Origin: Strigomonas culicis
Taxonomy: Eukaryota; Euglenozoa; Kinetoplastea; Trypanosomatida; Trypanosomatidae
Assembly: GCA_000482145.1 (NCBI GenBank)
Contig: AUXH01000025.1
Coordinates: 1 to 64,000, forward strand
DNA: 64,000 nucleotides
Direction: 5' to 3'
Both the position numbers and the translations under genes were made by a program. The notes under the pieces are model-generated. The model worked only from the letters and a program-made list of their open reading frames with translations, made no database searches and was not told the origin of the DNA. Shown here in pieces: positions 1 through 64,000 of the stretch (position 1 is its first letter; every line of letters begins with the position of its first letter).

Positions 1-142
1 GGGGGTTAATTCTTAACTTGCGTTTCCGTCGTGGCTCCGTACCCCATCCGTCGATGTGATCTTCGGATAACGGCATTTCGGCTAGTGTGTCCAGTTCATC
101 TTGTGCCTTGCGGTAACGTCTGTTCTGTTCATTTATCTCCGC

Positions 143-711
143 TTACATTGCAAGCAGCTGTTTTTCCCCTGCGTTCATTAGGTCTCTGTTTGCGCTTTCC
201 ATTTCGAAAGGAAACATCAGGCAGTCCATGTACTTAATCAAGTCGCCAAATTGGAGACAGAACGAGGTTCCGTAACGTTCCGCAATCATCCAGTTATGGA
301 ACATCATAATCTCTTCACGCCGTACGTTTGTAAGTAGTTCCGCCAAGTATAGGGGTACATCTGTCACGTCTGGGTGGGGGAAAAGGAGCTGCGAAAGGAT
401 GAAGGCGGTTAAGGAGTCGTGTTTGGTTGTACTTACCATCTTCTCACGGAACTCGCTCCGCATTCGCTCCGCATTCGCTCGCGTTTGCCACTGTCCGATA
501 TCCGATTGATGATGTCCTTGTGAATATCGCGCATGCAACGCATCTCGAGTATGCAGGGGTGCATCTTTGCTTCCTCCATTTCTCGTAGGTGGCGTGACTG
601 CTCTTCAAATTGTTTGGTTTGATTCTCAAGCAGTTGCCTCAATAATTTGCTGTCACTCACTGGTTCACTCATGAACCTGAGGAACAGGTCTACCAATTGC
701 GGAGTGTCCAT
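143..711 (-). pseudogene. Frameshifted gene of unknown function
   Basis: An ATG at 711 opens a frame of about 83 sensible codons, rich in Gln, Glu and Arg and probably helical (MDTPQLVDLF start). The continuation of the same protein lies in another frame and ends at a TAA at 143-145 (hydrophobic helical segment, then YMDCLMFPF near the end). The frames meet at a perfect tandem duplication of the 11-bp unit tcgctccgcat (453-474). Taking out one unit joins the two frames exactly, so a recent slippage duplication explains the break. The undisturbed product would be roughly 185 residues. Base composition is visibly less GC-rich than the two genes upstream, so it may have a different origin. I do not recognise the family. 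An assembly error or a programmed frameshift cannot be excluded. Confidence 0.55.
453..474. repeat. 11-bp perfect tandem duplication
   Basis: Two head-to-tail copies of tcgctccgcat, followed by a partial third copy (tcgctc). An 11-bp unit is not a multiple of three and shifts the reading frame of the overlapping gene. Confidence 0.9.
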
Positions 712-1074
712 CTGCGACCCGTCAAGGATATCTATTCAACTGAGGTATTGGAAAGTGTCAAACACGAGAGCGAAATCAAGAGATCAAAACCCTAAAAGAG
801 TTAGGTTTGAAAAATTAACGAAAAAAAAACTGGGAACAAATTGGTTTACCTAGAAGTAGATACAGAAGATGGAGGGTTATTATATAGGCATGATTCTCCT
901 TCACCCAAAACACCACTATTTTTCCTCGTACTTCACTGATTTGTCTCTGTCGAGTCCTATATTACTCCCTTTCCTGCTACCGCAGGAAGGTAACGTGTAG
1001 AAAGGGAAACAAAACTACAATAGATTATATAATGAATCTGTGTATGTGTATGCACGGGTGTGCACATGGAGCCG
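712..1074. other. Intergenic spacer with a small inverted repeat
   Basis: AT-rich spacer between the left-edge gene and the next gene upstream. It holds a perfect hairpin-capable sequence at 971-988 (ttcctgc, 4-nt loop, gcaggaa). No gene is seen. Confidence 0.6.
971..988. repeat. Inverted repeat, 7-bp arms and 4-nt loop
   Basis: The arms ttcctgc and gcaggaa are perfectly complementary. It lies in the 3' flank of the gene at 1075-3687. Function unknown. Confidence 0.5.
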
Positions 1075-3687
1075 CTACGCCGCTGCCATGCGCTGCAGCT
1101 GTGCCACAGCCAGCCGCTGCTCTTCCACTAATTGCAGTCGCTCCGCCTTCTGCCGCAGAAACTCCCACACGTCACGCGACGTCCTCACCCGTTCGAGCGG
1201 GCAGCACTCCACGAGCGCGAGGAGCTGCTTCACGTCGTCCTTCGTCAGCCAGATAAACAGGGGCGGCCGCAGCACGAGCTCGGGCCGCCCCTCACTGCCA
1301 GCGGCGGCGGGGGGAGCAGCGTCGCAATGACTCTCACTCGATCCGTCCGTCTCCAGCACCTCCTCGCCCTTGTACAGGAGCTTCTCCAATACGCTGCGCG
1401 TCAGCAGGCGCTTGACCGCCGCCTTCAGCGTGCCCGGGAAGGCCCTCTCGTAGAGGTCAACAGCGGTCAGCACGTCGAGCACGGAGCGCGCCGTCAGCGC
1501 GAGCCGAAAGTCCACCTGCGCGGGGCCCGGCAGGGGGCGGTAGTGGTGGTAGGTGGTGGCCTCGTTCAGCAGGAGCAGCTTGAAGAAGGTGTCGCGCACA
1601 TCCACGTCGTAGAAGGCGTAGTAGGCCTCCTCGCCATGCAGCGGGGGCACCGCCGCACCCACTTCCAGCCGCTCCACCGCACAGCGCGTCTCGCCGAGCT
1701 GTGTGATGACGCCCCTCTCGTCCGGGTGCTGCATCGCGCGGGTGAGGTCGAGGAAGAGGTCGATGTAGCGCAGCGACACCAGCTTCAGCTCCAGCAGGTG
1801 CATCAGGCGCCCCGCGAAGGCCTCGACGAGGTCCAGCAGCGGCTGCGTGTCCTCCAGCGGCAGATCGCTCCGCTCCTGCAGCGCGATGACGTAGTTGCAC
1901 ACCGTGCACATCTCGCGCGGCCGCAGCACCTGCACCTCCTGCTGTAGCCCACCCCGGCGCAGGTGCTTCCCTGCATGGGGCGCGGCAGCGACCGGCTCGC
2001 TGGCGGCGCACAGCGTCGCGGACTGCCGCAGCACCCGGTGGCAGAGGCCGAAGAAGGCCTTGTGGTTGGCCGGCAGCGCGCTGTCCGGCTGCGCGAGGAG
2101 GCGGAGCAGCAGCACGACGTGCACCGGCTCCAGGCGATCCCCGCGCTGGTGCGTCTCGAGGGCAAGCAGGTAGCCCACGAGCGGCTCCGTCATTTCCCTA
2201 TCGCTCGTCCGGAAGTTGCGCATCGCGCGAAGGAGGCGCGTCAGGCTCGGCGGCGCCAAGAAAGGCAGACACGGGACGAGCAGCGGCTGGACGAAGGGCC
2301 TGAAGTACTGCTGATGGGGCGCCCCCCACAGGGACAGCACGTGGAGCCAGCGGGTGAACATGGACAGCCGGTCGAAGGAGGTCAGGTGGGTAAAGCGCTG
2401 CAGTTGCTGTTGCTTCGCTGCCACAAACGCCCTGTCGTCTGTGAAGAGTGTTTCATAGTCCGGTGGAGCACGTTCTACCGGTCTCTGCTTGGCTTCCTCT
2501 TGGAGGCGCTCTTCAATCTGCGTGCATGTATTGTCCGCCAAAAAGCGATAGGTGTTCATCTGATTACACTTGAAGTAGGACAGATTCACCATGGCACGGT
2601 AGCTCCACAGAGGGGAGAGGCGGTGCTTCTTGTTCACCACCGGCAGACGCCGTCCAATCGCGTCCAAGAACTTGGGCGACGGAAGCACCTTGGCCCGCTT
2701 CAGTGCGGTGAGGACGCCAATCAGCTCCGTTGGGTGCTTGTACTGGTTGATGTAGAACAGAAAGTAGGAGCCGACGAGCGAGAAGAAGGCCACGTCACGC
2801 TTGCGCCGGCCAGCGCTGAGCCCCATCGTGCACATCGCCCGGAGGACGGCGGAGGGCGTCACCTCACGACTCGCATTCAGCAGAATCGCATCCGGCGACG
2901 CGGTCGAGCCGGCGGCCGCCGCTGTCGGGGCGTAGATGGGCGCGTCATCCGCCGCCGAGGGCTCCTCAGCTGCGAGGTCCTCCCGGCGCTGGCGCTGCTG
3001 CTGCTCCGCGGCGGCGACCAGCACCTGCGCCATGCGGTCGCGAATGCGGTCCTTCAGCGCGGCGCCGTAGCGCGCCTCGGTGGCGGGCGGCCAGCGCAGG
3101 CTGCCGCGCCGGGTCGCGTCGAGCGCAAAGTGGATGGACGGGTTCGCGGTGTGGTCCTGCACGGCGACGAGGTCGATGAGCTGTTCCAGGTGGACCTCGT
3201 CCAGCCGCTCCTGCAGCACGGGGAAGAGGGCGTGCTCTTCCGCGATGGAGACCAGCTTGGGGTTGCGCTGCGCCGCCATCAGGTAGTGCAGGACGTGTCG
3301 GAGGAGGAGATCGATCGAGCACGCCGCCGTGTCTCGGAAGAAGGCCTGCTTCTCTTCAATGCGGACAGCCACGTGTTTCGGCAAGCCCTCTAGCGAAGGG
3401 GCCACATCGGGACTCACCGTCGCCCTCCCAATGGCCCTTGCGTGGAGGGACGGGACAGCCATCGGTGGGGTGGGGGCGTGGTGCAGCGCGGAGGGGCTCT
3501 CCTCCGCGCTATACAAATCAGCGAGGCTTGCGTCAGAGGGTCGCACTCTTCTGGACTTGGGCTTCTCATGGGCAGGGGCCGCGCTGCTGTCCGGGGTGAA
3601 CGGATGCCGAATTGTACTAGAGGTGAAGAGGAGGCGCTTCTGGTGGCACAGCAGCAAGCGGCCCGTCGCACGCTGCATACTCTTCAT
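1075..3687 (-). CDS. Large helical protein, predicted mitochondrial
   Basis: An 870-residue protein beginning MKSMQRATGRLLLCHQKRLL. The basic, hydroxylated N-terminus without acidic residues is a good mitochondrial presequence. The frame is open further up to a TTG at 3774, but 3687 is the first ATG. The body is a long series of Leu-rich amphipathic helices (for example LTALKRAKVLPSPKFLDAIG and SLTRLLRAMRNF), separated by an Ala-rich low-complexity part near residues 220-265. This is the look of alpha-solenoid organellar RNA-processing or ribosome-assembly factors, which are numerous in kinetoplastids. I cannot place it in a named family. The next gene upstream has the same build, so the two may be related or work together. 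A polypyrimidine tract (minus strand, about 3797-3825) precedes AG dinucleotides near 3781. Confidence 0.85.
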   Translation of the reverse strand: MKSMQRATGRLLLCHQKRLLFTSSTIRHPFTPDSSAAPAHEKPKSRRVRPSDASLADLYSAEESPSALHHAPTPPMAVPSLHARAIGRATVSPDVAPSLEGLPKHVAVRIEEKQAFFRDTAACSIDLLLRHVLHYLMAAQRNPKLVSIAEEHALFPVLQERLDEVHLEQLIDLVAVQDHTANPSIHFALDATRRGSLRWPPATEARYGAALKDRIRDRMAQVLVAAAEQQQRQRREDLAAEEPSAADDAPIYAPTAAAAGSTASPDAILLNASREVTPSAVLRAMCTMGLSAGRRKRDVAFFSLVGSYFLFYINQYKHPTELIGVLTALKRAKVLPSPKFLDAIGRRLPVVNKKHRLSPLWSYRAMVNLSYFKCNQMNTYRFLADNTCTQIEERLQEEAKQRPVERAPPDYETLFTDDRAFVAAKQQQLQRFTHLTSFDRLSMFTRWLHVLSLWGAPHQQYFRPFVQPLLVPCLPFLAPPSLTRLLRAMRNFRTSDREMTEPLVGYLLALETHQRGDRLEPVHVVLLLRLLAQPDSALPANHKAFFGLCHRVLRQSATLCAASEPVAAAPHAGKHLRRGGLQQEVQVLRPREMCTVCNYVIALQERSDLPLEDTQPLLDLVEAFAGRLMHLLELKLVSLRYIDLFLDLTRAMQHPDERGVITQLGETRCAVERLEVGAAVPPLHGEEAYYAFYDVDVRDTFFKLLLLNEATTYHHYRPLPGPAQVDFRLALTARSVLDVLTAVDLYERAFPGTLKAAVKRLLTRSVLEKLLYKGEEVLETDGSSESHCDAAPPAAAGSEGRPELVLRPPLFIWLTKDDVKQLLALVECCPLERVRTSRDVWEFLRQKAERLQLVEEQRLAVAQLQRMAAA

Positions 3688-3878
3688 GTTGGCTATGGAG
3701 CTGAGGCAATGGAGGAGAAGGAAGAGAGAGTGCAACGAGCAGTAAGAAGAAGTATGAACGGCACCAACTAACAACGCATTCTTCGATGGGTAAGAAGGTA
3801 CAAAAAAGAAAAGAAAGAGAAATCACGTTAGTGTCTGGAAAAAACAACTGTCGTTGATCCTCCCTATGCTCATCTGAA

Positions 3879-6596
3879 CTAAAAGAGGGTCTTGGATAGT
3901 ATGTTTCGCGCTTCCTCCTTGTCCTTCTCGCTCCCAAAAAACTGTGTAATGTCGCAGAGAAAGATCCACACCTCCCTCTTCTGCTTTGCGACCCGGAACG
4001 GGCTGTCCAGCACACACGCCTTGAACTGCCTCACCTTCTCCGCGTCACAGTAGATTTGGCCGAGCGTGTGCAGAAACTCTTCAGCCACCGCTCCTTTGCT
4101 GCTGGCGCCGGACTTGAGAACGGGGTTGTGCTGATAGAGCTGATTCAGTTTCTTCAAAATGACCTGGGACACCGCCGTCTCCACCCACATGGGCAAGCGC
4201 GGCAGCGGTGGGGTGGGGTCGCTCGCGGAGCGCTCCTCCTCCTGATGAAAGTGGGCGTTCTTGAACAATTGGCCACCCAAAAAGATGTTGTACAGACCGG
4301 TGCGGAACAGAACTTCGCTGAAGCGCTGTTTGTCCGCGTCGCTCACCGTGGCCTTGACCACCGTCATGCGCTCGAGCATATAGATCAGCTCGCGGTAGAC
4401 CTCGAAGGCCGCCTTGGGCACGGCCGGCAGCTGTTGGTCTGAGAGGCTCTCCCACCGCACCGCGATGGTGTCGTGGTCGCCCTCGCTCGGTGGCACCTCC
4501 TCTCCTGCCGCCTCCTCGAGCAGCTGGCGGCGCGTGGCCTCGTCCCGCTCCCGCCTCGCGACCGCCGCGTTGCGCGTGCGCAGCAGCGCCTGCGTGTGCG
4601 GGTACAGCGCCGCGTTGGCCGCGTCCTGCGCCGCCCGCATGCGCAGCACGACGGTGTGCTCCAGCAGCCGCGTCGCGTCCGCCGGCCGGGCGACCTCGAC
4701 CTGCAGCAACCGCTCCATCTGCCGGCAGAGCGCCGCGTCCAGCAGGGCCCGCGCCTTGTCCCCGAGCGACAGGAGGAGGTAGTGCGACTGCCGCGAGAGC
4801 GCGTAGAGGGTGTCGCCCAGCTGCGCCAGCTCCTTGGCGCACACGTGCGTGTGGTGCCGCTCGATGAGGCCAAAGAAGAAGTGGAGGAGCACCGCGGCGG
4901 GCATCTCCCGCAGCGCGCGCTCGGTGCTGGCGACCTCCTCGCCGCACCGCGTGTCGAGCATGAGGGAGGGCTCCTGCAGCAGCACCTTGACCATGGCGTG
5001 CGTGACGGGGTACGTGTAGGGCGCGGTCGGCTTCTGCCGCGCGACGATGTGCGTGAACTCGGCGAGCAGCAGCGGCGCCTTGCACTTGGTCTGTCGGATG
5101 ACGCGCAGCAGGGCGATGAGGTCGGGGCCGTGCAGGAAGCGCAGCATGGGGAGCAGGAGGTGCTCCGTCACCTTCTCCGCAGAGATGTGAAAGGGAATCT
5201 CGAGGTCGCCCGCGAGGCTCAGCAGCTCCACCAGCTCGTCCCAGCTGAGGTTCGCCACGCGGCAGACGCGCTCGACCACCTCCTTCCTGGTGAGCGCCAC
5301 CGGCGGCGCGCTCGCCACCGCAGGCGCCCCGCCGACCGCCGCCTCCGTCTCGAAGGCGATGTTCTTGAGCGCCGCGTCGACGAGGCCGTGCATGGCGGCC
5401 ACGTCGCCGCACCACTTCTCTCGCTTCAGCACCGCGAGGAGGCGGTAGATCTGGCGCGTCGTGAGGCCGGAGAAGACGTGGCCGGCGGGCGCGCCGCGGC
5501 TGCGGGGGCCTCCCGCCGGTGGCGGCGTCAGGGCGTCGTCCTCCCCCCCCTCGTCCGCCGCGGCGTCGGCGCTGAGTTGGGTGCACGACGCGTTGAGGTC
5601 CACCACGCGGTCGAAGACGGCCTGCCAGAAGGACTGCGGCGCGTGGGCGCCGGTGGACTGCACGGCCCACAGCAGCGCGATGAGCGGCTCCGGCTGCTCC
5701 ACCGCCTGCAGGTCGCGGACGGCGATGCAGGCGAGCGGCCCCACCAGCGTGCTGGCCTCCGGGCCCCGCAGGAGGTGGCCGATGTTGTCTAGCACCGCGC
5801 GCGCGTCCCTCGGCGTCAGGTAGTAGCGCTGGTGGTCCGCTGCCGACGGCGGGCCGCTGCCGGGCGCCTCGTTCGCCTCCTTCGTGTGCCGCACGGCCTC
5901 CGACAGCCACGCGAGCAGGCTCTTGCGGAGGAAGGAGTGGTAGACCGCGCCGCTCGGCTCCCGGCGGAGCAGCCAGTGTGGCCAGCGGGGCTGCAGCAGG
6001 CGCGAGGCGACGACGAGCGACGCGCGGCGCTGCTCCACGAGCGTACAGCACGTCTGGAGCAGAAAGGCGAGCTCGTCCAGCGAGGGCCGCAGCGGCCGGT
6101 AGGTGGCCTCCCACAGCTTGCCCTGCAGCACGCGCACCGGCGAGGCGCCGCGCTGACACCGCTCCGCCCGCTCCTCCTGCCGCAGGTACGACGCGACGCG
6201 GCCGAACAGCAGGTCCACACTATCCGCTGGAATGTCCAGCGTGTAGGCGGCGGGCGGGCCGCACGGGGCCCCGGCGGACGACCGCAGCTCCTCCAGCAGC
6301 TGCTGCTTGGCAGGGGTCAGCGGTGGCACGCCCGCCAAGCGCTCGTGGGCCGGGTGGTGCACGTAGGTGTACAGGGAGGCGACCGTGCGCCGGTACAGGT
6401 GGTCCTCCATCCGCGCCGCTTCTGCTCTGGGCGCTGGCGCACGGCCCTCAGCCTGTCCCTGAGGCAGCCCCGCACGTGCGGGTGTGCTACACGCCGCGAG
6501 GGCCACCACAGGGGCGCCGTACAGCGCGTAGCGGTCGACCTTTCGGATACCCGCGGAGGCAATTCGCTGGCTGGAGAAGCTAAGGAATCTGTGCAT
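3879..6596 (-). CDS. Large helical protein, predicted mitochondrial
   Basis: A 905-residue protein starting MHRFLSFSSQRIASAGIRKV, a typical mitochondrial presequence (Arg/Ser-rich, no acids in the first 20 residues). The frame continues upstream to 6836 without an ATG that fits, and a strong splice acceptor at 6685-6686 lies between, so 6596 is chosen. The rest is Leu/Ala/Arg-rich and helical, with repeated helix pairs such as LIALLRVIRQTKCKAPLLLAE and an acidic low-complexity patch about one third along the protein. No catalytic motif is seen. An alpha-solenoid RNA-binding or mitoribosome-related role is plausible but not shown. Confidence 0.85.
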   Translation of the reverse strand: MHRFLSFSSQRIASAGIRKVDRYALYGAPVVALAACSTPARAGLPQGQAEGRAPAPRAEAARMEDHLYRRTVASLYTYVHHPAHERLAGVPPLTPAKQQLLEELRSSAGAPCGPPAAYTLDIPADSVDLLFGRVASYLRQEERAERCQRGASPVRVLQGKLWEATYRPLRPSLDELAFLLQTCCTLVEQRRASLVVASRLLQPRWPHWLLRREPSGAVYHSFLRKSLLAWLSEAVRHTKEANEAPGSGPPSAADHQRYYLTPRDARAVLDNIGHLLRGPEASTLVGPLACIAVRDLQAVEQPEPLIALLWAVQSTGAHAPQSFWQAVFDRVVDLNASCTQLSADAAADEGGEDDALTPPPAGGPRSRGAPAGHVFSGLTTRQIYRLLAVLKREKWCGDVAAMHGLVDAALKNIAFETEAAVGGAPAVASAPPVALTRKEVVERVCRVANLSWDELVELLSLAGDLEIPFHISAEKVTEHLLLPMLRFLHGPDLIALLRVIRQTKCKAPLLLAEFTHIVARQKPTAPYTYPVTHAMVKVLLQEPSLMLDTRCGEEVASTERALREMPAAVLLHFFFGLIERHHTHVCAKELAQLGDTLYALSRQSHYLLLSLGDKARALLDAALCRQMERLLQVEVARPADATRLLEHTVVLRMRAAQDAANAALYPHTQALLRTRNAAVARRERDEATRRQLLEEAAGEEVPPSEGDHDTIAVRWESLSDQQLPAVPKAAFEVYRELIYMLERMTVVKATVSDADKQRFSEVLFRTGLYNIFLGGQLFKNAHFHQEEERSASDPTPPLPRLPMWVETAVSQVILKKLNQLYQHNPVLKSGASSKGAVAEEFLHTLGQIYCDAEKVRQFKACVLDSPFRVAKQKREVWIFLCDITQFFGSEKDKEEARNILSKTLF

Positions 6597-7285
6597 GGAA
6601 AGGATGGGGTGTACTATTAAACGTAATTCGATTTCTGTTTCAGTTATTATAATGTGAGAACGACCTGTGTCAATTGTATACCTTCTGGAGAAAAGAAAAA
6701 ACAGAGGTAAATATTCATTTATTCTATTCAGGTGTTGCAAGTCAAGAAGAAGATGACTACCATATGGTTTTATAGCCTTCTGGAATGTTTCCAATGGGAG
6801 GTGGCGTGAATAACGATCAATAAAGCCAGAATACACATGAGAGGGTACAAAAAAAATGAATAGGGATCAAAAGTTCACAGTATGAAGTCATATGGCTACG
6901 CCATTGATTCGTTTTTTCGTTATCTTTCTCTCCTTCTTATAGTTAGTGAGAATACAAATAGGACCCAAACAGTGGGTAAAACAGTAGAGGTGCAGAACGT
7001 GCAAGTAAGCTGTTTCACATCAGGGTGTTCACAGATACTTCGTTCACTGGCGAATCAGAGCTGTGCGATACGAGACAAGTAGTTGAGCTGATTAATGACT
7101 GCCACCTGAAGGAGCAAACGAGAGGGATAGGTAAATAAATTATATGGTATCATTCTCATTTCCGTTTTGAGGAAAAAAAAAGAATGTACGAACAAACACA
7201 CACGCATACGAAAAACAAAAAAAAGAGCACAAGATTAACGTGAAAAGGAATTAAAAAAAAAGGTATAACAATATGTATTGCTTAG
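6597..7285. other. Intergenic spacer
   Basis: AT-rich, with A-runs on the plus strand (T-runs on the transcribed minus strand). It contains the splice acceptor of the gene at 3879-6596. The ORFs here are short and AT-rich, and none is convincing. Confidence 0.6.
6685..6710 (-). promoter_or_regulatory. Predicted trans-splice acceptor
   Basis: On the minus strand a pyrimidine tract (ctctgttttttcttttctcc) runs directly into an AG at 6686-6685, about 88 nt before the ATG at 6596. Confidence 0.6.
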
Positions 7286-8329
7286 TTAGACATTGTGAGG
7301 TCCATGATCCCCGGAAGGGTTGGCGGGGAATCTAAATTTCATCATGTTGTACATTGTGTCAAAGAGAGATCCCTCGTCCGCCGAACGCTTACTGTATGTG
7401 CCGCTCGACTGCTGCACTAGCTCCAGTGATGCCGTTTCCTCTTTGTGCTTTGACGCAGGCAGGGACTTGGATGGGCCGCTGCTTGGCCCATCCGCCCTCC
7501 CTTCAGGGGTCCGCACTGGCGGCGGTGGCGCTGCACCGCTCGCCGAGGCGCGCGGCCGAGGCCCGTACTCAAAGTCCTCCTGCCTCGCGCGCGTGGGGCC
7601 CTTGTAGTTGTAATACTCAAGGCTCGACAGCACGCTGACGGGGTCCGAGGCGTACACCGCGGCGCGGGGGGAGGGCTTCCTGGCGACGGTGGAGGGCCGC
7701 GCGGAGGAGGGGGAATGCGTGAAGGGCGTGGGGAGCAGCTCAAACGGCACCAGCCCGCTGGCCACGGACCCACGCCCGCTGGATGGCACCACCCCACGCG
7801 CGCCCGTGCTGGTCAAGCGGTGCTGCTGGCCCTCCCACGGGCCCGTGCTCACTTCGAAAGGGCGCAGCGCGGACGCCGTGCCGGCGTCACGGTTGTATCG
7901 GTTGGCCTTCTGCTTCTGCGACATGATGGCGTTGTACACGTCCCGGTTCATGTGTCGCGTGTACTGCGCGTGCTGGGCCTCGCTCGCCACGCACGGGTTG
8001 CGGCGCTGCGTCGCATTGTCGTCCGCCGCGTCCACGATGAAGACCGGGGACAGCGCAGCGCTGCTGCTGCCGCGCGCCCCGCCCCGCTGCCGCGACAGCG
8101 TGGAGGTGTTCAGGATGCCCTCCTTGCCGCTGGTGTGCTGCGGGGCCGGGTTGCACGGCAGCGAGTCCGTGAAGGTCACATTCCGCCTTGTGCGGGGGCT
8201 GCTGCTGCCCTGTTGGGGCGCGTCGTGTGGGACGGGGGAGGTGCTGTCAGCGCTCTTGCTTTTGTCTGCCACGCAGAGCGCATTGTACAGGGCGTCGTAG
8301 TCTGCCGCTGTCATATTATTTGCCTTCAT
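7286..8329 (-). CDS. Disordered protein of unknown function
   Basis: A 347-residue protein starting MKANNMTAADYDALYNAL. In-frame ATGs also exist at 8440 and 8431, but a pyrimidine-rich tract followed by AG lies between them and 8329, so the shorter start is preferred. Only the N-terminus and two short stretches (around NRDVYNAIMSQKQKANRYNR and SSLEYYNYKGPTRARQEDFE) look structured. The rest is rich in Ser, Pro, Arg and Ala. Short conserved-looking blocks spaced by disorder occur in cytoskeleton- or microtubule-associated proteins, but nothing here proves that. I do not recognise the family. Confidence 0.75.
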   Translation of the reverse strand: MKANNMTAADYDALYNALCVADKSKSADSTSPVPHDAPQQGSSSPRTRRNVTFTDSLPCNPAPQHTSGKEGILNTSTLSRQRGGARGSSSAALSPVFIVDAADDNATQRRNPCVASEAQHAQYTRHMNRDVYNAIMSQKQKANRYNRDAGTASALRPFEVSTGPWEGQQHRLTSTGARGVVPSSGRGSVASGLVPFELLPTPFTHSPSSARPSTVARKPSPRAAVYASDPVSVLSSLEYYNYKGPTRARQEDFEYGPRPRASASGAAPPPPVRTPEGRADGPSSGPSKSLPASKHKEETASLELVQQSSGTYSKRSADEGSLFDTMYNMMKFRFPANPSGDHGPHNV

Positions 8330-8512
8330 CTGGCAACTGGCGACAGATGATGGTTGTGCTACTGAGATTCTTTTACCGAGAGCGAATAGAAAGGATAGAG
8401 AAAGAGAGGTGATGCCATGTTTGGTGTTCATGGGATGCATGTCGTTCACATGACATGTGCAGATGTCAACGAAGAAAAAAAAACTATGTGTATTGTATTG
8501 CTTCTTCTCCGT

Positions 8513-9442
8513 TTAGCAGGGAAAACACACACGGCAGGGAGAGCAGCCGACCCGCTGCTGCCCGCACCCCAGGCAGTGCCACACGAAGCTGTCCTGCATG
8601 GAGCGACTCACGTCATCGGCGGTGGGCGCCAGGCTAAAGAGATTGCGCGGCCGCGCCTGGTGTCGGCCTCCTTTCGAGTGCATCTCACGGCTTGTTTTGT
8701 AGTGCGAGAAGCGACGCCACTCGAAGGCGCTGCACACCAGATAGACCTCCTTACTGTCCTCCCTGCTGCTCTGCGGCTTGTGCTGCTGTACCTGCCGGAA
8801 GAAGAAGCGCAGGACCTCCTTCAGCTGCTTCAGGTGTGCACTACGCATCGCCTTGGTGACGTAGAAGACGGGCATCGCTGCTGCCGCGTCACCGGCGACA
8901 GGAGTGTACGAGGTGTTCCACTTGAGAAAAAGCGACCCCGAGAGCAGCAGCGTGCTCAGCACCATCTGACTCTGCGCGTAGGTGACGGAGAAGGCGCGCT
9001 GTCCCTTCACGACCGACACGCTGTCGTGCAGCACACCGCTGAGCGTCAGCGCGGCGGTGGCGGGGTCCGCCCGGGACGTGGGAGGCCGCCGCAGCGCCCG
9101 CTGGCGCCGCTCGAGGATGGGCTGTACGGAGCGCGTCACGAAGGGGTGGTTGAGAATGCTCCCGCGGAAGGACTCGACGTGCGGCAGCGGTGCGATTGTC
9201 CGCTGGTCGAACGCCAGCACGGTCGGCGCGAGACCGGGCGCCGGCGCACCATCGCTGTGCTGGGCCTGCATGAGCTCCACCGCCACCTGCGAGAAGCCGC
9301 CCGGCGCGGCCGCCAGGTCGAGCACCGTGTGGCACCACGGCAAGGGTGCTGTGGCGGCGCGGCGAAAGGCGTGGCTGGGGATGAAGTGAAATGCTTCGTT
9401 CAGCTCCACCAGCTTGTGAGCGGACTGGCATCGATAGTTCAT
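8513..9442 (-). CDS. FtsJ-type RNA 2'-O-methyltransferase
   Basis: A 309-residue protein. It starts MNYRCQSAHKLVELNEAF, which matches the N-terminus of FtsJ/RrmJ enzymes, where the Lys of SAHKL is the first catalytic residue. The SAM-binding motif I is LDLAAAPGGFSQVA, near residue 40. Candidate members of the K-D-K-E tetrad are this Lys, the Asp of GVLHDS, the Lys of SLFLKWN and the Glu of SKEVYLV. The family transfers methyl groups from S-adenosylmethionine to ribose 2'-OH of RNA. Whether the target is rRNA, tRNA or the hypermethylated mRNA cap 4 cannot be told. An unusual Cys cluster (HCLGC...GCSPCRVCFPC) closes the protein. The frame extends upstream to 9508, but the splice AG is at 9450-9451, 7 nt before the chosen ATG. 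Confidence 0.85.
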   Translation of the reverse strand: MNYRCQSAHKLVELNEAFHFIPSHAFRRAATAPLPWCHTVLDLAAAPGGFSQVAVELMQAQHSDGAPAPGLAPTVLAFDQRTIAPLPHVESFRGSILNHPFVTRSVQPILERRQRALRRPPTSRADPATAALTLSGVLHDSVSVVKGQRAFSVTYAQSQMVLSTLLLSGSLFLKWNTSYTPVAGDAAAAMPVFYVTKAMRSAHLKQLKEVLRFFFRQVQQHKPQSSREDSKEVYLVCSAFEWRRFSHYKTSREMHSKGGRHQARPRNLFSLAPTADDVSRSMQDSFVWHCLGCGQQRVGCSPCRVCFPC

Positions 9443-9449
9443 GGCTAAT

Positions 9450-9495
9450 CTGTGGTGGCAGACGGGAACGAACAAATCGTACAGGAAGAGGAGCA
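9450..9495 (-). promoter_or_regulatory. Predicted trans-splice acceptor
   Basis: A C/T-rich stretch on the minus strand ends in CACAG (AG at 9451-9450), leaving a 5' UTR of only 7 nt before the methyltransferase ATG at 9442. Confidence 0.5.
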
Positions 9496-9709
9496 GACTC
9501 ATCATCACGACAAGAGAAACAGTTCAATTCCATCGACGGCGCAGTTCATTCTATCGTTTCCTCTTAATTATGGTGAATCCAATCAAAGCCCACCTGGCTG
9601 TGATACAGAAATCGGTGCACGAAAAAAAAAAGGCTCCCTAATGGGAGTGTAACAATAATTATAACCGCAAGGCCATGGACACAAACGACCAAGCCTTTGC
9701 ACGCACAGT

Positions 9710-10474
9710 TCACTCTACCAGCAAAGGTTGTCGGCACAGGGGACATGTATATTGGTGAGACTCTATCCAGGAGCGGATGCACGTCTTATGAAAGTGATGG
9801 CCACACACAGGCAGCCGAACAGCTATTTGCATATCGACCATCAGCTCCGCCTCCGCACCAGCTTTGTGTTCCGCTGGGGACGGGCCTGCAGGGGCGTCAG
9901 GACCCTCGCTGTTCTCCGTTTTGGCCCTTTTCGAGGATGCGCTCACGCTTTCATGGCTCGTTACAATGAGGAGAAGCTTCTCTAAACAAATGGGACAGGC
10001 CACACCCTCGTCCCTCTTCTCTTCTTCCGCCACCGCACCACCCGCCGCGGACCCGTGGCGGTGTGCCTCCCTGTCGTACAGCCGGCGTACATCGTCCGCG
10101 GTGGTGAGGTCGTATTCGTCGAGGAGGAGCAGTAGGTCTTCCATTGTTATGTCTCTGCAGCCATCCGGCAGCACGCTTCGTTGGTCCTCGTCTGTCCTAC
10201 CCGGCATAGCATCGCCTTGTGCCAAAAACTCCGAAATATGCTCGAGGATATCGTTTACGGTGAAGGGTTCAGCAGGTGCGCCAGCTGTGCGGCGACGGTC
10301 CTCCGTCTCACCCGCCGCTGTGAACCCTCGTGCCCTACGCATGGGATCCAGCTCCCCTACGACGTTCGAGAAAAACGCATGTAAAGGGTTAGGTCCTCCT
10401 CCAAAAAGACCTTGATTGATATTCTCGAAAAAGACACCAGTATCACTGTCACTAGAGTCGCTCGAGGTGTCCAT
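9710..10474 (-). CDS. RING-H2 finger protein, probable E3 ubiquitin ligase
   Basis: A 254-residue protein from an ATG at 10474. The N-terminus is acidic and Ser-rich (MDTSSDSSDSDTG). The C-terminal third holds a RING-H2 finger: CPIC, then CGHHFHKTC, then CPLC. RING-H2 domains recruit ubiquitin-charged E2 enzymes. Between the second and third Zn ligands lie about 60 residues of Ser/Ala/Glu-rich sequence, longer than the usual 9-39, so the loop carries an insertion. The protein ends 6 residues after CPLC. There is no transmembrane segment, so it is likely soluble. The substrate is unknown. Confidence 0.88.
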   Translation of the reverse strand: MDTSSDSSDSDTGVFFENINQGLFGGGPNPLHAFFSNVVGELDPMRRARGFTAAGETEDRRRTAGAPAEPFTVNDILEHISEFLAQGDAMPGRTDEDQRSVLPDGCRDITMEDLLLLLDEYDLTTADDVRRLYDREAHRHGSAAGGAVAEEEKRDEGVACPICLEKLLLIVTSHESVSASSKRAKTENSEGPDAPAGPSPAEHKAGAEAELMVDMQIAVRLPVCGHHFHKTCIRSWIESHQYTCPLCRQPLLVE

Positions 10475-11010
10475 GCGGCTTAGCTCTCAACAAAAACGCG
10501 CCACTGCGTCTGAGAATAACAATAATAAGAATAAAGACACAAGTGTCTGCGCGTTCAAATTACGTGCTTCCTTTACGGAATAGTAAAATAACAAGAGCAA
10601 CGGAGAGAAAGGAAGGAGAAGAACAACATGAAGGAATACAGTGATACCCACACAACAATAATAAAGAAACACTTGAAAAAATGAATATACCACACGTTTC
10701 ACAGAGCTTCATGCTGCACGATCTTCGAACGAACCCATACATGTGACAAACAAATAAGGAAAAAAAAACTGCATAACTAAATATACAGTGAGTAAATCAA
10801 TCAATAAAACAGGTAAATAAATTCTATGACCTGAAGTATTGTTATGTACATCTATGGTATACTCTACACAAAAAGTTGACTAATACAATGTTCACCAACA
10901 AAAATGCGAGTATGGATAGCTACACACCAAAAGTGAATGTGAAGAGCTTCGAAAGAGAAGGAAAGTAAAAAGAAAAAAAAATCTATTCCACAAACACAAA
11001 AAAAAATCCT
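10475..11010. other. Intergenic spacer
   Basis: AT-rich spacer containing the splice acceptor of the RING gene (10510-10540) and the 3' UTR of the pseudokinase gene. The ORFs here are short and low-complexity. No gene is seen. Confidence 0.6.
10510..10540 (-). promoter_or_regulatory. Predicted trans-splice acceptor
   Basis: A T-rich tract on the minus strand ends in CTCAG (AG at 10511-10510), 35 nt before the RING gene ATG. Confidence 0.45.
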
Positions 11011-14000
11011 CTAAGTAAAAATGCTTGGCTCTAAACAAGTGAGTGGCTTGCATTCGCGAAAGGGCACAACCCCTTCGCCGAAGTCCGTGCTGCTACTGCA
11101 CCTGCTGTGCCCGTGGTGGTCCTCACACACGGCTGCGCCGGAGTGGCTCACACCCTTCCAGCCCATGACCGCATGCACCTGCTGTAGCAGCCACGCGTTC
11201 ACCTGCGGGAGGCCGCCGCCGCTGAGCGGCCGCATGCTCTGCTGGAGCGCCGCGAAGGCGTAGGTCCTCACCTCCGGGCGGAGCCGCCGGTTCGGCAGCT
11301 CGTCCAACACGCTCGCCGCGGCGCCCGTCACACTGGCGGCGCCCCGCGGCGGCGTCTTGTCGGTGCAGATGACGTGCGGCAGCGGCGTTTCCGTGAGGCG
11401 GGCGCGGTGCCGCGTATCGGCCCCCGCAACAGGGGACGCGTGCGCGTGCACATGCCTGACAGGAGTCCGACTGGCGGTCGCCACCGCGTCCGCCGCGCCG
11501 CTGCGCTGCAGTACAGACGGAGGCGGCGTCCGCTGTGCAGGCCCTCGCCGAACGAGGTCGGCCCCATCGCCGTGCGGGTGCCGGTGCTCGCTGCCGCTGT
11601 CCCCCGCGTCGCTGAGGTCGAGCTGCCGCAGCGGGCTGGGTCCGTCGCAGCTGCCGAGGAGCGGGTTTGCGCGCCGGGCCGGCGGCGTCTGCTCCGCTTC
11701 CTCCTGTTCGGAGAGGAGGAGGGGGTTGTGGTTGTCGCAGCCCCGCTGCGTCCGCGAGAAGCGCGACCGCAGCTGCGAGTCGCCCTCCGGCGACGAGAAG
11801 AGCGACAGCGGGTTGCCGAGAGACGACGCAGAGCTCTGCTCGCACTCCACAGGCGTTTGGTCTGCCGCCGGCTGCGGCGTCGCGGCCCCCCTCAACTGCT
11901 GCAGCTGCGCGCGGCGCAGCGCATGGTACTCGCGCACCAGCTGGTTAATCTCGCTGTCGTAGAGCGCGTCGGCGGCTTCCTTTATTTCATCGTGCGCCTC
12001 GTCCGGCGCGCTCACCGCGGCAGCGTCCTGCTGGAACGAACGCAGCGCCGCGAGCAGCTCGGAGGCGGCCGGCGGCTCCCGCATCGCGCGGCACAGGAGC
12101 CGCACCACCTCGATGGGGCACCCCGCGACCGCCCGACGTTCGCTCTCCGCGCATGCGACGCTGTTCACAAAGCCCGTGAAGGCGGCGAGCTGCACTACCT
12201 CGTCCAGCGCCGCGGTCAGGGACGGGCCGCGCTCCGCGAGGTAGAGCAAGAGCAGCACGCCCTGGCAGAAGACGTACACCTCCGTCTCATACAGATCCAG
12301 CGCCCGCTCGCGGTCGGGCGGCGGCAGCAGGTAGGCAGGCACGCAGCCGAAGAAGTTGTACTCCGGCACGTACGAGTTCGTCTTCTTCGCGACTTTCTGC
12401 GCGGCGCCGAAGTTGGCGAGCTTCACGCCGTCCGTGTCGTGCACGTAGAAGTTGAAGAGCAGCGGGTAGCCGTGCACGTAGCCGTAGTGGTGCAGCACCT
12501 GCAGCGCCGCGAGGCTCTGCGCGAGCAGCGACCGCCACTGCGCGGCCGCGACCGGCACGTAGAGGCAGCGCTCGAACGGGTTGGCAGTGCTGGCCGCGGC
12601 CAGCGCGGCGCGGCGGCCGTGGGGGTCCAGCACCCACTCCCACACGCTGCCCTCGGGGAAGTACTCCGTCTGCATGACGTAGGTGATGGCGGGCGGCGGC
12701 AGCGGCGTCGCGCTCGCGTTGGCGTCCAGGAAGCTGCACACAGAGGCGTTGGCGGTGGCGAGCAGCAGGTTGCTGGCCGTGCTGCCTCCCACGGCGGCCG
12801 GCGGCGGTTTGGGCGCGCGGTGGCCGTCCGGCAGTGGGCAGTGGTAGCGGCAGCAGCTGTAGTAGCGGGCCAGGCGGCGCTCTGCCTGGCGGCCCCAGAA
12901 GGAGGCCACGTCCTTGGACAGGTTCAGTATCTCGAGCTCGAGCTTGAAGTGGAACAGCTGGTCCTCGCCGCCGAGCACCTCCTTCACCGCGTAGGGCATG
13001 CCGTCCAGGCGGTGCTGCACGAGCCACACCAGCCCGTTGCGGTCGCTGTGCAGCGGCACGAGCAGCGCCTCCAATAGCTGCGGCGCCTCCGGCACCAGCG
13101 GCGCCGCCGCGCAGGCGCCGGCTGGAACGTAGTGCAGGAACTGGTACCGGTGGTGCTCGATGAAGCGATCCCCAGGGGACTCCTCCACCCGCGTCGGGTG
13201 GGGCTCCGCCTCCACCCAGCTGTCGAGAAACAGGTCCTGGAGGTGGTCGGCCGTGGCCGACATGGGCGGCGGCGTCCCGTGCTTGGAGGCGACGGAGGTG
13301 GGGATGAGCAGCGGCCTGCCCACCGTGGAGGCCAGGCTGAGCGAGCTCGACGGGGACCCATGCCGCCGGTACAGCACCTGCAGAAAGGCATCCTCCGTCG
13401 TTGTGGTCGGCGCCGGTCCGTCCCTGCATGCCGCGCTCGCGCCTTCCTCTACTGGCGTCGTGCACGCTGGCGCGGTCTGCTTGAGGTCCGGTGCCGCGTC
13501 GTCCAGCGAGCCCAGACTCTCATCCCCGAAGAACACTTGACGACTCGTGTTCGCTGACGCAAGGTCCTCCTTCGCTCTCGACATGGGCTGTGGGGTCGGC
13601 GATGGCTCCCCCCCCACCCCCGCATTCGGATAGTTCAACCTGCGCTCCGTCAGCGGCGTGCGGAGACTCGAATAGCTACACGGAGTGACCGGCGTGCTGC
13701 CGTGGCTCTTGCCAGGCCGCCTCATCAGGAGATTCGCCGGCACGCCCACGTCCAGCAGCGGGGCCGGAGGTCGCAGAAGAAAGAAGGAGTGGGCGCTAGA
13801 ATTGGAGCTCTCGTCGTTCCCCAACGCCCGTCGCGCGCTCTGGCCCTCCGCGTGATGAGGGCTGTGCACGTCCGCGGGACCAAAGAGCGTATTCCGGCGC
13901 AGCGCGATGGGCGAGCTGCCGTCGGACTTTGCCTCCTCCGCGGCGGCAAACAGAATGACGGAGCAGCTCACGTTGCTGTCGGTCGAGTGCGTCCGCCGGG

Positions 14001-16587
14001 GGCGCACGTGGAGGGAGTCGCCCGCCGCGCCGGCGTCGGCCTGCGCCGGCGCGGGCTTCTTGCTGCTGGTGCCCCGCGCGACGGACGGCGAGGCGGAGAT
14101 GCCGTACTGGCTGCGGCTCTCCAGCGGCGACGGCTCCTCCCGCTTCGCGGACAGCGTGTCCTGCGAGGCGGTGTCGCTCCGCCGCGTCGCGGCGCCGCTG
14201 CGGGGCGGGTGCGGCCGGAGGTCTTGCGGAGGGACCTCGTCGAGGAAGGCCACGCTCTGTACGCGGTTGCCAGCGGTGCCGGCCGGCGACGACGCGAAGT
14301 GACGCTTTGCGTGTGTCACGAGGATGGAGGCGTGCTCCTTCTCCGGCAGGTGCCACAGCGCGAGCGAGCTGCCGTAGAAGTGGCCGTTGTTCTCCTGCGA
14401 GATGAGGCTGAGGTCAATGTTCTTCTCCAGTGAGTCCAGCATCGCCGCGCGGTAGGCGGTGGCGCCGTGGTCCCGACTGCGGTTCGGGCTGTCATCGCTT
14501 TGAAAGTGCTCCGACGAGCGCGTATCCGCGGAGGGCGCCAGCAGGGTGCGGTTGGCCAGCAGCATCGGAGCCTTGGGCACCGCCACGACGGTGTGGGCAA
14601 ACATAATCAGCGCCGCATCCGCGCGCAGCGCCAGTGTGGGCAGCGCGTCGGCCTCGTCGTCGCTCAGTGGGCCGTCCTCGAGGGTCTCCGGCGGGAGGTA
14701 CGGCCTGCCGAGCAGGAAGGGCGCGGTGTACATGCGGTACGGGGAGAAGGGGTTCCGGCTCGGGGCGAGGTAGTCGACCAGCTCCGTGTGGTGGTTCAGC
14801 GTCTCGTATACGCTGGCGGCGCGCGGCGACACGGTGCCGGTCGGCACGCTGCTGTTCATGCGGGCGTGTCGCTGCTCCGTGCTGATGTTCATGAGCTTCA
14901 GCGCGAAGTTGACCGGCGACGCCGCGCTTTCGTTCGGCCGGTGGGAGGACTTCTGCGGCGTGGCGGGGCCGACGGAGAGATAACGCGGCGTGTACTGCTG
15001 CGTGCTCGCGGTCACCTCGTGGACCTGCGTCAGCGCCGGCGAGCGGTAGACGTTGTCGATGGGCGTGTGGGGTGAGTCCATGCCGGACTTATCCGGCGTC
15101 AGTTGGTCCGGCGTGTGGTCGCCGCCGGTAAAGAGGAACGGCCCGGTGGGGGTGCGGTCGCCGCTCTCGTTTTCGTCCACGGAGTCGTTGTCTCCCGCCG
15201 AGAGCACGGGCGAGATGCTGCGCGCGAAGAGCTCCACGTCGACGCTCGCCGCAGACCCACGGCGCGGCTGCTGCCTGACGAACGCGGCCACCTCGTCCGA
15301 GCTGGAAGGCGCGTCATGGCGACCGTCGCCATTCGCTGCGAAGACGTTCATTCGAGAGGAGAGCCGCTGGGCGCCCTCCAAGCTCACGTTCTGGAACATC
15401 TGCGTGTCCACTTGTTCGAGGTCCTCCAGACTCCACTCACTGCCGGAGTGCGGTGCCCGGCAGCCAACGTGCGCGTCCACGAACAGGGACTTGACCGCCA
15501 TGGAGGGGGCGCGTGTTCGCAGTAAAGCCTCATTCGGCGGTGAGGCGTGCGTCGTGAAGGTGTGCGACTGCTGCGGCATGACAGGGCTGTGGTCCCCCGT
15601 CACGGCGATGTTCGACGGCGGCGACATCGCCGTGGTCGCCGCGTCGGAGCGTTCGGACGGACAAAATATGCTGAAAGCGGGCGCGTACTTGGGCGTCGCA
15701 CCCTCGTCCATCTTGTGCGTCGGCGACGCCAACCGACCCCGCGGCAGAGGGTCCGCCGTGGCGTGAAGCAGGCACTCTTTCAACGTCCGCCGCCTCGCGT
15801 CCAGGAGGGGGGACCCCGCCGGGGAGACCTCGGCGGCCTTGCGGTGGAGCGTACTCGAACACCCGCTGGGCGGGACCGGCGGCGTGCCCGCCGCGCTCAC
15901 ACAGGGAGGGGGCCGCATGGCCTCCCCACTGCTGCTGCCCGAGGCACTCGTCGTGGAGCTGCTGCGCAGCCAGCTCCCCTGCTTGGTGCCGCTGTCCGCC
16001 GCGGTGGTGGCGCGGCTGGCGTCGGGGCTGGAGAGGTGCGGCGTGCCGCAGGACCGCGGGCTCGTCGCGATGCGCGGCACGGCGATGCGATCCTCTGGTG
16101 TGTTCGCGAAGATGGTCTGCGCGCGCGTCGTGGACGACGGCGGTGCGGTGCTCGAGGGCGAGGCCGTCTTGCTCCGCTGCCCCTCCTCGGCGGGGGACAC
16201 CGGGGTGCGGCTCGTGGCGTGGTGGACGTGCGGTAATGCGAACGACGGGGCACGCGCCCGCCCCTCCCCCCCGTCGCTGCGGTCCGCCTCCTCCTTGTAA
16301 ACGGCAGTGGAGGTGGAGACGGGCGAGAGCACGCTTGTCGCGGACGGGAACTCGTGACACGAGCGCGACGCGGGAAGGCAGGGCTCGTGCTCCTTCCTGG
16401 AAAGGAGGTCCGCGCCGTGCTCAGCCCATTTGCACGTCTCAAGCAAGCACCGTGGTGGCTGGTACGCGGCCGATGCGATCCATGGCGCCGTTACATCTAG
16501 AGTAGACCTTCTAGAGGGGCTGCAGGCTACACCCGATGTCGGATGACTCGCGGCGCCCCAGCTAACGGAGTGGTATGCCTTTTCCAT
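11011..16587 (-). CDS. Giant protein with C-terminal pseudokinase domain
   Basis: A 1,858-residue protein from an ATG at 16587. The first 1,150 residues are Ser/Pro/Thr/Ala-rich and look disordered. A protein-kinase fold spans about residues 1170-1510. YAVKEV keeps the ATP-binding Lys and KLELEIL supplies the helix-C Glu. However, the catalytic loop reads VHGYPLLFN (Tyr in place of the catalytic Asp of HRD, while the loop Asn is kept), and the DFG motif reads NFG (KLANFG). The Gly-rich loop is also lost (SDRNGLVWLV). The domain is therefore predicted catalytically dead and likely a scaffold or allosteric partner. The tail after the domain is again disordered. A splice acceptor sits 22 nt upstream of the ATG (AG at 16610-16611). 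Confidence 0.88.
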   Translation of the reverse strand: MEKAYHSVSWGAASHPTSGVACSPSRRSTLDVTAPWIASAAYQPPRCLLETCKWAEHGADLLSRKEHEPCLPASRSCHEFPSATSVLSPVSTSTAVYKEEADRSDGGEGRARAPSFALPHVHHATSRTPVSPAEEGQRSKTASPSSTAPPSSTTRAQTIFANTPEDRIAVPRIATSPRSCGTPHLSSPDASRATTAADSGTKQGSWLRSSSTTSASGSSSGEAMRPPPCVSAAGTPPVPPSGCSSTLHRKAAEVSPAGSPLLDARRRTLKECLLHATADPLPRGRLASPTHKMDEGATPKYAPAFSIFCPSERSDAATTAMSPPSNIAVTGDHSPVMPQQSHTFTTHASPPNEALLRTRAPSMAVKSLFVDAHVGCRAPHSGSEWSLEDLEQVDTQMFQNVSLEGAQRLSSRMNVFAANGDGRHDAPSSSDEVAAFVRQQPRRGSAASVDVELFARSISPVLSAGDNDSVDENESGDRTPTGPFLFTGGDHTPDQLTPDKSGMDSPHTPIDNVYRSPALTQVHEVTASTQQYTPRYLSVGPATPQKSSHRPNESAASPVNFALKLMNISTEQRHARMNSSVPTGTVSPRAASVYETLNHHTELVDYLAPSRNPFSPYRMYTAPFLLGRPYLPPETLEDGPLSDDEADALPTLALRADAALIMFAHTVVAVPKAPMLLANRTLLAPSADTRSSEHFQSDDSPNRSRDHGATAYRAAMLDSLEKNIDLSLISQENNGHFYGSSLALWHLPEKEHASILVTHAKRHFASSPAGTAGNRVQSVAFLDEVPPQDLRPHPPRSGAATRRSDTASQDTLSAKREEPSPLESRSQYGISASPSVARGTSSKKPAPAQADAGAAGDSLHVRPRRTHSTDSNVSCSVILFAAAEEAKSDGSSPIALRRNTLFGPADVHSPHHAEGQSARRALGNDESSNSSAHSFFLLRPPAPLLDVGVPANLLMRRPGKSHGSTPVTPCSYSSLRTPLTERRLNYPNAGVGGEPSPTPQPMSRAKEDLASANTSRQVFFGDESLGSLDDAAPDLKQTAPACTTPVEEGASAACRDGPAPTTTTEDAFLQVLYRRHGSPSSSLSLASTVGRPLLIPTSVASKHGTPPPMSATADHLQDLFLDSWVEAEPHPTRVEESPGDRFIEHHRYQFLHYVPAGACAAAPLVPEAPQLLEALLVPLHSDRNGLVWLVQHRLDGMPYAVKEVLGGEDQLFHFKLELEILNLSKDVASFWGRQAERRLARYYSCCRYHCPLPDGHRAPKPPPAAVGGSTASNLLLATANASVCSFLDANASATPLPPPAITYVMQTEYFPEGSVWEWVLDPHGRRAALAAASTANPFERCLYVPVAAAQWRSLLAQSLAALQVLHHYGYVHGYPLLFNFYVHDTDGVKLANFGAAQKVAKKTNSYVPEYNFFGCVPAYLLPPPDRERALDLYETEVYVFCQGVLLLLYLAERGPSLTAALDEVVQLAAFTGFVNSVACAESERRAVAGCPIEVVRLLCRAMREPPAASELLAALRSFQQDAAAVSAPDEAHDEIKEAADALYDSEINQLVREYHALRRAQLQQLRGAATPQPAADQTPVECEQSSASSLGNPLSLFSSPEGDSQLRSRFSRTQRGCDNHNPLLLSEQEEAEQTPPARRANPLLGSCDGPSPLRQLDLSDAGDSGSEHRHPHGDGADLVRRGPAQRTPPPSVLQRSGAADAVATASRTPVRHVHAHASPVAGADTRHRARLTETPLPHVICTDKTPPRGAASVTGAAASVLDELPNRRLRPEVRTYAFAALQQSMRPLSGGGLPQVNAWLLQQVHAVMGWKGVSHSGAAVCEDHHGHSRCSSSTDFGEGVVPFRECKPLTCLEPSIFT

Positions 16588-17010
16588 CTATAAGGGTAAC
16601 GAAAAGGCCCTAGAAAAGAATGACAAAAAAAAATAGTTGTACAGGAAAAGATGATACCAATGTCTATGAGGAAAAAAAAATGTCCCTTCGAAAAAAAGAA
16701 AAGGAAAGGAAACGATTATATCTATAGTAAAAGCGAAGGGAAGGAAACAGAAGGATACTATTTTACTTGTTAAGGAATCATTAAACCCTTTAAGCCACTG
16801 TAGTGGAAAAAACAAAACACTTTCTTAGAACGAAAGGAGATTATCATTATTGTATAGGAACACCTTCTTATTCTATCGTAAAAGTGTCTCACCAAAAGGA
16901 GAACAAATGTCTAAGTCAACTTTATAATTATACATCTAACATTTCTATTGTATGCATGTATGAGAATATATCATTTCGTTCTCTCTCTTTCTCTATGTAT
17001 ATGTATATAT
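16588..17010. other. Intergenic spacer
   Basis: AT-rich, with several long pyrimidine tracts on the minus strand, one of which ends at the acceptor AG at 16610-16611. No gene is seen. Confidence 0.6.
16610..16633 (-). promoter_or_regulatory. Predicted trans-splice acceptor
   Basis: The minus strand reads T-run, gtcattcttttctag. The AG lies 22 nt before the pseudokinase ATG. Confidence 0.55.
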
Positions 17011-20000
17011 CTACGACCCCAGCACATCAAAGTATTGGCTAACAATCTGTCGCCACGCCCTTCCCTCTTCCGTGAGGCCTACTTGCTGTGCCTGGGTGCC
17101 GCCACTAATGGACGCGAAGATGATAATGCAAAAGGTCGAAAAGTCAAACTCGTGGATGCCGCTCGTCAGCAGCAGCGGGATCAGAACATTCACCATGAAG
17201 GCGTGCAGGAGCGTTGTGCGCACGAGGCCGGCCTGCTTCATCTCGCGCTTTCGGCTCAGCGCATCGGCCTCATCCTCCATGAGGAGCGTGTCGTCCTGCC
17301 GCGCCGACGAGGCGCTGCGGCCGCGGCTGAGCTGCGTCCACGCGCGGCGGTACAGCGACTGCGCGGCGCGCGCCTTCTCCAGCAGCGTCAGCTGCTCCTG
17401 CACGCTGCCGCGGCGGCCGCGCGGCGGGTCGGCGGCGGCCCTCCTCAGCGCGCGACGGTCGTCCGGCGGCGCGTCGCCCTTCGTCAGCGGCTCCAGGCGC
17501 TTGATCTCGTCCTCGAGGAGGTTCCTGAGCACCGGCAGGTCGACCGCGCGCAGCAGGTGCGAGCCCTTGACGTCGAGCAGATCAAACACCTCGCGCAGGA
17601 CGTGGCTGCGGCGCGAGGCGACGTTCTGCCGCGCGTTGGTCTGGCGCGGCCGGATCGCGCACGTCGCGTACAGCCGGTCGAGCGGCGAGACGCCGGTGGT
17701 GACGGACGGCTGCCGCAGCTTGGAGGGGCTCAGCACGCGCCGCTGCTGGTCCCGCAGGTGCTGCTGCAGCAGGTGGTGCTCGTGCTGCTGCTGCGCCTTC
17801 GCGGCCGCGGCCTCCACCTGCACCATCTCGCTGAACTGGTCCATCTGCGCCGCGGTGAGCCGCGTGCCGTTCACAAAGTACAGCTGATGGGCCACCGCCG
17901 GCGGCCACTGGATGCCGAGCAGCGCCGCCACCGACGCCGCGTCCACCGTCCGCGGCGTCTTGGGAGGGGGCGACCTCTGCCGCGCGCCAGGCTTCTGCAG
18001 GCGCACGGATGGCGGAGGAGTCGCCGCGTTGATGGCGCGAGCGCTGGTCGGCCGCTTGGTGGATGCCGGCCGGGGACTGCTCTTCTGCGGCGCGGCCACG
18101 GCCGACGAGGGCTTCCGCCGCGCCGGGTGGGGCTGCGGGGCCTCTGCGCGCGCGGCGGGGGCCGGGCACCGCAGCTGGCACAGCGCCGCCGCGTAGCCGC
18201 CCGCCTTGGCGGCCTGGCTCTCGCGCGCGGGTGCCGCCGCCGCCTGCTCCCGCTGCGAGGCGTCGAGGATGGTGCGGTCCTGGCGGCGCGCGGCCGCGAT
18301 GGCGCCGGTGAGCTGCCGCAGCTCCTTGCGCTGCTGGTCGTTGAAGATGTGCCAGTACTTGGTCTCCTCCTCCGCCAGCGCGGCGTTCTGCCGCAGGGCC
18401 TGCTGCGTGATGGTGCCGCTGGTGCGCTCCAGGGGCCCCATGGCCACGCTGATGGGATCCGGGTCCTCGAAGGACATGGTGACGACGCGCCTGTGCATGG
18501 GCGAGCCGAAGGAGGACGTCCGGCTGCGCTCGCCGCCTTTATCCACCCGCACGGAGGCGGACTTGCGCCGGGTGTGCTCGCGCTGATGGAAGCGGTTCTC
18601 CGACTCCTGGTTCGCCAGGTGCAGCCGCACCATGCTGCTCGTGTCCGACCGGGCGCCGGAGGGGCTCTCGCGCGGCGTCCGCGTGACGTCCGTGTAGCCG
18701 GGTGCGGTCATGGACAGGTCGCGCTCTGTGTGCTGCCGCTGCGGCGGCGGCACGTCCTGACTATCGGCGGAGGAGGCGCCGCGGGCCCGCGCCAAGGGCG
18801 GCGTGCCCGCGTCGGACTTCTTCCTTGGCATGTTCACCGCTGCCGGCGGTCCGTCCGCCGCCGCGGCCACCGTCGGCAGCAGCGGCGGCGTGGACGTCCT
18901 GGAGGCGTGCGGTGGCGAGACCGCGGCTGTACGCGCGTCGGCCGCCCTCCCGTGGGGAGCGGCCGGTGCCGACGGAGCGTGGCTGCGCGGCTTCGCGGCG
19001 GGCGAGTTGCGGTTGGACGTGTTCTTGAGTCGATTGGAGACGATCGTCTTCTTCGTCGCCTTCCCGCGTGGGCTCTCCGCCGCTTCTGCCGCAGCGGCGT
19101 CCGGGTGCGAGGAGCCGGGCAGCACCCTTTGGGTGAAGGAGAGGAAACCTGGGGAGGGGCTGTCCTCGGCCCCCTCCCGCGTGTCGCCGAAGGTGAGGGG
19201 GACATCCACGTGGACCGGCTTCTGTTGCAACAGAGTTGGCCGCTGTCCGAGCAGTGCGACGAGCTCATTGTCGTCCTTGTTGTTGCTCTCACTGCTATTG
19301 GCGGTATTGTTCATCTCCGTACTGCTCTCAAGAGCCACGTACTGCTCCTGGTGGCTGAGCGTTTTTTCAGCTTCTACGTTTGTGATAGACGCTCTGCTGG
19401 TGCGGCGTCGGCCACGGTGGGACGTCGAGCGTCGCTGATGGACGGGCTCCTGAGGGGAGCTTGTGCCGCCCACCGTGTTATCCGGGCTTCCGCGGTCATC
19501 AATGTGAAAGGCGATGCTGTCATTGTCCAGTGAGGGTGTGTTGCCTCCCAGAGGCAAGAAGGACATGGAGGCTTCCGGCGAGTTTTGCGCATCTCTTTTC
19601 TTGCTGTCGACGTTCTTCCCGACCTCCACGGTATTGTCCGTGGTGTTGAGCTTATCCTCGGATTCATCAAAATGGAATTCAATGCTGTCATTCACGAGAG
19701 CGGCCGAGGCGCGATGCGCCGCGTCGACGGTGTGAAAGGTGATACTGTTGTTGGAGACGGCACGGGGGAACTTCGCACCAGGCTTTGCGGACGCTGTTGG
19801 AGAGGTCTCCACCTGGAAGTTGATGCTCTGCTCCGGAGACTGCGTGCCGTGCGCCCGCGGGACAAGCGGGGGCGATGCCGCCCGCCCTTCCCCCACCGTG
19901 AAGTTGATGCTCTCGGTGGTCGCTCTGCGGCCCACCATATGCAGGGGCGGCGGTGATGAGGTTTCAGCCGCGGGACCGGCCTCGTGGAACGCGATGGACG

Positions 20001-20337
20001 ACGCGTTGCTCGTGACGCTGTCCCTGCGCGTCCGCTTGACAATGCGCGCGAGCAGCCCCGAGGGTTTCCTCTCCTCCTCTGCCTCTTGCGACAGGACGTC
20101 CTTGAGGTTGCGCCTCACGGCGGCCCCGTCCTTCGCGTCGCCGGCCGCCTGGGGGGCGGGAGAGGCGCTTGCCGTCCCAGGGGTGTGCAGCGGCGGCCGC
20201 CGCGGCGGACCGGCGTTGCTGCCACTGGCGCCTGGCTTTCCAAAGGACGCATTGCTGCGTGGCGACGGACCTGGTATGGCGAGAAAAACTTCCCCATCCT
20301 CCTCCTCAAAGGCAAGGGACTCATTGTCGCTGATCAT
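17011..20337 (-). CDS. Large protein with repeated S-I-x-F motif and EF-hand-like C-terminus
   Basis: A 1,108-residue protein from an ATG at 20337. In the first 280 residues a short motif recurs eight times: SLAF (7), SIAF (114), SINF (143), SINF (171), SITF (198), SIEF (218), SMSF (257) and SIAF (274). It is usually preceded by Asn, Asp or Glu and often followed by His. The middle is Ala/Pro/Ser/Arg-rich. A Gln/Ala/Leu-rich helical stretch comes near residues 840-880. The C-terminal 220 residues look folded: LREVFDLLDVKGSHLLRAVD resembles a degenerate EF-hand, and GIHEFDFSTFCIIIF a second one. No enzyme motif is seen. The repeated motif is probably a docking site for one partner, present in many copies. 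Family not recognised. Confidence 0.85.
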   Translation of the reverse strand: MISDNESLAFEEEDGEVFLAIPGPSPRSNASFGKPGASGSNAGPPRRPPLHTPGTASASPAPQAAGDAKDGAAVRRNLKDVLSQEAEEERKPSGLLARIVKRTRRDSVTSNASSIAFHEAGPAAETSSPPPLHMVGRRATTESINFTVGEGRAASPPLVPRAHGTQSPEQSINFQVETSPTASAKPGAKFPRAVSNNSITFHTVDAAHRASAALVNDSIEFHFDESEDKLNTTDNTVEVGKNVDSKKRDAQNSPEASMSFLPLGGNTPSLDNDSIAFHIDDRGSPDNTVGGTSSPQEPVHQRRSTSHRGRRRTSRASITNVEAEKTLSHQEQYVALESSTEMNNTANSSESNNKDDNELVALLGQRPTLLQQKPVHVDVPLTFGDTREGAEDSPSPGFLSFTQRVLPGSSHPDAAAAEAAESPRGKATKKTIVSNRLKNTSNRNSPAAKPRSHAPSAPAAPHGRAADARTAAVSPPHASRTSTPPLLPTVAAAADGPPAAVNMPRKKSDAGTPPLARARGASSADSQDVPPPQRQHTERDLSMTAPGYTDVTRTPRESPSGARSDTSSMVRLHLANQESENRFHQREHTRRKSASVRVDKGGERSRTSSFGSPMHRRVVTMSFEDPDPISVAMGPLERTSGTITQQALRQNAALAEEETKYWHIFNDQQRKELRQLTGAIAAARRQDRTILDASQREQAAAAPARESQAAKAGGYAAALCQLRCPAPAARAEAPQPHPARRKPSSAVAAPQKSSPRPASTKRPTSARAINAATPPPSVRLQKPGARQRSPPPKTPRTVDAASVAALLGIQWPPAVAHQLYFVNGTRLTAAQMDQFSEMVQVEAAAAKAQQQHEHHLLQQHLRDQQRRVLSPSKLRQPSVTTGVSPLDRLYATCAIRPRQTNARQNVASRRSHVLREVFDLLDVKGSHLLRAVDLPVLRNLLEDEIKRLEPLTKGDAPPDDRRALRRAAADPPRGRRGSVQEQLTLLEKARAAQSLYRRAWTQLSRGRSASSARQDDTLLMEDEADALSRKREMKQAGLVRTTLLHAFMVNVLIPLLLTSGIHEFDFSTFCIIIFASISGGTQAQQVGLTEEGRAWRQIVSQYFDVLGS

Positions 20338-20755
20338 GCTTGTTTCTATAAAAGTTAAAGGACTGTATGAAGTTGAAAAAAATATATCAAAAAAACTAGT
20401 TATTCCAAGAATACTATATAGAATCCCGTACTCAAGTGAGTGTATGTGCTTGTTGGAGAGAAGAGAGAGTATATATGTTTTTAAAAGGGAGTAAACAAAA
20501 GTGATAATAATGCAGTATTCTTACTATCAGAAAGTGTGTCAGTATTCAACATGTAGAAAGGAAGCACTCAATACGATAGGGACAACAACGACAGCGGAAT
20601 CGTATGAAGGAGGAGTAGTGAAACGCAAAAACACTCACTTACATGCAAAAAAGGGGCGGAGAACCATTCATCGCAACTGACGAATTAATAAATCCAATAA
20701 GCATCAAAATAACATGGCGAACGAAAGAAAGAAAAAAAGGGGGAAAGCTCTGCCC
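20338..20755. other. Intergenic spacer
   Basis: AT-rich spacer. No gene or notable repeat is seen. Confidence 0.55.
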
Positions 20756-21088
20756 TTAGTACTTATAGCCAGGCTGGCGTGGGTCGTACTGCGTTGGTGG
20801 CTTGAACGCAGGATAGCCAGGCCCACCAGCCGCATAGTAAGGCTGCTGCCCCTGCTGAGGCGGCGGCGGTGGGGCATAGCCTTGGCCGTAGCCGCCCGGC
20901 GGATACGCCTGCTGTGGCGGCGGCGGCGGGGGATACCCTTGCGGCGGGTAGCCACCCTGCAGCGGCGGGTAATTATAGGGTCCATTGTTCGGCGGGTACG
21001 GGCCCTGGCCGTACATGCGGTCTTGCGGCGGCGGGCCGCCAGACCCGCCCGGAAAAAATACCTGGGGCTGGTAGTTATTGTACGCCAT
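20756..21088 (-). CDS. Pro/Gly/Tyr-rich small protein
   Basis: A 110-residue protein starting MAYNNYQPQVFFPGG at 21088. The frame is open to 21154, but that part has no ATG. It is made almost wholly of Pro, Gly, Gln and Tyr in GYPPQGYPPP-type repeats and ends PGYKY. Such tails occur in rhodopsin, annexin-like and shematrin-type proteins. They mediate weak self-association or bind membrane and cytoskeletal proteins. The tail of the C2 protein at 22505-23344, two genes upstream, has nearly the same composition. Function is unknown. Confidence 0.7.
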   Translation of the reverse strand: MAYNNYQPQVFFPGGSGGPPPQDRMYGQGPYPPNNGPYNYPPLQGGYPPQGYPPPPPPQQAYPPGGYGQGYAPPPPPQQGQQPYYAAGGPGYPAFKPPTQYDPRQPGYKY

Positions 21089-21408
21089 CACCAGATCAAC
21101 CAGAAGTGATGAGGAAGAGAAGAAAAACAGAAGAAGTTGCTGTTTAATAACCAAATGTTGATTGTTACTCTTCTAACTGTTTAATGGAAGAAAGAGACGT
21201 ATATAAAGAGGAAGAGAAAGGAATATTCAAGTGTACACGCAGTGTGCTCGTCCGCTACTTTAGTGAGATGCAAACCTCTTACGCAACTAGTTGGGAATGC
21301 GAATACCACGATTTTTTTTTAACAAGAAATTGCTATGAGGCCCATGAAGACACCAATCATAATAATAACAATAAAAGCATACGCGTTGCTTCTCTTATGA
21401 GAAGAAAC
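21089..21408. other. Intergenic spacer
   Basis: AT-rich. It holds the 3' UTR of the Rab gene and the upstream region of the Pro/Gly/Tyr-rich gene. No gene is seen. Confidence 0.55.
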
Positions 21409-22059
21409 TCAGATACAGCAATTCACTTCCTTCTTCTGGTTGGCGCTAGAGTTCGCTACGAAGTTGCTGTTGCCCTGGCCGACGACGCCGCCCTCGCGGA
21501 CGCTGTTCACGCTATTCGTCTCCAGCAGCTTCAGCGCGATCTGATCGAAGGCCTCGACGACGCCCTCCGCGTTCTTGGCGCTACCCTCCGCGCGCAGCAG
21601 GGCGTTCTCGACGCAGTAGGCCTGGCTCTCCGCCGCCGGCACCTGCCGCGCCGCCTCGCCGAGGTCCTTCTTGTTGCCAAAGACGAGGACGAGCGTGTCG
21701 GGGGAGTTCGTCTGCAGCTCGCGCACCCAGTACTTGGCGTGCTCGAAGGAGTCGTGCGACGTGAGGTCGTACGTGATCACCGCGGCGGCGGCCCCGCGGT
21801 AGTACATCGAGGCGAGGCTGCGGTAGCGCTCCTGGCCGGCCGTGTCCCAGATGTCGAAGCTAAGTTTCGCGCCCGCGTGCGCGGCGCTCGTCGCGAGCGG
21901 CGTGTAGCGGTAGAAGGAGGCGCCGACGGTGCTGCTAAGGTTCTCGTTCCACTCGCCCTTGAGCCGCTGCACGAGCGAGGATTTGCCGACGCCGCTGTCG
22001 CCGAGGAGGACGACCTTATACCGCTTCGGGACCGGCGCCGCACCGCTGTTCGCTTGCAT
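21409..22059 (-). CDS. Rab-family small GTPase, endocytic (Rab5/21/22-like)
   Basis: A 216-residue protein starting MQANSGAAPVPKRYKVVLLG. All GTPase motifs are present: GDSGVGKS (P-loop), the switch-I Thr in SSTVGASF, WDTAGQERY (switch II), GNKKDL (NKxD) and GSAKN (SAK). The protein ends KKEVNCCI, a two-Cys prenylation signal. The STVGASF switch I and the short N-terminus place it nearest the endocytic Rab5/Rab21/Rab22 group, but the exact subtype is uncertain. It would cycle between GTP and GDP on endosomal membranes. Odd points: the usual ETSAK is AEGSAK, and there is a small insertion (SAAHAGAK) before the WDTAGQE strand. Length is normal for Rabs. Confidence 0.93.
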   Translation of the reverse strand: MQANSGAAPVPKRYKVVLLGDSGVGKSSLVQRLKGEWNENLSSTVGASFYRYTPLATSAAHAGAKLSFDIWDTAGQERYRSLASMYYRGAAAAVITYDLTSHDSFEHAKYWVRELQTNSPDTLVLVFGNKKDLGEAARQVPAAESQAYCVENALLRAEGSAKNAEGVVEAFDQIALKLLETNSVNSVREGGVVGQGNSNFVANSSANQKKEVNCCI

Positions 22060-22504
22060 GGTGAGTGAGCGTTTACAATGTGGCTTGTGTGGCAGAGAAT
22101 ACGATCGAGGGGGAGAGGAAGGCGCGCGTGTACACACTAATACCTGGATTGCACAACGGAAGAGTAGCGATGGAGAAGAGAGAGAGATGAAGAGTGAAAA
22201 AAGGCAGTCCCAGATCTCCGTCAACGTGTGCGTTCAGTCTCACTGATACCATCAACGCAAGCGATACTATACCTGTACATTCCTATTACATAGGAAGTAT
22301 TTTTTTTTTTTTCGTGAACCAGGTAATACATGATGCTCAGAAACAACAAAAAAAGTGAGAACAAAAAACATCTGCAAAAGGATAGTAGTTGTGATCTCAC
22401 TTACGCAAACTAAAAGAGATTTACAACTGCTAGAGTACGCAAAGCACGAGGGAAAAAAGAAATCGATACGGTTCCTAACGGTTTAACCTCTTCTTTTTTT
22501 ATCG
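22060..22504. other. Intergenic spacer
   Basis: AT-rich spacer containing the Rab splice acceptor region (22144-22200) and the C2 gene's 3' UTR. No gene is seen. Confidence 0.55.
22144..22200 (-). promoter_or_regulatory. Predicted trans-splice acceptor
   Basis: The minus-strand CT-rich tract (tctctctcttctcc) is followed by an AG at 22145-22144 (CCAG), about 85 nt before the Rab ATG. Confidence 0.4.
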
Positions 22505-23344
22505 TTAGTAGTAACCCTGAAAGTTCTGCTGAGGGGGGTAGTAGCCCTGCGGCGGCGGCGGCGGGTAGCCCTGCGGGGGGTAGTAGCCCTGAGGGGGCGG
22601 CGGCCCGTACCCCGGCTGCTGCGGCGGAGGCGGCGGCCCGTACTGGTACTGCGGCTGACCGTACGGCGGCTGTTGCGGCGGGTAGTACGGCTGCGGTGGC
22701 GCCTGCTGCACGTACTGCACCGGCGGCGCCTGCTGGACGTACTGTACGGGTGGCTGCTGCTGGACGTACTGGACGGGTGGCTGCTGCTGGACGTACTGGA
22801 CGGGCGGCGGCGGCGCAGCCACCGCCTGCACGACGGGCACGACCGGCTGCGCTGGAGGGCCGGCCGGCGACGCCGGGGCGGCCTGACCCGGCCGCCACCG
22901 GCCCTCCTCGATCGCGCGCTTGACCGGGTCGATCAGGATGTTCTGCGTCACCATCCACTGCTCCTCCGGCTTCGGCGCGCGGCCGAAGTCGAGCGCGAGC
23001 AGGCGCACGTGCAGCTCCGCCTCCGTCTTGGACTTGTCCAGGATGTACCACTCGTCCTTCACGACGCCCTTCGTGAGCCCGGCGAGCGACATGGTGTAGA
23101 CGCCGAGGAGGTCGTCGCTGACGCGGCACTTGTTCCACACCTCGAAGCGCAGCTGCGTGCTCATCTCGTCCGCGATTTGGAAGCGGAAGGTCTCTTCGAA
23201 GGTGGGGTCGCGCGTGTCCTCCACCACCTTCGTCTTGTAGCTCTTGTCGCCCGTGAGGATGCGCACGAAGGGGTCGATGACGCCGATCCGCTCCACGTTC
23301 CTGAGGTTGCGCGCGGCGCACACGGTCAACTCGATTTTGCCCAT
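22505..23344 (-). CDS. C2-domain protein with Pro/Gln/Tyr-rich tail
   Basis: A 279-residue protein starting MGKIELTVCAARNLRNVERI. Residues 1-125 form a C2 domain: the first strand GKIELTVCAARNL, DPFVRIL with a loop-1 Asp, and RDPTFEETFRF. It probably binds membrane, perhaps with Ca2+, because loop Asp residues are partly kept. After a linker (about 125-200), the tail holds four near-perfect 9-residue repeats (PPVQYVQQ type) and then GYYPPQ/GYPPPP repeats to the end. Similar C2 proteins with PxY-rich tails exist in trypanosomatids. The exact role is not known to me. A long CT microsatellite upstream serves as a polypyrimidine tract. Confidence 0.88.
   Translation of the reverse strand: MGKIELTVCAARNLRNVERIGVIDPFVRILTGDKSYKTKVVEDTRDPTFEETFRFQIADEMSTQLRFEVWNKCRVSDDLLGVYTMSLAGLTKGVVKDEWYILDKSKTEAELHVRLLALDFGRAPKPEEQWMVTQNILIDPVKRAIEEGRWRPGQAAPASPAGPPAQPVVPVVQAVAAPPPPVQYVQQQPPVQYVQQQPPVQYVQQAPPVQYVQQAPPQPYYPPQQPPYGQPQYQYGPPPPPQQPGYGPPPPQGYYPPQGYPPPPPQGYYPPQQNFQGYY
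22692..22806 (-). repeat. Four 27-bp tandem repeats in the C2 gene
   Basis: The segment codes four copies of PPVQYVQQ plus Gln or Ala. The DNA copies are close to identical. Boundaries are approximate. Confidence 0.7.
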
Positions 23345-23410
23345 GTCGGATGGAAAGAAAAAAAGCAAAGAATGTTGAATAGGGTATAGAATCAGCTAGA
23401 GGGAAATCAG

Positions 23411-23422
23411 CTGACAGAAGAG

Positions 23423-23472
<50 letters not shown>
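23411..23472 (-). promoter_or_regulatory. CT microsatellite polypyrimidine tract with splice acceptor
   Basis: About 55 nt of almost pure CT repeat on the minus strand, ending in TTCTGTCAG (AG at 23412-23411). It lies 67 nt before the C2 gene ATG and is the longest such tract in the window. Confidence 0.6.
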
Positions 23473-23605
23473 CTATTTACGTGTCTGCACATGCATGAGT
23501 GAAGAACAAAAAAAAAAGAAGAAGCTTATAACTCTACAACACGGGAATACGTACCATAATTTATTACAACAGGTGGATATGTCAACAGCGTACAACGTCT
23601 GCCAT

Positions 23606-25303
23606 CTACTTCCTGCCATCCGGGTGCATGTTGGCACTGCCATGGCCAGGGCCGAGCACCGGTGGAGTGGGGAGGATGCTGCCGCCGGACGCAAAGTCAC
23701 TGCTGCCGAGCACCCCACTGTCACCACCCCGCCCCACCCCCTGCGCCTGCAGCAGGCTCGCCAGCATGGGGTGGAGCGCGCCGCCGCTCGGGTGGTGCTC
23801 CTCGCTGCTGTAGCTGTTCCCCGTCGCGCTGTAGGTGCCGCCGTACGTCGGCTGCTCGGACAGGATGCCGGTGTTGGACTCGAAGGCGGGGCCCGCGCTC
23901 GCCGCCCAGCGGTCGCCGCCGTCCGTGAACCCACTGGCGCCGGGGCCGCTCGTGTTGCTGCGCTGCATGGACAGCAGCTGCTCCAGAATGCCCGAGTTGG
24001 TGAGCATCGCCTGGCCGCCCGCGCCGCCACCGCTGGGCACGCCGCCGCCGCCGAGCGACGACAGCAGATGGGTGGAGGGCGATCCGAAGCCGCCAGGCAC
24101 CGCGGTCTGCACGAAGGAGCCGAGGAGGGAGGACGCGCTGTGGCCGCCGCCCGGGGCGAGTGGCGGCGCGGCGAAAAGCCCCGCCATGCCGCCGCCGTCC
24201 GGCCGCCGCGCGCCGCTGCCGAGCAGCGACCCCAGCAGCCCCCCCTGGAGCACGCCGCCTCCGCCGGGCGCCCCGTGGTAGCCGCCGGCGCTCGGCAGCT
24301 GCGCGGCAGCCATCGCGTCCACGCCGGGGGGGATGTTGGACAGCGCGATGAGCTGCTCCAGACCCGTCGCCCGCACGCGCAGCCGGACGCCGTACTTGGC
24401 GGTCTCGTACAGCGACGGCGCGGTGAGCTGCACCACCTTGTCGATGATGCCGTTCCTGAGATCGTAGAAGCTGGTGTGGCTGCTGCCGCCGTCGCCGGCC
24501 GTGGCCATGGCGCCGCCGAGGACATCCATCGCCTGCTTGTTCTGCTTCATGGAGAGCAGGCAGTACTCAAAGGGCAGACAGAAGGAACACCGTCCGATCA
24601 GGTTCTCCGACGCGGCCGTGCTGCGCCAGAGCTCCACCTCCATCGTGCTCAGCAGGATGGTCGGGGCCGCGCCGGCGTCCTTCTCTGCGCGCGCGACCGG
24701 CGTCGCGTCCGGCGAGCGGGCCGCGGCCACGCGCGGGGTGCTGGCCTGGCTCCCCGTGGCGCGCGGCAGCCGGCCCAGCGCGCGGGAGCGGCGCCGCATC
24801 CGCAGCAGGCTCTGCTGGCACGCCTCGCGCGCCTCGGTCGCGCTCTCGTGCACGTAGAAGACGATGTGCTCGTCCCACTCCCCCAGCACGGCCTCGTCCG
24901 GCTCCAGGTGCTCCTCCCCGTCGAGCAGCTCCGCGGCGTCGCCGCCGTCGCGGTCCGCGAGGACGGGGCCCGGCGTCTTGGGCGTGGTCACGGCATCGCC
25001 CTCCGCCCTGCTGCGCTTGTTTGCGGGGGCGGAGGAGACGCTCGGCAGAAAGGCGTCCTCGTCCCCGTCCGCCGCGTCCTCGCGCAGACAGCGCGTGCGG
25101 TACACCTTATCGCCCAGGCGCAGCAGGACGTACAGACCGGTCACGTCCACGTAGGGGCCGCCGGGGGCGCCGTAGAAGTCGTTGTAGTAGTTGAAGTAGT
25201 CGCTTTTGTAGTTCGACCCGTACGAGGACGAGAGCAGGCGCAGGTCGCACACACGCACGTCCACGAGGGGCGTCGACTTTGTCGCCGGCGCGGCAGGCTT
25301 CAT
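23606..25303 (-). CDS. C2-like protein with Gly/Ser-rich C-terminal half
   Basis: A 565-residue protein starting MKPAAPATKSTPLVDVRVCD. The first ATG is at 25303, although the frame is open to 25405. Residues 10-290 look like an interrupted C2-type beta-sandwich: VDVRVCDLRLL, VTGLYVLLRLGDKVYRT, EHIVFYVHE and TMEVELWRS, with low-complexity loops between them. The second half is Gly/Ser/Ala-rich and ends HGSANMHPDGRK. It lies next to another C2-type gene, and both may act at membranes or the cytoskeleton. Ca2+-binding Asp residues are not clear, so Ca2+ dependence is doubtful. Assignment of the fold is by pattern only. Confidence 0.8.
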   Translation of the reverse strand: MKPAAPATKSTPLVDVRVCDLRLLSSSYGSNYKSDYFNYYNDFYGAPGGPYVDVTGLYVLLRLGDKVYRTRCLREDAADGDEDAFLPSVSSAPANKRSRAEGDAVTTPKTPGPVLADRDGGDAAELLDGEEHLEPDEAVLGEWDEHIVFYVHESATEAREACQQSLLRMRRRSRALGRLPRATGSQASTPRVAAARSPDATPVARAEKDAGAAPTILLSTMEVELWRSTAASENLIGRCSFCLPFEYCLLSMKQNKQAMDVLGGAMATAGDGGSSHTSFYDLRNGIIDKVVQLTAPSLYETAKYGVRLRVRATGLEQLIALSNIPPGVDAMAAAQLPSAGGYHGAPGGGGVLQGGLLGSLLGSGARRPDGGGMAGLFAAPPLAPGGGHSASSLLGSFVQTAVPGGFGSPSTHLLSSLGGGGVPSGGGAGGQAMLTNSGILEQLLSMQRSNTSGPGASGFTDGGDRWAASAGPAFESNTGILSEQPTYGGTYSATGNSYSSEEHHPSGGALHPMLASLLQAQGVGRGGDSGVLGSSDFASGGSILPTPPVLGPGHGSANMHPDGRK

Positions 25304-25739
25304 TGTGCTATGTGTATATCTGCAGATCTTGAAAGATGAGAGGGTGAGAGAGAAGCAGAATAGGAAAGAATCACCAACAGAAAAAAGAAAAGAAAAAAAA
25401 AACATGATAAAGAGAAAAAAAAAAGGAAATGAATCTCTTCTGCGTCTGTAAAACAGGACCGTGCCTCGCTATTAGTTTGATACTTTGGGTTTCCTCTTCC
25501 TTCCTATCATGCAGAAATGAAAAAGTGCTTTATATTTTTTTAAAAGAAAAAACTAGTAATCTGAATAACGGTATATCATTCACGTATTATTATGTTTACT
25601 ATTTAATGCTTTTTTTTTAAGGAAATTAATAATATTTAAAAATAAATGATTTGACAAGTTAGATTTTAATGTTCTATCTGATCTCTTTCTTATTTTTAGA
25701 CTGTATTAAATAAACAGAAAAAAAATGAAGCGAAGAGCT
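25304..25739. other. Intergenic spacer
   Basis: Very AT-rich, with long A and T runs. No gene is seen. Confidence 0.55.
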
Positions 25740-26573
25740 TTATTCCTTGCGGGGGCGGGGCGCCGGCTTCTTGATGTACGACTTCACGAACATCTCCGAG
25801 AAGAGGTAGAGGTAGGAGAGGTACATGAGGCAGCCGTAGCGGGAGGTGGCCTTGGCGACGCCGCAGGGGAGCTTGTTCACGTCGTTGATGCCCGCCTGGT
25901 AGGAGGAGAAGTTCACGATGAAGCTGTAGAAGGTCACGGCGGAGCCACCGACCATCTGCAGGATCTGGATCGACGTGATGAAGGGCGCAAACGGGCGCAC
26001 CAGCTTCTTCAGGCCCATGGCGCAGATGGCGAAGTAGAAGTACATGATCGCGTGCACCGTAATGTTCATGGCGGCGAAGATGGCCATGGTGCTGTTGCCG
26101 ACGCCGTAGCTCATCCACGCAAAGGTGAGGACGGAGACGTGGTGGTACCAGTGCAGGAACGGGGGCAGCTTCTTCTTCTGGATGACGAGCCAGAGCGTGT
26201 CGATCAGCTCGAAGGTCTTGGAGAAGGCAAAGAGTCCCATCCAGGAGCCGACGGTGCCGGTGTACAGCAGCGCCTCGTTGTTGAGGCACAGGGTGTCGTG
26301 CCAGCCCTTCTCCCAGAAAGTCTTGGCCAGAGGCGGCACAATGACGATCATGCCGAAGAAGGAGAAGGCGGACAGGAACAGGTTCCAGATAATCATGCTG
26401 AAGCGCAGCCACGCGGGGTCCTCCGTACCGGAGCCGAGCAGCTTGGTGAAGAGCCAGGGGCCGTACCGGATCATGCCGAGGTAGCTGAAGCAGAGCACGG
26501 CGCAGATATCGACGTTATCCATCATCCACGTGCGGATGTCCGTACCGCTCCACAGAATAACCCAGGGGAACAT
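25740..26573 (-). CDS. ELO-type fatty acid elongase (3-ketoacyl-CoA synthase)
   Basis: A 277-residue polytopic membrane protein starting MFPWVILWSGTDIRTWMMDN. The frame's first codon at 26582 is TTG, so the ATG at 26573 is used. It has about seven hydrophobic helices, the family box LHWYHHVSV near residue 140 (histidine box HxxHH), and KTFELIDTLWLV before it. It ends in a basic ER-type tail, KKPAPRPRKE. ELO enzymes of the ER condense acyl-CoA with malonyl-CoA. In trypanosomatids a set of ELOs also carries out most de novo fatty acid synthesis. The chain-length class cannot be read from the sequence. Length is typical. Confidence 0.95.
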   Translation of the reverse strand: MFPWVILWSGTDIRTWMMDNVDICAVLCFSYLGMIRYGPWLFTKLLGSGTEDPAWLRFSMIIWNLFLSAFSFFGMIVIVPPLAKTFWEKGWHDTLCLNNEALLYTGTVGSWMGLFAFSKTFELIDTLWLVIQKKKLPPFLHWYHHVSVLTFAWMSYGVGNSTMAIFAAMNITVHAIMYFYFAICAMGLKKLVRPFAPFITSIQILQMVGGSAVTFYSFIVNFSSYQAGINDVNKLPCGVAKATSRYGCLMYLSYLYLFSEMFVKSYIKKPAPRPRKE

Positions 26574-26930
26574 GTGTCGCAAGGGGGTAAGTGTTGTTAG
26601 AAGAAGAAGAATTTATGTAACTACAAGCTAGAACCTAAAGGAATAAGATAAACAGAAAGAGGAGATCGAAAAGGGAAAGTACACATACCCATCATCCAAT
26701 GAAATTTTCACCAGAGATCCCCTGGTCGACAGTACCATTTCGTTTTTCTTTTTTGTGTGTGTTATTTTTCAAGTAAGTATCAGTTCTGTCAGCATCCTAA
26801 ACGTGGCAGCTCTGTAGAGGTAATAACAATATTCGTCCGTCCATCAGCACCAAAAAAGAGAAAGAGAGAAATACTTAGTTTAAAATGTGATCAGCAACAT
26901 TCTAGCCAGTGCCGACAAGTCACGTCTTGA
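26574..26930. other. Intergenic spacer
   Basis: AT-rich, containing the elongase acceptor site and the m-AAA protease 3' UTR. No gene is seen. Confidence 0.55.
26635..26680 (-). promoter_or_regulatory. Predicted trans-splice acceptor
   Basis: The minus-strand C/T-rich tract ends in CTTTAG (AG at 26636-26635), about 61 nt before the elongase ATG. Confidence 0.5.
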
Positions 26931-29693
26931 CTACACACCCTTGCGCCTGTCCGACTCGCGCGACGTCCGCGAGCCAAGATAGCTTACGACGTCCTGGAAC
27001 GTCAGTATCTCGTGCTGCAGCAAGTGGTCCGCGAGGCGCTTCATGTCCTCCTTGTGGCTGGTCAGCAGCGCCAGCGTCTCGGCGTACACCTCGTCCACGA
27101 GCGCCTTCACCTCTGCGTCGAAGTGGTTTGACTTGCGCTCGCCGAAGGGCTTCACGAGCCGCGTGCTGCGCGTGCCGGGCGCCGGGTACACCGCCCCGCC
27201 GTTGGCGCCGAAGGACGACACGTACTGGTACGCCATCGCGCCGACCTTGCGCAGGTCATCGGAGGCGCCGGTGGAGAGGTGCTGGAAGAAGATCTGCTCC
27301 GCGACGCGGCCGCCGAGCGACACCTTCATCGCGTCGCGCAGCTCGCGCGCGGTGCGGGTGTGGTTCTCGTTCGGCAGGTACTGCGCGTAGCCCAGCGCGG
27401 ACCCGCCGCGCGGCACGATGGACACCTTCATGAGCGGGTCCGCGCGGTTGAGGAACCAGCCGGCGACGGCGTGCCCCGCCTCGTGGTGCGCGACCACGTG
27501 CTTCTCGAAGTCCGACAGCACGCGGCTCCGCTGCTCGATGCCGGCGAGCACGCGGTCGATCGACCGCTCGAGGTGGTGGATCGTCACGAAGCCGGCATCC
27601 TCGCGCGCGGCGAGGATGGCGGCCTCGTTACACACATTCGCGATGTCTGCGCCGACGAAGCCGGGGCACAGGTCGCTCATGCGCCGCGCGTACTGCTCGA
27701 TCAGCACGCGCTCCGCGTCCGTCTTCGCCATCAGCAGTGACTGCAGGTCGAGCGCGACCGCCTCGCGGTCGGCGTGGAGCTGGTCCGCGTCCCTCTGTTT
27801 CTGGGCTTCTAGGTCGGAGAGGACGAGGCCCATCTCCTCCGTGTTGGCCTTCGGCTGCGCGACTGGCGCCTCAACCTTTTCCTCTTCCTGCTCCTCCCCC
27901 TCCTCTTCTCGCTGTGCCTTCTGCAGCCGTGTGCGCATGCCCTTCTTGCGGGGCTTCGAGTCCGCCTTCGGCTTGTCCACCTCCGGGTCCGCCATCAGCT
28001 TGAGCTTGCACAGGTGCACCTTGAAGATGTCCATGCGCTCCGTCAGCACGGGCGCGTCCACGTGGATGATGCGGTCGAAGCGGCCGGGGCGTACGAGCGC
28101 GGGGTCCAGCTGGGCCTGGTCCACGTTGCTGCTGGCGATGACCAGCACTTCGCCGCGCTTGCCGGTGCTGAAGCCGTCCAGCTGCGTCAGCAGCTCGTTC
28201 AGCGTGCGCTCCTGCTCCTGGCTCTCGCCGTCGCCCTTGCCGCCGCGCTTGAGCCCGATCGCGTCGATCTCGTCAATGTAGATGATGCAGCGCTGCTTGT
28301 GGGCCGTCTGGAAAAGCTGCCGCACGCGCAGCGCGCCCATGCCGACGTAGAGCTCCACGAAATCGGCGCCACAGACGGGGATGAAGGCCACCTGGCTCTC
28401 CCCGGAGACCGCCTTCGCGAGCAGCGTCTTGCCGGTGCCGGGCGGCCCGAGCAGCAGCGCCCCGGTGGGGATCTTCGCGCCGAGCGCGGTGTAGCGCTGC
28501 GGGTTGCGCAGGAAGTCGACGATCTCCGTGATCTCCTTCTTGGGCTCCTTCATCCCGGCGATGTCGCGGAAGCGCGTGGAGGCGCTCTGCTCCACCTTGA
28601 AGACCATCTCGCTCGCCTTGGTGGCGCCCTTGCCCTTCGTCGCGTCGACAGCCGCGCTCGTCGTCTTGAAGATGAAGCGCGAGAGGATGCTGACGAAGAC
28701 GGGGAAGAAGATGAAGGGCGCGACCCACGCCACGTAGCCGATCACGACGAGCGCGCTCTCCGCGAGCGGCGTCCCCTTCAGATTCACGGTGAGGTCCTCC
28801 GGCTGCAGCGGCTTCGCGTGGGCGGGGGTGGGCACGGGGGGCGGCGCCTCCGGCTCCGGCGCCGGCTGGCCCGGCTTCCTCTTTTTCTCTCGCTCGACCT
28901 GCTGCTGCTCCAAGGCGGCGCGCTCGCGCTGCAGGCGCTGCTCCTCCTTCTCCCACGCCCTGCGGTGGGCGGCCTGCGCGTCGCGGTAGAGGTCCGCGAC
29001 GGCGTCCATGTGCTTCTGCGTGTCGTGGTCGTGGAGCAGCCCCACGTAGAGCTTCACGTCCGCCGGCGTCGTCGCCTTGCAGCCGTCCTTCGCCGCGTCG
29101 GCCGGCGCGGCCGCCGGCGCGGCCGCGCCGTCGGGGGCCCGCAGGTAGATCTGCGCGTAGTGCTCGTAGAGGTTCACCGAGATGATGTCCGGCGCGCGGG
29201 CCTGCACGGTGGCCCAGCCGACGTGGCGGCCGACCGGCCTCTGCAGCCGGTACAGCACGACCGTGATGAGGAACACGACAACGACGAAGAGGCAGGTGCG
29301 CGGCACGAGCCACCGCTCGGGTCCCTCGTCGTCGTCGTCCGCGTCGTCGTTCGCCTCGACGTCGCTGCCGCTGTTGCGGCCGCCGCTGCCGCCGCCGGGG
29401 CCGCTGCTCAGGTGCACGTGGTCTGTCCTCGGGCGGTGCAGCCAGCCCCACGCCGTCCATGGCGTGCGCTGCAGCTCGGCTAGGTACGAAAGGGAGCTGG
29501 CGGCGGTGACGGGAGCGGCGTACGCGACCGGGGCCGCGGCTGCGGGCAGGTAGGCGAAGGCACGCACCGCCACCACCACGTGGTGGTGGGGCGGGCAGCG
29601 GCCGTGCGCCGCAGCGAGCGAACCGCGCAGGCAGCGCGCGACGCCCGCGGTCACGGCGATGGGCGGTGTCAGGGAGAAGCGAGCGAGCGCCAT
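26931..29693 (-). CDS. Mitochondrial m-AAA (FtsH) zinc metalloprotease
   Basis: A 920-residue protein starting MALARFSLTPPIAVTAGVAR, an Arg/Ala-rich mitochondrial presequence. Two hydrophobic spans (near residues 130-150 and 310-335) flank an intermembrane domain, as in m-AAA enzymes. The AAA module has Walker A GPPGTGKT (near 416), pore loop LYVGMGA (Tyr in place of the usual Phe) and Walker B CIIYIDEIDAIG. The protease domain has the zinc site HHEAGHAVAGW (near 737) and the third-ligand region TGASDDL. It would extract and degrade inner-membrane proteins. Odd: about 75 charged residues (KPRKKG to EEQEEEK and beyond, near 565-640) are inserted in the C-terminal part of the AAA module, making the protein longer than typical. 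Confidence 0.95.
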   Translation of the reverse strand: MALARFSLTPPIAVTAGVARCLRGSLAAAHGRCPPHHHVVVAVRAFAYLPAAAAPVAYAAPVTAASSLSYLAELQRTPWTAWGWLHRPRTDHVHLSSGPGGGSGGRNSGSDVEANDDADDDDEGPERWLVPRTCLFVVVVFLITVVLYRLQRPVGRHVGWATVQARAPDIISVNLYEHYAQIYLRAPDGAAAPAAAPADAAKDGCKATTPADVKLYVGLLHDHDTQKHMDAVADLYRDAQAAHRRAWEKEEQRLQRERAALEQQQVEREKKRKPGQPAPEPEAPPPVPTPAHAKPLQPEDLTVNLKGTPLAESALVVIGYVAWVAPFIFFPVFVSILSRFIFKTTSAAVDATKGKGATKASEMVFKVEQSASTRFRDIAGMKEPKKEITEIVDFLRNPQRYTALGAKIPTGALLLGPPGTGKTLLAKAVSGESQVAFIPVCGADFVELYVGMGALRVRQLFQTAHKQRCIIYIDEIDAIGLKRGGKGDGESQEQERTLNELLTQLDGFSTGKRGEVLVIASSNVDQAQLDPALVRPGRFDRIIHVDAPVLTERMDIFKVHLCKLKLMADPEVDKPKADSKPRKKGMRTRLQKAQREEEGEEQEEEKVEAPVAQPKANTEEMGLVLSDLEAQKQRDADQLHADREAVALDLQSLLMAKTDAERVLIEQYARRMSDLCPGFVGADIANVCNEAAILAAREDAGFVTIHHLERSIDRVLAGIEQRSRVLSDFEKHVVAHHEAGHAVAGWFLNRADPLMKVSIVPRGGSALGYAQYLPNENHTRTARELRDAMKVSLGGRVAEQIFFQHLSTGASDDLRKVGAMAYQYVSSFGANGGAVYPAPGTRSTRLVKPFGERKSNHFDAEVKALVDEVYAETLALLTSHKEDMKRLADHLLQHEILTFQDVVSYLGSRTSRESDRRKGV

Positions 29694-30868
29694 GGTGCTA
29701 CACGAATGTGCCTGTCAGCGTCGCTGCAGCGGATCGCAAGGCAAAACAATATATAAAAAAGGTTTCTGTGAAGTAAGAAAAACAGAAAAGTGAGTAGAGG
29801 GAGAGGCTTACATATGTGCACAAAAAACAGGAGGAAAAACCATAGTAAAACTAGCGCCATACGAGGAGATCGTGCATCCAGTGGTTCCTTTTTTGTTGTT
29901 GTTGCTTATCTATTCACGTATGTCGTCCGTGTTGTTTTAAGCTTTGAAATTCAACTCCTTTGGTTTTGGATTAAATACGAAAGAGTAAAAGGGTAAAAAA
30001 ATGTTTTCTTGTATCCCTTTTACTAGAGGAAATAATTATGCAATAAGTTAGAAAAAAAAAGGGCACTTCATGATAACAATAATAAATAACTATATATATA
30101 TACAAGTATCTTTTATATCAACGATATAGATTTTTTGTAAAGATGTGAACATTTGATTGAAAGCTCTAAAAAAAACTACAAAAAGACATCAGTAAACAGA
30201 CACCTAATGTGGAGAAAGTACTAATCATACAGTACGATGAACGTTATAAGTCAGCACTTAGGAGTTTGTTGAAAAAAAAAACAATAATATACGCACACAC
30301 AAAAAACTATACATACGAAAAAAAAATGGTCTTGTATCCTGCTATTATGCTCTAATGCGGTGTAAATACGATTGAATATTAAGCAGTGAGAGTGAAAGAC
30401 CTTTTTATGCAATTGGTATTCGGAGGAATCATAAGTTCCTCTTTTTAAGATATAAATAATTTAGGTTTGTGTTCTTTGATATTTCGTTTTGTGTTCAAGT
30501 GTATAAACAAGATGAACTCATGTCTGCAATAGTAAGAATAAAAAACACATGAAGAGAGATGTATATAAATATTTATGCTCAAATCGAAATAAGAAAAAAT
30601 AAACATCTACGTGGATACACTCCTCCAAGATATAATGACTATATATATGCAATCGAATACAATGAAAATGTGCAGGTGCAAACAAGTATATAAAATATTG
30701 AAAAGTAAATAAAAAAGAGAACTGCAACGAGAACACACCTAGCAAAACAAACACAGACAAATAACAGTAATGCAAGAAAAGGAACAAAAGGAAAAATAGT
30801 CTAACACCATCACTACGTACATCACAGAGAAGACAGTCCGTGAGGGAAAAAAAAAGCAAGCGCTTCCT
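29694..30868. other. Long intergenic spacer
   Basis: 1.2 kb of very AT-rich sequence with A-runs and short TA stretches. The ORFs inside are low-complexity and AT-driven. I see no gene, RNA gene or clear repeat. Confidence 0.55.
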
Positions 30869-32392
30869 TTACTCCACGCAGGCCGACATGCTCTGCAGCA
30901 CGACGCTGTACATCTCGTAGTTGAGCTCCGCAAAGGTGAACCACGCTTCCTCACACAGCGCCGCGGCGAGCGCCTTGCGGAGCTTCTGCGACTTGCTGCC
31001 GCGCAGCTCCGCCTCCAGCGCCTCGATGGTGCTCTTCTTCGCGACGCGCGCGGCGGGGGCGATGCTCGTCTGCAGCGGCGGCGGCGTGCTCGCGCCGCTC
31101 TCGTTGAAGCCGACCCCGGAGCCGTTGAACGTGTCCCCGTTGGCCGTCAGCGCGAGGCTGCCCGCCCGCTCCAGCGCGTCACCGTCCTTCGGCCGCTTCC
31201 CGGCGTTGTAGCGGAAGCTGCGCGTGAGCGTCTTCGCGACGCGGTCGTCGAGCGACGCGACGAACCAGTTCTGGCGCGCCTCGCCGGCGCCGCACTCGAA
31301 CTGCGCGAGGGCGTCGACGGCCGCGTCGTGCACCGCCGCGCTCACAAAGGCTTCCTCGCTATCCGGCGCGCCGCGCGGGGCGGCGGGGTGGCGCGCCCCG
31401 GCGAACGCCTGCGCGCACGCCGAAAGCGACAGCCGCTGCAGCGCGTCCGCGACGGCGGCGAAGAGGGCGAGCGCGCTCTGCGTCGCGCGGAGATGCTGCT
31501 CCACCGCCTCGCGCATCTGCGGCACGCGGGCTAGCAGCTCTGCCTCGGCCTTGGGCGGCTTCGCGAGGAACGGCACCGCGGCGAGGAAGGACAGGATCGT
31601 GCTCTGGCGGGTGGACGTGACGTCCGTGTTCAGCGGCGGGTCCTCCTCCGCCTCATGGAGGCCGTTCGGCGGCGGTGTGTCGGCGCCGGCCGGCTCGATG
31701 GCGGCCCCGCGCGGGGGGCTGGCCGCGTCCTGCTCGGCCTGCGCCGCAACGTGCCACAGCACGGCGACGTCGCCCACGATGGCGGCGACGAAGCAGAGGA
31801 AGGCCTGGTGGCACGGGCCGAACTTGGCGCGGCACTGCGCCTGCAGCTGGCTCAGCAGGCCCACGTAAGCGTCCAGCGCCGCCTCGCGGTCCGCGCGCGG
31901 CCCGGCGTACCGCGTCACGGCGGCGGTGTGCTCGGCCGCCTTGGCGAGCTCCGCGCTGACGCGCTGGAGCACGAAGAGCCGGTCCGTCACCTTGCCCTGG
32001 ATCGCGCGCACGTACTGATCGCTGTGCGCCGGCGACGTGAGGGCCGCGGACTCCCTCAACGCCGCGCGCAGCCCGTGCGGCAGCGCGCGGCGCGGCGCCG
32101 GGCGCCACTGCCCCACGCGCTGCCACGTGGCCGCGTCGTAGGTCTCGCTGCTGTACGTGTGGAGCTGCACGATCCACTGGTGGTAGCGCTGGAGGAGCGC
32201 GTCGTTTGCGTACTTCACATCGCGGATGCTCCGTAGCAGCCGCGTAAAAAGATCGGGGAGGGACATAAGAAGGGGAATCAGCGGAGAGAGACCAGAGTCG
32301 GGGCCGTGGGCGGCCGCGGACGGGACGCTGCCCTTTGCCTCATAGAGAACCGTCGCGTCGGAAAGATCGAAACCGGTGCCCTTCTCTGCCAT
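30869..32392 (-). CDS. Helical protein of unknown function
   Basis: A 507-residue protein starting MAEKGTGFDLSDATVLYEAK. The codon at 32398 is TTG, so the ATG at 32392 is used. It is Ala/Leu/Arg-rich with long amphipathic helices (SIRDVKYANDALLQRYHQW, KVTDRLFVLQRVSAELAKAA, LLSQLQAQCRAKFGPCHQAF), broken by a Pro/Ala-rich loop near 225-250 and another near 405-445. It ends with a helix, WFTFAELNYEMYSVVLQSMS. The series of long helices ending in FGPCHQAFLCF vaguely recalls BAR-type membrane-curvature domains, but this is only a guess from pattern. It stands next to another large helical protein. Family not recognised. Confidence 0.8.
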   Translation of the reverse strand: MAEKGTGFDLSDATVLYEAKGSVPSAAAHGPDSGLSPLIPLLMSLPDLFTRLLRSIRDVKYANDALLQRYHQWIVQLHTYSSETYDAATWQRVGQWRPAPRRALPHGLRAALRESAALTSPAHSDQYVRAIQGKVTDRLFVLQRVSAELAKAAEHTAAVTRYAGPRADREAALDAYVGLLSQLQAQCRAKFGPCHQAFLCFVAAIVGDVAVLWHVAAQAEQDAASPPRGAAIEPAGADTPPPNGLHEAEEDPPLNTDVTSTRQSTILSFLAAVPFLAKPPKAEAELLARVPQMREAVEQHLRATQSALALFAAVADALQRLSLSACAQAFAGARHPAAPRGAPDSEEAFVSAAVHDAAVDALAQFECGAGEARQNWFVASLDDRVAKTLTRSFRYNAGKRPKDGDALERAGSLALTANGDTFNGSGVGFNESGASTPPPLQTSIAPAARVAKKSTIEALEAELRGSKSQKLRKALAAALCEEAWFTFAELNYEMYSVVLQSMSACVE

Positions 32393-33001
32393 CGTCAAGA
32401 GTCAACAATAAAAACAAGAAAAGGAAAATAAAAACGTTACTCGTATGTGTTTGAACAGCCAACAAAAAATGTCAATAAATCCAGAATTGTAATTGTATTG
32501 TGTATTTTATACTATAAAACGAAAACAGACAAGTGAAAAAGAAGTGCTAAATGTATATGAAAAATAAAATAGAGCTAATAAAAAGAAAGAAAAGAGATAC
32601 AAAAACAAGTATTAGTGTACTCAAAAGGAAAAAAAGAAGTAAATGTAATCTTACCTCAAGTATATAGCAAAAAAAATAAAAGAAGCTAAGCTGAATAATA
32701 GATAATGCTAGACAGAGATGTGTGTGTGTGTGCGTATGTGAGAAAGAGAAAGAAAAGAGAGACCAATAAAAACACATGGATACAGTGAATGAGATTATTT
32801 GCTTTATGTGTACATAACGGGTTGGGATACTTTTTTTGTTATCGAAATGATCAAAAAAAGTGTGTGCTGCAATATTTGCTTCGAGTGTATTCGTATAATA
32901 ATGATAATAATTGCAACCAATGAAAGAGGTAAAAAAAAAAAGCACAGATAGATAGATAGAGGGGGAGAGAGAGAGAGACAGGCAGACATGTAAATATGTG
33001 G
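32393..33001. other. Intergenic spacer
   Basis: AT-rich. It includes a short GT-rich microsatellite near 32720 (tgtgtgtgtgtgcg) and a ga-rich tract near 32960. No gene is seen. Confidence 0.55.
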
Positions 33002-35188
33002 TTACGCAAGAGCTTCTGTGTCTGTGTCGCCCATCCCCGAGACGGAGCTGATGAAGTGATTCAGCGACTGCGCCATGAGCGTCAGAAACTCCGTGTAGTA
33101 AGACAGCATCTCGTCCATGCCACCCTCGAAGTTATGCTCCAGATAGTCGTTCAGCGCGGCCTGCCGCTGGAGCCGCAGCTCCTGCCACCGCTGCTGCTGC
33201 CGCTGCTGCGTCGCACTGAGAGGCCCCTTCTTGAGCCGCTTGGCGTACGCCTCGGCCCGGTCCGTGGCTTCCTGCACCCCGCGGCTGCGCCACTGCAGCA
33301 CCTCCAGCTTCTTGCGGAACCGGAACACGCTCTCGTCCAGCTTGTCGTACGCCTTGATGCTACGGTCGGCGCTCACGCTGGCGACAAAGAAGGTCGTCTG
33401 CGCCCAGTCCGCCTCGACCCGCGGCGGCAGCTTGTAGCAGAGCTTGCGCGCGAGGCGGCGGAACTGCTGGAGGGCGAGGAGGTGCTTCGCGAAGATGGCG
33501 AAGAAGGTGCTGCGGCAGGCGTGGAAGAAGAAGTGGCGGAAGAAGAGTGTGCGGGTCTGCACGCCGGACGGCACGAGGTGCGTCTCGTAGCGGGCGCCGG
33601 TCGCCGCCGGCTTCGCGGCCGCGTCCGGCGCACTGCGGGTGGTGGCCTCGCGGACGCTGGCGGGGACGGTCGTTGGCGCTGTGGAGCACTGGGGGCTGTG
33701 CACCGGCTCGGGGGCCTCTCGCCGCGTGTGTCGCACCTGCAGCACGTGCCGGAGGCGCCGCTCCGGCACGGCGCCGGCGCCGGCGGAGAAGAAGCGGTTG
33801 ACGGACTCCCCCTTGACGCGCGCGTCGACCGCGGCGAGGTCGGCCGTGCTCATGACGCTGTCCTCACCGGCCGCGTCCTGCGCGGCGGGGGTGCCGCCGC
33901 TCGACGCACGCGGCTGCAGGCGGGCCACCTTCGTCTCCGGGGCATCCGCCTCCGCGCCGCCCTCTTCGTATTCTCGCCGCAGTGTCGATACCATCTGGAA
34001 GGAGATGGGGCGCTCCAGCGCATCGAGCTCGTCCGCCGCCTCGGCCGGCGGCTCCTGCGGCGACGGCGGGCCCTCCCTCGCCTCCGGGAGCGGGGCGGGC
34101 GGTGCATCAGCGCTGTCGCGGAGGTGCACCTCCGCGACGTGGAGCGCGTCTGCCAGCAGGCGGCAGTTGCGCAGCAGCCGCTCCTTGAAGCGGAAGTACA
34201 TGTCCTCGCAGCGCGGCGCGAGCAGCCGGTGGGCCGCCGCCAGCGTGCCCTCCTGCGTCGCGGTCAGCGTCTGCAGCTCCTGCTGGCAGCGCGCGAGCGT
34301 GCGGGCCGTCGCCGCGTGCCGCGCGTACGTCAGCACGCGCGCCACGGCGGACCGCTCCTTGTCCTTCAGCAGCTGGGCCTCGCACTTGCTCGCCCGCGCC
34401 TGCAGGCGGTGGATGGACCTGTTGAGCTGGAGTATCGCCTTGCACTTGTCGTCCAGCGCATGGACGGTGCCGCTGTCTAAATAGAAGAGGCGCTCGGCCG
34501 TGACAGATGATGCCCAGTCGGCAGCGCCCAGCTCCCCCACCCGCAGCCCGTCCGGCGCCGCGGTGGCGAACTCGCGGTTGAGCGTCTCCACCAGCTCCTG
34601 CAGCCGCACATCCTTGCCGTTGTAGAAGACGTCGTACAGCGTCTCCTGGCGCACGCCCACGGCGTTGGCGCCATGGGCCGCCGCGCCGAGCAGTGGAGCC
34701 TCCTCCTCCTCCTGTGCGACGGGTGTCGGCGCCCGCGCCGCCGTCTTGGGGCTCTTCTTCTTCTTCTCCGCGCCGCTGTCGAGCTCGCCCGGCGGCAGCA
34801 GCGCCGCCGCGAGCGCCATCTCCTCCGCCGTGTACACGAGCGGCATGGGGCCCTCGCTCTCCCGCGACCACAGCGCGTCCTGGCTCAGCAGCAGCGTCTT
34901 GAGCAGCACCAAGTGCGGCCGCAGCGCCAACACGCGGTGCAGCCGCTCGTGCGTCACGCGGAAGCGCACCGCGTCCGCGCGGCGCCGCTCCCGCGGCGAC
35001 GCCGGCTGTGGGTCCTGGTGTGCGGCTGCCGCCGGCGTGGGAGCCGCGGTCGGCGCCCCCTCCGCGGCGGTGAGCATCTCGTAGTTCTGCATCGCGTTGT
35101 CGAGCAGCGCGAGGGTGTAGTAGATGTACAGCGAGGGGCTCGCCAGCGCCTCCCGGGCGCTGGACAGAAAGTCCAGCAGGTAGGACAT
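33002..35188 (-). CDS. Large helical protein of unknown function
   Basis: A 728-residue protein from an ATG at 35188 (MSYLLDFLSSAREALASPSL). It has helical N- and C-terminal parts joined by Ala/Pro/Glu-rich linkers (about 45-75, 140-175 and 375-420). The centre holds a probable coiled coil (KAILQLNRSIHRLQARASKC). The C-terminal third has basic and aromatic helices (FFRHFFFHACRSTFFAIF), then a Gln/Arg-rich coiled coil, and ends with NHFISSVSGMGDTDTEALA. No catalytic motif, signal peptide or clear transmembrane segment is seen. This is the last single-copy gene before the tandem arrays. Family not recognised. Confidence 0.82.
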   Translation of the reverse strand: MSYLLDFLSSAREALASPSLYIYYTLALLDNAMQNYEMLTAAEGAPTAAPTPAAAAHQDPQPASPRERRRADAVRFRVTHERLHRVLALRPHLVLLKTLLLSQDALWSRESEGPMPLVYTAEEMALAAALLPPGELDSGAEKKKKSPKTAARAPTPVAQEEEEAPLLGAAAHGANAVGVRQETLYDVFYNGKDVRLQELVETLNREFATAAPDGLRVGELGAADWASSVTAERLFYLDSGTVHALDDKCKAILQLNRSIHRLQARASKCEAQLLKDKERSAVARVLTYARHAATARTLARCQQELQTLTATQEGTLAAAHRLLAPRCEDMYFRFKERLLRNCRLLADALHVAEVHLRDSADAPPAPLPEAREGPPSPQEPPAEAADELDALERPISFQMVSTLRREYEEGGAEADAPETKVARLQPRASSGGTPAAQDAAGEDSVMSTADLAAVDARVKGESVNRFFSAGAGAVPERRLRHVLQVRHTRREAPEPVHSPQCSTAPTTVPASVREATTRSAPDAAAKPAATGARYETHLVPSGVQTRTLFFRHFFFHACRSTFFAIFAKHLLALQQFRRLARKLCYKLPPRVEADWAQTTFFVASVSADRSIKAYDKLDESVFRFRKKLEVLQWRSRGVQEATDRAEAYAKRLKKGPLSATQQRQQQRWQELRLQRQAALNDYLEHNFEGGMDEMLSYYTEFLTLMAQSLNHFISSVSGMGDTDTEALA

Positions 35189-35640
35189 GGGACGGGCGGC
35201 GTGCCGGTCTATACAGCGTGTGATACAGAAGACTGGTACATGGAAGTATGGAGAGAGAGCAGGTTGAAGAGAGTCGTCACATCAGAAGAGTGAAGGAACA
35301 AAGGAACAAGAACAATACGAAGCTTTCTTCCGCAATTTGGGTGCTTCGTTCATCGTTTGTCAACACAGGAAGATTTTTCTTTTTTTGCTTGATTGGAAGA
35401 GAACATATAGAATGGATACCCAGATATCAACACGAGCACATATAAAAGAACAGAGACAAAAAAACAACAAAAAAACCGCACATAAACCGAAATACTTATA
35501 TAAAAAAGTGATAGCAAAACTCAAGGGGGAAAAAGAAAAAAAAATATTTTAAAAAACAATAGTATGTACTGCAAAACTTTATTTTAAAATGCGATTTGTT
35601 TTCTTTTTTAAGAAACTATTACTCACTCCTCGTCATTGAT
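35189..35640. other. Intergenic spacer
   Basis: AT-rich with many A-runs. It marks the boundary between the single-copy block and the tandem arrays. No gene is seen. Confidence 0.55.
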
Positions 35641-36495
35641 TTATGCGTCTCTTCGCTTGGCGACACTTACGAAGTTTGTTCTAGGTGGTGGTGCCGCTCT
35701 GTCCGACCGTAAAAGGGCGAGGGGCAGGCTCTTACTGCGTTCCTGCGGCTGCCCGGTGGGGTGCGCCAACGGCTGCGACTGTAGGCTGTTCTTTCTCATA
35801 CGCACTGGACACGCGTCCGCACAGTCGCGCACATGTGGAGGGAGATGCCAGACCACATTCCCATCCCATTCCCTCGGCTCCTCCCCCGTCTCGCGTTCCT
35901 CCTCTTCGTTCAATTGTTCCTCCTCCTTCATCCCCACACTTGCCTTCGGGCTAGCAGCACGGCTCGCTGCGGCTCGCGTACTCGCGCCTAACGGAGCCAG
36001 TTGGATCGCAGAGGCTCGCCTGTCCTCCTGCGGCCGTCCCACCCCTCGATCGACCGACGGTACCCTATGCGTGGCCACGTCTGCGCTGCGCCGCCCCACC
36101 GCGGGGACGGAGGGAAGCGACCCGCGGCGGGCGCGCGCCACCTCCGCGTCGCTGCTCTGCGGGCGCTCTGCAGGGTCGGCCGTGGACTGGTGCCGCGTGC
36201 CGCTCGACAGCGGCGGCAGCGCCACCACCCCCGTCCCGCTGAGGCTGCGCGCGCGGCCCTCCGGCTGGCCATCATCCTTGTCGCGCGCGCCGCACCCGGT
36301 CAGGACTGGCAGCTGCACGTGGGGGCTGCAGGAGGCGGAGCCGAGGGCCGTGGCGCCGGTGCTGCCGTCGAGGTTCTCAAGACAATCGCTGCTGAGGACC
36401 TGCTGCCGTTGCCGGGGTGGTGTGGGAAACTCCGCAGAGGAAAAACGAGGAGCGCGCCGCTCCACGCTGGTGTGTGCGGCCTCAACAGTCTCCAT
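35641..36495 (-). CDS. Array family A protein, copy A1
   Basis: A 284-residue protein from an ATG at 36495 (METVEAAHTSVERRAPRFSS). It shares three blocks with copy A2: ERR..RFSS near the start, CLENLDGST (A2: CLDDFDGST), and a C-terminal stretch EEEERETGEEPREWDGNVVWH (A2: KEEERDGDVVWH), followed by basic SLPLALLRSDR (A2: LKLPLTRADR). Between the blocks it is Ser/Arg/Ala-rich and disordered. The central low-complexity part is longer than in A2, which accounts for most of the length difference. There is no signal peptide or membrane span. Its 5' flank is similar to that of A2. Family not recognised. Confidence 0.7.
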   Translation of the reverse strand: METVEAAHTSVERRAPRFSSAEFPTPPRQRQQVLSSDCLENLDGSTGATALGSASCSPHVQLPVLTGCGARDKDDGQPEGRARSLSGTGVVALPPLSSGTRHQSTADPAERPQSSDAEVARARRGSLPSVPAVGRRSADVATHRVPSVDRGVGRPQEDRRASAIQLAPLGASTRAAASRAASPKASVGMKEEEQLNEEEERETGEEPREWDGNVVWHLPPHVRDCADACPVRMRKNSLQSQPLAHPTGQPQERSKSLPLALLRSDRAAPPPRTNFVSVAKRRDA

Positions 36496-37236
36496 GAGAG
36501 AGTCAGCGTGAAACTAAAGGGATACTATAAAAAGGAAAGCAAACACTGTGTGATCAACAGTGTTCAAACCACTGCTCACACAATAAATGAACAATGGAGA
36601 TAACTTGAGAAGAGAGAAGAGAAAGGCATGCAATTTTAAAAATACAATGGACAATATAGCTTCATATTGTGCCACCGACACAGTAGAGCTCTTAAACACG
36701 AGGAAGACTGATAATACCAACAAGAGTCAACATATCATTGGAAGGGGTAAAAAAAGGAAAACGTTTGTCAAGAAAAAAAAGAAGACTCTTGCATATATAT
36801 ATATTTTAGTGCGAAAGAAAAAAAAGTACATCCTTACGACTAGAATAGAATACTCATCATACAGCGACCGAAGCTGTAATGGGACAGAAAAATAAAAGTG
36901 TATAACGTGAATATAAAAATACAAAAGAAAGTAGTTACTGGAGTATGTATTATGTCTAATGGTGGAAAAAAAAACTTTTAGAACGGAAATACATAATGCC
37001 AAGTAATGTATATGTGTATAGTTGAAAAAAGGTACTTTCCCATATGGATAATGAGGGTACTTACAAAAAGAGTTGCGAGTGTAGGGGGAATTGAAACGCG
37101 TATATTATTATGATGATGATAATTATCATTAAATAAAAAAAAATGAAAGCAAATATATAAAACAAAATTAAGAAGGAACGCTGGAACGATTGTATAGTTT
37201 GTTTAAAAAAGAAGGGAACGAGAAGAAAAGAACACC
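36496..37236. other. Array spacer with duplicated flank
   Basis: AT-rich. At 36665-36750 it matches the upstream region of A2 (44805-44880), including gtgccaccga and cagtagagctct. Near the B1 stop lies a 14-bp palindrome (atgataattatcat, about 37113). No gene is seen. Confidence 0.55.
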
Positions 37237-38163
37237 TTACCGCTGAGACTGCAGCAGCTCCACGGAGAGTGGAGTCGGCTTGCACCGTTTATATTTCTCT
37301 TCCCGACGCGGTGACAGACGCGGGGTACAGCACAGCGTGTGCCGCTCACCCCCACTACCTACCACTTTGACACCGGTAGCACTGGATGCAGTCACGGCGG
37401 CGTCAATAGCAGATGCCGCCACACGACGGATGCTCAGGCGTTGGAAGGAGAAAAGTCTCCCGAGGGGGGACTTGTGCTGCGACGGGAGAGTGTGAACGAA
37501 GCAGTCGCGGTACGTGTCTCTCACGTGGGGAGGTGCGGCAGTGGCGGCGCCCACTCCCGGTACAGGCCACGCTGCGGTGGTGCCGTCCGTCGGGTTGTGC
37601 TGCTGCTCCTGCGGCTGGCTTGCCTTTGCCCTTGGAGCCTCGAGGGGGTTCTTTACGCGCCCATCGCTCCCTTGGGCGTCTGTTGCGGAGAGCCTGGTGC
37701 GCTGCATGCCCACCTCCCGTGGGCACATGAAGGTCCAGCGTTTGTGACGCACCGCTGTGACGACGGGCATGGCGGCCTCCGACTCCTTTCCTTCGCTCGT
37801 ATTGTCGCCCTCCGCTCCGAGGGCAGCGATCTGAAGAAGAGTCCCGTCCGCGATGCCCTGCCGCTGCTGGCTGCCGCCGCAGTAGCTGTTTTTACTGAGG
37901 CGCCGCATGAAGGATGCTTGCCTCCTTATCCACCCCTTGACGCTGGAGCCACGCGGATGTTTGGCGTTGACAGGTCCACTGCGCTCGTCTGCACCTCTGC
38001 TGAGGATGGGAGCATTGCCGGTGGGGTCGCCGCAGGCTGCCGTGCCCGGCTGCAGGAAGTTCCGACTATGAGCGGGCTGCTGCTTCCCTTTCTGTGACAG
38101 TGGCGGCAGCGTGGGATCAGCAAGCTGCGGCTGTGACGCACGAGCTCCTGTTGTGGGTCTCAT
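37237..38163 (-). CDS. Array family B protein, copy B1
   Basis: A 308-residue basic protein from an ATG at 38163. Shared family blocks: N-terminal RASQPQLADPTLPPL; AKHPRGSSVKGWIRRQ and SYCGG in the middle; AAMPVV then RWTFMCPREVG; TTAAWPVPG; SPLGRLFSFQRLS; and the C-terminus KYKRCKPTPLSVELLQ. There is no signal peptide or membrane span. Most of the length is Gln/Ser/Arg/Pro-rich. The five B copies are 308-322 residues long and stand in the same direction about 1.7-1.8 kb apart, except where A2 intervenes. I do not recognise the family. Confidence 0.75.
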   Translation of the reverse strand: MRPTTGARASQPQLADPTLPPLSQKGKQQPAHSRNFLQPGTAACGDPTGNAPILSRGADERSGPVNAKHPRGSSVKGWIRRQASFMRRLSKNSYCGGSQQRQGIADGTLLQIAALGAEGDNTSEGKESEAAMPVVTAVRHKRWTFMCPREVGMQRTRLSATDAQGSDGRVKNPLEAPRAKASQPQEQQHNPTDGTTAAWPVPGVGAATAAPPHVRDTYRDCFVHTLPSQHKSPLGRLFSFQRLSIRRVAASAIDAAVTASSATGVKVVGSGGERHTLCCTPRLSPRREEKYKRCKPTPLSVELLQSQR

Positions 38164-38968
38164 TTGTCTGTTGCTGTGGGTGTGCGTGTGGGAAGAAAGT
38201 GGTGAAATAGTAATAGTAAAAGATTCCCTTCAGTAAGTATTAGTTTTTCTCTTGAGTGGTAACACAGCACAGTGAAAAGAAAAATGAAGAGGAAGAAGGA
38301 CACAATATGTTAACAGGCGTGGCTCTAAAAGAAGATGATGTTCGATAAGTGTAGGAAGCGTACAGCATTCACAAATTCTAAATGAAGGAGATCAACATTG
38401 CTAACAACTACAAAAACTAGTATGAAAAGGGAAACCGGGATGATATTAAAACATTAAGCGAACCTAGGCACACAAACATATATAGATACATACATCTTAC
38501 AAATTAAAAAAAAATGTGTCTTCACCACTAGAACATCCATAGTATAGTCTACGAAACTGTGATGATCAGATAACCTAAGTCCATATAATGTGAAAGCATA
38601 TAACAAAAATGATATTATTATTCTTAAAGTACGTATTACGTTTAGTGAGGGAAACAAAAATGGAAAGAAATGAAATGGGAATGTACAAGACCAAATCGTA
38701 TGTACATATATAGAAAGCCAAATACCTCTTCATATAGTTAAGGACTGTGCTTATGGACCATATATGTCTACAAGAAAGGCGAACCTGCAAAATGAAAAGA
38801 AATTGATATGTATACGATATTCTGAAAACCATAGTTATGATTGTGTATATATATATATATATACACAAAAACAAGTAAAAACAAACATCAAAATGAACTG
38901 AAAAGAAAACTTCGATCGAATATAGATTTCGTGTAAAACAAAAAAGAGGAAACGGAGAACGGAGCACC
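38164..38968. other. Array spacer with duplicated 5' block and 3' UTR element
   Basis: The B1 5' flank block at 38345-38410 (ttcgataagtgtagg ... gagatcaacattgctaac) recurs before the other B genes. A 3' UTR element at 38910-38945 (cttcgatcgaatatag core) recurs after B5. No gene is seen. Confidence 0.6.
38842..38867. repeat. Palindromic TA microsatellite
   Basis: A TA run bounded by tgtg and caca forms a perfect 26-bp palindrome in the 3' flank of B2. Probably simple microsatellite growth. Confidence 0.6.
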
Positions 38969-39937
38969 TTAACGCCGAGACTGCAGCATGTTCACGGAGA
39001 GTGGGGGTGGCCTGCACCGTTTGTATTTCACTTCCTGACGTGGTGCTGGGCGCGGGACACGGTACAGGATCCGCCTGTTGCATGCAGCGAGCTCGGTGCC
39101 ACCCGCTACCGCTCGGGCACCGGTGGGGCTGGCTGCGGTGGCCATGGTAGGTGCCTCGGCACGACGGAAGGCGTCCGCGCCGCTTTGGGTCTCGGAAAGG
39201 AAGCTCTGGCGTTGGAAGGAGACGGTGCTGCCGAGGGAAGACTTGCGACGCGGCGGTGGAGCGGGAATGAGGCGGTGCTGTTGCGGGGCCGTCACATGGG
39301 TAACTGCAGCGGCGGCAGCGACCACGGCCGGCGCAGGCCACGCTGCGGTGGTGCTTTCTGTTGGGCTGTGTTCCTGCTCCTGCGGCTGAGACGGCGGCTG
39401 GCTGCCCCCCCTCCCACCTGGCTCGAGGAGATTCGTCGTGCACACCTCTTTTCTTTGAGCGCCTGTTGCGGAGGGCTCTGCGAAGCACAGGCCGACCTCC
39501 CATGGTTTGACGCAGCTCCACGTCCTGCCACGCACGGACCTCACTGCCGGCACCGCGGCTTCTCTTTCATTCTCTTCGCTCGTATCGTCGCCCACCGTTT
39601 CGCGGGCAGCGATCTCACCAAGAGCCCATTCTGTGTCGTCCTTGCTCTGCCGGTGGCCGCCGCAGTAGCTGTGCTTCTTGAGGCGCCGCATGAAGGATGT
39701 CTGTCCCCTTATAGACCCCTTGACGCTGGGAGCACGCGGATGTTTGGCGTTCACAGTTCTGCAGCGCTCGCTGCTCGGCACGCGGGCGTGGCGGGTGAGG
39801 CCGCCGCCGGCTGACATTCTTGGCTGTAAAGTGTTCCGTCTGTATGCGGGCCGCCGCTCCCCCTTCTGTGGCAGTGGCGGCAGCGTGGGGGCAGCAAAGT
39901 GCGGCTGGGACGCGCGGGTTCTCGCCGAGGGACTCAT
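38969..39937 (-). CDS. Array family B protein, copy B2
   Basis: A 322-residue protein from an ATG at 39937 (MSPSARTRASQPHFAAPTLP). It has the same block order as B1: TRASQPHFAAPTLPPL, AKHPRAPSVKGSIRGQ, SYCGG, AAVPAV, TWSCVKPWEVG, TTAAWPAPA, APQQHRLIPAPPPRRKSS, VSFQRQSFLS and the C-terminus KYKRCRPPPLSVNML. The segment before SFQRQSF is PQQHRLIPAPPPRR in B2 and B3 but differs in B1, so B2 and B3 are closer relatives. No domain is recognised. Confidence 0.75.
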   Translation of the reverse strand: MSPSARTRASQPHFAAPTLPPLPQKGERRPAYRRNTLQPRMSAGGGLTRHARVPSSERCRTVNAKHPRAPSVKGSIRGQTSFMRRLKKHSYCGGHRQSKDDTEWALGEIAARETVGDDTSEENEREAAVPAVRSVRGRTWSCVKPWEVGLCFAEPSATGAQRKEVCTTNLLEPGGRGGSQPPSQPQEQEHSPTESTTAAWPAPAVVAAAAAVTHVTAPQQHRLIPAPPPRRKSSLGSTVSFQRQSFLSETQSGADAFRRAEAPTMATAASPTGARAVAGGTELAACNRRILYRVPRPAPRQEVKYKRCRPPPLSVNMLQSRR

Positions 39938-40680
39938 TTGCCTGTTGCTATGAGGCGTACTCGGGGAGAAGGTGGTGAAATAGTAATAAAAAGTGTTTCC
40001 TTCAGTAAATACTAGTTCTTCTCTTGAGTGTTAATCCGGTACGATAAAAGCAAAAATGAAGGGGAGTGAAGACAAAACATGTTAACAAGTCAAAGAAGTT
40101 GCTGTTCAATAAGCGTAGAAAGAGCGCACCATACACAAACTCTACTTGAGAGAGATCAACGATGCTAACAAGAACAAATAGTATGATGAAAAGGGAAAAA
40201 GAAGAAAACACCAAAACGTTAATCGAATTTAGGCACACGAATATATATGTGCACCTCAAAATGCACATAATACAAGTACTGAAACTGTGATGTTTAGGTT
40301 AATTAGGCACGTATAACATGAATGCAGCAAAAAAAAAAAATCTGTTAGAGTACGTATTATGTACAGTGGCAAAAAGAAAAACTTGAAATATATATGGAAC
40401 ACCTACAAACAATACCAAGCCTTACATACATTTAGAGAGGAAAAAACACTTTCTCATATAGCTAATGATTGTACTTTCAGAACATACGTATATGGAAGTG
40501 AACTAAAACTGCAATAGATAAGAGATTAAATCCGTATACCATTTTGACAAGGATACATAGGACTAAGAAAAAAAGAAACAGATACAAATGAAAAACGAAG
40601 ATAAAAAAAAACGAAAGAAACTTTGGATTGATTATATAATCTGTGCAATAAAAAAATCAGTAAAAAAAGAAAAGACTACC
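39938..40680. other. Array spacer with duplicated 5' block
   Basis: Holds the B2 copy of the conserved 5' flank block (about 40095-40165: ttcaataagcgtag ... gagatcaacgatgctaac). Otherwise AT-rich. No gene is seen. Confidence 0.6.
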
Positions 40681-41631
40681 TTAAGACTCGGACAGCAACA
40701 TATCCACGGAGAGTGGGGTCGGCTTGCATCGCTTATATTTTTCTTTATGACGTGGAAACAGGCGCGGTGTACGGCACATCGTGTACCCTTCGCACGCGGC
40801 AGGCTCACTATCACCGTCTACCGCTCGGACACCAGCCTCGTCACAAGGGAGGCCAATCGCGCCACTTCGCTTTCGCGAGAGGAAGCTCTGTCGCTGGAAA
40901 GAGACGGTGCCTCTGACGGAGGACTTGCGACGCGGCGGTGGAGCGGGAATGAAGCGGTGCTGTTGCGGGGCCGTCACATGGGTAACCGCCGCAGTGGCAG
41001 CGACCACGTCCGGCGCTGACCACGCTGCGGTGGTACTGTCCATCGGGCCGTGCTCCTGCTCCTGCGGCTGAGACGGCGGCTGGCTGCCTCTCCTCCCACG
41101 TGGCTCGAAGGGATTTCCCGTGGCCATATCCTCACCTTGTGTGTCTGTTGCGGAGGGCTCTGTGCGGCGTGCACCGATCTCTTGCGGGCGTACGCAGCTC
41201 CACGCCCCGTCACGCACACATGACACAACGGGCATGGCGGCTTCTGATTCTGTCTCTTCGTTCACATTCTTGTCGTCCTCCGCTTCAAGGGCAGCGATTT
41301 GCGCAAGTGCCCCGTCCGCGTTGCCCTGCCGCTGCACGCTGCCGCCGTAGTAGCTGCTCTGGCTGAGGCGACGCATGTAGCTCTCCGGATTCCCCCGCCA
41401 CCCCTTGACGCTGGGAGCACGCGGATGTTTGGCGTTCACAGGCGCGGTGCGTTTGCCTGTACTTCTGCCGGAGGCGGAAGTATACGAGCAGGGGTCACCG
41501 CACGCCGCTGTGCTCGACTGCAAAGTGTTCCGTCTGTGAGCGCGCCGCCGCTCCCCTTTCTGTGGCAGCGGCGGCAGCGTGGGGGCAGCAAGCTGCGGCT
41601 GTGACGCGCGGGTTCTCGTCGCGGATCTCAT
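40681..41631 (-). CDS. Array family B protein, copy B3
   Basis: A 316-residue protein. The start at 41631 (MRSATRTRASQPQLAAPTLP) is chosen by alignment with the other copies, because the frame is open upstream to 41706 without a family match. It carries all family blocks, including RNTLQ, AKHPRAPSVKGWRGN, SYYGGS, AAMPVV, AWSCVRPQEIG, PQQHRFIPAPPPRRKSS, VSFQRQSFLS and the C-terminus KYKRCKPTPLSVDML. Very close to B2 through the middle. No domain is recognised. Confidence 0.75.
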   Translation of the reverse strand: MRSATRTRASQPQLAAPTLPPLPQKGERRRAHRRNTLQSSTAACGDPCSYTSASGRSTGKRTAPVNAKHPRAPSVKGWRGNPESYMRRLSQSSYYGGSVQRQGNADGALAQIAALEAEDDKNVNEETESEAAMPVVSCVRDGAWSCVRPQEIGARRTEPSATDTQGEDMATGNPFEPRGRRGSQPPSQPQEQEHGPMDSTTAAWSAPDVVAATAAVTHVTAPQQHRFIPAPPPRRKSSVRGTVSFQRQSFLSRKRSGAIGLPCDEAGVRAVDGDSEPAACEGYTMCRTPRLFPRHKEKYKRCKPTPLSVDMLLSES

Positions 41632-42451
41632 TTGTTTATTGCTATGAGGTGCTCTCGGGGAGAAACTGATGCAGTGAGAAAACACTAGTATATACTTCCC
41701 TTTCAAGACAAGTCTGTCCCTATTCTCGTGGTAGCATCAGACAATGAAACGAAAACAGAAGAGGAGGGAAGAGAGATCATATTAACAGGTGTGAATCTGA
41801 AGGAACACGTTGTTCAGTAAGTGTACAAAAAGTGTAGCACTCACAAATTCGAAATGATGGAGACTGGCGATGCCAACAACAGCAAAGAGTATTATGAAAA
41901 CTAAAACGAGAGAAAAAAAAGTGTCTAAATCACACGCATATATATATATATAACCTAAAAGGCTAACCAAAAAAAAAATCAGATCGTAACTACTAGCCAG
42001 AAAGTACATACTTCAGCCGTGGGGGCTTTGATGAGACACATCAATTACGGACAGAGTAAAGTAAATGAAATGGGTGGAAAGGGGGAAAGAATAAACTTAT
42101 TGATAGAGTGCTTATGAGTTTTAGTATTAAAAACAAATTTCAAAACATATATATAATAAAACCAAAGAATACTTATTGTTATGTACATATATACGAAGAA
42201 AAACATCTTGTGTATATATAGAGAAAGGTTCCACTTTAAGAAGCAATATATAGAGAAAAAGAGTAAATGGCGCTTTGAAACGTAGGCAATCAAAATGCGC
42301 ATAGTACTTCAATAATTATGCGAAAACCACAAAAAGAAGAATAAAAATAAAAGAAGAAGAACAAGAAAAAAAAAAACAGAATCCAAAAAGAAGACTTTGC
42401 GCGAATATATATTCCAAGTAAAAAAAAAATCACGAAGAAGAAGCGAAGACG
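41632..42451. other. Array spacer with duplicated 5' block
   Basis: The B3 5' flank block is at about 41812-41885 (ttcagtaagtgtac ... actcacaaattcgaaatg). A 3' UTR element similar to those of B2 and B5 lies at 42396-42425. Several ATG-poor, AT-rich ORFs are noise. Confidence 0.6.
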
Positions 42452-43417
42452 TTAAGATCCCCTCTTAAGCATGTCCACGGAGAGTGGGGCTGGCCTCCAG
42501 CTTTTATATTTCTGCTTGTGGCGCGGTGAGAGGTGTGGGATACGGTATACATTGTTTGCATACTGAAACGTGGGAAGTCTCCACGTTTCGGCTGCTCGGA
42601 CACCAGTGGCAGCCGCTGTCGTCTGTGTGGTGCCCATGGTACATGCCTCGGCACGGTGGAGGGCCTCCGCGCCGATTTGCTTCCACGAGTGGAAGCTGTG
42701 CCTTTTGAAGTAGAGCCCGCTGCAGGGACACGGTTTGCAGCGCGGCGGCGGTGCGGGGATGAGGCGGTCGCGCTGCGGGGGCGTCACATGGGTAGGCGCT
42801 GCGGCGTCAGCCTCTGGGTCCGGCGTTGCCCACGCCACCGTGGCGGTGCGACGGGTGGTGTCCGTCGGGCTGCGCTCCCGCGGATGCGGTGGGGACGGCG
42901 TCTGGCTGTCCCGCCTCGCACGTGCGGCGAAGGGATTCCTCAGCTGTTCTCTCTTCCCTCGGGCACCGGTTGCGGAGGGATGTGTGCGCTGCGCGCCCAC
43001 CTCCCGCGGGTGCATGCCGCTCCACGGCCTCTCCCGCGCAGGCCGCACGACGGGCATGGCGGCCTCCGATTCGGTCTCATCGATCGTCGCGTCGTCGCTC
43101 GCCACGGTGGTGGCGATGGGCGTCAGCACCGTGCCCGCGGCGTCCTCCTGTTGCGTGCTGCCGCTGCGGCTGGGGCCCGTCGTGGGGCCCCGCGGGCAGA
43201 CCTTGGGCCCCCCTCTGCACCCCTCCACACGGTGCCGACGCGGACGCTTCGGCTTCGCCTCGCCGCTGCGCTCGCCTGTGCTGCGGTCGACCGCCGAGCC
43301 CGGCCGCGTGATGTGCTTTGTGTACGCCGGCCACAGCGCCCCTGCCAGAATGAGTGCCGGCAGTATGGTAGATGGGAGGTGCTCTTGCGACGCGCGGGTT
43401 CGGGCTGCGGACCTCAT
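42452..43417 (-). CDS. Array family B protein, copy B4
   Basis: A 321-residue protein. The start at 43417 (MRSAARTRASQEHLPSTILP) is chosen by family alignment; an in-frame ATG six codons upstream (43435) is an alternative. It is a diverged copy: the N-terminal PQKGERR block is replaced by ILAGALWPAYTKH, shared in type with B5. The blocks AAMPVV, PWSGMHPREVG, DRLIPAPPPRCK, FKRHSFHS and KYKSWRPAPLSVDML remain. B4 and B5 are the same length and form a sub-group. No domain is recognised. Confidence 0.75.
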   Translation of the reverse strand: MRSAARTRASQEHLPSTILPALILAGALWPAYTKHITRPGSAVDRSTGERSGEAKPKRPRRHRVEGCRGGPKVCPRGPTTGPSRSGSTQQEDAAGTVLTPIATTVASDDATIDETESEAAMPVVRPARERPWSGMHPREVGAQRTHPSATGARGKREQLRNPFAARARRDSQTPSPPHPRERSPTDTTRRTATVAWATPDPEADAAAPTHVTPPQRDRLIPAPPPRCKPCPCSGLYFKRHSFHSWKQIGAEALHRAEACTMGTTQTTAAATGVRAAETWRLPTFQYANNVYRIPHLSPRHKQKYKSWRPAPLSVDMLKRGS

Positions 43418-44055
43418 GCCTCTGTTCTGTTGCATATGCTTGTGGAAAGAAGGTGATGAAGTTGAAAAAAAACTTCCAGTCTCTTTCTTCTGTGGTAACA
43501 GAATAAAGTAAAAAATAAAGAGGAAGGGAAACAAAGCATTTTCGCAAGTATCCGTGTGGAAAGGAAAATATTGTTCAATAAGTGTGGGAAGATTGGAGCA
43601 CTCATACGTTTTAAAGAATACAGTTTTCTTACGTTCATGTAGAGGTACAGAGAACAAGTATACAAGGGAAAAGGAACAACAAAAATAAATCTTCAGCTCC
43701 ATGTGGATGCTTCGCTCATTGTCTGACAACTCAAATACAGTTTTTTTTTTGCCCTTAAAGAATACATAAAATAGATGCTCACCAATCAATTGCAGTGTGT
43801 ATGCAAAGAAAACGTAACAGTAGGAAACATCAGTTTTGCTTTACATATTCAACACACGTGAAAAGAGACAAACAAACTGTACAACGGGAGCGTTGGTAAG
43901 CCAAACAACAATACCTTTTTTACATAAACTATAGTGTTTGCAGAGGAAACAATCAGAAGCTTCAAGACGAAAAGAAAAAAAAAAGAAAACAGATCATGTA
44001 TTGCAAAATAGGTATTGAAGTTTTCCTGTCCCAAGGACACGACGACTCGCTCATT
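43418..44055. other. Array spacer with duplicated 5' block
   Basis: The B4 5' flank block is at about 43568-43620 (ttcaataagtgtgg ... gcactcatacg). AT-rich, no gene. Confidence 0.55.
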
Positions 44056-44652
44056 TCATATGCTCTCCCCAGTAGGGGATGCAGGCACGTTGCTCCACGC
44101 GTCGAACCGCCTGGCGCCACCTCCACCCGCGGAGCTCGTGCTGAAGGGTGCCGCACTTCTGTCCGCCCGGGTGAGCGGAAGCTTCAGACTAGTGCTGAGA
44201 CCTTGTCGCGGCGCGGCGGGGCGCTGCGGCGGTTGCAGCTGGGGGCAGCTCCTCCGCACGCGCTCTTGATACGTGTACCCAGAGGGCGGGAGCGATGGCG
44301 CGGCATGCCAGACCACATCCCCATCCCGCTCCTCCTCCTTTGTCACTATAGTCGCAGAAGCCGATGGGCATCGTGAGCCCTCCCGCGGCGGCGCATGCCA
44401 GATGACCTCCTCAGGCTCCTCCCGCTGCGGCCGCCGCCCCACCGGGGTGCTGGAGGGGCGGGCGCCGCGGCGGGCACGCGCATGCCACGGCGGGTAGGAG
44501 CACCAGGAGGCGGGGGGGAGGGCCGGCATGCTGGTGCTGCCGTCGAAGTCGTCCAGACACTCGTAGAGGATGGCGTGATGCCGCGGCCGCGGGGGGATGC
44601 GAGAGCTACCAGAAAAGGCGCCGCGCACACGCCGCTCCGCGCTGGCGTCCAT
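44056..44652 (-). CDS. Array family A protein, copy A2
   Basis: A 198-residue protein from an ATG at 44652 (MDASAERRVRGAFSGSSRIP). It shares CLDDFDGST, EEVIWHAPP, GDVVWHAAP and LKLPLTRADRSAAPF with A1. The WHxPP-type block occurs twice here (EEVIWHAPP and GDVVWHAAP), suggesting an internal duplication. It is placed between B4 and B5, showing that A and B units were duplicated together at least once. No domain is recognised. Confidence 0.7.
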   Translation of the reverse strand: MDASAERRVRGAFSGSSRIPPRPRHHAILYECLDDFDGSTSMPALPPASWCSYPPWHARARRGARPSSTPVGRRPQREEPEEVIWHAPPREGSRCPSASATIVTKEEERDGDVVWHAAPSLPPSGYTYQERVRRSCPQLQPPQRPAAPRQGLSTSLKLPLTRADRSAAPFSTSSAGGGGARRFDAWSNVPASPTGESI

Positions 44653-45382
44653 GAGGGAAGAGGAGAAAGGAGAGCGCTAACGCTGTGTGATCCGTTGACA
44701 CTCCAACAAATGCACGTACAATAAACAAACAAATGAAAGAGCTCAAGAAGGAAGGTAGAAGAAAAAACAAAACAGTTTCAAGAAGATATTGGATAACATA
44801 GCGCCATAGCACACATTGTGCCACCGATACAGTAGAGCTCTCACACAGGAGGGAGATCAACAATGCACACATGAGCAAAGATCATTATGGAAAAGAAAAA
44901 AGAGGAGAACAGTTGTATGAATTCGGCAGACACATCTGTATAACCTGAAATTATCAAGAAAAAAAAAAGATCTTCACCGCTGGAACAGACACAATACAAG
45001 CGTATAAGCTGTGATGGAATAAAGTGAATACGTATGCACGCAATTAAGGCGTGCCAGAAGAAGAAAAGAAGACATTATAGTTATGATAATACTAGTGATT
45101 CTAGAGAGTAAGAAAGATTGAGTAATACATGCAGAGCAAATAAAGAAACAAATCTTATATACATATAAAGAAAAACACCTTTTTGTTATACTTGTACTCT
45201 TTCAAGCAATAGTGTATAGAAGAGAACCAAAACTGTCAATGAAAAGGAACTAAAATGGATGATGATAACTGATCTTTTTATATATATATATACATACAAA
45301 ACAATATTTTAAAGAGATAGAAAAAAAAACTTCGATCGATTCTATATTTCCTGTAAAAACAAAGTAAAAAAAAAAGAGCGCC
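44653..45382. other. Array spacer with duplicated flank and 3' UTR element
   Basis: The part at 44805-44900 matches the A1 upstream flank and contains ggagatcaacaatgc, also seen in B flanks. The 3' UTR element of B5 is at 45331-45361 (cttcgatcgattctat). No gene is seen. Confidence 0.6.
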
Positions 45383-46348
45383 TTAGCTTTCATACTGCAG
45401 CATCTCCACAGAGAGTGGTGATGGTGTGCACCGCTTATATTTTGCTTCGCGACGTGGTGAAGGGCGCCGGGTACGGCACGGAGTGTGCCTGTTGTATACA
45501 GCAAGCTTGGTGCCACCGGCTACCGCTCGGATACCGGTGGGGCTGGCTGCCGTCAGCGCAGTACCAATGATCGATGCCTCGGCACGACGGAAGGCACCCG
45601 CGCCGTTTTTTTTCTGGGAGATGAACCTCTGGCGCTGGAAGGAGACGGCGCCGTTCTGCAAAAGCTGACGGATCGGCGGGGGCGCCGAGGGGAGACGGTC
45701 GTGCGGCGGGGCCCGCACTTGGGTAGGCCCTGGCGCGGCGGCAGTCAGGTCTGGCGCAGGCCACGCTGCGGTGGTGCCGTCCGTCTGGCTGTGCTCGTGC
45801 ACCTGCTGTGGCGATGGGAGCGGGCTGTCTGCTGTTCCTGGTGCCTCGAGTGGATTCCGCATGCACACATCTTCGCATTGGGTGTCTCTTGCGGAGGGCT
45901 CTGCGGAGTACATGTTCACCTGCCGTGGGCGTATGCAGCTCCACGTCCACTCACGCACGGGCTCCACCGGTGGCATGACGGCTTCCGTTTCGGCTCGGTC
46001 CTTCGCATCGTCGTCCTCTGCCCTGACAGCAGCGGCTCGCACAGGTCTGCCCGCTGCTCTGCCGCAGTCGCTGATCTGATTCGTGTTCGCCAAGTAACCG
46101 GTGTGCCGCCGCATCCACGCCGTGGCGCGCGGACGGGGCGGCTGCCGCGGCCGCATACATCCGCTGCGCTCGCCTGTCCTGCCGTTGCCGGCGGCGGTGG
46201 GGCGGGCGGGGCCGCCGCACGCCGCGGTGCCTGGCCGCGTCGTGCTCGTTCGATACGAGGGCCAGTGGTCCCCCGCCAAAAGCAATGGCGGCAGCGCGGC
46301 TGATGGGATGCGGGGCTGTGACGCACGGGCCCTTGCCGTGGACCTCAT
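45383..46348 (-). CDS. Array family B protein, copy B5
   Basis: A 321-residue protein. The start at 46348 (MRSTARARASQPRIPSAALP) is chosen by family alignment; the frame is open to 46528. The N-terminus has LLLAGDHWPSYRTS, like B4. Other blocks: VMPPVEPV, TWSCIRPRQVN, TTAAWPAPD, VSFQRQRFIS and KYKRCTPSPLSVEML. This is the first B copy in the direction of transcription. No domain is recognised. Confidence 0.75.
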   Translation of the reverse strand: MRSTARARASQPRIPSAALPPLLLAGDHWPSYRTSTTRPGTAACGGPARPTAAGNGRTGERSGCMRPRQPPRPRATAWMRRHTGYLANTNQISDCGRAAGRPVRAAAVRAEDDDAKDRAETEAVMPPVEPVREWTWSCIRPRQVNMYSAEPSARDTQCEDVCMRNPLEAPGTADSPLPSPQQVHEHSQTDGTTAAWPAPDLTAAAPGPTQVRAPPHDRLPSAPPPIRQLLQNGAVSFQRQRFISQKKNGAGAFRRAEASIIGTALTAASPTGIRAVAGGTKLAVYNRHTPCRTRRPSPRREAKYKRCTPSPLSVEMLQYES

Positions 46349-47084
46349 TGCTCTGTTGTCTTCAATATGCTTCCAAAAAGTAGATATTAAAGTAAAAAAA
46401 AAACGTTCAGGAAATACTAGTCTCTTACAGTACGAATAGAGATGAGGAGAAGGAAAAGAAATATGTGAACAGATGTACATAGGAAGGGAAAAAAAAGTTG
46501 TTCCATAAGTGTAGCAAATGGGTACCACTCACCTCAATCCTGAATAACATAGCTACATGACTTTCATGTTGAGGAACGCAGAAAAAAGTGTAAAAGGAAA
46601 GAATAATACCATGAATACTGCAATAATTTGAGTTTTTTTTCTTAAATACATTTATTTTGATACTATACTATATACACGCGCAAGTGTGCGTAAAGAGACA
46701 AATAAAGGTTAAGTGAATTCTCATAGCAACGGCTTCGTGCTTTTGCTTTCCTTTGCTTTTTGCTGTATGCAATACAATACAAAAGAAATGTGAGGCAACA
46801 TTTAAAGAGAAAGAAAAAAAAAGAACAACTGATACACATATGAGTCCAATAGAGCAAATCTAAGAAAAACACTCATATGAAAAATAAAGGAAAATAAAAA
46901 ATCAGATTAATAAAAAGAAGAAAAAAGAAGGAGACACCTGCAACTGAAAAGAAAAGAAGGAGAAGAGAAAACAAATGAAGAGAAAGCATCCTGTCCGGAG
47001 GATCTTTCCTTCCTTTTCTCTATCCGACCGTCTGTCCCACACCACCCGTGCCAGCTCCATGGCCCGCGGCCCGCCTCCCCCTTT
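46349..47084. other. Array spacer
   Basis: Contains the B5 5' flank block (about 46498-46555: ttccataagtgtag ... cactcacc). AT-rich, no gene is seen. Confidence 0.55.
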
Positions 47085-47942
47085 CTACAGCGCGAGAACG
47101 CTGGTGATGTCGATCTCGTCTCCCGCGCCGCTGGACGCGAGCGACCGGCGCGGCACGCTCTGTTTGCGGCGGTTGCTGCAGAAGCCCATGTTCTCCTCCA
47201 TCTGCTGCGCGACGACGCTCCCGCGGTGCAGCTCCGGGCTGGGGGCGACCTCCCGCACCGCGGGGGGCGCGGCGGCCGCCGCGGGGGGCTCCGCGAGGGG
47301 CTGCGTGAGCCGCTGCACCTGACCGGACGGCGTCACGATCCGCGGGGCGGCCGGCGGCGCCGCGTCGCCAGAGCGCTTGTGCGACGGCGGCTTGTTCACC
47401 GGCGTATCGCCCGTCTGCCGGCGTACCTCCGATCGGTTTGGTATGGTATCGCTAGCGTGCTTCTGTAACGGCGGCCGGTCTGGCATGGCATCACTCGCGC
47501 GGTGGTGTGGTTCTGGTTTTTCCGGCGCCGCATCGCGCGTGTGCGCACGCGCCGGCGGCTTGGTGGCTGACGCGTCGCCAGCGTGTCGGTGCGATGGCGG
47601 CTTCTCCGGTGTTGTATTACTAGAGCGTCCGTGCGACGGCGGCTTCTGCGATGCCGTTTCGCTCGCGAGCCCGCGGGACTGCGGCGTGTGCAGCCCCGCC
47701 GGGCCGTCCGTGCCCTCCTCCGTGGCACCGGTCTCGCGGCTGCTGGTGTCATGCAGCGTCCGTCTGCCTCTGCCGAGCAGTGACGTGTCGCCCTCCGCCC
47801 GGTCCTTCTGGAGGGCCTCGCGCATGTGCGTCAGGCTCTCCTTCGCCTCAGTCGTCGTGTTGTGATGTCGGAAGGTATCGTAGAGGGTGGTTTTGGGCGC
47901 GGCCCCGTCCTCCATATCCAGGTCAGACATGCCGGCACCCAT
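47085..47942 (-). CDS. Predicted N-myristoylated protein with seven 14-residue repeats
   Basis: A 285-residue protein starting MGAGMSDLDMEDGAAPK at 47942. Gly2 with Ser6 fits the N-myristoylation consensus. Residues 100-197 are seven exact-length 14-residue repeats beginning [KR]PPSH, [KR]PPxx or a diverged form, and usually containing a Ser/Thr/Gly-Asp pair near the middle (for example KPPSHRHAGDASAT). After the repeats come a Pro/Ala-rich part and a more ordered C-terminus, ENMGFCSNRRKQSVPRRS to DEIDITSVLAL. It stands between the B array and the D array and shares with D only the MGxxxS start, so it may be a distant partner rather than a member. Family not recognised. Confidence 0.78.
   Translation of the reverse strand: MGAGMSDLDMEDGAAPKTTLYDTFRHHNTTTEAKESLTHMREALQKDRAEGDTSLLGRGRRTLHDTSSRETGATEEGTDGPAGLHTPQSRGLASETASQKPPSHGRSSNTTPEKPPSHRHAGDASATKPPARAHTRDAAPEKPEPHHRASDAMPDRPPLQKHASDTIPNRSEVRRQTGDTPVNKPPSHKRSGDAAPPAAPRIVTPSGQVQRLTQPLAEPPAAAAAPPAVREVAPSPELHRGSVVAQQMEENMGFCSNRRKQSVPRRSLASSGAGDEIDITSVLAL
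47352..47645 (-). repeat. Seven 42-bp tandem repeats
   Basis: They encode residues 100-197 of the overlapping gene as seven in-frame 14-residue units. The copies differ from each other, so the expansion is not very recent. Confidence 0.8.
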
Positions 47943-48509
47943 CGCTTCGCTGAAAACTAAGGCAAAAAAAAAAAACACTAAATAAATAATACTGGAAACA
48001 ATTACTGATTGAGAACAGAAGAGGAATGATAAACACACATATATAAAACAATAATAGTTGAGTTCAAAAGAAACGCATTTTTAAAAAGCGTGTTACAAAA
48101 AATAATTGAATTGGAAATACAAATCCAAATGTGTTTCTATCTCATTTAAGTAACTGGCACACGCAGAGTATTGAGGGAAAAAAGTGTATAATTGATTTAA
48201 AAAAAAAACATGCTGAGAAAAAGAAAAGTACTTTCTTTTTCTTTAATTGACACAATATAAACTGCAATGAAGAAAAAAAAACGCAAAGAAGAAGGAAAAA
48301 AACTTTTTTATCACTAAGAAGCACTCAAATCAAAGATAATAATAAAAAGTTTCATGTATTTCATGCACTCCGTTGAGGTACATGCAGTGGTTTTCTTTTT
48401 ATCACCATTAACAAAAAGACGGCGGTGACTCTCCATCGTTGATGACGAGGCTAACTCGCCTCAGTTCTATCCCTTTTGGGCTGCAGCCACGGCTGGCGCG
48501 CCGCACTCT
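47943..48509. other. Intergenic spacer
   Basis: AT-rich, with many A-runs. No gene is seen. Confidence 0.55.
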
Positions 48510-49481
48510 TCATGGTGCGGTATATACGTACGGCGGAGGCGGCATCTCTGCGGACACAACCGGCGGCGCGGCATCGGTGTCTGCCCGTGCAGGCAGCCGC
48601 AGCGCCACGGAGTAGTTCGGCGGGGGCAGCGCGCAGTCGGCAGAAGGCCGCATGGCCTCCCCCGGGCACCAGCCGGAGCTGGCGGTTGCCGGCCGCAGCT
48701 GGTTGCTGATGTTGTCACAGATGTCAAAGGAGGTGACGCTGCTCTGCGGGAGCGCCTCCGCGGCCGCGAGCGACACGTACGAGGGCGGCAGCGACAGGTC
48801 GTAGTTGCGCGGGTCGTCCTTGATGGTGAAGCTCCGCGCGATGGCCAGCGCGAGTTCAGCGTCGTCGTCCGCTGCGGGAGCGGCCGCGGCCGGCGCCTCG
48901 CGGGGCGGCTCCTCGAGCAGCTCGGGTGCGTAGGCGGGCGGCGGCAGCGTCGTGCTGGAGGCCAGTGCCGCCGCGGCCTCCCGCCGCTCCGGATCCCGTG
49001 CCGCGCGCACCGGCGGCGCCGCGCGCTTTGTGGAACGGACGGCGTAGTCGTCGAGGTGCTCCAGGAAAATGTGCACGCGGCTGGTGGGGCAGCGCACGAC
49101 GACCGGCTGCGTCTCGCCGCGCGCGATGTAGCGCAGCAGCAGGTCGGGCCCCTCCTCGCCCACAATGAGCACCTGCCGCCCGTTCACCGGGATGACGATG
49201 GGGTTGGCGGCCCACTTACGGGTCGTGGTGGTGGTGCTGCTGCTGCTAGTGGTGTCTTCCGTGGCCGCCTTCTGCTTGTGGCGGAGCTGCAGCGCGTGTG
49301 TGACGTGCCAGAACCGGCCGCGGGGGTGCGGTGACTGCGTGTCGGGGGGCGCCGGTGAGGGCGCCGCGCTAGGCGGGCTGTGTGTGGCGGCCTCGGCGCC
49401 CTCCGGTGCGAGACGGGGGGAGTCGGTGGCGCCCCTCGCCACTGCCTTCGGCGTTTTCGACATTGAAACGGCACCACCCAT
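48510..49481 (-). CDS. D family protein, copy D1
   Basis: A 323-residue protein starting MGGAVSMSKTPK at 49481 (Gly2/Ser6, predicted N-myristoylation). The frame is open to 49664, but the family start is clear. The core, near residues 94-150, reads IPVNGRQVLIVGEEGPDLLL and then RCPTSRVHIFLEHLDDYAV. Four PPxY motifs follow: PPAY, PPSY, PPNY and PPPY. A UIM-like helix, DDDAELALAIARSF, is joined directly to IKDDPRNYDLS. With four PPxY sites this is the richest copy in the array. It is also the most diverged of the long copies and the first transcribed after the repeat protein. Predicted role: membrane-bound adaptor contacting WW domains and ubiquitin. This is inference. Confidence 0.8.
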   Translation of the reverse strand: MGGAVSMSKTPKAVARGATDSPRLAPEGAEAATHSPPSAAPSPAPPDTQSPHPRGRFWHVTHALQLRHKQKAATEDTTSSSSTTTTTRKWAANPIVIPVNGRQVLIVGEEGPDLLLRYIARGETQPVVVRCPTSRVHIFLEHLDDYAVRSTKRAAPPVRAARDPERREAAAALASSTTLPPPAYAPELLEEPPREAPAAAAPAADDDAELALAIARSFTIKDDPRNYDLSLPPSYVSLAAAEALPQSSVTSFDICDNISNQLRPATASSGWCPGEAMRPSADCALPPPNYSVALRLPARADTDAAPPVVSAEMPPPPYVYTAP

Positions 49482-50659
49482 AGCTTCTAGTTGCAAAGAT
49501 GTGTTCTGGGGGGGGGGTACTGTAAAGAGAGAGAAAAACAAAGAGTTGAGAGGGAGAGAGAGAGAGATGAGTAGAACATATGGAGTCATAATACAACCCT
49601 CAGTGGTTATGATACACATAGAGTGAGACCAAACAGCTTCACCCAAACACATACATATGTACATACAGCGATATCATTGATGCAAACACGTAAGACTGCT
49701 ATTTCGAGATTAAGTAAAGGAAAAAAAACCGAATACTGCAAAAAGGAGAGAGAATAGAATAGAAAGTTATTGTTTATATATAAAAAAAGGAATGAAAATA
49801 TATATCGTGGATACTGACACACACAAAAAAAAAACGTTCGAAAGTGAGGACACAGGTCCTTGACTATTGTCAATGAATAGATAGAGCTTGTATAGGGGTT
49901 TAGGTCCTGAAAAGTACGCGTCTCAAATCAATGGAAAATAAAATCAACCTAGCGATGAAATAATAATAATAAAAAAGAATTACGAAGAAAACAATACATT
50001 TCATTCCGCTTGAGTGTTTTTATCATCGGTGCAATACAAGCTATGGAATACAATAACTCAACCAATTATTTATTTTTTCCTTTGTTTGACCGTATCAAGT
50101 TTACCATAAGATATTTTGTTAATCTGTATATCATGCGATGTGCGATAAAGAGGTCCCCTATCCTCCCAAAATCCAAGGATCCCTGTCGTAACAGAGGGCA
50201 GGGATGGGAGAGTTGTATTTTCGGAAGAAAGAAAAAAGGATACTCCTTAAATAAGAGAGGAAGAGGACCAGCGAATGAAAAGCTCTTTATCATGATACCC
50301 ACGTCACGATCGAGAACTAATCTTTCTCTTCTTCATTACACTCCTCGCCTACTTTGTGATTCAAAAACAGCAAAAAAAAATAAGACTCGTCATAAAAATT
50401 AAACGCGTAAAGCAATTGTTACAAATGCATATATAACTAAAGCTTCACTGCTCTAACATTTACCACATAATGAGACTTCTTCATTTCTTTCACATCAAAA
50501 GTGCGGTTTGTACAGTGACGGGCTATGGCCTAACACGCACTGCCCCAGAAAGCTAGGCGGCTTGCTGTATCTCTATTGAGCCGCAGCAAGAGCATGCCGC
50601 CATGAGCAGCAGCGCTTCAAGGAAGAGTACGTTGGGGAGAGGAGCGTGCGCTTCCCCTT
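49482..50659. other. Array spacer with conserved 3' UTR element
   Basis: Holds two blocks shared among D units: a ga-rich and following flank region (49550-49730), and an element at about 49885-49935 (tataggggtttaggtcct ... tacgcgt) that recurs after D3, D4 and D5. Just beyond the D2 stop, 50520-50659 is homologous to the C-terminal codons of D5 and D6. No intact gene is seen. Confidence 0.6.
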
Positions 50660-51574
50660 CTACGCGCGAGTGCTGCAGGTCATCATCCGATTACACACCG
50701 ACTGGTAAAGGGGCGTCGACATCTCTTCGTCAAGCTCCCAGGTCCGGCTAGCGGATGATCGGATCTCCAGTGGCAGCAGGGGATCCACGTGCGGCTCCTC
50801 CCTGCGACGGGAGCTGCTGGGCCGGTCACCGGACGGGATCGACGAAAGGTCGTCGATACGCGGGTCATCCATGATGGAGAGGCTCATCGCAATGCCCAGT
50901 GCGAGGGCTGTGTCGTCATCCATATAGTCCCTCATGGTGACCGTGCGTGCGGTCGGGGGAACTGCGACACGCGCAGGCGCTGCTGTCCGGTGCACCGTCG
51001 AGTACGTGGGCGGGGGCAGTGCAGGGGAGAGCTCGTCGCGCTCAGCCAATGACATTCGGAGAGTCATGGAGTACGTGGGCGGGGCCGGCCCTTCATCGTC
51101 CGACGGGTCCACAGCTGGGGTCGTGTTCTCTCTCAGAGCGGTACGTGGCAGTGAAGAAGTAGCTACCTCCTCGTATTCGTCGATATGCGCGATGAACACG
51201 GCCGTAAACTTCTCTGGACAGTGCACGACCACGGGTTGCGTCGCTCCCCTCGGAACGTACTGAATGAGCACCTGGCTGCCCTCTTGGCCTAGGATGGACA
51301 CCTCGCGCGCGCCGACGGGTGTGGGCGTGGAGCCTTGCGGCGCCGCCTCGGTGGGGGGCGGGGGTCTATCGCTCTGCTGGTCATGCGCCGGGGACGTTCT
51401 GCGAGTCGCTGGTGTTCGAGCCTTCTTTGGTGTCTGGCTCTTTGCTTCCGGTGAGTGATGTCTTGGGGTGGCGGCGGTGCTGACTTGCGGAGGGCGCCAT
51501 ACATGCGATGTGTCACGTAGTGGACCCTCTTCCTTTGCGTTGGACTTTGGTGCCGGTGATACGGCAGCGCCCAT
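50660..51574 (-). CDS. D family protein, copy D2 (C-terminally shortened)
   Basis: A 304-residue protein starting MGAAVSPAPKSN at 51574. Core: VGAREVSILGQEGSQVLIQY to HCPEKFTAVFIAHIDEYE. It has two PPTY motifs. In the UIM-like helix DDDTALALGIAMSL the key Ala is Gly, and it is followed by IMDDPRIDDLSS, a weakened form of DPRNYDLS. It ends NRMMTCSTRA. Compared with D5 and D6 the last 40-50 residues are missing: a TAG follows directly, yet the homologous sequence continues downstream (LSPTYSS, compare SLPSTYIS in D5). So the copy is shortened by a stop mutation and may or may not be functional. Confidence 0.78.
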   Translation of the reverse strand: MGAAVSPAPKSNAKEEGPLRDTSHVWRPPQVSTAATPRHHSPEAKSQTPKKARTPATRRTSPAHDQQSDRPPPPTEAAPQGSTPTPVGAREVSILGQEGSQVLIQYVPRGATQPVVVHCPEKFTAVFIAHIDEYEEVATSSLPRTALRENTTPAVDPSDDEGPAPPTYSMTLRMSLAERDELSPALPPPTYSTVHRTAAPARVAVPPTARTVTMRDYMDDDTALALGIAMSLSIMDDPRIDDLSSIPSGDRPSSSRRREEPHVDPLLPLEIRSSASRTWELDEEMSTPLYQSVCNRMMTCSTRA

Positions 51575-52673
51575 GCTGGGATGAGGGAATGAAAGTAGAG
51601 TTACTATGGCAACGAAAATAAAGAAGGAGAGGTCAATGACATTGGTGTAACACGGATAAGCAAAGACACATCAGCAGTGCAGAGCAGCGTGTAAATCGTT
51701 TCTTTCCTGTAGACAGGAGCCACCATTGCAGAGCCATTGATGAAAAATAAGATACACATCATTAAGAAGCAAATAGCATGGATAGCAGAGATGCACAGAG
51801 GATATCTTATGGATGCAAGAAGTGAAACGAAGACGAAGATCGCGTTGTACGCACGAAAAGATACTTCATTTTGCGTTTTGTAAGAGGCTTCGGAAGCAAA
51901 AATAGTGATCAATTATCGTGCGAAAACAACAACGAAATATGTTTCTATAACTGCATTGTAGAGTGTACAAATAAAAAAAAAGTTAAAAAAGAGAGCAAAT
52001 AGAGAAATGAAAAAGAAAGAGTAGCGAGAGAGGGGGGGGGAGATAGAGGAGAATAACACGTGGAGTGATAATGCAATTCAAATTAGGGATCGCGCACTCA
52101 AAGAGAGAGCAAAGTGATTCACACACAACAAGATGGTTAAGTAAACGAGGAAATAATGCTATTTCGAGATAATGGAAAGAAAAAAAAATGAATACTGTAA
52201 AAGAGAGGGGATAACATCGAATGAAAAAGGTATTGCTAATCAAAGTAGTAGAACGTATCACGCATATGGTATGTTTTGATAGAAATAAAAGGTTGAAAGC
52301 GAGGACATCAATCTCTGGCTTTCGTAAATGAACAGAGAGAGGGTGTATAGAGGCTTAGGTACTGCGAAGAAAACGATTTACATGAATAGAAGAGGAAATG
52401 ATCCTCACGATGAAAAAAAAAAAAAATAATGCAGAAAAAAAAAAGAAGCCTCACTATAAAAGCTAAAGTTATAAACCACTTATTATATACAAACATCGTA
52501 TACGTATATATGCATATATAATAATCAAACTTCACTGTCATATCACGAAAGATCGACCTTTCCCTCGTATCAGAGGCGTGGCACATCCTGCTTTGGGCGA
52601 TGGCCTAACACACACCGCCCTAGGGAGCTAAGCGGATTGCTGCACAGTTGTTGAGGAGAGCAATGGCACGCCG
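51575..52673. other. Array spacer with conserved 3' UTR element
   Basis: The D2 5' flank (about 51673-51735) resembles those of D3-D6. The conserved 3' UTR element is at about 52340-52385 (tatagaggcttaggtac). Block 52590-52673 is a remnant of D3's lost C-terminus. No gene is seen. Confidence 0.6.
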
Positions 52674-53711
52674 TCATGGGCGGCGGTGGCTTGCCGACGA
52701 GTGAGCCGAAGAGAGCGGCGTGCGCCCCCCCTTCCTCGCGGAAGCGCCACCGGCCGTCACCCGATTACAAACGGACTGGAAAAGTGGCGTCGACATCTCT
52801 TCTTCCAAATCGCAGGTCCGTACGGTGGAGGATCCGTCCTCGAGTGGGTCGACGTGCGGCCTGTCCCTGCGGCGAGCGCTGGAGGTCCGGTCGCTGGGCG
52901 GGACGGGCGGGAGCTCGTAGTTGCGCGGGTCGTTCTTGGCGGAGAGGCTCAACGCGATGGCCAGCGCGAGGGGAATATCCTCGTCCCCAAGGTCGGTCGT
53001 CGCGGTGGGGCATGCGGTCGGGGGAACGGCGACTTCGGTTCTGCGCCGAGGGGCTGCGGCTCGGTCCGCCGTCGAGTAGGTGGGTTGAGGCAGCCTCGCG
53101 CACTGCACATGGGACTCAGCCACTGGCATTCGGAGGGCGTCCGAGTACGGCGGCGGGGACGGCTGGGCTGCTCCCTGCAGCGGAGTTACGCCCAGGGTCG
53201 AGGTCGTGTTCTCTCTGACAGCGGTACGCGGCGGTAAGGACAAGGACGCAGTGATTACTTCGTGTTCGTCGATATGCGCGATGAAGATAGACGTGAAACT
53301 CTCTGGACAGCGCACGACCACGGGTTGCGTCGCTCCCCTCGGAACGTACTGAATGAGCACCTGGCTGCCCTCTTGGCCTAGGATGGACACCTCTCGCGCG
53401 CCGACGGGTGTGGGCGTGGAGCCTTGCGGCGCCGCCTCGGTAGGGGGCGGGGGTCTATCGCTCTGCTGATCATGCGCCGGGCACGTCTTGTGTGGCAGTA
53501 TTGTCCCGCGCGTCGCTGGTGCCCGGGCCTTTTTCGGCGTACGAGCGTTGTTCGGTTTCTGGTCGTTTGGTTCCTCCGACTGGCGTCTGGGGATGGTGGT
53601 GGAGGTAACCCGCGGCGGGTGAGAAGCCCGCGCTGCACAACGCGGTGTATCAGGCGGCGCATCCGCTACCTTTTCGTTGGATTTGCGGGCCGGTGATACG
53701 GCAGCGCCCAT
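52674..53711 (-). CDS. D family protein, copy D3 (C-terminally altered)
   Basis: A 345-residue protein starting MGAAVSPARKSN at 53711. The core is nearly identical to those of D2, D4 and D6 (VGAREVSILGQEGSQVLIQY). One PPPY motif is kept; the second site is PQPTY, so the PPxY is lost. The UIM-like helix DEDIPLALAIALSL is perfect in its Leu/Ala/Ser core and is followed by NDPRNYELPP. It ends with a frame unlike the other copies (GGRTPLSSAHSSASHRRP). Past its TGA, the sequence resembling the D5 tail (LLNNC in D3, LPLNNC in D5) continues, so the C-terminus has been changed by frameshift or stop mutation. Confidence 0.78.
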   Translation of the reverse strand: MGAAVSPARKSNEKVADAPPDTPRCAARASHPPRVTSTTIPRRQSEEPNDQKPNNARTPKKARAPATRGTILPHKTCPAHDQQSDRPPPPTEAAPQGSTPTPVGAREVSILGQEGSQVLIQYVPRGATQPVVVRCPESFTSIFIAHIDEHEVITASLSLPPRTAVRENTTSTLGVTPLQGAAQPSPPPYSDALRMPVAESHVQCARLPQPTYSTADRAAAPRRRTEVAVPPTACPTATTDLGDEDIPLALAIALSLSAKNDPRNYELPPVPPSDRTSSARRRDRPHVDPLEDGSSTVRTCDLEEEMSTPLFQSVCNRVTAGGASARKGGRTPLSSAHSSASHRRP

Positions 53712-55031
53712 GCTGGTGCTGGGGGATAAGGAAGAGAGTTCACTAGGATAACGAGAACAAGAAAGAGGGACACATGGAGTACATTAGTATAGCACAGCGA
53801 AGCGCCGACACAAGAGCGGTGTAGAATATAATGCTGGTCCTATGTTTCCGGTAAACGGGAGCCCACACTGCAAAAGTACTGTGTAGTGGAAGTGGTATCA
53901 ACTGGGTTTTGCGATTTGCGATTTACCATAAGAGCAGAAGGTGACTATAGCGCACGAGCACACCAAAAAGAATTATAAACAAAACAAGTTAAATACAAAT
54001 GTGCAAACATCGTTGGTGCTGCACATTCAGTATATAGATGCAGTATATATAGAGAGCATAAACATTGCTTTGAATACACTAGGCAGTTCCTCATTGTGCG
54101 TATTCAAAAGAAAAACACGTGAAATGAAAAAACAGCGATCAATTACATTAATAAGTATATTTTAAAAGTGCATTGTAAGCTATCGAAAGAGGGCAAGAAG
54201 CAAATGTGAGTAAACAAAGAAAAGAAAAAGAAACGGTCAAGAGAGGGAGAGAGGGCGAGAGAGAGAGATAAGAAGAACACGTGTGGTCAGAATACATTTC
54301 CAAGTGGGCAACACGCACACAGAGTGAGGTAAAAGAACTTCATATAAAGATACAGACATCCACATATACAGTGAAACAATTAGCAAAGAAAGGAGCGAAA
54401 GTGCTTCGACATACAACAAAACTGCAAAAGGGAAAGGAAAAAAAAAATGAAAAGGGTACTGTCTATCACAAGAGTCGGAATAGTAATACATAATGTTAAA
54501 CCATAACATAACAACGTTTGACAGTATATATACAAGCCCAGCGCCTTTGGTAATTGCATAAATGGAGAATGTATAGAGGATTAGGTCGTGTAAAGTACGC
54601 GTTTCACATCAACAGAATTAAAGAACACTCTAGCGATCAAATGGTAATAAACAAACAAACGAAAAAAGAAAAACTCATCATCGAAAAGGAAAAAACAAAA
54701 CGAATAAACCACTTATTATAATATACAAGAACTATAATAAATCATCACTGGTCCATCATTTAACAGATAAAAAACGTTCCACACTTCTCTCACAACAGAG
54801 GTGTTATTTGTACAACTCTGTTTTATGGCCTAACATGCACACACCACAGGGACCGTCCGCATACACACAGATTCAGATAGTATCGTGCTCAGGCTCTCTT
54901 TTCAATCGTACGTCACCCTGCCAAGAGAACTACTCTCGAGCAGCAGCAATACGTTCGCTCCCACCTAGTGCTCCCGCCTGACCGCCGCAAGGGTCGGCGG
55001 TGTGCTAACCGAAGAGGATGGACAAGAGGTC
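53712..55031. other. Longest array spacer
   Basis: Contains the D3 5' flank, the conserved 3' UTR element (about 54565-54615: tatagaggattaggtcg ... tacgcgttt) and, at 54827-55031, a degenerate region beginning with the conserved atggcctaaca block that was coding in the ancestor. No intact gene is seen. Confidence 0.6.
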
Positions 55032-55829
55032 TTAACTGCGCGGGTCGTCCTCCATGGCGAGGCTACACGCGATGGCCAGCGCGAGGGCAGCATCATCGTC
55101 CACGAGGTCGGTCCGCGTGACGGTGCGCGCGGTCGGAGCCACAGTGGCCTCCACGCTACGTTCAGGTGCTACTGTGCGGTTCACCATTGAGTACGTGGGC
55201 GGGGCCAGTGCAGGGGAGAGCTCGTCGCTCGCCGGTGCCGACACCCGGAGAGCCACGGAGTACGTGGGCGGGGCCGGCCCTTCATCGTCCGACAGGTCTA
55301 CAGCCGGGGTCGAGGTCGTGTTCTCTCTCAGAGCGTTATGCGGCGGTAAAGAAGTAGTTACCTGTTCGTATTCGTCGATATGCGCGATGAACACGGACGT
55401 AAACTTCTCTGGACAGTGCACGACCACGGGTTGCGTCGCTCCCCTCGGAACGTACTGAATGAGCACCTGGCTGCCCTCTTGGCCTAGGATGGACACCTCT
55501 CGCGCGCCGACGGGTGTGGGCGTGGAGCCTTGCAGCGCCGCCTCGGTGGGGGGCGGGGGTCCATCGCTCTGCTGGTCATGCGCCGGGGACGTCTTGTCTG
55601 TCAGTATTGTCCTGCGCGTCGCTGGTGTCCGGGCCTTTTTCGGCGTACGAACGTTGTTCGGTTTCTGGTCGTTTGGTTCCTCCGATTGGCGTCTGGGGGT
55701 GGCGGTGGAGTCAACCTGCGGCGGGCGCGAATGACGTGCTGCACGGCGCGGTGTATCAGGCGGCGTAGCAGGCGGCACGTCCTCTGCTTTTGCGTCGGAC
55801 TTGCGCGCTGGGGATACGACAGCACCCAT
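55032..55829 (-). CDS. D family protein, copy D4 (truncated at the DPRNYD motif)
   Basis: A 265-residue protein starting MGAVVSPARKSD at 55829. The core is intact and nearly identical to those of D2, D3 and D6. It has two PPTY motifs. The UIM-like helix DDDAALALAIACSL is intact, but the protein stops right after MEDDPRS: where other copies read DPRNYD, the Tyr codon is TAA. The whole tail present in D5 and D6 is absent. It may still work as an anchored PPxY/UIM protein, or be on the way to a pseudogene. Confidence 0.78.
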   Translation of the reverse strand: MGAVVSPARKSDAKAEDVPPATPPDTPRRAARHSRPPQVDSTATPRRQSEEPNDQKPNNVRTPKKARTPATRRTILTDKTSPAHDQQSDGPPPPTEAALQGSTPTPVGAREVSILGQEGSQVLIQYVPRGATQPVVVHCPEKFTSVFIAHIDEYEQVTTSLPPHNALRENTTSTPAVDLSDDEGPAPPTYSVALRVSAPASDELSPALAPPTYSMVNRTVAPERSVEATVAPTARTVTRTDLVDDDAALALAIACSLAMEDDPRS

Positions 55830-56816
55830 GCTGGTGCTGGGGACTAAGAGGAGAAGATACTATGGTCACAAAAAAAGAAGAAGAAAGAAGCACAAGTAGA
55901 AGACATTGGTGTATAGCGCAGGGAAGGGCATACAGAACCACACTCTAGAGTGGCGTGTAGGTCTCATCTTTTCAGGTTACGAGAGCCCACACTGCAGAAG
56001 TACGCATGATGCAGTAACAATACAGACTTGAGAGGTAAATAGCAGGTGCAGCAGAGATCCATAAACATCGCCTTGTGGATATCGTAAGTGAGTGGACAAG
56101 AAAGACCACTTTGTAAAACGAATCAACGCTTCATATTGAGTAACATATTCGAAACAGAGTGATGCATAGCAGAGCATAATTACCTTATGAATAATGAACC
56201 AATGGTATTTATATAAATGCACCAGAAGCTCTGCAAAAAACGAATAAAGGTGAGGAAATAGAGAGAAGGAAAGAAGGTGTCAAGAGAGGGAGAGAAAAAA
56301 ATATGACAAGAAAACAAATAATCGCAAAAACAAAGTTCCAGATACGCACCGAGGCCAGTCAGGAAGAAGAAAGGAAACATTAGTTCCACGTTTTATTTTT
56401 TAAAGCGTACTATTAAATGAAGGGAAACCCACATCGAATGGAAAAGATAGTGCTAGCTAAAAAAAGTGAAAACATTGATATATAGTGTAATGTCAGAGAA
56501 AAGGAAAAATACTCGAAAAAAAATGCACAAGTTCATGACTTTTGTAAAGGGAAGAATACTGCATATATAGAGTTTTAGGTTGTGCAAATAACACGTTTTA
56601 TATAGCCCTTATAAAAAAAAAGCGTCACAAGAAAACAATGATAATAAAAAAAAGAAACAAAAAAAAGTCATCATGAAGGCAATACATACAAAGACATATA
56701 TGTCTTTGTTTGATACATAAACGTGGTATATCTTATAAACATGTTACTCTTCCTTTGCGTACAACATCAAAGGTCTACCTTTCCCTCACATCGCCCATGC
56801 TGCTGTGGACTATGGC
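55830..56816. other. Array spacer with palindrome and 3' UTR element
   Basis: Holds the D4 5' flank, a conserved element at about 56560-56605 (tatagagttttaggttgtg ... acgtttta) and a perfect 22-bp palindrome at 56688-56709. No gene is seen. Confidence 0.6.
56688..56709. repeat. Perfect 22-bp palindrome
   Basis: The half-site acaaagacata is followed directly by its reverse complement. It lies in the 3' UTR region of D5, 108 nt past the stop. It could form a hairpin in the transcript. Confidence 0.7.
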
Positions 56817-57854
56817 CTAGCGCGCACTACCACAGGGAACCACGTGGCAGTCCATGCAATTGTTGAGCGGCAGGAAGGGCACGGCGTCGTGGGCGATGGT
56901 CGCTTCCATCGTGCGGTGGGCGGAGATGTAGGTCGAAGGCAGCGAAGTGCCCCCCTCTTCCGTCTCGGGAGTGGCACACGTCGTCACCGCTCGATCGTAC
57001 ACTGACGGGAGGGCCGTCGGTGGCACCTCCTCCCCTACCTCCGACGTCCGTGTAGTAGATAAACTGTTCTCTATCGGTTGCAGTGGGTCCATGTGCGGCT
57101 CCTCTCTGCGGCGGGGGAGGGCGGTCCGGTCATCGGAGAGGTCGTAGTGGCGCGGGTCGTCCTTGATGGGCAGGCTGCGCGCGATGGCGGTGTGCTCGTC
57201 CACGAGGCTGGTCGTCGTGACGGTCGGTGCGGTCGGGGGAACGGTGGCCTCTGCTGCACGCTCCGGTGTGACTAGTCTGTCCCCTGTGGAGGGGCTGGAC
57301 GGGGGCAGCGCCGGGCATGGCGCGTGGCGCTCAGAGACTGGCATGACGAGGGCCTCAACGTACGAGGGTGGGGGCAGCTCGGCTTCCCCCACTGACACGT
57401 CTTCGGCGGAGATATGCTCTCCGTGCAGAACGGTCAGTGCCGCGATGGCGGTGCTGCCGGAGTCGTAGTCGTCGATGTGTGCGAGAAAGACGGACGTGAG
57501 GTGCGTCGGACACGATACCAGCACCGGCTTGGTCTTGCCCAGCGGGATGTACTGAATCAGCACGTGGCTGCCCTTTCGACCGACGAGCGACACATCGCGC
57601 CCGTTGACCGGTATCGCGATGGGCTCCTGCGGCCGCACCTCTGGGCGCGGCGGTGTTGGGTCGCTCAGCGGCATGTACACCGGTGAGGTCGGGCGAGTCG
57701 GTGGCTGCTGCTCGAACATTAGTGAACGGTCGTTTGTGGCCTGTGACACACGCCTTGGGGTGGCGGTGGTGCAGCTCTGCGGGGGGCGCGCATCGCGCCG
57801 CGCACACCCTCTCTTTGCGTTGGACATGCGCGCCGGGGACACGGCAGCGCCCAT
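56817..57854 (-). CDS. D family protein, copy D5 (diverged core)
   Basis: A 345-residue protein starting MGAAVSPARMSN at 57854; the TTG at 57875 is not used. The core differs from its neighbours and is closer to D1: IPVNGRDVSLVGRKGSHVLI, then SCPTHLTSVFLAHIDDYD. There is one PPSY motif (PPPSYVEALV). The UIM-like helix is eroded to DEHTAIARSL, but IKDDPRHYDLSDD remains. The C-terminal tail is full length (SLPSTYISAHRTMEATIAHD, ending VVPCGSAR). It lies between D4 and D6, whose cores are almost identical to each other, so it escaped homogenisation. Confidence 0.8.
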   Translation of the reverse strand: MGAAVSPARMSNAKRGCARRDARPPQSCTTATPRRVSQATNDRSLMFEQQPPTRPTSPVYMPLSDPTPPRPEVRPQEPIAIPVNGRDVSLVGRKGSHVLIQYIPLGKTKPVLVSCPTHLTSVFLAHIDDYDSGSTAIAALTVLHGEHISAEDVSVGEAELPPPSYVEALVMPVSERHAPCPALPPSSPSTGDRLVTPERAAEATVPPTAPTVTTTSLVDEHTAIARSLPIKDDPRHYDLSDDRTALPRRREEPHMDPLQPIENSLSTTRTSEVGEEVPPTALPSVYDRAVTTCATPETEEGGTSLPSTYISAHRTMEATIAHDAVPFLPLNNCMDCHVVPCGSAR

Positions 57855-58545
57855 GGTGAGGTTGGGGATATCCAAGAGAAGTTACTAGGACAACGAGAAG
57901 AAGAAAGAGGGAGAGGTAGAGGAAATCTATGCATCACAGAGAAGTGCAGACACAAGAGCAGTGTAGAGGAGCGTGCAGGCCTTATCCTTCCGGTAGACGG
58001 AGTTCAGCACTGCAACAGCAGAATGTGATGACAGTGGCATTACTTCGACTTTTTTCTTGAATTATCATAACTGCAAAAATTGAAAAAAATTGAAGAAGAG
58101 AGAAAAAACAAGTAAAAACATACATATACTCAGTATACATGCACACACATATTTTCCTTCATTTTTTGTGAATACAAAAAAGAAACAGAGATCGCTTTGC
58201 ACACGCGAGGTCCTCCTTGATTTAGCTTAGTAAAGAGAGAAAAAAAAAGCTTGGAAGCGGAAACGGAGATAAAATATCTTAAGAAAGGACGAATCAGTAA
58301 GAGTTCCACACATACGTTGTCGGCTATCCAAATAGAAAATAAAGGAAAAAAAAGTAAAAAGAGAAAAAAAAATACATACATATGTATATATTAAAAGCTA
58401 AATCTCAGCATAAAAACAAAGAGCACAAAACATGTGTTGTATATAGAAGATACTAAAACTTCACTGTTCTGTTGTCTAACACATCATGAAAGATCTACAA
58501 TGTCTCATGACAGAGGTGCAGTCCCACGAAGTGGTGCGCAACGGC
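57855..58545. other. Array spacer
   Basis: D5 5' flank (conserved block near 57958-58020), then AT-rich sequence. No gene is seen. Confidence 0.55.
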
Positions 58546-59646
58546 CTAGTACATACTGCCGCAGGGAATTATTCGGTGTGCGGTGGAGTAGGAGGGCGGC
58601 AAGAACGATCCATCGTCTTGGGCGGCGGTGGCTTCCATCACGCGGTCGGCCGAAATATAGGTCGAAGGGGCTGAGGTGCACCCGCCCTCCGTCGCAGTAG
58701 TGCCACAGGTCTTCACCGTCCGATTGCACACCGACTGGAAGCGCGGCGGCAGCACGTCCCCTAGAGAGGAGGTCAACACGTTGGAACAATTGCTCTCGAG
58801 CGACGGCAGTGATGTCATCTGCGGCTCCTCCTCACGGCGGGGAATGGCGGTGTGATCACCGGAGAGGATGGGTGAGAGGTCGTAGTTGCGCGGGTCATCC
58901 TTGATGGCGAGGCTCATCGCAATGGCCAGCGCGAGGGCAATGTCCTCGTCCACCACGTTGCTACTCGTGATGGTGTGTGCGGTCGGGGGAACTACGACAC
59001 GCGCAGGCGCTACTGTTCGGTTCACCATTGAGTATGTGGGCGGGGCCAGTGCAGGGGAGAGCTCGTCGCTCGCCGGTGCCGACACCCGGAGAGCCACGGA
59101 GTACGTGGGCGGGGCCGACCCTTCATCGTCCGACGGGTCTACAGCCGGGATCGAGGTCGTGTTCTCTCTCAGAGCGTTATGCGGCGGTAAAGAAGTAGCT
59201 ACAAGTTCATATTCATCGATATGCGCGATGAACACGGACGTAAACTTCTCTGGACAGTGCACGACCACGGGTTGCGTCGCTCCCCTCGGAACGTACTGAA
59301 TGAGCACCTGACTGCCCTCTTGGCCTAGGATGGACACCTCGCGCGCGCCGACGAGTGTGGGCGTGGAGCCTTGCGGCGTCGCCTCGGTGGGGGGTGGGGG
59401 TCTATCGCTCTGCTGGGCATGCACCGGGGACGTTCTGCGAGCCGCTGGTGTTATGCGCGTCGCTGGGGGCCGTGTCTTTTTCGGTGTCCGGGCTTTCCTG
59501 GGTACCAGGTCAGTTGGTTCCTCCGATTGGCGTCTGGGGGTGGCGGTGGTGCTGACTTGCGGAGGGCACGAGACACGCCGGGCCTCATGCGGTGCATCTT
59601 CTTCCTTAGCGTTCGACTTGCGCGCCGGGGATACGACAGCGCCCAT
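58546..59646 (-). CDS. D family protein, copy D6 (full length)
   Basis: A 366-residue protein starting MGAVVSPARKSN at 59646. This is the most complete copy. It has MGxxxS, a Ser/Pro/Arg-rich linker, the core near residues 97-150 (VGAREVSILGQEGSQVLIQY to FIAHIDEYE), two PPTY motifs, and the UIM-like helix DEDIALALAIAMSL joined to IKDDPRNYDLSPILSGD. The long tail has SAPSTYISADRVMEAT and a third PPxY (LPPSYSTAHR), ending PCGSMY. It is a good reference for judging what the other copies have lost. Confidence 0.82.
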   Translation of the reverse strand: MGAVVSPARKSNAKEEDAPHEARRVSCPPQVSTTATPRRQSEEPTDLVPRKARTPKKTRPPATRITPAARRTSPVHAQQSDRPPPPTEATPQGSTPTLVGAREVSILGQEGSQVLIQYVPRGATQPVVVHCPEKFTSVFIAHIDEYELVATSLPPHNALRENTTSIPAVDPSDDEGSAPPTYSVALRVSAPASDELSPALAPPTYSMVNRTVAPARVVVPPTAHTITSSNVVDEDIALALAIAMSLAIKDDPRNYDLSPILSGDHTAIPRREEEPQMTSLPSLESNCSNVLTSSLGDVLPPRFQSVCNRTVKTCGTTATEGGCTSAPSTYISADRVMEATAAQDDGSFLPPSYSTAHRIIPCGSMY

Positions 59647-60917
59647 GCTGGGATGGGGACTAAGAAAAAGAAGTTACTGAGGCAAAGTGAAGAAGAAAGA
59701 GAAAACAGTGATATTTGTGTAGCAGAACTGTAGAGTATAGTGTGAGTCCGATCCTTCCGGGAAACCATCACCAGCGCTCTATAAAACATTGATGTAGTAA
59801 GACCACATAATTACATGTAAAAGAAAAAGGAAAGCAGAGATGCACAAACAGCATCTTGTGGAATGCAATGTGCGAATGTGAAACGAACATCGCATTCTAC
59901 ACGCGAAAAAGGCCTTCATTTTGTAGTTGAAAGACCAATAAGACAAAATGAACAAGGTACGTAGTAGGGTGATGAACGAAGAAAAAAAGGGAAGACTCAG
60001 CCAATCTGATGAATTGCTTTCACCTTCAGTGGTCCAGTTGGTATGGATAGAACTACGCGTACGACTCCTTGTCGGCGGTGCTCCATCGAGCTGCTACGAG
60101 CGCCGCGCAACGTTTAGCCTGAATTCATTCTGCCTGATGTTTCACTGCCTCGTAACTATCCGTGGCGATGGGTGTTTCATAATCCGCCAGAGCAGCGCCG
60201 CACCGACGTACGACACGCCCCAGTGGCGCACTGCGAAGGTCCCGGCAAGGTGGTGTGGCACAGCAAGCGGTGCGGCGGCGGCGCGCCCATCGACCGACTG
60301 TGCGCTGGCGTGGCGGTCCGTGAGGAAGCGACGAAAGGAGGGTGAGTGCACGGTTGTTAAAACCGCTATAGTAGTAAGAGGAGATCAATGCTTCAATAGG
60401 TGGAGGTGCGGCAAAGAGAAGGAAGAAAAGATGGATGTAGGCGACGATGGGCATATCAGAGTGCTTTGTCATATTTACGACCGCACACATGCGCAGCGAG
60501 CGCGTCATCATAAGTTATAGAGGTTAAAGAGAGAAAAAACAACAGGGATTTAAAAAGAGATATGTATATATATGGAGAGAGAGACAGAGATCAAGTGTTA
60601 AAAATACAGTATAGGAAAGAAAAAGCAAACCCAGCTAAGGGAGGACAGAGTGCAGAGGAGTTTGATCTATCAAAGTGAACTGCAAAGAGAGAGAGGAACA
60701 AAATGAAGACCTTACGACTCACACTACAAAAAAAAAATTGGATGCAAAGTGTGAAAAGTTAACACCGAATTGAAATTAGGAATGTCGTTGTTGTACTTTT
60801 GGGCTGTGTAAGATGTACATGATTGAAAGAAGGTGAAGAAGAAAACAAAGCGTCGTGAAGACAACGCTGCATGTCAAATTCACAAGAAACATTTACGTGC
60901 AAACGAAAAAATGCAAA
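59647..60917. other. Array spacer with GC-rich island
   Basis: AT-rich at both ends, but 60040-60345 is GC-rich like coding DNA. Open frames exist on both strands there; none has a family match and a sound start, so it may be a decayed gene. The short-subfamily 3' UTR element is at 60853-60905 (aaagcgtcgtgaagac). No gene is called. Confidence 0.5.
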
Positions 60918-61769
60918 CTACATCCCCCTGAACTCAACAGGATAGCGAGGTGTCGGCAGAAAGAAATGGTTCGCCGCACTAGGCAGCGGTGCCTCCGCCC
61001 AGAGATCCTGCGGGTCCTGCGCGTCCGGCGGTGGAGCGGCCACATCCCAGTGCGTCTCCCCCGGCGCCTCCCCGGCGGTGCCGTGCGCGTGGTCCACGTC
61101 CCCCGCCGCCGGCGCCGGGTCCGCCCCAGTGGTCGCGCTGGCCGGGACGGCGGAGCCCTCTGACTCCGGCGCCGTCGGGCTCAGGGGTGCGCGCACCGGC
61201 CGCAGCGGCGACTCAGGCGAGAGGTCGTAGTTGCGCGGGTCGTCCTTGATGGGCAGGCTGCGCGCCGCGGCCGTGGGTGAGTCGGCAGTAGACCGGACCA
61301 CGTCGGCGTACGACGGCGGCGGCGCCGCGGCGCGGCTCGGCTCTGTAAAGGCGTAGCGGTCCATGTGCTGCAGGAAGAACGCGACGCTCTCCGTGGGGCA
61401 GTGCACGACGACGGACTTGGTGCCGCCCAGCGGCACGAACCGCAGCAGCACCTCCCCGTTGTGCGGGCCGTACCTCTGCACGGTGCGGCCGTGGACGGGC
61501 ACGAGCGTCGGGGCGCCGTAGCAGCTGGGGATCGCGCCGCCGGCCGCCGCGAGTGAAGGGCTGGCCGCGCGCTGGTCGGCTGCGCTCGCGCCACGCGGCG
61601 GGTTGCTGCTGGCCCGCGTCTTGGCGCTGCCGGCGGCCTCCCGCTTCGCCAGCTTGCGGTGGGCGCTGGTGGTGGCGTGTGGGTGACCGGCGGGGCTGTG
61701 AGACGTGCCCGGGGCATAGCGCTTCCTCTGTTCTTTCGTCACCACGGGCACAGAAGAGCTGCAGCCCAT
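60918..61769 (-). CDS. D family protein, short subfamily, copy D7
   Basis: A 283-residue protein starting MGCSSSVPVVTKEQ at 61769. Gly2 and Ser6 predict myristoylation, and Cys3 allows palmitoylation. The core reads VPVHGRTVQRYGPHNGEVLL, then HCPTESVAFFLQHMDRYAF. It has one PPSY (APPPSYADVV). The acidic UIM-like helix is reduced to TAAARSL, but IKDDPRNYDLSPES is perfect. It ends LPTPRYPVEFRGM, a C-terminus shared with D8 and D9. It is the only intact complete member of this subfamily in the window. Confidence 0.82.
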   Translation of the reverse strand: MGCSSSVPVVTKEQRKRYAPGTSHSPAGHPHATTSAHRKLAKREAAGSAKTRASSNPPRGASAADQRAASPSLAAAGGAIPSCYGAPTLVPVHGRTVQRYGPHNGEVLLRFVPLGGTKSVVVHCPTESVAFFLQHMDRYAFTEPSRAAAPPPSYADVVRSTADSPTAAARSLPIKDDPRNYDLSPESPLRPVRAPLSPTAPESEGSAVPASATTGADPAPAAGDVDHAHGTAGEAPGETHWDVAAPPPDAQDPQDLWAEAPLPSAANHFFLPTPRYPVEFRGM

Positions 61770-62349
61770 TGTATGGCTTTTGGTGGATGTTGTGTATACT
61801 AAAGTGGAGTGCGTGTAGTTAAAAAAAAGAGCGATGAAAATAAATTTCTACATTTGTATATTTACGGGTGCATTCAGTAATGAATGTTATGTCAAAGTGA
61901 AGGAGATAAAGATGGATAGAGAGCAAACAGAAGTACATAAAGGTTTCACCCAACACTGAGAACGCACGAGAATTAGGAAACGACGCCAAACATTAAGGAA
62001 AGAAAGGTAACAACAAAAAAAGGTGATGCGTATGTTAGTTAAATTCTTTAAAAAAAAAAGCAAAGTGAGCTGAAAAAAAAAACTAGCTAAGCGAAAGTAG
62101 AACACAGAGGACTTCAACTTATCCAACTGTACCGCAATGTGAAGACATTCGAACAAGCATTAAAGAAGATGGTGAAAAAAAAAATGTAAATGTTAACAGA
62201 GAACTAGAATCATGAGAGTTTTTGTTAATGCACACGACTGCAGGAAGAAAGTAAAGCGTCGTTATGACGATACCACATTTCGAATTCACTCACTAAAAAA
62301 GGTTAAGAAAAAGAAACACAAATAACAAAACCCACAGTGGACGAGTAGG
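61770..62349. other. Array spacer
   Basis: AT-rich. Near 62258-62305 lies the same 3' UTR element (aaagcgtcgttatgac ... aattcac) as after D7 and D9. No gene is seen. Confidence 0.55.
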
Positions 62350-62961
62350 CTACAGTGCTCGGATCATGGTGGGATAACGGGGCGCCGGCAGGGCGACAGT
62401 AATCCCTGCGCCAGGCAGCGGCGGCCGCACAGTCCCAGTGGGCCCGACGACCCCTATCTGTGGCCCCGTCGCATTGAGTGGTACGCGCTGCGGCAAAAAA
62501 GGCGTGTCGGGAGAGAAGTCGTAGTTGCGCGGGTCCTCTATGATCGCGAGGCTCAGTTCCCCCGTCGTGGCCAGGTCGGCGTCCGCGGCAGCAGAGAAGG
62601 AGTACGACCGCGAGAGCGCAGCGGCGCTGCCCTCCTCGCCGAAGGCATAGCGGTCCATGTTCTTGAGGAAGAGGGGGACGGTGTCCGGCGGGCAGTGCAC
62701 GACGATCGGCAGTGTCGCGCGCAGCGGCACAAACCGCAGAAGCACCTCCCCGTTGTGCGGGCCGTACACCTCCACGCTGCGGCCGTTGACGGTCATGATG
62801 GTCGGCACGCCGTAGCTCTCCGGGACGTCGGCCCCTGCGGCCGCAGGCGGCGGGTTGCGTCGTGTCTGATTATTGGTCACTACCGGTCGGGATGGGGTGC
62901 GGGAACGTGCCTATTGCCCTTGCTCTTTGCACCTTTGTGAGGAAGATTGACTGCAACCCAT
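62350..62961 (-). pseudogene. D family, short subfamily, copy D8 with nonsense codon
   Basis: An ATG at 62961 opens with MGCSQSSSQRCKEQGQ, a clear D7-type acylation signal. Codon 17, at 62911-62913, is TAG. The same frame then runs on to the family core (TVNGRSVEVYGPHNGEVLL, HCPPDTVPLFLKNMDRYAF), IIEDPRNYDFSPDT and the end LPAPRYPTMIRAL at 62350. No PPxY remains. An internal ATG at 62796 could give about 148 residues that include the core but lack the membrane signal. Otherwise a pseudogene by a single stop. Confidence 0.75.
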
Positions 62962-63554
62962 CGTGAAGCCGTTTCAAAAAAAAAAAAGACTGCAAATATT
63001 AAAAGCAATAATTGCACTAATATGTATATGCGGATGCTTGCAGTAGTAATAATTACGTCAAAATGAAGAAAAAAAAAGGATGGAGGGCAGAAGAAGCACA
63101 CAAAGATGTAACAGAACACTAGAACTAAAGGAATACAAAGAGAGCAAGCCAGTGTGAAATATACAGATTGCGGAGAATCAATAAAAACGATTGTATACAT
63201 GCATAAAGTTCAACCGTGAAAAAAAAAATGGGATGAAAAAAAAAAAGAAAGAAACCAGAATAGAGAGGAGTTGAACCCATCTAACTGTACTGCAATGAAA
63301 AAAGAAAGAACATGAAGACGTTCCTACAATCACGAAGGAAAACGGGGTAAAGAAGATGTAAAAAATACTACAGAATATTGAAAGCATTAGAGCCCTTGTT
63401 GTACACGTATGTTGTGTATGCTGCACATGATTCAAAGAAGGAAGTATAAAATAAAGCGTCGCGATGCAGACGCAGCGTTTCTAATTCACAAAAAGAACAT
63501 ACACGTAAAAGAAAAAAGGAACACAAATAACCGAATCCAGAGTGGACGGGTATA
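62962..63554. other. Array spacer
   Basis: AT-rich. The short-subfamily 3' UTR element is at about 63451-63510 (aaagcgtcgcgatgc ... aattcac). No gene is seen. Confidence 0.55.
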
Positions 63555-64000
63555 CTACAGCGCTCGTATCACGGTGGGATAACGAGGCGCCGGCAGGGCG
63601 ACATTATTCACCGCGCCAAGCAGCGGCCGCGCAGTCGCAGTGGTCCCGTTCGTGGAGATGACGATGCCTATCTGCGGCCCCGTCGCGTTGAGTGGTACGC
63701 ACTGCGGCACAAGAGATGTGTCGGGAGAGAAGTCGTAGTTGCGCGGGTCCTCTATGATCGCGAGGCTCAGCTCCCCCGTCGTAGGCAGGTCAGCCTTGGG
63801 AGTGGCGGGGGAGCGGGCCTGTGAGACTACGGTGACGTTGTCCTGCTGTGTAAAGGCATAGCGGTCCATGTTCTTGAGGAAAGGTCCGACGCATTCCGGG
63901 GAGCAATGCACGACGATCGGCACTCTCGTGTCCCGTGGCACAAACCGCAGGAGCACCTCTCCGCTGCAGGGGCCGTACACCTCCACGCTGCGGCCGTTGA
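63555..64000 (-). CDS. D family protein, short subfamily, copy D9 (partial, runs off the window)
   Basis: The 3' part of a gene whose start lies beyond position 64000. It begins within NGRSVEVYGPCSGEVLLRFV, continues HCSPECVGPFLKNMDRYAF and IIEDPRNYDFSPDT, and ends LPAPRYPTVIRAL at 63555. It is very close to D8 from the core to the stop, including the bases just after the stop codon. It shows the array goes on to the right. Whether its N-terminus carries MGCxxS cannot be seen. Confidence 0.75.
   Translation of the reverse strand, partial: NGRSVEVYGPCSGEVLLRFVPRDTRVPIVVHCSPECVGPFLKNMDRYAFTQQDNVTVVSQARSPATPKADLPTTGELSLAIIEDPRNYDFSPDTSLVPQCVPLNATGPQIGIVISTNGTTATARPLLGAVNNVALPAPRYPTVIRAL

Follow-up and report, generated by a model that had tools for sequence, protein, structure and literature searches.

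A tandem array of PPxY proteins with a predicted lipid anchor in Strigomonas culicis, candidate scaffolds for WW-domain proteins

The array and its members

The window analysed here, a 64,000-nucleotide stretch of Strigomonas culicis contig AUXH01000025.1, carries nine paralogous genes (D1 to D9) at positions 48510..64000, identified from open reading frames and translations and listed in Table 1. An earlier interpretation made from the letters alone (the sequence-only reading) had proposed nine paralogs on one strand, and all nine were confirmed on the minus strand. The array runs beyond the window and has at least 11 members (D1 to D11) on contigs C25 and C663, which supports the local expansion that had also been proposed. 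D1 lies in a 384-aa ORF, but its family start is an internal ATG at 49481 rather than the first one. D9 is a 199-aa frame (C25:63555-64154) starting with MGGSHS, D10 lies at C25:64705-65361 and is open at the contig end, and D11 is located on C663, which overlaps the end of C25. The overlap is identical at 500 of 503 bases, and its three single-base gaps shift the D10 frame locally between the two copies. A neighbouring gene at 47085-47942 also starts with MGxxxS, and short repeats were seen in it by eye.

Table 1. Array genes and features, in window positions; rows for parts of D6 give coordinates derived from the frame
Feature	Position	Strand	Content
D1, 323 aa	48510..49481	-	MGGAVS, core 49026-49217, 4 PPxY, UIM-like helix, DDPRNYDLS
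D2, 304 aa	50660..51574	-	MGAAVS, core 51155-51346, 2 PPxY, UIM-like helix, DPRIDDLS
D3, 345 aa	52674..53711	-	MGAAVS, core 53244-53435, 1 PPxY, UIM-like helix, DPRNYELP
D4, 265 aa	55032..55829	-	MGAVVS, core 55350-55541, 2 PPxY, UIM-like helix, DPRS end
D5, 345 aa	56817..57854	-	MGAAVS, core 57447-57638, 1 PPxY, no UIM match, DPRHYDLS
D6, 366 aa	58546..59646	-	MGAVVS, core, 3 PPxY, UIM-like helix, DDPRNYDLS
D6 core	59197..59358	-	residues 97-150
D6 PPxY 1	59101..59112	-	PPTY, residues 179-182
D6 PPxY 2	59032..59043	-	PPTY, residues 202-205
D6 PPxY 3	58588..58599	-	PPSY, residues 350-353
D6 UIM-like helix	58906..58953	-	VDEDIALALAIAMSLA, residues 232-247
D6 DPRNYDLS	58873..58896	-	residues 251-258
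D7, 283 aa, short clade	60918..61769	-	MGCSSS, core 61335-61526, 1 PPxY, no UIM match, DDPRNYDLS
D8, short clade	62350..62961	-	MGCSQS start 62961, stop after 16 codons
D8 open frame after stop		-	core 62629-62820, DPRNYDFS, no PPxY
D9, short clade	63555..64000	-	cut by window edge, MGGSHS, no PPxY, DPRNYDFS

The family core of about 50 residues is best explained as undescribed, judging from sequence searches. No Pfam match over cut-off was obtained for D1 to D9. Phage_cap_E was listed for the D3 core alone (E 0.11, 12 bits, cut-off 22.9) and was rejected because it was absent from the other eight copies. Sequence searches of the PDB gave no credible match (best E 0.017, to a recA chain over 12 residues; best E 1.3 in a second search). 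Viral Gag-like proteins pair myristoylation with PPxY late motifs; such an origin was considered and set aside within the scope of the Pfam scan.

Searching with the D6 protein returned one match, P0001, among 4952 candidates, and a family profile returned four among 7998 scored candidates. P0002 to P0004 are proteins of the window itself, and there is therefore one outside relative, P0001. No array-family member was matched among the Phytomonas EM1 and Hart1 proteins of the same database, which is a weak negative because the search relies on words of 5 residues in common. The array is best explained as a lineage-restricted family, and no description of it was found in the titles and abstract openings of those matched papers that were listed.

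Across 10 pairs of D2-D6, dN/dS was 0.41-0.64 for whole genes and 0.50-0.87 for the tail (D6 residues 151-231). The stretch from the UIM-like helix to the DPR motif was not clearly more constrained (0.22-0.73 apart from a single pair at 2.88), and the core of the short clade gave about 0.69-0.80. By these measures the array genes are fast-evolving, with low-complexity Pro/Ala-rich tails. Upstream of the D1-D7 starts there is a pyrimidine-rich 20-mer (18-20 of 20) that is followed by AG, which adds little because 204 of 500 control stretches from the same region reach at least 18 pyrimidines. A 22-base spliced-leader pattern found no match.

Conserved motifs of the N-terminus and tail

The proposed MGxxxS start is present in all 11 N-termini, with Gly2 and Ser6 invariant and positions 3-5 variable; D8 retains both residues but has a stop after codon 16. 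Myristate on Gly2 would tether the proteins to a membrane, perhaps joined by palmitate on Cys3 in D7, D8 and D10. Two Pfam families and a motif pattern gave no NMT match in the searched contigs; the two family results are no proof of absence, and short contigs are apparently missing from the assembly.

PPxY motifs number 4, 2, 1, 2, 1, 3, 1, 0, 0, 2 and 3 in D1 to D11 and six in P0001. The total of 25 in these 12 sequences is 15-fold over the mean of 1.67 (maximum 8) obtained when the same sequences were shuffled 2000 times, with D8 taken after its stop and D10 from the C25 copy. One to four motifs per long copy had been proposed, and this stands for D1 to D6; D8 and D9 have none, and the single motifs of D3, D5 and D7 each lie within chance (0.07, 0.11 and 0.13). 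The combination of PPxY motifs above chance and their conservation, which marks a Nedd4-type PPxY adaptor, is thus found for the family in total and not singly for D3, D5 or D7, nor for the two copies that lack the motif.

In the long clade with P0001 (D1-D6 + P0001), the six PPxY P/P/Y columns show a mean pairwise identity of 0.86, compared with 0.42 in 214 background columns (permutation p 5e-5) and 0.53 in 30 other P/Y columns (p 0.0004). The UIM stretch likewise exceeds the background in the same sequences (0.65 versus 0.42, p 1e-4). Between D6 and P0001 the residues match at 9 of 9 PPxY positions, at 11 of 18 other P/Y positions and at 82 of 190 positions of the tail overall. The motif also recurs in extended context, for example as PPTYSxxxR in D2, D4, D6 and P0001.

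These comparisons bear on whether the motifs are incidental. The HASP family of Leishmania comprises acylated hydrophilic trypanosomatid proteins, and the array proteins, with their predicted acylation, resemble it by description and not by sequence. They could be fast-evolving proteins in this style, whose PPxY and UIM resemblance is a by-product of Pro/Ala-rich tails. Rapid tail evolution, the PPxY-free D8 and D9 and the MGxxxS neighbour with its repeats are consistent with this, but the preferential conservation of PPxY over other P/Y columns, the excess over shuffles and the recurring context make it unlikely. In contrast to HASPs, no tandem repeat exceeded the score threshold in the D genes, and in work on the HASP family (PMC1885993, PMC6872171) H. 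muscarum is reported to lack HASP orthologues.

The UIM-like helix was scored with a consensus written as a regular expression (acidic stretch, hydrophobic, xx, A, xxx, S). It matched 6 of 12 sequences (D1-D4, D6 and P0001) and was absent from D5 and D7-D11; 1-5% of shuffles match, per sequence. The proposed helix therefore holds as a consensus in five of the nine window copies, that is, five of the six long ones, but falls below the Pfam cut-off: Pfam UIM (PF02809) was listed for D6 alone (E 0.52, 10.7 bits, cut-off 21) and neither for the other eight window copies nor, at E up to 1, for P0001. The DPRNYD[L/F]S motif, described as invariant, proved conserved without being so. DPR itself occurs in 9 of 9 window copies and the exact motif in five (D1 and D6-D9), with variants in D2, D3 and D5 and a truncated D4, whose frame stops after DPRS; beyond the window, D10 has DLRNYDFS and D11 DPRNYDLS.

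WW-domain and HECT proteins in the genome

WW-domain proteins were sought in the same genome, as the sequence-only reading had suggested, and were found. A class I WW signature, scored on 12 WW strings, was present in six strings from three proteins with domains assigned by Pfam. Four are in a tandem-WW protein on C235, and C23 and C96 encode two WW-CCCH proteins that resemble trypanosome ZFP2/ZFP3 by domain content. The WW domains of the C235 protein are NEDD4-like: apart from Phytomonas, the one named match is to a NEDD4-like protein (3.7e-18). An NYN/PIN nuclease reading of its N-terminus, made by eye, found no support.

The proposed link to Nedd4-type HECT ligases was not supported. The 14 HECT contigs and the seven WW contigs do not overlap, and on 12 of the 14 neither WW nor C2 was listed in the HECT frames over about 500-630 residues upstream (partial matches on C493 and C76 excluded). 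A Nedd4-type C2-WW-HECT ligase was thus not found in the genome contigs, from an assembly that is probably incomplete and with frames scanned short of their far ends.

Arrestin-related and Ndfip-type adaptors of Rsp5/Nedd4 are membrane-associated proteins with PPxY tails. The array proteins share such tails and a predicted membrane association, but D1-D9 have no Pfam match over cut-off and no WW-HECT partner was found. A closer parallel in arrangement is LAPTM5, a membrane protein reported to combine several PY motifs with a UIM (PMC3214061). The transmembrane regions predicted for LAPTM5 contrast with the N-terminal lipid anchor predicted here, and LAPTM5 works with Nedd4, whereas the searches recovered no Nedd4-type ligase. 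That the array proteins act like ARTs, Ndfip or LAPTM5, recruiting such a ligase together with ubiquitin machinery to membranes, is consistent with this arrangement, with the NEDD4-like WW domains of the C235 protein and with a Nedd4-like motif reported upstream of the ZFP2/3 WW domain (PMC2873481). The lack of any WW match on the 14 HECT contigs, the bare upstream regions and the predicted size of L. mexicana HECT ligases (147-733 kDa; PMC7647121) nevertheless make it quite improbable.

WW-dependent binding of ZFP1 to ZFP2/ZFP3 has been reported in T. brucei and T. cruzi (PMC3070815), and the array tails resemble ZFP1 as candidate proline-rich ligands for WW proteins in trypanosomatids. ZFP1 is a CCCH protein, whereas D1-D9 have no listed CCCH match and carry MGxxxS. 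The tails could hold ZFP2/ZFP3-like proteins at the membrane, compete with ZFP1 and so tune translation or differentiation. Two class I WW-CCCH proteins are available for this, and the one on C96 contains, by eye, a stretch rich in RGG, as in ZFP3. But this leaves the UIM unexplained, single WW domains do not require up to four or six PPxY motifs, and the ZFP2/3 resemblance is one of domain content alone, so that we regard mRNA-regulator tethering as a minority possibility.

A class I myosin provides another WW candidate. TbMyo1 is reported to have a WW domain and to be required for bloodstream-form endocytosis (PMC2924389), and a Myo1-like protein on C328 combines a myosin head with weak WW and FYVE matches. 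Array proteins linking ubiquitylated cargo to this WW- and FYVE-bearing myosin are nonetheless very improbable: the WW match, which the genome-wide search missed, reaches 15.8 bits against a cut-off of 26.9, with a long loop insertion and no class I His, and FYVE is also below cut-off.

A possible membrane PPxY-WW network

Neither a genome devoid of WW proteins nor motif conservation at background level, both of which would count against the sequence-only reading, was observed, because class I WW domains and conserved PPxY motifs were found; as a whole that reading is half right. Instead, we tentatively favour the array proteins as membrane-anchored multivalent PPxY scaffolds for class I WW proteins, a prediction in which ubiquitin binding is an extra of the long copies. 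Up to four tail motifs per copy would dock class I WW domains multivalently. The tandem-WW protein on C235 would be the first partner, an assignment suggested by valency and the WW signature, and the ZFP2/ZFP3-like WW-CCCH proteins the second; a Nedd4-type ligase is not cast in this role because none was found. The UIM-like helix could bind ubiquitin, and the scaffold may therefore place a WW complex beside ubiquitylated membrane cargo.

A broader proposal, which we hold to be rather doubtful, is that a PPxY-WW membrane network exists in some trypanosomatids with no Nedd4-type ligase, built from a lipid-anchored, ubiquitin-reading tandem family and a kinetoplastid tandem-WW partner that has NEDD4-like WW domains and no HECT. 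If true, PPxY-WW recruitment on membranes would proceed independently of Nedd4-type ligases in a group that yielded none here, with concrete partner genes named. A role for the tandem-WW protein, which is shared with Phytomonas, would then be suggested as well: relatives of the C235 protein occur in Phytomonas EM1 and Hart1, with three class I WW domains each, and as P0005, with four.

Composition of the tandem array

The window contains nine paralogs of the MGxxxS family (D1–D9), all on the minus strand, in agreement with the sequence-only reading. The array extends past the window, as the remainder of this contig (C25, 65,362 bases in total) ends in a further member, D10, and another contig, C663, contains D11 and overlaps with the end of C25 (500/503 bases). 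The D4 frame stops within the DPRNYD motif, and that of D8 is interrupted by a stop codon after codon 16; we consider both to be signs of decay within the array. Phylogenetic analysis separated the family into two clades (split support 100/99), one consisting of D7–D11 and the other of D1–D6 with P0001. P0001 was the single outside relative identified, which counts against the scaffold reading given below.

The MGxxxS motif was present at 11/11 N-termini, with Cys3 in D7, D8 and D10. In L. major, high-confidence N-myristoylated proteins account for 62 of 8,233 (0.75%), as reported in PMC1885993. Given this rarity, a run of MGxxxS genes is notable, yet no proof of modification. Our search for N-myristoyltransferase returned no match in the assembly searched (17.7 Mb, 670 contigs), a result that counts against the scaffold reading given below but does not show that the enzyme is absent. 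The shared core of ~50 residues featured eight invariant columns across the nine window cores, that of D9 being partial. This core showed nothing above a cut-off against Pfam and no credible match to PDB sequences; a weak Pfam match of the D3 core to Phage_cap_E (E 0.11) was under the cut-off and was rejected.

Table. Location of individual genes and local families in the window and on other contigs of the genome.
Feature	Location	Positions	Strand
D4	window	55032–55829	minus
D8	window	62350–62961	minus
Second tandem family (ORFs at 37237, 38969, 40681, 42452 and 45383)	window	37237–46480	minus
MGAGMS gene	window	47085–47942	minus
MGSMPS protein gene	C663 (L048)	2717–3217	minus
ORFs 4170, 5978 and 8115	C663 (L048)	4170–9098	minus
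Protein kinase–HECT protein	C555 (L016)	frame 1–2319
Myo1-like protein	C328 (L063/L073)

PPxY tails and the UIM pattern

PPxY motifs were localised to the tails and numbered 25 in 12 sequences, as compared with a shuffle mean of 1.67. Their distribution is uneven: D3, D5 and D7 have one each and D8 and D9 have none, which counts against a scaffold role. For the conservation analysis, sites were picked by their presence in D6, and the column tests were based on six columns that had a residue in five or more rows. Across D1–D6 and P0001, mean column identity was 0.86 for PPxY, exceeding both other P/Y columns (0.53) and other disordered columns (0.42). Between D6 and P0001 alone, agreement was 9/9 at PPxY, 11/18 at other P/Y and 82/190 at tail positions. 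The UIM-like helix claimed earlier was retained in part: the pattern occurs in D1–D4 and D6, as well as in P0001, but is absent from the remaining 6 of 12 sequences, and it falls under Pfam's cut-off; both points count against the scaffold reading.

Whole-gene dN/dS was 0.41–0.64 (10 pairs among D2–D6), with values of 0.50–0.87 for tail 151–231 and 0.22–0.73 for the stretch from the UIM to the DPR motif, where the D3/D4 pair, with ~17 synonymous sites, was an outlier at 2.88. The core gave ~0.69–0.80 for D7, D9 and D11. Because synonymous change between D2 and D4 was lower in the core (0.050) than in the tail (0.341) and the N-terminal part (0.561), this core may have undergone gene conversion.

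WW and HECT proteins of the genome

The smallest contig seen in the genome searched was 10,215 bases; short contigs are therefore probably missing from it. The WW proteins required by the earlier reading were recovered, with 10 WW matches on seven contigs in the genome-wide search, and the class I signature was found in 6 of 12 WW strings compared, spread over three proteins. One of these matched contigs, C235, encodes a tandem-WW protein with four class I domains, whose named relatives are from Phytomonas sp. EM1 and Hart1. The genome also encodes WW-CCCH proteins, a type described in trypanosomatids, for which WW-dependent binding of ZFP1 to ZFP2/ZFP3 has been reported (PMC3070815).

We also observed, on C328, a Myo1-like protein in which a myosin head is accompanied by weak matches to WW and FYVE, the WW containing an inserted loop; this extra WW was not listed by the genome-wide search. 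A myosin with WW and FYVE has been described in trypanosomatids (PMC2924389). Judging by the named relatives of the tandem-WW protein, the WW-CCCH proteins and this myosin, the DNA most likely comes from a trypanosomatid. PMC5778035 reports no Myo1 orthologue from Phytomonas EM1 and Hart1, though elsewhere it counts Phytomonas Myo1 hits.

HECT matches numbered 15 on 14 contigs, none of which is among the WW contigs. Neither WW nor C2 was listed in eight HECT-locus frames including 500 residues upstream, or in the upstream 567–633 residues of four further HECT loci (C236 seen twice); these scans cover 12 of the 14 HECT contigs, all but C493 and C76. The Nedd4-type link suggested earlier was thus not borne out, and a Nedd4-type partner is not well founded in the genome as searched. 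HECT ligases of L. mexicana are predicted at 147–733 kDa (PMC7647121), and the frame on C555 combines protein kinase and HECT domains in a single open frame. No match was found for a spliced-leader pattern.

As an inference, PPxY–WW recruitment itself has a good foundation. Among the candidate partners, the tandem class I WW array is the best fit to the multivalent tails, and for this reason we chose to read the D family as a predicted multivalent scaffold, anchored in a membrane, on which kinetoplastid WW proteins would dock, with ubiquitin binding as a possible extra. We hold this reading tentatively, at somewhat short of an even chance.

Neighbouring families

At lower window coordinates lies a second tandem family, whose five ORFs share, by eye, N-terminal RASQ and C-terminal KYK..-P-PLSV stretches; a Pfam search of them with E values of up to 0.1 allowed gave no match. 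The MGAGMS gene contains, also by eye, ~7 units of ~14 residues of the KPPSHKRSGDAAP type and is like HASPB in style only. Adjoining D11 on C663 is the MGSMPS protein (167 aa), which contains a single PPSY but in which no core is visible; Pfam gave no match for it. On the same contig, ORFs 4170 and 5978 have a VSNYKSLFDSRR stretch in common, and ORF 8115 carries an apparently diverged form of it; the three look like another local family, ORF 8115 being included by apparent likeness.
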